This document shows positions 1 to 22,435 of a DNA stretch of 22,435 nt, piece by piece. Origin of the DNA: a virus; IMG/VR virus record IMGVR_UViG_3300034073_004904, positions 1-22,435 of that record. The stretch is one strand, 5' to 3'. The number at the start of each line of letters is the position of its first letter. The stretch's first letter is position 1. The notes below the pieces were generated by a model, which was given only the letters and a program-made list of their open reading frames with translations, did no database searches and was not told the origin of the DNA. Made by a program: the position numbers and the translations under genes.

Positions 1-266
1 GCGTCAGGACCGACATACACGCTGTCAGCGACCGTCGCCGTGTTCTGGACGAGTCCGCCACCGTTCGGGTGACGATGCCAACCGTCAGGGATGTCAGTCA
101 TCTCCTTCTCAGCTTCCATTAATTGCCCATGACATGTAATGAGATCAAGCCTCAGTGACTTGATTACTGTCTGTAGCCGTTCGATCTCGTCGGCGGCAGC
201 GCACGAACGGCACTGCTCATTTGTACACATGCACTCGTATTTTCTAAGTTGTTCTGTAATATCCAT
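1..266 (-). CDS. Hexapeptide-repeat phage protein, N-terminal part, cut by left edge
   Basis: No stop codon occurs before the window edge; 88 residues are visible. The N-terminus carries a Cys cluster (C12, C14, C19, C22), likely a small metal site. A charged helix follows with DEIERL and LRLDLITCHG, then GWHRHPNGGG and the start of a hexapeptide pattern (TATVADSVYVGPDA). From memory, GWHRHPNGGG followed by A-x-V-type hexads recurs in actinophage proteins of unknown function that probably fold as a left-handed beta helix. The ATG lies 3 nt after the 3' end of tRNA-Lys, so any ribosome-binding site must lie within the tRNA (a GGGGGG run in the acceptor stem). ATG codon 13 is an alternative start. 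Base composition rises sharply in GC after about the first ten codons. The C-terminal part of the same kind of protein enters at the right edge. Confidence 0.75.
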   Translation of the reverse strand, partial: MDITEQLRKYECMCTNEQCRSCAAADEIERLQTVIKSLRLDLITCHGQLMEAEKEMTDIPDGWHRHPNGGGLVQNTATVADSVYVGPD

Positions 267-269
267 AAG

Positions 270-341
270 TACCCCCCGTGGGATTCGAACCCACAACCAA
301 CGGGTTAAAAGCCCGCTGCTCTACCGTTGAGCTAGAGAGGT
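270..341 (-). tRNA. tRNA-Lys (anticodon TTT)
   Basis: A full cloverleaf can be drawn on the minus strand. The acceptor stem is ACCTCTC with GGGGGGT (two G-U pairs), and the D arm is GCTC/GAGC. The anticodon stem is GCGGG/CCCGT with loop CTTTTAA, giving anticodon TTT. The T arm is GTGGG TTCGAAT CCCAC and the discriminator base is A. CCA is not encoded. It reads AAA and AAG, which suits the Lys-rich AT-biased genes around it. It sits between the 129-aa zinc protein gene and the edge-cut hexapeptide gene on the same strand. Confidence 0.95.
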
Positions 342-354
342 GTGGTTTTCTGTA

Positions 355-744
355 TCAGTCTTTTGGTTTCAGGTAAGCTTCAGGGGCGTGATCTGCGTGA
401 TCTTTGCAGGCTACATAAATCCATGTGTCGCCAACAAGCTCTCCCCAATCACCGCAAGTTTCACATATGTGATATGAAGCTGTTTCAGCCAAGGCTACGA
501 GATCATCAAAAATGCTTTTCATTAGATCTGGATTTTTTTCTTTACCTTTTGGGACGTATTCAGCATAAAATCTTAGTCCACCAAATTTTTGCTTTACTTG
601 ATGAACTTTATAATTTGGTGATATATATGAGAGCTTTTCATGCAGAGTGTACACTAGTTCACGCCAACCTTCGCTTACATAAATAGATTTTTCATATCCA
701 AATTTAATTTTATCTATTAGACTACTGTATACTTGATCGCTCAT
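355..744 (-). CDS. Conserved phage protein with split zinc site (QVKxKFGGLRFY family)
   Basis: 129 aa. It contains GWRELVYTLHEKL (26-38), then HQVKQKFGGLRFY (48-60), a helix (about 72-90) and a putative zinc site made of C94-x2-C97 and C113-x2-H116. This arrangement is familiar from many caudovirus hypothetical proteins; the function is unknown. A shortened paralogue lies at 20564-20887 on the same strand and lacks the second half of the zinc site. A 6-bp inverted repeat (CATTCT at 742-747, AGAATG at 753-758) spans the start codon and could be an operator. No clear Shine-Dalgarno sequence is visible. The gene ends 13 nt before tRNA-Lys, so the two are probably co-transcribed. Confidence 0.85.
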   Translation of the reverse strand: MSDQVYSSLIDKIKFGYEKSIYVSEGWRELVYTLHEKLSYISPNYKVHQVKQKFGGLRFYAEYVPKGKEKNPDLMKSIFDDLVALAETASYHICETCGDWGELVGDTWIYVACKDHADHAPEAYLKPKD

Positions 745-759
745 TCTAGAACAGAATGC

Positions 760-1320
760 TTACTTCATTGGATAATCAAAAACCCTGCGGCCGTCCTCAT
801 CAAAAGAATTCATCATGATCCCAATAACGCTGTAGCCAATAATATCAACAAGAGTGTCAATTAAAGATTCATCTTTAACACTATGGATATTCATTGCTGT
901 ATTAAAATTGTTGTTTGAGTTTTTTAACAAATTCTCTAATCTTGAAATTTTGTCATATAGTCTTACTATGATTCCAACTTCACCAAACTTTGAAATATTT
1001 TCAGGCCCATAGTCGCAATGCTTTTTTATTAGAATTGAAGAGATATCTTCTTCTGTAATACTGGAGCCTAAAAGGCGTAAAATGTTATATGAATGACTAG
1101 ACAAGAAGTGCCAGAACTGCTCATTAATTGAGCCATGTGAATTATTAATAAAGCATAACTCTTGTATTGATCCTAAAGTTGTTTCAAATCTTAGTTTCAT
1201 AAAATTTAACAACTGCTCTGGGGAAGAAAGCTGGGATGTCACAAACCTTTCAAACATTGAATCTACAATGTTTTCCACATGATCATCCCAATTCTTACTG
1301 CTGACTACCGAAGTTCTCAT
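760..1320 (-). CDS. DUF1599 / Nmad1-like protein
   Basis: 186 aa. The middle and C-terminal parts match the pattern I know for DUF1599 (nucleotide modification associated domain 1): HCDYGPENI (101-109), KFGEVGIIVRL (111-121), DKISRLENLL (123-132) and DESLIDTLVDIIGYS (150-164). The family is all-alpha, frequent in phages, and resembles MazG-type nucleotide pyrophosphohydrolases. It has been linked by gene context to modified DNA bases. The first 95 residues are not recognised. The start overlaps the preceding gene by 26 nt, but AGGAAGG lies 6-7 nt upstream of the ATG, which supports it. It shares the minus-strand block with thyX, so a role in the nucleotide pool is plausible. The activity itself is inferred. 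Confidence 0.8.
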   Translation of the reverse strand: MRTSVVSSKNWDDHVENIVDSMFERFVTSQLSSPEQLLNFMKLRFETTLGSIQELCFINNSHGSINEQFWHFLSSHSYNILRLLGSSITEEDISSILIKKHCDYGPENISKFGEVGIIVRLYDKISRLENLLKNSNNNFNTAMNIHSVKDESLIDTLVDIIGYSVIGIMMNSFDEDGRRVFDYPMK

Positions 1321-1564
1321 CTACAACCTTCCTAGCTAAGGCACCCATCACATAGGTTTCGACTGCTGATTCTATCAGCGATTTCGATACCCATCTGTCA
1401 ATTTCGCAAAAAACATTTCCATCTTCATCAAGAAGTTCAATTGATCCAAAAATATATCTTTCAATATTTTTTTTAGAGTCTACTTGATACTTAAGTTCTT
1501 TATTTTCTTGTTTAAGATTTTTAATTTCTTTTATCAACAAGCGCTTCTTTTTAAAAAACATCAT
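1295..1564 (-). CDS. Small coiled-coil protein, unknown function
   Basis: 89 aa. The N-terminus is very basic (MMFFKKKRLLIKEIK), followed by a short Lys/Glu-rich coiled coil to about residue 33. The C-terminal half is more globular and contains LLDEDGNVFCEIDRWVSKSL. I do not recognise a family. It starts almost directly after the stop of the HTH protein gene (ATTATGATG; either ATG could be used) and overlaps the DUF1599-like gene by 26 nt. This packing suggests co-translation. Coding is supported by the tight packing and by the SD of the next gene lying inside it. Confidence 0.7.
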   Translation of the reverse strand: MMFFKKKRLLIKEIKNLKQENKELKYQVDSKKNIERYIFGSIELLDEDGNVFCEIDRWVSKSLIESAVETYVMGALARKVVDENFGSQQ

Positions 1565-1567
1565 AAT

Positions 1568-2032
1568 TTAAATTTGACCTTTAGCTTTTAGTCGCTCTTT
1601 TTCTGCATCTATAACTAAATAGATGCCTCGCCTAATCTTTTTAAACCATCCAATGTTAGAGCTAATATAGCTGTAGACGGTAGGAAGGCTGACACCGCAA
1701 TTTTCAGAGATTTGTTTAGCAGTTACTTCATTATCAATATTTTCTTTAATCCATTCATCAATAGGATTTTTTTTCTTTTTTTCTTTAAATCTTTTTACTT
1801 CAATGTCTATTTCAAGCATGTCCATCCAATAGTCAATCTCAGGCATACTTACTGCGTAGAAAGATGAAATTTCTTTTAAAGTTTTTTCATAAAAAAGACC
1901 AGTTACAAGGCTGTACCCAGCTCTTGATTTTTCAGACAATTGATATGGATCAACACCAGTTTTTGACTCTTTTAAAATTTCAAAGTTTATTTTTTTTATT
2001 AGATTTTCTTTTTCTTGAAACGAAATTGTCAT
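1568..2032 (-). CDS. Helix-turn-helix DNA-binding protein, probable phage regulator
   Basis: 154 aa. Residues about 103-125 form a clear helix-turn-helix (TAKQISENCGVSLPTVYSYI). They are followed by a basic wing-like hairpin, FKKIRRGIYLV (130-140). A weaker HTH-like segment is LKEISSFYAVSMPEIDYWM (52-70). A highly basic linker (KEKKKKNP) joins the two. This suggests a two-domain winged-helix transcription factor, perhaps a phage-encoded regulator. The target is unknown. The start at 2032 lies 53 nt inside the upstream ORF. AAGGA about 10 nt before the ATG supports it. Confidence 0.75.
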   Translation of the reverse strand: MTISFQEKENLIKKINFEILKESKTGVDPYQLSEKSRAGYSLVTGLFYEKTLKEISSFYAVSMPEIDYWMDMLEIDIEVKRFKEKKKKNPIDEWIKENIDNEVTAKQISENCGVSLPTVYSYISSNIGWFKKIRRGIYLVIDAEKERLKAKGQI

Positions 2033-2279
2033 TACTGTTTTTTTCCTTAAGAACTATTTTTTCTAGTACACATATTTTTAATATCGCTATACCTGAAGAT
2101 ATAGTTTCTGTTTCATTATCTATGTTAGTGCATATGTAATAGTGGTCTACGTCCTCTTTAAACAAGTAACCGGAAGACTTAATGATTCTAATAGAAGACT
2201 CTTCGCTGACAGCGTACCACTCGTCTGGCAAGGAGTAGTGGTCTTTCCAAGAAATTTCGACAATTGGATACTCACTCAT
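1980..2279 (-). CDS. Hypothetical acidic protein with basic tail
   Basis: 99 aa. The N-terminal 75 residues look like a small globular domain with WKDHYSLPDEWYAVSEES and a beta-rich centre. The last 20 residues are strongly basic (SRKRKSNKKNKL) and are encoded where the gene overlaps the HTH gene in another frame for 53 nt. I do not recognise a family. The start is preceded by a GC-rich hairpin (2287-2343) that would hold the only G-rich, SD-like sequence. An extended -10 promoter lies just upstream of that hairpin. The C-terminus may have been gained by loss of an earlier stop. Confidence 0.65.
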   Translation of the reverse strand: MSEYPIVEISWKDHYSLPDEWYAVSEESSIRIIKSSGYLFKEDVDHYYICTNIDNETETISSGIAILKICVLEKIVLKEKNSNDNFVSRKRKSNKKNKL

Positions 2280-2286
2280 AACAGGC

Positions 2287-2343
2287 GCTGGCCCCCGCTC
2301 ACTATGAATAATCTTTCGAAATATCCACAGCCCGGAGGCCAGC
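2287..2343 (-). promoter_or_regulatory. GC-rich long-loop hairpin in the 5' leader of the 99-aa gene
   Basis: Two 11-nt arms, 2287-2297 (GCTGGCCCCCG) and 2333-2343 (CGGAGGCCAGC), pair with 10 Watson-Crick pairs and one G-U pair if read as minus-strand RNA. They enclose a 35-nt loop with a small TTTCGAAA palindrome. This is a GC island in an AT-rich block. It ends 7 nt before the ATG of the 99-aa gene, so the G run that could act as ribosome-binding site is inside the stem. There is no U tract, so it is not a standard terminator. Confidence 0.5.
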
Positions 2344-2349
2344 TAACCT

Positions 2350-2358
2350 ATTGTATCA
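2350..2358 (-). promoter_or_regulatory. Putative extended -10 promoter TGATACAAT
   Basis: On the minus strand, TGATACAAT overlaps the stop codon of the holin-like gene. It would drive the 2279-to-355 group and start transcription just upstream of the GC-rich hairpin. No good -35 is seen, which is usual for extended -10 promoters. It matches the TGRTAnnAT pattern found at several other sites in this window. Confidence 0.4.
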
Positions 2359-2562
2359 CTTATTATCAAGATGCCATGTTATATGACTATCTATTTTTTC
2401 ATCTAAATCTTTAATATCTTCTTTCAAGTCTTCAAGTTTTTCTGTGACTGTGTTGTGGTCTTTTCTATTTTCTTTTCTTAAAGAGTTAATCAAAGCAACC
2501 ATAACTCCACCAACCGTTGTTATTAGAGCAACAGCTATTGCTGACAGCGCCGCCCCATCCAT
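2356..2562 (-). CDS. Holin-like small membrane protein (TM plus coiled coil)
   Basis: 68 aa. Residues about 5-27 (ALSAIAVALITTVGGVMVALI) form one transmembrane helix. A charged coiled coil follows (about 33-60), and the tail contains SHITWHLDNK. One N-terminal membrane helix plus a coiled coil ending in an H-x3-H type tail resembles actinophage holin-like proteins (DUF2746 type, by memory of pattern only). It probably sits in the cytoplasmic membrane and may help release the endolysin, although the endolysin gene is 13 kb away on the other strand. The start overlaps the upstream stop as TAATG, which implies coupled translation. Confidence 0.7.
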   Translation of the reverse strand: MDGAALSAIAVALITTVGGVMVALINSLRKENRKDHNTVTEKLEDLKEDIKDLDEKIDSHITWHLDNK

Positions 2563-2888
2563 TATTCCGACTCTAGAAAACTAATAATTTCGTCAATTGT
2601 TTTGTTCATTTGCCCATACTCTGAAACATGATCTTGAAGGATTTGAATCAAGTCTGAAATTTTTTCGGTTCTATCGTAGCTATTCATGATTTCTTCGTCA
2701 ATAGAGCTTGCATGTTGTTCTTCATCTATCATGTTGTCTGCTAGCATTTTTTCAAAGTCTTGAATTTTACTTTTATGCCACATGGCTGCAGATGCACTTT
2801 GCTCTGCTATGCTTTTATGCCAGGTCATCATTTTTTTATGCTGTGCTTTAAGCATTTCAATATTTTCATAAGATAGTTTAATATGCAT
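2562..2888 (-). CDS. Helical protein of unknown function
   Basis: 108 aa, predicted almost fully helical and rich in Met, Lys, Glu and His. It has two WHKS repeats (MTWHKSIAEQ and MWHKSKIQDF) about 14 residues apart, then acidic helices ending in DEIISFLESE. I do not recognise a family. The start overlaps the upstream stop (TAATG) and its own stop overlaps the holin-like start, so it is translated as part of the thyX operon. Confidence 0.75.
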   Translation of the reverse strand: MHIKLSYENIEMLKAQHKKMMTWHKSIAEQSASAAMWHKSKIQDFEKMLADNMIDEEQHASSIDEEIMNSYDRTEKISDLIQILQDHVSEYGQMNKTIDEIISFLESE

Positions 2889-3844
2889 TATTTCTCCTTT
2901 TTGCTTTTTCTAGGGTGACCGGATGGCAGTAGATCATTATCTGTAATATAATTTGGATTGGAAGGCCTTCCATTTCTTAATAAGTACAAGTAAGCATTAA
3001 CTCTAGCCATTGCCCACTGATTTCTAGTCATCCCTGGCCTATGAGAAACTGAAAAAGCACCAGCTCCTCTTCTATAGACCGCTTTAAGCGCCGCCATTGT
3101 GGCTCGCTTAGACGCTGTATCGCCATGTTTTTTATTGTGATCTTCCATTTTTGATTTTAAAGAAGACATCACTTCTGAGGAAAAAGAGACGCCACGACCA
3201 GACTGTGCTGAGTTTGCTCTATTTCTAGATGAGCCAGTTCGTCTTTCTGACGGTTTTGCTGGAGTTTTTCTCGGATCTCCTGGGCCTGGTCTTCCATAAG
3301 TAACTTTTTTTATAGATTTTTGCTGGACCAAACCATCCGGTATAACAGCAAGCCTGCAATAGCCGCCAGGTTCTATTTCTCCTTCAATAATTTTGCAAAT
3401 TTTATCTGTTTCATGAAACACACAGTTTTGACATTTAACTCCAATATCGTAGTTGTCATTTTCTGATTGCGGAATATACTCTACCCAAACTCCTTGAGAG
3501 TCTGAGTTAAACTTTCCATACTTCTCTGCAATTGCAATAACTGCATTTGCAAACATTCTTTCTTCTGGATCTAACTGGTCCAACATGTCTATATGCTGAC
3601 CTTCTTCTTGCTCATCATCTGGTGGAGTTAGAAATTCGTGTTCAATTTTTTGATAAAAGTCATTCATCAATTGAATCATTTTTTCTTGGAACCCAGATGC
3701 GTAAGCCGCTCTTTCTTGCGCTCTCGCTTTATTCCTAGCTTCAGTCATTGATGATTCATTGTTTGGTTGATATGTATAGCATTTGCCAGAACCACCAAAC
3801 CTGAAACCTGGCATACCGTTTTCTTCACATCTTTCAATAGGCAT
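2888..3844 (-). CDS. Phage protein with Cys4 cluster and C-terminal YRRGxGAFSxSHRPG domain
   Basis: 318 aa in three parts. The N-terminus (1-50) has PGFRFGGSGKCYTY and a basic helix; such GKCYxY leaders occur in phage head-associated proteins. The middle holds C138-x2-C141-x8-C150-x12-C163 (CQNCVF, CKII, GGYCRLAVIP), which could bind zinc or an iron-sulfur cluster. After a basic, Ser/Pro-rich linker, the C-terminus carries YRRGAGAFSVSHRPG (257-271) and NQWAMARVNAYL (275-286), a motif I know from uncharacterised caudovirus proteins. The role is unknown; a virion or DNA-associated function is only a guess. The start has no SD but has TGATATTAT 6 nt upstream, consistent with a leaderless transcript. 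Confidence 0.8.
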   Translation of the reverse strand: MPIERCEENGMPGFRFGGSGKCYTYQPNNESSMTEARNKARAQERAAYASGFQEKMIQLMNDFYQKIEHEFLTPPDDEQEEGQHIDMLDQLDPEERMFANAVIAIAEKYGKFNSDSQGVWVEYIPQSENDNYDIGVKCQNCVFHETDKICKIIEGEIEPGGYCRLAVIPDGLVQQKSIKKVTYGRPGPGDPRKTPAKPSERRTGSSRNRANSAQSGRGVSFSSEVMSSLKSKMEDHNKKHGDTASKRATMAALKAVYRRGAGAFSVSHRPGMTRNQWAMARVNAYLYLLRNGRPSNPNYITDNDLLPSGHPRKSKKEK

Positions 3845-3850
3845 AAAACA

Positions 3851-3859
3851 ATAATATCA
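3851..3859 (-). promoter_or_regulatory. Extended -10 promoter TGATATTAT, leaderless start
   Basis: On the minus strand, TGATATTAT is followed by six bases (TGTTTT) and then the ATG of the 318-aa gene. Transcription would begin at or next to the start codon. No SD is present in the 17-nt gap to the upstream gene. This would be an internal promoter within the thyX operon. Confidence 0.5.
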
Positions 3860-3861
3860 GA

Positions 3862-4149
3862 TTATTGATAAATAGTATAAAGATCATCCCTACCCCATCT
3901 TTCGACGGGAATTTTTACATCTCCGTAATACCAGTAAGCCTCTTCTGAGGAATAATATATTCTTGCATAAGCTTTCATTGCGCCTTCGTCATAGACTGGG
4001 CAGTTTGGGTTGGGGTCCAGGTATAAGGCCTTAAAATGAAAAAGATCATTTTCATAATGAATTGCATTTACAATTTGTAATTTTGCATTACAGTATGGGC
4101 ATAGCTTTTCTGGATATGGGAAATCTTTTATTAGTCTACCCATTAACAT
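3862..4149 (-). CDS. Small phage zinc-binding protein
   Basis: 95 aa. CPYC at residues 18-21 and a later Cys in NPNCPVYDEGA suggest a partial zinc knuckle. The C-terminal segment KAYARIYYSSEEAYWYYGDV followed by IPVERW is of a kind I have seen in phage hypothetical proteins. No function is known. The start overlaps the upstream stop (TGATG), so translation is coupled to the 89-aa gene. ATG codon 3 is an alternative start. Confidence 0.75.
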   Translation of the reverse strand: MLMGRLIKDFPYPEKLCPYCNAKLQIVNAIHYENDLFHFKALYLDPNPNCPVYDEGAMKAYARIYYSSEEAYWYYGDVKIPVERWGRDDLYTIYQ

Positions 4150-4418
4150 CAGAATTCATCACCATCAATACAATCATCCTCTCCGACACGTTTTGCCAGC
4201 AAAAGCTGTGCAATTAGTTCATCTATCCTAGAATTTGCAAGATCAATGCCCTCCATTAAGCATATAGCTTCAGGCATAGTTATTAAATAATCCTCATAAG
4301 GAGACACCACTGTGAAGGCTGGACTGTACGACCCTTGAAAAGGTACAGCTTTAATTAAAATAGTCAAACTTTCAATATCTTCTAAATCATCGTCACCATC
4401 ATATGGGATAATTCTCAT
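4149..4418 (-). CDS. Small acidic protein, unknown function
   Basis: 89 aa and very acidic at both ends (DGDDDLEDIES near the start, GEDDCIDGDEF at the end). The centre is hydrophobic, with a YEDYLITMPEAICLMEGIDL helix. No domain is recognised. It sits directly after thyX with a TAATG stop-start overlap and overlaps the next gene as TGATG, so it is part of a coupled operon. Confidence 0.7.
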   Translation of the reverse strand: MRIIPYDGDDDLEDIESLTILIKAVPFQGSYSPAFTVVSPYEDYLITMPEAICLMEGIDLANSRIDELIAQLLLAKRVGEDDCIDGDEF

Positions 4419-5110
4419 TACAATGCCATCCTACCATTTTCAACAAAAGAGTCCATACATACAGGAACTATTGTATTTGCAATTCTTTCAATTACTTTTG
4501 CATACTCTCTAATTTCATGCTGAGCATTTGAGTCATTTCTTAATGATAAAAAGTTTAGCAAACTTCTTAGATTAACAGTCCAAATAAACTCTGTATATTG
4601 CCCAACCGGCAGTACTGATCTGGCAATTTCTTTTGCAATTCCTGCTTCAATCATTTCATAGTAAGAAGACTCTGCCTGCCTGTATACAGATTCAAAAGCT
4701 TCACATACAAAATCAAAAACAGCTGGGTCATTAAACTTTTGGAAACTATAATTTCCAGGCTTACCCACCTGCTTTCGAACAGCGTCTTCTGATGGATAGA
4801 AAAAATCAATAGTATCTGGAATGTGGTATCTCATACTCATTTCATTAAATGAAGACCATCTATGCCTAAACCACTCTCTTGCTACAAAAATTGGTGCTTT
4901 AATATGAAACTTAAAAACAACATGTTCAAAAGGTGTAGCGTGCTTGTTCTTTAAAAGAAAATTAATTAAACCAATACCTTTCTCATCCATTGAGTGCTGA
5001 GAAGACGAAAAACTAACTCTAGCTGAGTTGATTACATCTAAATCATCACCCATAGATGAAATAAGACTAACGGAGCCACTATTTAAAACTTTGACATGCA
5101 TTCCTGACAT
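4418..5110 (-). CDS. thyX: Flavin-dependent thymidylate synthase ThyX
   Basis: 230 aa, a normal ThyX length. ThyX makes dTMP from dUMP using methylene-tetrahydrofolate, NAD(P)H and FAD, as a tetramer. The signature RHRx7S is complete: RHRWSSFNEMS at residues 82-92, followed by MRYH. HATPFEH (57-63), upstream of it, and the segment ARSVLPVGQYTEFIWTVNLR towards the C-terminus are also typical. It is first in a minus-strand operon of overlapping genes. The start has no SD; TGTGATAGT lies 8 nt upstream and may give a nearly leaderless mRNA. ATG codon 4 is an alternative start. Together with the reductase on the other strand it would raise dNTP supply during infection. Confidence 0.97.
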   Translation of the reverse strand: MSGMHVKVLNSGSVSLISSMGDDLDVINSARVSFSSSQHSMDEKGIGLINFLLKNKHATPFEHVVFKFHIKAPIFVAREWFRHRWSSFNEMSMRYHIPDTIDFFYPSEDAVRKQVGKPGNYSFQKFNDPAVFDFVCEAFESVYRQAESSYYEMIEAGIAKEIARSVLPVGQYTEFIWTVNLRSLLNFLSLRNDSNAQHEIREYAKVIERIANTIVPVCMDSFVENGRMAL

Positions 5111-5277
5111 ATCTTGAGACTATCACAGGGGTTGAAAAAATTTTTTGATTTTTCAAAAAAATCTCACACCTTTGCGAAAACGGTGGTAAAGTCATCTGTA
5201 CAATACGCGAAGCGCGATCAAGCCGTTACGCGTATAAGCTTTGTTTATTATTGAAATCTTAAGTGGTATTATTAAAT
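5111..5277. promoter_or_regulatory. Divergent intergenic control region with inverted repeats
   Basis: 167 nt between thyX (minus) and the 5278 gene (plus). It holds an A/T palindromic tract near 5131-5160 (TTGAAAAA ... TTTTTCAA, and TTTTTTGA ... TCAAAAAA). It then has a small GC island: CGCGAAGCGCG at about 5206-5216 and an inverted repeat ATACGCG (5203-5209) / CGCGTAT (5229-5235). The right arm is part of the palindrome TACGCGTA. TGTACAAT (5197-5204) could be a plus-strand -10. This looks like an operator or regulatory centre for the two divergent units. An origin role cannot be judged. Confidence 0.5.
5264..5272 (+). promoter_or_regulatory. Extended -10 promoter TGGTATTAT, leaderless start
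   Basis: TGGTATTAT is followed by TAAAT and then ATG at 5278. The expected transcription start falls at or beside the ATG, and no SD is present. The surrounding 24 nt closely resemble the promoter upstream of the reductase (shared core TGGTATTATT). Confidence 0.5.
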
Positions 5278-5496
5278 ATGCAAATAATTGCAATTGTTGA
5301 ATCTGATGACGCAGGATCTGCTGTAGTATTGGATCCTGAATTTATATCAATCATCAAGTATGACAACTTTTATATTGCAGCAACACGATGCCTCCATACT
5401 TTAATGCCTATTACTTGTGAAATTTCTGAAGAAGATGCTTTACGCCTTATTTCTAAAGGTGTAAAGTGCATTGAGCTTGAAAGTTTTACAAAATAA
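5278..5496 (+). CDS. Small hypothetical protein, probably leaderless
   Basis: 72 aa from ATG 5278 (MQIIAIVESDDAGSAVVLDP). The frame is open upstream to a GTG at 5263, but that codon overlaps the promoter motif, so the ATG is preferred. Alternating hydrophobic stretches suggest a small alpha/beta or beta domain with two Cys (TRCLHT, PITCEI) and a third near the end (VKCIEL). I do not recognise a family. It is 5 nt upstream of the glycosyltransferase gene and probably shares its mRNA. Confidence 0.7.
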   Translation: MQIIAIVESDDAGSAVVLDPEFISIIKYDNFYIAATRCLHTLMPITCEISEEDALRLISKGVKCIELESFTK

Positions 5497-5501
5497 AGTC
5501 T

Positions 5502-6512
5502 ATGAGAAAAGTAAGCTGGTTTACCCCAAGTAATTTAGATGAATCTGGCGACCTATGGTACAGCCAGGGTTACTTTAATGCCGCCCTTAATACAATTAGG
5601 GCTTTGCAAGATAAAGATGTAGCTGTTTACTACAACAGAAGCAACATTCCTTATCATATAAATTTTTGTCTTCCTATTTACTATCAGCTTAATAGGAGCT
5701 ACACAGTTGGCTACACTCCATGGGAAAGTACAAAAGTTCCACCTTCTTGGAAGCAGCCTATCTCAGGCTGTGACGAACTGTGGGCCACCTCAGAGTTTAC
5801 AAAAAATGTATATTTGAACAACAATTTACATCATAATATTAAAGTTATACCTCATGGTATATCTTCAGATTTTGAAATCTATGATAGAGAATTAAATAAT
5901 AAATTTAATTTTCTCCATATTGGTGGAGAATCAAAAAGAAAAAATGTGCAAATGGTTATTGACGCATTTTTGGAAGTTCATGAAGGTAATTCAAATGTTC
6001 ATCTGTATTTAAAATACAACAAATATTGTGATGGAGATGTTTATATTGATGGGAAAATCTTACCAGCAAATCATCATCCACAGATAACAGCAATACCGGA
6101 AATATATGATACTGAAGAAATGATTAATCTATATAAGAAGTGTCATTGCTTGGTCTATCCAACAAGTGGTGAGGGATTTGGAATGATTCCGTTTGAGGCA
6201 ATCTGTACAGGTATGCCCACAATTGTTACAAATTTGACAGGCACTGCTGACTTTGCGCAAATGTCAATTCCACTTGATGCTGAGTGGGGTGAAGCACCAT
6301 TTCAAAGCCACATGTATGGATGTGATGCTGGGAACTGGGCTGTTCCTAATTATGATTCTTTGTGTAATTTAATTCAAAATGTAGTAGATGAGTATGACAT
6401 GTTTAAAAAGCATACTCTTCAGTCCGCAAGAATTCTTCATCAAACACAGTCTTGGTCCGCAGTAGCTGATATGATCATTGAGCGGATCGAAGATTTTGAA
6501 AAAAATCTTTAA
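5502..6512 (+). CDS. GT4-type (GT-B fold) glycosyltransferase
   Basis: 336 aa. The C-terminal half shows the retaining GT4 signature: HIGGESKRKNV (139-149) for the start of the donor domain, and GEGFGMIPFEA (223-233) with the E-x7-E pair E224 and E232. It transfers a sugar from an activated donor; the acceptor is unknown. The N-terminal acceptor domain has YTPWES (71-76) and LWATSEFTKNVY (93-104), typical of the family. No signal peptide or membrane helix is seen, so it is cytoplasmic. Phage GTs of this kind may glycosylate virion proteins, host surface precursors or modified DNA bases. The nearby Nmad1-like gene makes the last worth testing. No clear SD precedes ATG 5502, so it may be translated from the upstream gene's mRNA. 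Confidence 0.9.
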   Translation: MRKVSWFTPSNLDESGDLWYSQGYFNAALNTIRALQDKDVAVYYNRSNIPYHINFCLPIYYQLNRSYTVGYTPWESTKVPPSWKQPISGCDELWATSEFTKNVYLNNNLHHNIKVIPHGISSDFEIYDRELNNKFNFLHIGGESKRKNVQMVIDAFLEVHEGNSNVHLYLKYNKYCDGDVYIDGKILPANHHPQITAIPEIYDTEEMINLYKKCHCLVYPTSGEGFGMIPFEAICTGMPTIVTNLTGTADFAQMSIPLDAEWGEAPFQSHMYGCDAGNWAVPNYDSLCNLIQNVVDEYDMFKKHTLQSARILHQTQSWSAVADMIIERIEDFEKNL

Positions 6513-6551
6513 TCTACCCTAGTATATCTTGTTTTTAATTACCATTTTAAT

Positions 6552-6560
6552 TGGTATTAT
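6552..6560 (+). promoter_or_regulatory. Extended -10 promoter TGGTATTAT for the reductase
   Basis: It lies in the 72-nt gap before the reductase gene. The expected start near 6567 gives a leader of about 18 nt with a strong SD (GGAGG, 6576-6580) before ATG 6585. Compared with the 5264 site, TGGTATTATT and much of the flanking AT sequence match. Confidence 0.5.
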
Positions 6561-6584
6561 TTTATTTGTCATTTTGGAGGCTTT

Positions 6585-8513
6585 ATGAAAAACGTTATTA
6601 CACCGGAATTTATTGAACAGTATGTAGACAAAACCCCGCCATGGGGTTTCAACGGGATGGGCGAAATTGTTTATCGAAGAACATATTCAAGAGACATTCC
6701 AGCTCTAGGGCGTAAAGAGTATTGGTTTGAAACAATAGCTAGAGCTATCAATGGTGCTCAAGATATTGGTGCAGGATATACAAAAGAAGAGGCCGAAAGG
6801 CTGTTTGATTATATTTTTAATCTAAAGGGTATTTTTGCTGGTAGGGCTTTATGGCAGCTGGGTACTCCGCTAGTTAGACAGATGAGCGGCGCTTCTTTGG
6901 TGAACTGTTGGATGACTACTATTTCTAAAGTAGAAGATTTCCAATTCCTGATGGATCATTTAATGGTTGGTGGTGGTGTTGGATTTACTGTTGAAAGATC
7001 TGTTATCCATGATCTTCCTAAAGTTCGATCTGTAAGTAAAATTATTCATGAAAAGTCTAATGATGCTGATTTTATTGTTCCAGACTCTAGGCAGGGGTGG
7101 TCGTCCCTTCTTGGTAAGGTTTTAAATAGTTATTTTTATACTGGTGAGTCTTTTACATATAGCACAATTCTTGTCAGAGGGTACGGTGCGGCTCTAAAGA
7201 CTTTTGGTGGCACAGCTTCCGGTCCTGAAGTTTTAATTGAAGGTATTAGTGATATTTGCAATATTTTGGATAGGCGTGTTGGTAAAAAGATTAGGTCTGT
7301 TGACGCTTTAGATATTTGCAATATTATTGGAAAAATTGTTGTTGCTGGGTCGGCACGCAGGTCTGCTCAAATTGCAATAGGTGATCCAGATGATTTCTTG
7401 TATCTAAGGGCTAAAAATTGGGGTAAGGGGGACATCCCAGCATGGAGGGCAAACTCCAATAACTCTGTTTTTGCCGACTCTTACGATGAAATTATTGATG
7501 AATTTTGGAAAGGCTATGATGGCACAGGAGAGCCGTATGGGCTTATCAATCGTGATTTAATTCGCAAAACTGGCCGTCTTGGTGAAAAAATCAATGATAA
7601 CAAGGTAATTGGTACTAATCCTTGTGGTGAAATTGGTCTTGAAGACGGCGAGCCTTGCAATCTTGCTGAGATATTTCTTCCAAATATTTCTTCAAAAGAA
7701 GAGCTGCTTGATTTGAGTAAGCTTTTATATAAAACTCAAAAAGCTATTACAACTCTTGACTATCCATATGCAAAGTCACAGTCTGTAATTCACAGAAATC
7801 GCAGACTTGGTCAGGGGATTACTGGCTGGCTTCAGGCCACAGATGAGCAGTTGTCATGGATTGACGAGTGCTATACAAGTCTCAGAGAGTTTGATTCTGA
7901 GTGGTCTAATAAGATTGGGATTAACTCATCAATCAAGCTTACAACTGTAAAGCCTTCCGGAACTTTGAGTCTGCTAGCTGGCGTTACTCCTGGCATTCAT
8001 CCAGCATATTCAAGATACTACATTCGCAGAGTTCGTATGGGTAGTAGTGATCCATTGGTAAATTATTGTCGTGAAAAAGGTTACGACGTTGAATATGATA
8101 TTGGTCTAGATGGTAAAGAAAATCATACAGTTTGTGTTATTTCTTTTCCATGCGAAACTCCAGATCACGCTGTGCTTGCAAAAGATTTGACAGCTATTGA
8201 TCAGCTTGAGTGGGTTGTGAAAGCTCAATCGGTCTGGGCAGATAACAACGTATCTGTAACAGTTTATTATCGTAAAGAAGAGCTTTCTGATATTCAGAAA
8301 TGGATGAAGAAAAATTATAAAAATTCTTTGAAGTCTGTATCTTTTCTTCTACATAGCGACCATGGTTTTGCACTGGCTCCATATGAAGAAATTGATGAAG
8401 ATCAATATCTCAAGATGAGGTCAAAGATTAAAAATATTTCTTTTGTTGATCAAATTAATGAGTTTTCATTAGAAGATCTTGAGTGCGAAGGTGGAGCTTG
8501 CCCTATCCGATAA
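6585..8513 (+). CDS. nrdJ: Adenosylcobalamin-dependent (class II) ribonucleoside-triphosphate reductase
   Basis: 642 aa. It reduces ribonucleotides to deoxyribonucleotides using vitamin B12 coenzyme, independent of oxygen. Active-site residues are visible by comparison with the Lactobacillus leichmannii enzyme: C108 (VNCWMTT), C347 and E349 in NPCGEI (345-350), and C358 in EPCNLAE, 11 residues later as in that enzyme. The last residues CEGGACPIR carry the shuttle pair C634 and C639. PSGTLSLLAGVTPGIHPAYS is also typical. It is about 100 residues shorter than the 739-aa reference, with most of the loss between C108 and C347 and after C358. SD GGAGG lies 4 nt from the ATG. tRNA-Asn and a terminator follow, so both probably share one transcript. 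The host or its surroundings must supply cobalamin. Confidence 0.97.
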   Translation: MKNVITPEFIEQYVDKTPPWGFNGMGEIVYRRTYSRDIPALGRKEYWFETIARAINGAQDIGAGYTKEEAERLFDYIFNLKGIFAGRALWQLGTPLVRQMSGASLVNCWMTTISKVEDFQFLMDHLMVGGGVGFTVERSVIHDLPKVRSVSKIIHEKSNDADFIVPDSRQGWSSLLGKVLNSYFYTGESFTYSTILVRGYGAALKTFGGTASGPEVLIEGISDICNILDRRVGKKIRSVDALDICNIIGKIVVAGSARRSAQIAIGDPDDFLYLRAKNWGKGDIPAWRANSNNSVFADSYDEIIDEFWKGYDGTGEPYGLINRDLIRKTGRLGEKINDNKVIGTNPCGEIGLEDGEPCNLAEIFLPNISSKEELLDLSKLLYKTQKAITTLDYPYAKSQSVIHRNRRLGQGITGWLQATDEQLSWIDECYTSLREFDSEWSNKIGINSSIKLTTVKPSGTLSLLAGVTPGIHPAYSRYYIRRVRMGSSDPLVNYCREKGYDVEYDIGLDGKENHTVCVISFPCETPDHAVLAKDLTAIDQLEWVVKAQSVWADNNVSVTVYYRKEELSDIQKWMKKNYKNSLKSVSFLLHSDHGFALAPYEEIDEDQYLKMRSKIKNISFVDQINEFSLEDLECEGGACPIR

Positions 8514-8523
8514 TTTAAGATTT

Positions 8524-8597
8524 TCCGGAGTAGCACAATTGGCAGTTGCGCCTGACTGTTAATCAGGATGTTGTAGGTTCGATCCCTACCTCCGGAG
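8524..8597 (+). tRNA. tRNA-Asn (anticodon GTT)
   Basis: The acceptor stem TCCGGAG/CTCCGGA is perfect. The anticodon stem CCTGA/TCAGG has loop CTGTTAA, giving anticodon GTT. The T arm is GTAGG TTCGATC CCTAC. The discriminator is G and CCA is not encoded. The D stem (GCAC with TTGC) pairs at only three positions, which is slightly irregular. It lies 10 nt after the reductase stop and before a terminator. Confidence 0.95.
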
Positions 8598-8602
8598 CTT
8601 TT

Positions 8603-8637
8603 GTAAAAAACCGTACCAAAATGGTGCGGTTTTTTAC
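8603..8637 (+). terminator. Rho-independent terminator after tRNA-Asn
   Basis: A 16-bp stem (GTAAAAAACCGTACCA with TGGTGCGGTTTTTTAC, one G-U pair) has an AAA loop and a T-rich downstream side. It ends the 5278-8597 unit. The A run on the left side means it may also work on the minus strand. Confidence 0.85.
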
Positions 8638-8665
8638 TTTTTATGTGCATTTTTGTACATATTAG

Positions 8666-8673
8666 TGTACTAT
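8666..8673 (+). promoter_or_regulatory. Putative -10 TGTACTAT, leaderless start of the virion block
   Basis: TG directly followed by TACTAT, then 7 nt to ATG 8681. No SD lies upstream of that ATG, so the mRNA may be leaderless. It directly follows the terminator, as expected for the promoter of the next unit. Confidence 0.4.
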
Positions 8674-8680
8674 ATTCTTT

Positions 8681-9025
8681 ATGGATACAGGTTTTATCAA
8701 AAATAAAGGACTTCATGTTCCAAAAGAAATATTTGGTGTATGTATATGGATAATGCCTGATGGTAAACCTTTGTCTGATGGGGATGGGGTTTTGTGTGCG
8801 GAGGGACTTTTGGATGATAAAAATATCGAAAGGCAGGTCGCAGAAGCTGCCAAATATTGGACAGGTAGTGATGAAGGATATGCCACATGGGTTGGTGGAG
8901 CAAGAAAAGTTACGGGTTCAGAGAGAGATGATCAAGCTGAACGCCTTGCTAATGGTTTAAATCCGGATCCTTATCAGGATATTGTGGAAGCTGCTGCTCT
9001 TAAAGAGCTTCGTAGGAGATCATAA
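8681..9025 (+). CDS. Small protein upstream of portal, unknown function
   Basis: 114 aa. The N-terminus (MDTGFIKNKGLHVPKEIFG) is followed by IWIMPDGKPLSDGDG, a helix with EAAKYWTGSDEGYATWVGG, and a charged C-terminus with DDQAERLANGLNPDPYQDI. I do not recognise a named family. Its stop overlaps the portal start as TAATG, so the two are translationally coupled. Position suggests a head- or packaging-associated role, which is inference only. ATG 8681 is the most plausible start because it follows the -10 box. Confidence 0.75.
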   Translation: MDTGFIKNKGLHVPKEIFGVCIWIMPDGKPLSDGDGVLCAEGLLDDKNIERQVAEAAKYWTGSDEGYATWVGGARKVTGSERDDQAERLANGLNPDPYQDIVEAAALKELRRRS

Positions 9026-10635
9026 TGGCTGGCGAGATGACTTATATCAAAGACTCAGAAGATGAATTTTTTATTGATGATGTAGATTATTTTCAAGTTC
9101 TTAGAAAAACTGAAAATTCAGATCCTTTTAAGAAAGTTAGATATGAATCGCTTTCATCTAAGATGAAAAGAAAAGCTACAAAGTTACAAAAAAAATATGA
9201 AGGTATTGAGGGTACTGGGACTAAATACATAGACCCAGAAGAGCTTGACGGGTATTCTTTATATGATGTCGTGACTCCGCCATACGATCTTTTGAATCTA
9301 GCTGATTTATTTGACTCTAGTGCTATTCATAATGCAGCAATAACAGCTCGCGTTATGAATACTGTTGGTCTTGGTTATTCTTTCTCTGAAACTTTTAAAT
9401 CAAAAAGGCGTCTTGAAAAAGCTCAAGAAAATCCTGAAAGGCTTAGTCGTGTAAGAAAAGCTATTCAGGATATTAGGCAAGATCTTGAAAATAAATTTGA
9501 AATTTTTAATGAAGAAGAAACTTTTATTGAAACTATTGTAAAAGTATGGACTGATTATTTAACAACTGGTAACGGGTATCTAGAAATTGGTAGAACAAAT
9601 TCAGGACAGATTGGTTACATAGGTCACGTTCCGTCAGTTTTGATGAGAGTTCGCCGTCATCGCGATGGTTTTGTGCAGATTGCTAAAAGCAATAAAATAC
9701 AAGCAGTATTTTTTAGAAATTTTCAAGATTTTGAAACTCAAGATCCAATTAATTCTGATCCAAGCCCAAATGAAATTATTCATTTTAAAGCTTATTCTCC
9801 TAATAATACGTATTATGGAATACCATCTGCTGTTTCAGCAGCTGCTGCTATTGTTGGTGATAAATTCGCAAAAGAATATAATATCGACTATTTTGAAAAT
9901 AAAGCCATTCCTAGATATGCAATTATTGTAAAAGGTGCTAAGTTAAGTAATAAATCTAAGCAAGAGCTTGTAAATTATTTTCGTCAAGAAGTAAAAGGAA
10001 GAAATCATGGAACACTTATTGTTCCACTCCCATCTTCTCTTGGTGGGGATACTGATATTAAGTTTGAAAAACTTGAAGCCGGAATTCAAGATGCTTCTTT
10101 TGATAAATATAGAAAAGCTAATAGAGACGAAATTTTAGTCGCAAACAGAGTTCCCGCACCAAAAGTTGGTGTTTACGACAATGCAAACCTTGCCGTTTCA
10201 AGAGACGCTGACAAAACATTTAAAACTCAAGTTATATCACCAGATCAGTCTATTATCGAAAAAAAATTAAACAGGATTATTTCTGAATTCACAGATCTTG
10301 TCGAATTTAGATTTGATCGGATTGATCTTATTGACGAAGATATCCAATCAAGAATCCATGATAGATATCTTAGGACTGAAGTGATAACACCTAATGAAGT
10401 TCGTAACGAGCTTGGGATGCCAGAAAGAGTCGATGGAGATATGCCTCTCCCATTCCCAACAAAGCTTAAAAAAGAACAAAATCCAGGTCCTGGCGCTCCA
10501 TCAGGAAATAGTAATAATCAAAGCGCCTTCCCGCCTAATGCAAGGGTTGACACCCCTGCTGGTGCTTCTGACCCAAGAGTTTCTGGGGATCAAGCTGAAA
10601 GAGGTCAAAATCAAGATACAGGAGGAAATCAATGA
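9025..10635 (+). CDS. Phage portal protein
   Basis: 536 aa, normal for a portal. Portals form the dodecameric ring at the capsid vertex through which DNA is packaged and ejected. The pattern fits the HK97/PBSX-like portal family: an N-terminal helical clip region, a stem/wing core with EIIHFKAYSPNNTYYGIPS (about residues 250-268), the segment GDKFAKEYNIDYFENKAIP, and NRVPAPKVGVYDN followed by NLAVSRDADKTF. The latter is typical near the channel region. The last 55 residues are Pro/Asn/Gly-rich and disordered. AGGAG at 9014-9018 serves the ATG. No terminase or capsid gene is adjacent; small proteins and fibres follow instead. Confidence 0.93.
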   Translation: MAGEMTYIKDSEDEFFIDDVDYFQVLRKTENSDPFKKVRYESLSSKMKRKATKLQKKYEGIEGTGTKYIDPEELDGYSLYDVVTPPYDLLNLADLFDSSAIHNAAITARVMNTVGLGYSFSETFKSKRRLEKAQENPERLSRVRKAIQDIRQDLENKFEIFNEEETFIETIVKVWTDYLTTGNGYLEIGRTNSGQIGYIGHVPSVLMRVRRHRDGFVQIAKSNKIQAVFFRNFQDFETQDPINSDPSPNEIIHFKAYSPNNTYYGIPSAVSAAAAIVGDKFAKEYNIDYFENKAIPRYAIIVKGAKLSNKSKQELVNYFRQEVKGRNHGTLIVPLPSSLGGDTDIKFEKLEAGIQDASFDKYRKANRDEILVANRVPAPKVGVYDNANLAVSRDADKTFKTQVISPDQSIIEKKLNRIISEFTDLVEFRFDRIDLIDEDIQSRIHDRYLRTEVITPNEVRNELGMPERVDGDMPLPFPTKLKKEQNPGPGAPSGNSNNQSAFPPNARVDTPAGASDPRVSGDQAERGQNQDTGGNQ

Positions 10636-10892
10636 TTGATGGACATATCGTGTTTTCAAACACAGCTTTAACAACTGGTGATGGAGAAACTACAATCTCT
10701 CATCACACTTATGCAATATATATGTTATGTGGATCTAATAATGATGTTGAAGTGAAATTAAATGGAAAACATTCAGTTTTGCTACCGGCAAGAAATGATC
10801 ATGGTCACGCATACGTTATTGTGCCTGGTGATTACAACACTATTGAAGTTATAACTGATAGCTCAACTATTAGTGTATTCGCAATAGGGTAA
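10632..10892 (+). CDS. Small beta-rich virion-type protein
   Basis: 86 aa. It begins MIDGHIVFSNTALTTGDGE and has a compact beta-sandwich-like pattern, including VEVKLNGKHSVLLPA and VPGDYNTIEVITDSSTISVF. I believe similar short proteins sit beside structural genes in other phages, but I cannot name the family. It overlaps the portal stop by 4 nt (ATGA) with GGAGG just upstream, so it is coupled to the portal gene. Confidence 0.75.
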   Translation: MIDGHIVFSNTALTTGDGETTISHHTYAIYMLCGSNNDVEVKLNGKHSVLLPARNDHGHAYVIVPGDYNTIEVITDSSTISVFAIG

Positions 10893-10921
10893 TTTTTGAT
10901 AGAATATATTGGAGGGGAGTG

Positions 10922-11254
10922 ATGGCTGCTGAAAGAAATATAACAATATATCAAGGAGATACATATCTTCATGATGTAACCATTAATGACTCTTCAAATT
11001 CCGCAATAGATATTACCAATCGGACCTATTCAGCTCAGATTAGACCATTTAGAGGCTCGTCAACACTTATCGCTTCTTTTACTACTGAGATAGTTTCTGC
11101 CGAAAATGGCCAGATGAGATTTTCTTTAACTCCTGAGCAAACATCAAATATTGAAATTGGTACATATATATATGATTTACAACAGATTGACTCTGGAATT
11201 GTTCTTACATTGATGGCAGGAACCGCAACTGTAGTCGGGCAGGTATCTGTATGA
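10922..11254 (+). CDS. BppU-like N-terminal domain protein, probable baseplate or fibre-associated
   Basis: 110 aa from ATG 10922. A GTG at 10919 is in frame, but SD GGAGG (10911-10915) is better spaced for the ATG. The pattern ITIYQGDTYLHDVTI ... YSAQIRP ... FTTEIVSAENGQMRFSLTPEQTSNI ... YIYDLQQ resembles the Ig-like N-terminal domain of phage baseplate upper proteins (BppU type). Such a domain would dock a fibre or adhesin to the tail. It is followed by a 4-nt overlap to the next gene. Confidence 0.7.
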   Translation: MAAERNITIYQGDTYLHDVTINDSSNSAIDITNRTYSAQIRPFRGSSTLIASFTTEIVSAENGQMRFSLTPEQTSNIEIGTYIYDLQQIDSGIVLTLMAGTATVVGQVSV

Positions 11255-11529
11255 GCGCTCAAGTTACTACTATAACGGTCTCCCCTTCAGATTCTTCAGT
11301 TATTACTTTAGTGGAAAATCAAAGTACAGTTATTTCAGTTACTAATACAGATACTACTGTATTGCAAGCAGCCCCTGCTATAATAGCTTTAGGTCAAACT
11401 TTAATTTTATCTAATGATATTCCATTAGAGCTTGCAGAAACAGGTTCTGCTGGTATATCTAATACGGTTTCAAGATCTGATCATGTGCATCCATCAACTG
11501 GTATGCTTTTAAATGGAGGTAATTTTTAA
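11251..11529 (+). CDS. Short fibre-like protein with SRSDHVHP motif
   Basis: 92 aa. The first 60 residues are Ser/Thr/Val-rich beta repeats. The end, SNTVSRSDHVHPSTGMLLNGGNF, carries the S-R-S-D-H-V-H-P motif common in phage tail fibres. It finishes in GGNF, much as the next protein finishes in GGTF. It may be a short fibre segment or connector. It overlaps the upstream gene by 4 nt, and its own end contains the SD (GGAGG, about 11516-11520) for the next gene. Confidence 0.75.
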   Translation: MSAQVTTITVSPSDSSVITLVENQSTVISVTNTDTTVLQAAPAIIALGQTLILSNDIPLELAETGSAGISNTVSRSDHVHPSTGMLLNGGNF

Positions 11530-13170
11530 ATGTCTAATACAATCAGAATTAAAAGAAGAGCTACCGGCTTAGCTGGTGCTCCATCAACACTCAAGAATGC
11601 AGAGCTTGCATTTAATGAGGTTGATAATGTTTTATATTACGGTAGCGGTGCCGATGTAAATGGTGACGCTAATACTGTAATCTCAATTGGCGGTACTGGT
11701 GCTTTTGTGGGTCTAGCTGGGACTCAGACTATAACTGGTGCAAAAACATTCTCTGGTACTGTTGCCCTAGGATCAAGCGCCACAGCCACGACTAAAAGCG
11801 CCGGGGATAATTCGACATCTGTTGCAACAACTGCATATGTTGATAATGCCGTAACAGGTTTAAGCTCGTCTCTTGTTGTTGCTGGCGATACTGCCAATAC
11901 AACAGTTGTTGTTGGAACAGACACTTTAACGATCTCTGGCGGCACAGGTTTGAGTTCTGCTGCAACTACTGACACTATCACTATCAATCTAGATAACACA
12001 GCAGTCTCTGCTGGATCTTATGGTAACGCAGTTAGCGTTGGAACATTTACTGTTGATGCTCAGGGTCGTCTTACATCTGCAAGCAATACTGCTATCGCCA
12101 TTCCTTCGACAGCGGTTACTGATTTCACAGAGGCCTCTCAAGACGTTACTGGTGCTCAGATTGTTACTAATGGTAGCCATACAGGTATTAGCGCAACTTA
12201 TGATGATGGGACTGATGGCGGCATCAATCTGTCTCTTACAGACACAACTGTTACTGCTGCCTCTTATGGTACTGCTTCGTCTGTGGCTAGCTTCACAGTG
12301 GACGCTAAAGGTCGTCTGACTGCAGCTTCAAACACCACAATTTCTATCACGTCTTCTCAGGTGAGTGATCTGTCTACCAGCGCTGTTACGTCTATCGTTG
12401 GGACTACTAATGAAGTAACGGTAAACACATCTACTGGATCTGTTCAAATTGGTTTGCCTGACAGCGTTACAATTAGCAATAACTTAACAGTAAGTGGTGA
12501 TTTGACGGTAAATGGTACTACCACAACTATAAACTCTACAACTATATCTGTTGATGATAAAAATATAGAACTTGGTTCTGTTGCTTCACCAACAGACACT
12601 ACTGCAAATGGTGGCGGTATCACTTTGAAAGGCGCAACTGATAAAACTCTTAACTGGGTCAGCTCAACTGGAGCTTGGACATCTTCTGAGCATTTCAATA
12701 TTGCAACTGGTAAAGAGTATCATATTAATGGCGCTTCTGTTCTTAACGCTACAACTCTTGGATCTTCTGTTGTTGCTTCATCACTAACTAGTGTCGGAAC
12801 AATTGGAACCGGTATATGGCAGGGCACCGCTGTTGCTGTAGCTTATGGTGGTACTGGTGCTACGGACGCTGCAACAGCTAGAACCAACCTTGGTCTTGCT
12901 ATTGGCACAAATGTTCAGGCTTACGATGCTGAGCTTGCAGCTATTGCTGGACTATCTTCGGCTGCAGACCGTTTGCCATATTTCACGGGGTCTGGCACGG
13001 CCGCTCTTGCAACTTTCACAAGCTTCGGTAGATCACTTGTTGATGACACAAGTGCTTCAACAGCAAGAACAACTTTGGGTCTTGGAACAATTGCAACTCA
13101 AAACTCTAACAATGTGACCATTACTGGTGGTAGCATTGATGGTATCACCTTTGACGGTGGAACTTTCTGA
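11530..13170 (+). CDS. Tail fibre protein, repetitive
   Basis: 546 aa. The N-terminal segment NTIRIKRRATGLAG...NAELAFNEVDNVLYYGS (about 3-38) is related to the start of the next gene and is likely a virion anchor. The shaft has trimeric-fibre features: GTQTITGAKTFSG, an internal repeat of about 36 residues (157-192 and 239-274), VSGDLTVNGTTTTINSTT, and two copies of TARTxLGL near the end. It finishes in GGSIDGITFDGGTF. Such proteins bind the host surface. It starts directly after the preceding stop. No chaperone or reverse transcriptase is nearby. Confidence 0.88.
   Translation: MSNTIRIKRRATGLAGAPSTLKNAELAFNEVDNVLYYGSGADVNGDANTVISIGGTGAFVGLAGTQTITGAKTFSGTVALGSSATATTKSAGDNSTSVATTAYVDNAVTGLSSSLVVAGDTANTTVVVGTDTLTISGGTGLSSAATTDTITINLDNTAVSAGSYGNAVSVGTFTVDAQGRLTSASNTAIAIPSTAVTDFTEASQDVTGAQIVTNGSHTGISATYDDGTDGGINLSLTDTTVTAASYGTASSVASFTVDAKGRLTAASNTTISITSSQVSDLSTSAVTSIVGTTNEVTVNTSTGSVQIGLPDSVTISNNLTVSGDLTVNGTTTTINSTTISVDDKNIELGSVASPTDTTANGGGITLKGATDKTLNWVSSTGAWTSSEHFNIATGKEYHINGASVLNATTLGSSVVASSLTSVGTIGTGIWQGTAVAVAYGGTGATDAATARTNLGLAIGTNVQAYDAELAAIAGLSSAADRLPYFTGSGTAALATFTSFGRSLVDDTSASTARTTLGLGTIATQNSNNVTITGGSIDGITFDGGTF
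11998..12352 (+). repeat. Two imperfect repeats inside the tail fibre gene
   Basis: About 108 nt at 11998-12105 and 12244-12352 encode the same unit: T-x-V-x-A-x-SYGxAxSV, FTVDAxGRLTxASNT and I-x-I. This is a typical fibre shaft repeat that could recombine. Confidence 0.7.
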
Positions 13171-13182
13171 TAGGAGTTTTTA

Positions 13183-14145
13183 GTGGCTAACACTATAAAA
13201 ATTAAAAGCTCTGGGGTGACATCTAATACACCAGGGGCTTTGGAGCATGGGGAGCTTGCCATCAATTATGCTGATGGCAAGCTCTACTATAAAAATAGTA
13301 GCAATACTATTGTTGAGTTTGGCGGAGGCGGTGGTGTAACAGACCACGGCGCCTTGACTGGTCTCGCAGACGATGATCATACACAATACCTGTTGGCTGA
13401 TGGGACTAGAACCGCTACGTCTCTTACTGTTTCTGGTAATCTCACAGTAGATACTAATATGTTGTTTGTTGATTCCACAAACAACGAAGTAGGAATTGGA
13501 ACCATATCGCCTACCACAAAGTTAGATATTCTCGGGCTGACTACTGAAGATCCTATTCTTTCTGTTCGTCATAACGGCGGCTCTGCTGGTCATGCCGGTA
13601 TAGCCATGACGAGCACGGGATCAGGGGGCAGGACATGGACCCTCATTTCTGCCGATGCTGGGTATACACATGGTGATGGCTTCCATGTTCTAAACAGTAC
13701 CTCTGGTCACATGGTGAGCATAAAGGCTCTTGGAACCAATCTCGGTTCAATTGGTATCGGCACAACTTCGCCTTCAGCCGCCCTTGATGTCGTAGGTGAT
13801 GCTGAGATCAATGGAAGCATGACTGTAACCGGCAACATCGTTTACACCCAGACAATGGACACCAAGACCGCCTCTTACACAGTCGTTTCTTCAGATGTTG
13901 GAAAGCTGTTGTACATGAATAATGGCGCAAATAATCATACGGTGACTGTAGACTCATCGACAGGGTTTTCAGTCGGCCAGAGAGTAGACATACTCAGAAC
14001 AGGAACTGGAAGTGTCACGGTCGTTCAAGGGTCTGGAGCAACCGTATACTACACCCCGGCGCTCACTCTTCGGGCACAGAATTCCGCTGCGACTCTTGTC
14101 TGCACCGGCTCGAATCAGTATCATTTGATAGGAGACTTGGGCTGA
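13183..14145 (+). CDS. Second tail fibre / adhesin with shared N-terminal anchor
   Basis: 320 aa, GTG start with SD GGAG 8-9 nt upstream. The first 40 residues (NTIKIKSSGV...EHGELAINYADGKLYYKNS) parallel the start of the previous fibre, so both may attach to the same virion site. Next come HGALTGLADDDHTQYLLADG, a common fibre motif, and two GIGTxSPxxxLDI/V units followed by VTGNI. The C-terminal domain starts near DTKTASYTVVSSDVGKLLYM and is beta-rich. Codon use becomes clearly more GC-rich from about 13320 on, unlike the fibre gene before it. This suggests a swapped receptor-binding module. Confidence 0.85.
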   Translation: MANTIKIKSSGVTSNTPGALEHGELAINYADGKLYYKNSSNTIVEFGGGGGVTDHGALTGLADDDHTQYLLADGTRTATSLTVSGNLTVDTNMLFVDSTNNEVGIGTISPTTKLDILGLTTEDPILSVRHNGGSAGHAGIAMTSTGSGGRTWTLISADAGYTHGDGFHVLNSTSGHMVSIKALGTNLGSIGIGTTSPSAALDVVGDAEINGSMTVTGNIVYTQTMDTKTASYTVVSSDVGKLLYMNNGANNHTVTVDSSTGFSVGQRVDILRTGTGSVTVVQGSGATVYYTPALTLRAQNSAATLVCTGSNQYHLIGDLG

Positions 14146-15050
14146 TGTTGGGCAATCTCGGGATCATCGCGTCGGCTGTCGTACCCATCCCCGATCTTGT
14201 TGTCGGTTACCTTGTTGTAGCAGGCGGAGGTGGCGCTGGCGGTGGGCGCATTAGCTTTGGCGGCTCCGGCGGTGGTGGTGGTGGTTATCGTATTTCGTTT
14301 GCTGGTGAGCCTTCCGGCGGTGGGGCTTCTGCAGAGACCCCACTGACACTTGCTACGGGAACGAACTACACGGTTACGGTTGGTGCTGGAGGTGCGGGGT
14401 CTACCGGTGGATCAGCCGGGTCTAATGGCACGAGTGGCTCCGATAGCGTCTTCCATACGATCACTTCGACGGGGGGCGGTTTTGGTGTCGCCCCTAATGC
14501 CAACAACGTGCCAGGCAATGGTGGTTCTGGTGGGGGCGCTGGTGCTAATGACACGACCAGTCCTGGGTCTGGGACTACTGGACAAGGTTATGCTGGCGGT
14601 ACTACTTCCGGTACGACCCAGTCGGCTGCTGGTGGTGGTGGTTCTGCCAGTGTTGGCGGTCCTGCGGGTGGAACCAACGACCGCGGTGGCGACGGTGGCG
14701 ACGAGCTAACTGTTCTGGGGTTCTACTTCTCTCATGGCGGCGGAGGTGCTGCTGACAACACGATCACTACTGGTGTCGGTGGCAGTGGAGGTAACTCTGG
14801 TGGTGATGGTGGTGTCCATAATGCTGCTGGAGGTTCGGGTTCAACTAACCGTGGTGGCGGTGGTGGTGGTGGTGGTTCCGGTGGCGCTACTGGAGGCAAT
14901 GGAGGTAGCGGTGGTGTTGCCCTGCTGTTCCCTGACGAGTATTCGTATTCAACATCTGGTTTGACGTACACGGATTATGGTGGTACGTTTGAAGCAGGTA
15001 AGACCCTTCTGTGGATCACTGCAGGGACGGGAACCATTAGTTGGTCATAA
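14145..15050 (+). CDS. Glycine-rich tail adhesin
   Basis: 301 aa and strongly Gly-rich from about residue 25 to 265, with short GGGG and GGSGG runs. It has a YLVVAGGGGAGGG entry segment and a beta-type C-terminal end (LTYTDYGGTFEAGKTLLWIT). This composition is typical of phage adhesin tips or fibre ends built as polyglycine sheets. It overlaps the previous stop (TGATG), so the two are coupled and probably assemble together. GC content is high, partly but not only because of Gly codons. Repetitive Gly codons make it prone to indels. Confidence 0.82.
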   Translation: MLGNLGIIASAVVPIPDLVVGYLVVAGGGGAGGGRISFGGSGGGGGGYRISFAGEPSGGGASAETPLTLATGTNYTVTVGAGGAGSTGGSAGSNGTSGSDSVFHTITSTGGGFGVAPNANNVPGNGGSGGGAGANDTTSPGSGTTGQGYAGGTTSGTTQSAAGGGGSASVGGPAGGTNDRGGDGGDELTVLGFYFSHGGGGAADNTITTGVGGSGGNSGGDGGVHNAAGGSGSTNRGGGGGGGGSGGATGGNGGSGGVALLFPDEYSYSTSGLTYTDYGGTFEAGKTLLWITAGTGTISWS

Positions 15051-15073
15051 TATTAGTAAAGGAGATATAAGTT

Positions 15074-15427
15074 ATGGCACATTACGCATTTTTAAATGAA
15101 AATAATATAGTAACCCAAGTCATTGTCGGTAATGACGAAGGTGCCACCGACATGGAACAGTTCTATAGTAACTTCGTAGGCTTACCATGTAAACGGACTT
15201 CTTACAACACAAGTGGAGGTGTCCATTTGTTGGGGGGTGTTCCATTTAGGAAAAATTATGCAGGTATAGGGTTTACCTATGACGGAACACGGGATGCTTT
15301 CATCCCTCCTCAGCCATATCCGTCTTGGGTTTTGAACGAAGAAACTTGTTTATGGGAAGCTCCTGAGCCTATGCCTGATGATGGGTTAGACTATGAATGG
15401 GACGAACAGGCCCTTCAGTGGGTGTAA
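15074..15427 (+). CDS. Conserved small phage protein (MAHYAFLxENN family)
   Basis: 117 aa. The N-terminus MAHYAFLNENNIVTQVIVG, then CKRTSYNTSGGVH, FRKNYAGIGFTYD and IPPQPYPSWVLNEETCLWEA, matches a small protein I know from many cyanophage and other marine or freshwater phage genomes, near fibre or structural genes. The function is unknown; it is probably a virion or fibre accessory. The start has SD AAAGGAG at good distance. It lies between the adhesin and endolysin genes. Confidence 0.85.
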   Translation: MAHYAFLNENNIVTQVIVGNDEGATDMEQFYSNFVGLPCKRTSYNTSGGVHLLGGVPFRKNYAGIGFTYDGTRDAFIPPQPYPSWVLNEETCLWEAPEPMPDDGLDYEWDEQALQWV

Positions 15428-15449
15428 ATACAAGAAAGGTTAATATATT

Positions 15450-16310
15450 ATGAGCGAAATACTTTATCCAACAAGTTATAAAACACGGTTAGTTACCATT
15501 GATGAACTTTTCAGTGAGCATCATGTTGATAAAATGCATCCAGAATTTGCTAGAAGGCTCCGTTGCTGGCTTGTGGATCAGGGCGGAAATGTTGGAATTG
15601 GCGGATCTTGGCGTGATACTGGAGCACAGCCAGATAAGCCAGGTTTTGCTCCGGAGGGGCAGTCATTCCATCAGTACCAGAAGTTTGCTTCAGGTTTAAT
15701 CAAGTTCTCTGCGGTTGATCTTGTTGTACGGGACCCTGGTAAAGTTCACCGTTCACCAAAGTGGTCTGAAGTACCTGTCCAAGGGTCAGAGTGGGCTAAA
15801 AAGTATGGTGTCCACGCAAATGTTGGTGCCCCAGGTCAACCTGGAGCAGAAAGCTGGCACATGCAATGTGTCGAAATCGACGGGTGGGCTAGTTGGGATA
15901 GAGCAGGTCATCCTGACCCTGTGTCCGGCTATCCTATACCAGAAAAACCAAACTATCCATCTAACGGAATATTGATACCAAAAGGAGAAGAATTAGAAAT
16001 GATAGTAAATCAACCACATAGAGCGTACGACTCTAGAAGCGGCGCAGCGCATAAAGCTGGGGAAACACGCAAGGTAAAGGTAGCGTCTGCTAAAGCTGCG
16101 TTTGTCAACATTGTTGCGGTAAGCCCGGAAGACTCCGGCTATCTTACACTTTGGGGTGACGGCGCACGCCCAAACTCATCTCACCTTAATTTCACTAAAG
16201 GTGTTACCATTGCTAACGGTGTTTGGGTGCCTGTTATGAGTGATGGGAGTATTAACATCTACACCCATAAAGGATGCCACATCGTTGTTGATGTGCTGGC
16301 AACCGCGTAA
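15450..16310 (+). CDS. Endolysin: M15-type peptidase plus actinobacterial surface domain
   Basis: 286 aa. Residues 1-165 fit an M15 (VanY/LAS-type) metallopeptidase that cuts peptidoglycan stem peptides. Likely zinc ligands are H74 (QSFHQ), D90 (FSAVD) and H137, with catalytic E134, in AESWHMQ. After a linker rich in Pro, residues about 186-286 match the domain found in many actinobacterial surface proteins: RAYDSR (191-196), AGETRKVKV, FVNIVAVSPEDSGYLTLWG, HLNFTKGVTIANGVWVPV, IVVDVLATA. In those proteins the last strand usually ends DVxGYF. Here it probably binds the wall. No signal peptide is present, so a holin is needed. A perfect hairpin follows the stop. Confidence 0.88.
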   Translation: MSEILYPTSYKTRLVTIDELFSEHHVDKMHPEFARRLRCWLVDQGGNVGIGGSWRDTGAQPDKPGFAPEGQSFHQYQKFASGLIKFSAVDLVVRDPGKVHRSPKWSEVPVQGSEWAKKYGVHANVGAPGQPGAESWHMQCVEIDGWASWDRAGHPDPVSGYPIPEKPNYPSNGILIPKGEELEMIVNQPHRAYDSRSGAAHKAGETRKVKVASAKAAFVNIVAVSPEDSGYLTLWGDGARPNSSHLNFTKGVTIANGVWVPVMSDGSINIYTHKGCHIVVDVLATA

Positions 16311-16320
16311 ATAAAAAGTC

Positions 16321-16366
16321 TAACAAAGAATGCAGCTAATGCATTGTTTAGCTGCATTCTTTGTTA
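16321..16366 (+). terminator. Perfect 19-bp hairpin after the endolysin gene
   Basis: The arms TAACAAAGAATGCAGCTAA (16321-16339) and its exact complement (16348-16366) enclose an 8-nt loop. It begins 11 nt after the stop. A run of T is weak on both sides, so it may be a terminator, an RNase III processing site or an mRNA-stabilising 3' end. Confidence 0.7.
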
Positions 16367-16382
16367 ATTGTATTAATATAAT

Positions 16383-16388
16383 TATTAT
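16383..16388 (+). promoter_or_regulatory. Putative -10 TATTAT, leaderless start of 43-aa gene
   Basis: TATTATAAAATATG (16383-16396) differs at one base from TATTATTAAATATG at 5267-5280. No SD is seen before ATG 16394. The transcription start would fall at or near the ATG. Confidence 0.4.
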
Positions 16389-16393
16389 AAAAT

Positions 16394-16525
16394 ATGAGAT
16401 CTATTTTTAATATAAAAATTTTATCATTAACATTAATATCTTCTGCAGTTTTTTTTTGGGTTTCAGCGACTATAGTAGCTGTCGTAATGATGGGAAAAAT
16501 GCTATATACAGAACCTATAGATTAG
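16394..16525 (+). CDS. 43-aa single-pass membrane protein, possible holin or lysis regulator
   Basis: The ORF encodes MRSIFNIKILSLTLISSAVF and then a continuing hydrophobic stretch (FWVSATIVAVVMMG) to residue 34, with a short tail MLYTEPID. A basic N-terminus followed by 25 or more hydrophobic residues predicts a membrane helix or an uncleaved signal. It lies just after the endolysin and the hairpin, a common place for holins and similar small lysis proteins. The start is supported only by the -10-like box, not by an SD. Confidence 0.5.
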   Translation: MRSIFNIKILSLTLISSAVFFWVSATIVAVVMMGKMLYTEPID

Positions 16526-16529
16526 AATT

Positions 16530-16880
16530 TTATCGGCTTACATGGTTACACTTGCCATTCACTTCTACAATTTTGCCGTCAGAAAACTTGCAATGATACT
16601 CAATATAATACCCTCCCCCCATGGGAGGGGTAACCACCGTGTGGAATCTTAGAATTCCATGGTAGTTTGTGTCTTGATTTACCCCACCTGAAGTTAACAA
16701 TAGTCTTCCGTGAGAAGATATTAAATATCTATCGAGTATACAGTCGAAATCTTTGGTTTGAAACTCTGTTTCATATCCAAAATGTCTGGTATTTCCCGAA
16801 TTAAATATTAGAGTTAAATTTTCTGTAACTTCTATATTTGGAAGTCTATAGTTTGTATAAATACTGTCATATAAGCCCAT
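16530..16880 (-). CDS. Conserved small phage protein (MGLYDSI ... FQTKDFD)
   Basis: 116 aa. It begins MGLYDSIYTNYRLPN and contains TEFQTKDFDCILDRYLI followed by HGRLLL, a layout I recognise from widespread phage hypothetical proteins that begin MG(M/L)(F/Y)D. It is beta-rich, with a C-terminal YYIEYHCKFSDGKIVEVNGK. The function is unknown. SD AAGGGAG precedes the ATG. It is transcribed alone on the minus strand, convergent with the 43-aa gene, from a TGATATAAT promoter about 100 nt upstream. Confidence 0.8.
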   Translation of the reverse strand: MGLYDSIYTNYRLPNIEVTENLTLIFNSGNTRHFGYETEFQTKDFDCILDRYLISSHGRLLLTSGGVNQDTNYHGILRFHTVVTPPMGGGYYIEYHCKFSDGKIVEVNGKCNHVSR

Positions 16881-16980
16881 TTTTTCTCCCTTATTAAAAC
16901 TCTTTCATTGTAGTACCATTTTTTAATCATATGAGCTAGTTTTGATATTCACTATCAGACTTTTCATTCTAATAATTACT

Positions 16981-16989
16981 ATTATATCA
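16981..16989 (-). promoter_or_regulatory. Extended -10 promoter TGATATAAT
   Basis: On the minus strand, a perfect extended -10 (TG-A-TATAAT) lies about 100 nt upstream of the 116-aa gene. No -35 is seen. The overlapping plus-strand sequence TTACTATTATAT could serve the metallopeptidase gene. TGATATTCACTATCA, about 16943-16957, is a small inverted repeat that could be an operator. Confidence 0.5.
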
Positions 16990-17013
16990 TGTTAAACATT
17001 TTTGAGGTGACAT

Positions 17014-18588
17014 ATGCCTTTTAACTTTCGTGGTAGACCTATTATAAATCTTGGTCGAAATAGGATGGCTCCCACTCCTTCTGGTGGAGCTCCTTGGCCT
17101 CCTCCCTGGCTTCCTCCTCACCCTAAGTCGCCTAGAACTTTGCCTATAGATGATTTTATTCAAATATCTAAGGCTGCGCGGTCTGAAATGGGTGAAGAAG
17201 TTGTAACTGATTTAATAAGTTTTATGGATAAAGCTGGATATACTCAAACTACTGGATCTTTTAGAATAACTGAAGGTGGAATTGAAATGGCTTCTGTTCC
17301 ACGTCAATCTATAAACGGTCAGGTTAATATTTATATTGGTTCAATAGGTGATTCTATTATAGAGGAAAATTTAAAAAAAAATGACGGTACATACTATGCA
17401 GGTGTGCAAAAATCAGCGGGGCGTACCAATGGAATTTCAGGGACTAGTGGAATCGTACGTGCCAAAGGCACAATTGCCGATACAGTCAATCTAGCCCAAA
17501 AAAATACTGGCAGAGTGGGTGGAGTCGTCTCTCACGAAATAACTCACGCTATTGATAAGACTGCAGGTTATGCTTCAGGATATGACTTTGCTGGAAGTGG
17601 AATTAATCCACGCATGGAGAAAGGTTTACAAAAAGTTCGTGAACTAATAACTAATAAAGAGTTATCTCCAGATGAGGCTTTTAGACAAAGTGGGATAATG
17701 GAAGCTATGGAAGATTGGGCAAGAGGTTACGGGTCTAGTGAGGCTTTAGCTGACACAGGTAAAGTTTCTTCGCTAAAAAGAGTGTCAGAAGCAGATCCTG
17801 AGCTAGCAAGAAGGATAGGGCTTGATGATTCTGGTGAGTTTAGATTACCACTAAAGATGGACCTTGATGATTCTGGTAAGCTCGTAACAACAGAGCAAAC
17901 TACAAAAAGAACTTTTGGACTAGATATTCTAGATAAATTTATTGGAAATCAATTATACGACAAAGAAACAAGCCTTGGTAGCGGATACTCAGCTGGGGAA
18001 ATGGAATCAACATGGGAAAGATTTCCAGGTTACGAACACACGTACCGTAATGAGCTCAAGAAATTAGGAGTTAGTGACGAAGTATTAGAAGAGTCGGCTC
18101 AAAGGCAAAAAGCCGTAGCTGCAGCCAACTATGCGGCGAGGGTGGGTGGAATTGGGCCAGAAGAAGAATTATTATTTGAAATAGCGGCTGAAAAACGTGG
18201 AAAAAGTCGTATTACAAAGTCTTATCCGAGAAATTTTCTAGAAGAACTCTATGATGAAGAATATAAACGTCAAAGAGTTAAGGGAAGATTTAACATAGAA
18301 ATTGTTGATGATGTCGTTGATGATGTTTCTGAAATAGTTTCCCAAGCCAAAGTTAAGCCAGATTTTTGGTTAGCTGGCTTAACTCTTAAGCCAAACCAAA
18401 TGCCTGTAACAGGTCACGTTTCTCAAGCTTTAAACTCTTCACTAGATGATGTTGGTGAATCTGTTGCACGTCGTATTCCCCCTCAACCGGTACTAGAAGT
18501 TGGCTCAGGTAAAGCCACTCGTAAAACACTTCAAAGGATAGTTCAATCAGGTATGACAGCTAAACGTATTGCTAAGAATATTTTTTAA
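17014..18588 (+). CDS. Putative zinc metallopeptidase (HExxH), phage-encoded
   Basis: 524 aa. After a Pro-rich N-terminus (APWPPPWLPPHPKSP, 26-40), the segment VVSHEITHAID (171-181) gives an HExxH zinc motif, H174-E175-x2-H178. SSEALAD (241-247) offers E243 as a gluzincin-type third ligand, a layout typical of phage and toxin metallopeptidases. The rest is helical, charged and not recognised, ending in a basic helix (SGMTAKRIAKNIF). No signal peptide or transmembrane segment is seen. It may be a virion-carried protease acting on host or virion proteins. SD GAGGTG lies close to the ATG. The gene is convergent with the 382-aa gene. Confidence 0.75.
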   Translation: MPFNFRGRPIINLGRNRMAPTPSGGAPWPPPWLPPHPKSPRTLPIDDFIQISKAARSEMGEEVVTDLISFMDKAGYTQTTGSFRITEGGIEMASVPRQSINGQVNIYIGSIGDSIIEENLKKNDGTYYAGVQKSAGRTNGISGTSGIVRAKGTIADTVNLAQKNTGRVGGVVSHEITHAIDKTAGYASGYDFAGSGINPRMEKGLQKVRELITNKELSPDEAFRQSGIMEAMEDWARGYGSSEALADTGKVSSLKRVSEADPELARRIGLDDSGEFRLPLKMDLDDSGKLVTTEQTTKRTFGLDILDKFIGNQLYDKETSLGSGYSAGEMESTWERFPGYEHTYRNELKKLGVSDEVLEESAQRQKAVAAANYAARVGGIGPEEELLFEIAAEKRGKSRITKSYPRNFLEELYDEEYKRQRVKGRFNIEIVDDVVDDVSEIVSQAKVKPDFWLAGLTLKPNQMPVTGHVSQALNSSLDDVGESVARRIPPQPVLEVGSGKATRKTLQRIVQSGMTAKRIAKNIF

Positions 18589-18619
18589 TAATCTGAGGTA
18601 CTAGTTTAAAAATTTTTTA

Positions 18620-19768
18620 TTAACCATACCTGCGCTGTTCAGCTATTCTTCTGTCCATTTCTATTCTTTTTTGAATTTCTAACTTTTCTACATCTCTGTT
18701 TCTAAACTTGTTAACACCATATGCACCAAGACCAACAGCAGCAGCAGCTGCAGTTAATCTTAGATTTTTAGCCCCTTTAAGCCCTGAGGCTACAGCTGAA
18801 GATGCATTTGCAGCGTTTTGCATTCCTCGTCTTGTTGTAGATGAAGAAGTCCCCCTTGAAGGCATGCCCCCACTTGCAGTAGTCTGCGTACTTTGTGTAC
18901 CTGTGTTAACAGTAGCTCTAGGCACCCTAGCTGGTTCTGGCGTCTCTAGTGGCTCACCAAAAGATTCTACAGGCGTTCCTACATTAACGCCACCTTGTTG
19001 ACGGGGTTTTGTTGGAACTGGTTCTGGAGCTGTCGGTTGTGCTGGAGGATTCCCGCTAGTGGTACTGCCAGATGAAGGCGGAGAGGAAACCGCAGTAGGA
19101 CCTCCAGCAGGAGAAGCAGTCGCTGCAGGCAAGGCTCCAACTGTTGGGGATCCAGAAAGAATATCACCTACAACATTTAAGTTGCGTACATCATCACCAT
19201 ATTGAAATTGAGCGCCCAGCGTTCCTCTATTAATCTGTTTTTGAACATTTGCAGCCCTATTCATATCCGCAACATTATCGGGTGTGTCATAAACAGCAGC
19301 ATCCATAAAGGCAGCTCCACCTTTATTGGCATTCCAGCCAGCATCATCTCCAGCTACATCAGGGAGTTTAAATCTAGCAGTTTTCCCGTCTTTTGCCCTA
19401 AAATATATAGATCCCTTTTTTTCTCTAATTATTCTTTCTTGTTCGTCTATAGGGAGATCGTTAAATTTTGTGGTTGTAGTTGGGTCAGTCTGAAATATAT
19501 GCTCGATGTTACCTGATTTTATTTCATCGAGTAACTCTTGTGGCATGTTTGCTAGAGCTCTTTCGTCAAGTCCTTTTACTAAATCAAAAATCTCCTGCTC
19601 GTTCATATCTGCAGTTTCAAGTAGATTAAATATCTGAGTACCAGGATGGATTTTATCGCTACTAACTTCAAATATTGAAAGGCCTACTTGTGGGACTCTA
19701 GATGGACTAACTGTTGTTGCCTGCAGTTGAAATTTGTTGTTTAGCGGAATGGTTTTACGCTCTGTCAT
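18620..19768 (-). CDS. Modular protein with Pro/Ser/Thr-rich linker and C-terminal hydrophobic helix
   Basis: 382 aa. The N-terminal 200 residues look globular, with FDLVKGLDERALANMPQELL and IYFRAKDGKTARFKLPDVAG. Residues about 206-315 are a low-complexity Pro/Ser/Thr/Gly linker. A helix LRLTAAAAAVGLGAYGVNKF (336-355) could enter a membrane, and the C-terminus is basic and charged (EKLEIQKRIEMDRRIAEQRR). No family is recognised. It could be an internal virion or ejected protein, or a surface-linked one; both are guesses. AGGA precedes the ATG, with a TGATAAGAT promoter 16 nt upstream. It is convergent with the putative metallopeptidase gene. Confidence 0.75.
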   Translation of the reverse strand: MTERKTIPLNNKFQLQATTVSPSRVPQVGLSIFEVSSDKIHPGTQIFNLLETADMNEQEIFDLVKGLDERALANMPQELLDEIKSGNIEHIFQTDPTTTTKFNDLPIDEQERIIREKKGSIYFRAKDGKTARFKLPDVAGDDAGWNANKGGAAFMDAAVYDTPDNVADMNRAANVQKQINRGTLGAQFQYGDDVRNLNVVGDILSGSPTVGALPAATASPAGGPTAVSSPPSSGSTTSGNPPAQPTAPEPVPTKPRQQGGVNVGTPVESFGEPLETPEPARVPRATVNTGTQSTQTTASGGMPSRGTSSSTTRRGMQNAANASSAVASGLKGAKNLRLTAAAAAVGLGAYGVNKFRNRDVEKLEIQKRIEMDRRIAEQRRYG

Positions 19769-19784
19769 ATTCTTGTCCTAATCT

Positions 19785-19793
19785 ATCTTATCA
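19785..19793 (-). promoter_or_regulatory. Extended -10 promoter TGATAAGAT
   Basis: It lies 16 nt upstream of ATG 19768 on the minus strand. The leader would be about 10 nt and still hold AGGA. It matches the TGRTAnnAT pattern of this genome. Confidence 0.45.
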
Positions 19794-19860
19794 TATAGAA
19801 CATATAGTAATAGCTAAGACCAATTAACATAAACCAAGTAATCTAAGGCTCTATTGTAAA

Positions 19861-19891
19861 TTTCTTTTGTATATACAAAATACAAAAGAAA
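19861..19891 (-). terminator. AT-rich 12-bp hairpin after the right-hand operon
   Basis: TTTCTTTTGTAT and ATACAAAAGAAA pair perfectly around a 7-nt loop. It lies 12 nt beyond the stop of the 77-aa gene and before the promoter of the 382-aa gene. It has weak GC and no clean U tract, so terminator function is uncertain. Confidence 0.4.
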
Positions 19892-19902
19892 AATAAAAAC
19901 TT

Positions 19903-20136
19903 TTAGTTATTTAATGGTCGTATTTGAGAATCAAATACAGTAAATTCTTCAATCAATTCTTCTTGTGTATAACCAGAGTAATCTGGATGAGTTGTTAAAG
20001 CTTGAACAAAAAGTTTTATTAAACGATCTGATTTTTCCAAAGCAGCGACGGCATCATATATAGATGCATAAAAATCGCCTTCTGTAACTTCAAGATCAAT
20101 ATTTCTTAAGCGAGATATAATATTTTGATTTATCAT
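19903..20136 (-). CDS. Small helical protein, unknown function
   Basis: 77 aa. It begins MINQNIISRLRNIDLEVTEG and continues as amphipathic helices (YDAVAALEKSDRLIKLFVQA), ending in a short acidic segment (YTQEELIEEFTVFD). No family is recognised. AGGT upstream of the ATG may serve as SD. It is the last gene of the right-hand minus-strand operon. Confidence 0.7.
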   Translation of the reverse strand: MINQNIISRLRNIDLEVTEGDFYASIYDAVAALEKSDRLIKLFVQALTTHPDYSGYTQEELIEEFTVFDSQIRPLNN

Positions 20137-20140
20137 GATT

Positions 20141-20335
20141 TTACCTATTTATAATCCAATGTTTTTGTTGAAGAGGAAAGCCATACATCATTTCTTCAAC
20201 TGCTTCTAATTCTCCACATTTAGAACATATTTCAGTATTGTTATCCGTTCGACTTAAAGCGCCAGGGTAGGCGCCGGGTGTTTCATTGTTAGGAACTAAA
20301 TTTTGACATCTTGGACAAACAGGATTTTCTATCAT
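20141..20335 (-). CDS. Small zinc-ribbon phage protein (PNNETPGAYPGALSRTD)
   Basis: 64 aa from ATG 20335, which overlaps the upstream stop as TAATG and has GGAG 9 nt upstream. An in-frame ATG at 20350 would add five residues. Two CxxC pairs (CPRC and CSKC) frame VPNNETPGAYPGALSRTDN, a pattern I know from many actinophage zinc-ribbon proteins. The function is unknown. This supports the actinobacterial host. Confidence 0.85.
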   Translation of the reverse strand: MIENPVCPRCQNLVPNNETPGAYPGALSRTDNNTEICSKCGELEAVEEMMYGFPLQQKHWIINR

Positions 20336-20550
20336 TATAATATTCTCCATTCGTCACAATCAGGTAATAAACCTAAACTTGAACCATTGTCCCAGTCTAT
20401 GTGAATAGTTCGATAATCGTCTATAAAATTAACAACTCCTTGATCGCCAGGAGTTAAATTTGTGTATTCATCATTAATATAAAGTAATTGAATTCTGTCT
20501 TGAATTTTTTCGCCTGAAGGACCAATATTTTTTTCAAAAGAATTTATCAT
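20335..20550 (-). CDS. DUF4314 protein
   Basis: 71 aa from ATG 20550; a GTG at 20580 would add ten residues, overlap the upstream gene and lacks an SD. The whole protein fits DUF4314: LLYINDEYTNLTPGDQGVV, then FIDDYRTIHIDWDNGSSLGL and LPDCDEW. This is a small beta-barrel-like domain frequent in phages and mobile elements. Its role is unknown. It is coupled to the following zinc-ribbon gene by a TAATG overlap. Confidence 0.85.
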   Translation of the reverse strand: MINSFEKNIGPSGEKIQDRIQLLYINDEYTNLTPGDQGVVNFIDDYRTIHIDWDNGSSLGLLPDCDEWRIL

Positions 20551-20563
20551 GATAAGTTTTATA

Positions 20564-20887
20564 TTATTGCCAGATGGCACATTTGTTACAAGTATTTATA
20601 GATCGATACTCGTAATAGGCTATGACGCAATTAAATATTTCTTTAGAAAGATCAGGATTAGTGTCATAAATTTCTGATTGAAAATTAGCGTAATATCTTA
20701 ATTCTCCTGAAACAGAATCAATTTGATTAATACTATAGTTAGGTGAAAGATGAGAAAGAAGTTCATCTAACTTTAAAATAATATTTTTCCAACCAGGATT
20801 TTGATAAAGAACAGAGGAAGAATGTTCAAAAGAAGGTGATGTAATAGGATCAATTATCCTATTTAGAATCAAATCATATTCTTTCAT
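20564..20887 (-). CDS. Truncated paralogue of the QVKxKFGGLRFY-family phage protein
   Basis: 107 aa. It parallels the protein at 355-744: PGWKNIILKLDELLSHLSPN (31-50), then INQIDSVSGELRYYA (53-67), NPDLSKEIF (77-85) and a final C100-x2-C103 (CNKC). The other copy continues with a second Cys/His pair after its CETC, but this one stops four residues after CNKC. It therefore keeps only half of the metal site, and the conserved KFGGLRFY has changed to SVSGELRYY. It may be diverged and functional or on the way to decay; the frame is open and intact. SD-like GAAAG is weak. Confidence 0.75.
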   Translation of the reverse strand: MKEYDLILNRIIDPITSPSFEHSSSVLYQNPGWKNIILKLDELLSHLSPNYSINQIDSVSGELRYYANFQSEIYDTNPDLSKEIFNCVIAYYEYRSINTCNKCAIWQ

Positions 20888-20898
20888 TATAAAACTTT

Positions 20899-21000
20899 CT
20901 ATATAGCATCAGTGTCAACAATTTTACCTATTAAAGGAAACAAAAAAAGAATAAATATAAAAAAACAAATTAAAAAAAAAAACAAAAATTTAAATATCAT
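20899..21000 (-). CDS. 33-aa hydrophobic membrane peptide
   Basis: The ORF encodes MIFKFLFFFLICFFIFILFL and a short tail FPLIGKIVDTDAI. Almost all of residues 4-24 are Phe, Leu or Ile, which predicts one membrane helix. It overlaps the end of the 54-aa gene by 11 nt. The coding DNA is a T-rich tract, so a chance ORF cannot be excluded. Confidence 0.4.
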   Translation of the reverse strand: MIFKFLFFFLICFFIFILFLFPLIGKIVDTDAI

Positions 21001-21154
21001 TTTTATCTTTTAATTGAAATTTTTTAACTTTTTCTATATCTTCAGAACGAGAACTCCAAAAATATGGTTTAGGATCACCACATTTGCGGCAGGGGATAAA
21101 TCTTAAATGGCGCATACATACAACAGCGGAAGAAATGTGATTATCAAATATCAT
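20990..21154 (-). CDS. 54-aa small protein with CxxC
   Basis: The ORF encodes MIFDNHISSAVVCMRHLRF, then IPCRKCGDPKPYFWSSRS and a charged helix (EDIEKVKKFQLKDKNDI). The CRKCG pair suggests half a zinc knuckle. Its ATG overlaps the upstream stop as ATGA, the coupling style used through this region, which supports real translation. Confidence 0.6.
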   Translation of the reverse strand: MIFDNHISSAVVCMRHLRFIPCRKCGDPKPYFWSSRSEDIEKVKKFQLKDKNDI

Positions 21155-21447
21155 TGATAATATCCTGAATTATATTTATCAAGAAAAATTATACTTTGAT
21201 TATACCAAGTACAATCATCACAAGTCTGATTACATTTATTACAAAACTCATTGCCCTCAGGGGGCGGGCCGATGAAGACTCCCTGTTCTGCATCGTTGAG
21301 TGCAATCGGAAGTAGTTCAGCGACGAGTCCACGTAGTCGTTTGATCTCATCTTTGGCGTCGTTCAACAGGACACAATGATCACACAGGCACACATAGTCA
21401 CCCGAAAAGATGAAGTTGGTAATTCGTTGCACGATGTCGTCGTTCAT
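21151..21447 (-). CDS. Small Cys-rich coiled-coil protein spanning a GC shift
   Basis: 98 aa from ATG 21447. The frame is open further upstream, but this ATG overlaps the previous stop (ATGA) and has GGAGG just before it. It has CLCDHC near residues 19-24, a DEIKRLRGLVAELL coiled coil, FIGPPPEG, and then CNKCNQTCDDC. The function is unknown. The coding DNA is GC-rich for the first two-thirds and AT-rich for the last third (from about 21255 down to 21151), as if two sources had been joined inside the gene. Confidence 0.75.
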   Translation of the reverse strand: MNDDIVQRITNFIFSGDYVCLCDHCVLLNDAKDEIKRLRGLVAELLPIALNDAEQGVFIGPPPEGNEFCNKCNQTCDDCTWYNQSIIFLDKYNSGYYQ

Positions 21448-21728
21448 CGGTCCTCCATGAGCGGGCATTGGTTTGGGCAGTCGGTGTGGTGACAGTCGGC
21501 TTTGCCGGGTCGTGTGATGTGCAGGTCGCAGTCGTCCCGATGGCAGCGTTCCCACCAGTTGCCGTGATCGTCAGTCAGTAATCCCGGTGGGTGTTGCGGT
21601 GGGTGGAATCGACGCCACAAATTGCGGTCAGCCACCCACCGCAACCAGATGATTTTGGCGATAAAATAACCCCCGCAGAAGCCGATCCATAATCTGACCA
21701 GCGTTCCGAGAGTAACTGGGTCATCCAC
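21444..21728 (-). CDS. Small membrane protein with Cys/His-rich tail
   Basis: 94 aa, GTG start with GGAGG 7 nt upstream. Residues about 7-28 (LGTLVRLWIGFCGGYFIAKI) form one membrane helix. The C-terminal half has WWERCHRDDCDLHI and CHHTDCPNQC, a probable metal site. No named family is recognised. It overlaps the upstream gene by 8 nt (GTGGATGA) and the next by 4 nt (ATGA). Codon use is GC-rich. Confidence 0.75.
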   Translation of the reverse strand: MDDPVTLGTLVRLWIGFCGGYFIAKIIWLRWVADRNLWRRFHPPQHPPGLLTDDHGNWWERCHRDDCDLHITRPGKADCHHTDCPNQCPLMEDR

Positions 21729-22023
21729 GTCGAGCCTCCTCGTTGGTTTCCATCATCTCTCCGTAACAGGTAATGAGATCAAGCCGTAGCCGCCTGACAA
21801 GTTTCATTAGCCGTCCAATTTCGTCCTCTTGTGACGGAAACACATGAGGTGTGTCGTCGTTCTGGCAGTTGAGCGGTGGATGTCCCATCACCCACCCGCA
21901 ACGTGTGCACATCTCCTCGCTATATCCCTTGTGCTGATGTCGCCGGGCGAGAACATCCAGTGGTGTCATCTGCATCTCATTCGATTCGTCAGGGATGTTA
22001 TCCACAATGCACCTGCTTTCCAT
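21721..22023 (-). CDS. Small protein with CxxC and DEIxRL coiled coil
   Basis: 100 aa from ATG 22023, or 84 aa if it begins at the ATG at 21975, which would avoid a 26-nt overlap with the upstream gene. It has CTRCGWVMGHPPLNC (a Cys-His metal site), then DEIGRLMKLVRRLRLDLITC and YGEMMETNEEA. That last part parallels DEIERL ... LRLDLITCHGQLMEAEKE in the left-edge gene. The DNA encoding it shares TAATGAGATCAAGCC exactly (plus-strand sense). The function is unknown. Codon use is GC-rich. Confidence 0.75.
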   Translation of the reverse strand: MESRCIVDNIPDESNEMQMTPLDVLARRHQHKGYSEEMCTRCGWVMGHPPLNCQNDDTPHVFPSQEDEIGRLMKLVRRLRLDLITCYGEMMETNEEARRG

Positions 22024-22174
22024 CTACGTAAACTTGGATGCTTCTGCCGGTAGGTGACACCGAAACTTCTACGTGGCGTTCGCACTCGCTTTTAATGTCG
22101 ATCCATACGATGTTGTAGATGCCTCGCCGTTCATCCAATTTGACTGTTCCGTGCGTTACTTCCACGTCATCCAC
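21998..22174 (-). CDS. 58-aa beta-rich protein
   Basis: The ORF starts at GTG 22174 with GGGAGG 8 nt upstream. It encodes MDDVEVTHGTVKLDERRGIY, then IVWIDIKSECERHVEVSVS and SIQVYVDGKQVHCG, an alternating pattern that suggests a small beta barrel. It overlaps the stop of the edge-cut gene by 8 nt (GTGGATGA). No family is recognised. Codon use is GC-rich like its neighbours. Confidence 0.65.
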   Translation of the reverse strand: MDDVEVTHGTVKLDERRGIYNIVWIDIKSECERHVEVSVSPTGRSIQVYVDGKQVHCG

Positions 22175-22435
22175 GGTGATCCTCCCATTCTTTGATTCGT
22201 GCTCGGATCAGAGCTTCAGCAATCGCATACTCGGCGGCGTGTTCCGGTGCTCGACGTTGAACTTCGTCCGCCAACTCATCGATGTGATGATTCTCCCAGC
22301 ATCCGACGGAAAGTCGATGACCTGCCTCTTCTCGCCAAACGGTGATCGTCTGGTTTTCGCTGCCGATCGGGCTGATCGTGAGGACGTGACGGGAAGAAAC
22401 GATGAGAGCCTTGCCGGAAACCCGAGCGTCGCCGT
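22167..22435 (-). CDS. Hexapeptide-repeat phage protein, C-terminal part, cut by right edge
   Basis: 88 residues are open from the window edge to a TGA. It starts inside a hexapeptide repeat (GDARVSGKALIV), followed by SSRHVLTISPIGSENQTITV, LSVGCWENHHIDELADEV and a helix ending IKEWEDHRG. The segment ARVSGxA ... HVLT...PIGSE ... VGCW recurs, by memory, at the C-terminus of phage proteins with hexapeptide repeats; the function is unknown. It is the C-terminal counterpart of the gene at 1-266, on the same strand, and could be the same gene if the ends join. Confidence 0.75.
   Translation of the reverse strand, partial: GDARVSGKALIVSSRHVLTISPIGSENQTITVWREEAGHRLSVGCWENHHIDELADEVQRRAPEHAAEYAIAEALIRARIKEWEDHRG

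Follow-up and report, generated by a model that had tools for sequence, protein, structure and literature searches.

The closest described relative of the lysin analyzed here, judged by the fold of its catalytic half, is Ply500 (PDB 2vo9), an endolysin of a Listeria phage that belongs to the M15 peptidases and acts as an L-Ala-D-Glu peptidase. Two other kinds of lysin share parts of its architecture, namely those with the Pfam domain VanY (PF02557) and those in which an M15 domain of the same type is joined to PG_binding_1 (PF01471), a small helical domain. For the C-terminal half, the described counterparts are triple repeats at the C-terminus of secreted proteins from Actinomycetota and Chloroflexota and, in fold, the tip of the Bdellovibrio fibre Bd2133 (PDB 8ok3).

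We analyzed a virus record of 22,435 bases (IMG/VR IMGVR_UViG_3300034073_004904), referred to as the window throughout, which contains a lysin gene with the features listed in Table 1. The lysin has the fold and the His/Asp/His plus Glu pattern of Ply500 and, by our reading, its role as an endolysin, but the two proteins are only 19% identical, the His-Asp spacing is longer in the window lysin, and the C-terminal domains differ. With the PG_binding_1 lysins it shares the catalytic domain and the C-terminal position of the binding domain, whereas the binding domains themselves are unrelated in sequence, that of the window lysin being a predicted beta-sandwich.

We propose, with a probability of roughly 80%, that the product of this gene is an endolysin with two domains, made by a tailed phage whose host is most likely actinobacterial. 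The N-terminal M15 zinc peptidase would cut a peptide bond of the peptidoglycan stem. The C-terminal domain, named DTR here because D-[ST]-R is conserved in it, would dock the enzyme on a presumed component of the host wall and keep it there, a job that would equal that of PG_binding_1 in sister lysins. What is new is an M15 endolysin carrying an uncatalogued domain with a predicted wall-targeting role. This module is common to at least four kinds of wall-cutting enzyme, and none of the curated libraries we searched contains it. Most endolysins from uncultured aquatic actinophages lack annotation, and the domain could serve as a handle for spotting lysins and hosts in metagenomes.

Table 1. 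Features of the lysin gene and of a possible lysis partner, with positions in the window
Feature	Position	Strand	Basis
Probable lysin ribosome-binding site, AGAAAGG, 10 bases 5' of ATG	15433..15439	+	Sequence
Lysin gene, 286 aa, ATG start: M15 peptidase, linker and C-terminal DTR domain	15450..16310	+	ORF reading, model
M15-type zinc peptidase domain, residues 1-165	15450..15944	+	Model; Ply500 2vo9 Z 10.1; hhalign 98.7%
H74 (SFH), predicted zinc ligand	15669..15671	+	Invariant in homologue alignment; role inferred from M15 motif
D90 (AVD), predicted zinc ligand	15717..15719	+	Invariant in homologue alignment; role inferred
E134-S-W-H137, predicted catalytic Glu and third zinc ligand	15849..15860	+	E, W and H invariant; role inferred
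Linker, predicted disordered	15945..15995	+	Residues 167-180 lowest, pLDDT < 50
C-terminal beta-sandwich domain, residues 183-286, predicted wall-binding module	15996..16307	+	Profiles, model
Inverted repeat (hairpin) directly 3' of the lysin stop, possible terminator	16321..16366	.	Self-match, sequence
68-aa single-TM protein, phrog_32850	2356..2562	-	Match 3e-10, alignment

Predicted structure of the lysin

Close homologues of the lysin were found in five viral contigs, with best segments 54-79% identical. A first structural model, based on five sequences, was poor (pLDDT 61) and was excluded from the fold searches. The final AlphaFold2 model was built with 49 aligned sequences and reached a mean pLDDT of 91.4; it consists of two rigid domains joined by a loose linker, and residues 167-180 are the only stretch with a pLDDT below 50. 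Neither the whole lysin nor its C-terminal domain alone matched Pfam, PHROGs or NCBIfam at E 1, and in PDB sequences, phmmer and profiles picked up only chance matches, for example to T-cell receptor chains. A tblastn search of 50,697 phage records gave nothing convincing, with one match (E 0.7) to a tail protein of a Pseudoalteromonas phage.

Fold and conserved residues of the N-terminal half

An alignment of 12 homologues of the catalytic half revealed that the pattern SxH...D...ExWH is kept throughout: H74, D90, E134 and H137 are invariant and the Ser of SxH is nearly so. Other conserved positions are R36, R55, KPGFA, FH74, WH137 and DG. The distance between H74 and D90 is 16, compared with the usual M15 spacing of 7, due to an inserted loop. 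Since the single window protein matched none of the curated M15 models at E 1, including PF02557, its link to M15 runs through profile-profile comparison and structure. The best structural match of residues 1-159 is the catalytic domain of Ply500 (2vo9; Z 10.1, rmsd 3.2 Å over 128 residues), followed by VanY/LdcB and VanXYc (Z 6.9). Lysins like that of locus L020 match Pfam VanY at 5e-9, and the profile of the window's catalytic domain aligned to an L020-type lysin with an hhalign probability of 98.7%, with His, Asp and ExWH in register. These VanY lysins also share the C-terminal domain of the window lysin, although the window protein itself lacks the PF02557 match. By fold and conserved residues, then, residues 1-165 are an M15 peptidase with predicted activity, in agreement with an earlier sequence-only reading, which had described this half as M15-like.

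The C-terminal domain: sequence and fold

The same reading had placed a domain at residues 186-286 and characterized it by the motifs DSR, AGET, GYLTLWG, LNFxxGxTxAN and VVDV. The structural model gives almost the same bounds (183-286), and all of the motifs are present, in the form YDSRS, AGET, GYLTLWG, LNFTKGVTIAN and VVDV. Chance does not explain them: profiles built only from Actinomycetota or only from Chloroflexota copies, which had first been retrieved by a profile including the window and are to that extent circular, scored the window lysin at 81.4 bits (E 2.8e-23 for 10,000 sequences) and 63.3 bits, respectively, while 440 shuffled viral domains gave zero matches to cellular-copy profiles. 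No ORF besides the lysin matched the Actinomycetota-only profile in the six frames of the window. At equal row numbers, the window domain fits Actinomycetota profiles better (83 ± 3.5 bits) than the Chloroflexota profile (67 bits), so that the profile search suggested in the sequence-only reading returned a strong relation with the better fit on the actinobacterial side.

That reading had also seen the pattern of a surface repeat. The homology holds by profile, but no curated NCBIfam surface-repeat model matches, and a scan of the relatives' copies against NCBIfam at 0.01 found no family, including the curated models of actinobacterial surface-anchored repeats. Our search of the open-access literature for a description of the domain found none, which is a weak negative.

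Structure prediction, likewise suggested earlier, yielded a beta-sandwich of about eight strands. Its closest solved fold is the Bd2133 fibre tip (8ok3/8ond; Z 9.6-9.7, rmsd 2.5-2.6 Å; 99 residues aligned for 8ok3), a trimer on a long fibre that is 11% identical to the C-terminal domain; PDB sequence and profile searches detected no sequence relation between the two. Passages of the paper on this tip call it a previously uncharacterised trimeric sandwich and name no ligand (PMC10769870). As this tip is no proven wall binder, the fold match weighs against a wall-binding role. The structural match to CBM35 (Z about 6.5), like those to C1q/TNF and cupins, lies at the level that common beta-sandwiches are expected to reach; CBM35 shows no sequence match. 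Foldseek against viral models mostly returned generic beta-sandwich matches to unnamed proteins.

Exchange with PG_binding_1 in viral lysins

We searched viral contigs with each half of the lysin and obtained 25 loci with the C-terminal domain and 50 with the M15 domain. Based on Pfam matches of representatives, with the remaining loci assigned by close similarity, the DTR domain stands C-terminal of the window's M15 type, follows a divergent VanY-type M15 domain (L020, L022-L024, L026, L030-L032) or Amidase_2 (L012, L013, L015-L019, L028, L029), and in one locus a GH25 muramidase (L014). PHROGs names the Amidase_2 and GH25 proteins that bear it endolysins. Conversely, a C-terminal PG_binding_1 is present in most of the scanned M15 loci. 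The M15 domain is fused to GH25 in two of them, the DTR domain occurs in a minority, and a few show no recognised partner. We call the DTR domain a wall-binding module chiefly because it and PG_binding_1 replace each other in one and the same position. It is most likely the cell-wall-binding module of these endolysins, and the reciprocal swapping supports the wall- or glycan-binding role that had been suggested from the motifs.

At somewhat less than even odds, the DTR domain may represent an unrecognised class of endolysin wall-binding domain that is specific to phages of actinobacteria and recognizes a glycan common to Actinomycetota and some Chloroflexota. The cellular triple repeats would then hold secreted proteins on the surface via the same ligand. 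The module also offers a testable idea about the binding partner of the repeats that many secreted proteins of actinobacteria and Chloroflexota carry.

Genomic context of the lysin

In relatives, the genes directly downstream of the lysin encode small membrane proteins, among them single-TM proteins of phrog_32850, and weak matches to Phage_r1t_holin and phrog_443 lie beside the lysin of L012. Because membrane proteins follow the lysins of relatives, we favour an endolysin over a tail-borne lysin. The window lysin itself comes after tail-fibre genes with no clear holin adjoining, its phrog_32850 partner being non-adjacent, and in the window as well as in L001 and L005 the lysin gene is located inside the structural block. 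This location raises the alternative of a virion-associated lysin used at entry, with the C-terminal domain as a receptor-type adhesin of the particle. Besides the tail-fibre and Gly-rich genes that the lysin follows, such an enzyme would fit the protease-like and major capsid-like genes that come after the lysin in L001 and L005, the fibre tip as nearest solved fold, and a tail-fibre-like protein of L005 (13035-13697, phrog_892) with a weak match to the DTR profile (3e-7) in its C-terminal part. However, the lysin is a free-standing protein of 286 aa without a tail-attachment region, homologues of its DTR domain reside on the Amidase_2 and GH25 endolysins, and the DTR lysins of relatives adjoin holin-like membrane proteins. 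We therefore regard a tail lysin as unlikely and retain the endolysin. For the phrog_892 protein of L005, the weak match hints at a possible second use of the DTR domain, on virions.

DTR copies in bacteria and the probable host

The cellular distribution was sampled evenly within Actinomycetota and Chloroflexota. At E 1e-5 or better, copies of the domain were found in 18 of 296 Actinomycetota genomes, in 10 of 151 Chloroflexota genomes and, for the class Actinomycetes, in 19 of 148. Several genomes are rich in the domain, with 15 to about 30 copies or more, and the copies are commonly arranged as tandem triplets. These phylum samples replaced a scan of genome contigs with the viral alignment that used strict short patterns and gave two loci only: a Streptomyces protein, in which an Amidase_6/CHAP region follows three tandem copies, and a domain-bearing protein from Chloroflexi. 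All 11 plasmid matches came from Streptomyces or Curtobacterium, the query itself being actinobacterial. Several contigs of the Chloroflexota genome G415 (e.g., L125) encode proteins of ~400 aa that each end in one DTR domain rather than three, one of them with a twin-arginine-like signal.

Viral, Actinomycetota and Chloroflexota copies have the invariant R..D.R, P..S..N, N, G and D in common. By this sequence comparison, the C-terminal domain is homologous to repeats of secreted proteins from both phyla, from which it differs in being single-copy, in lacking the GGVP-type loop and in its link to a lytic enzyme. The actinobacterial repeat of the sequence-only reading is thus confirmed as a homologue, but an exclusively actinobacterial domain is ruled out by the Chloroflexota copies.

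A better clue to the host is WhiB, which has been treated as an actinophage marker (PMC10202952; PMC6802176). It is encoded in 9 of the 15 domain-bearing contigs tested first and in 2 of 5 more, giving 11/20, compared with 0/20 viral contigs drawn by random 16-mer (Fisher p 1.5e-4), a difference that is indicative, as the contigs vary in length without correction and include near-duplicates. Among contigs with the M15 domain but without the DTR domain, 5 of 21 (18 + 3 contigs) encode WhiB. The carriers include G001 and also G005, a 70 kb contig that shares several kilobases of identical sequence with the window; the 22,435-base window, only a fragment, contains no WhiB. Since WhiB is present in these relatives, the host of the window's phage is probably actinobacterial. 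For the window taken by itself, the earlier description of the domain as the best host clue is fair; the sister contigs offer a better one in WhiB. A host from the Chloroflexota or another non-actinobacterial group would agree with the equal frequency of the domain in the sampled Chloroflexota and Actinomycetota, yet it appears very unlikely given WhiB in the related contigs and the better fit of Actinomycetota profiles to the window domain.

Origin of the domain

In a tree of DTR copies, calculated from a short alignment of 121 columns in which most forks are weakly supported, the 22 viral copies require 3 label changes, compared with a mean of 18.6 after shuffling. The viral copies, derived from four enzyme types, cluster apart from most of the sampled cellular copies, and the window copy groups with those of L001 and L005. 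Because the viral copies group together, the recent capture from a host that had been suggested earlier is not favoured; the data favour instead a DTR lineage circulating among phages over a fresh capture from the present host. A recently captured surface or sorting domain without wall binding of its own would suit the cellular copies, mostly triple repeats on secreted proteins, but is highly improbable in view of the largely separate viral group, its lack of the GGVP-type loop and the place of PG_binding_1 that the domain takes in sister lysins.

Other features of the window

Window positions 7433-16310 correspond to positions 1-8810 of L005 (70 kb contig IMGVR_UViG_3300035670_000162) with ~100% identity until about 13.6 kb, where identity suddenly drops to 60-70% across the tail-fibre end, the Gly-rich ORF and the lysin. 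This drop marks either a point of recombination or a chimeric assembly. Past the lysin (16311-22435), the protease-like and major capsid-like genes found at this place in L001 and L005 are missing from the window, and its gene content there appears unrelated to theirs. A 43-aa single-TM ORF without family match (16394-16525) lies just past the hairpin. A 524-aa ORF (17014-18588) with the zinc-peptidase-like motif HEITHAIDK matched Pfam M13 and M90 only at E > 0.1 and has no homologue in 15 related contigs. The ORFs at 355-744 (-) and 20564-20887 (-) are similar in sequence (SPNY, LR-YA) and paralogue-like; the former gave no match to PHROGs. Upstream of the lysin, the window encodes ThyX (FAD-dependent thymidylate synthase; 4418-5110), a family-4-type glycosyltransferase (5502-6512) and an adenosylcobalamin-dependent ribonucleotide reductase (6585-8513), as well as tRNA-Lys(ttt) at 269-341 (-) and tRNA-Asn(gtt) at 8524-8598 (+).
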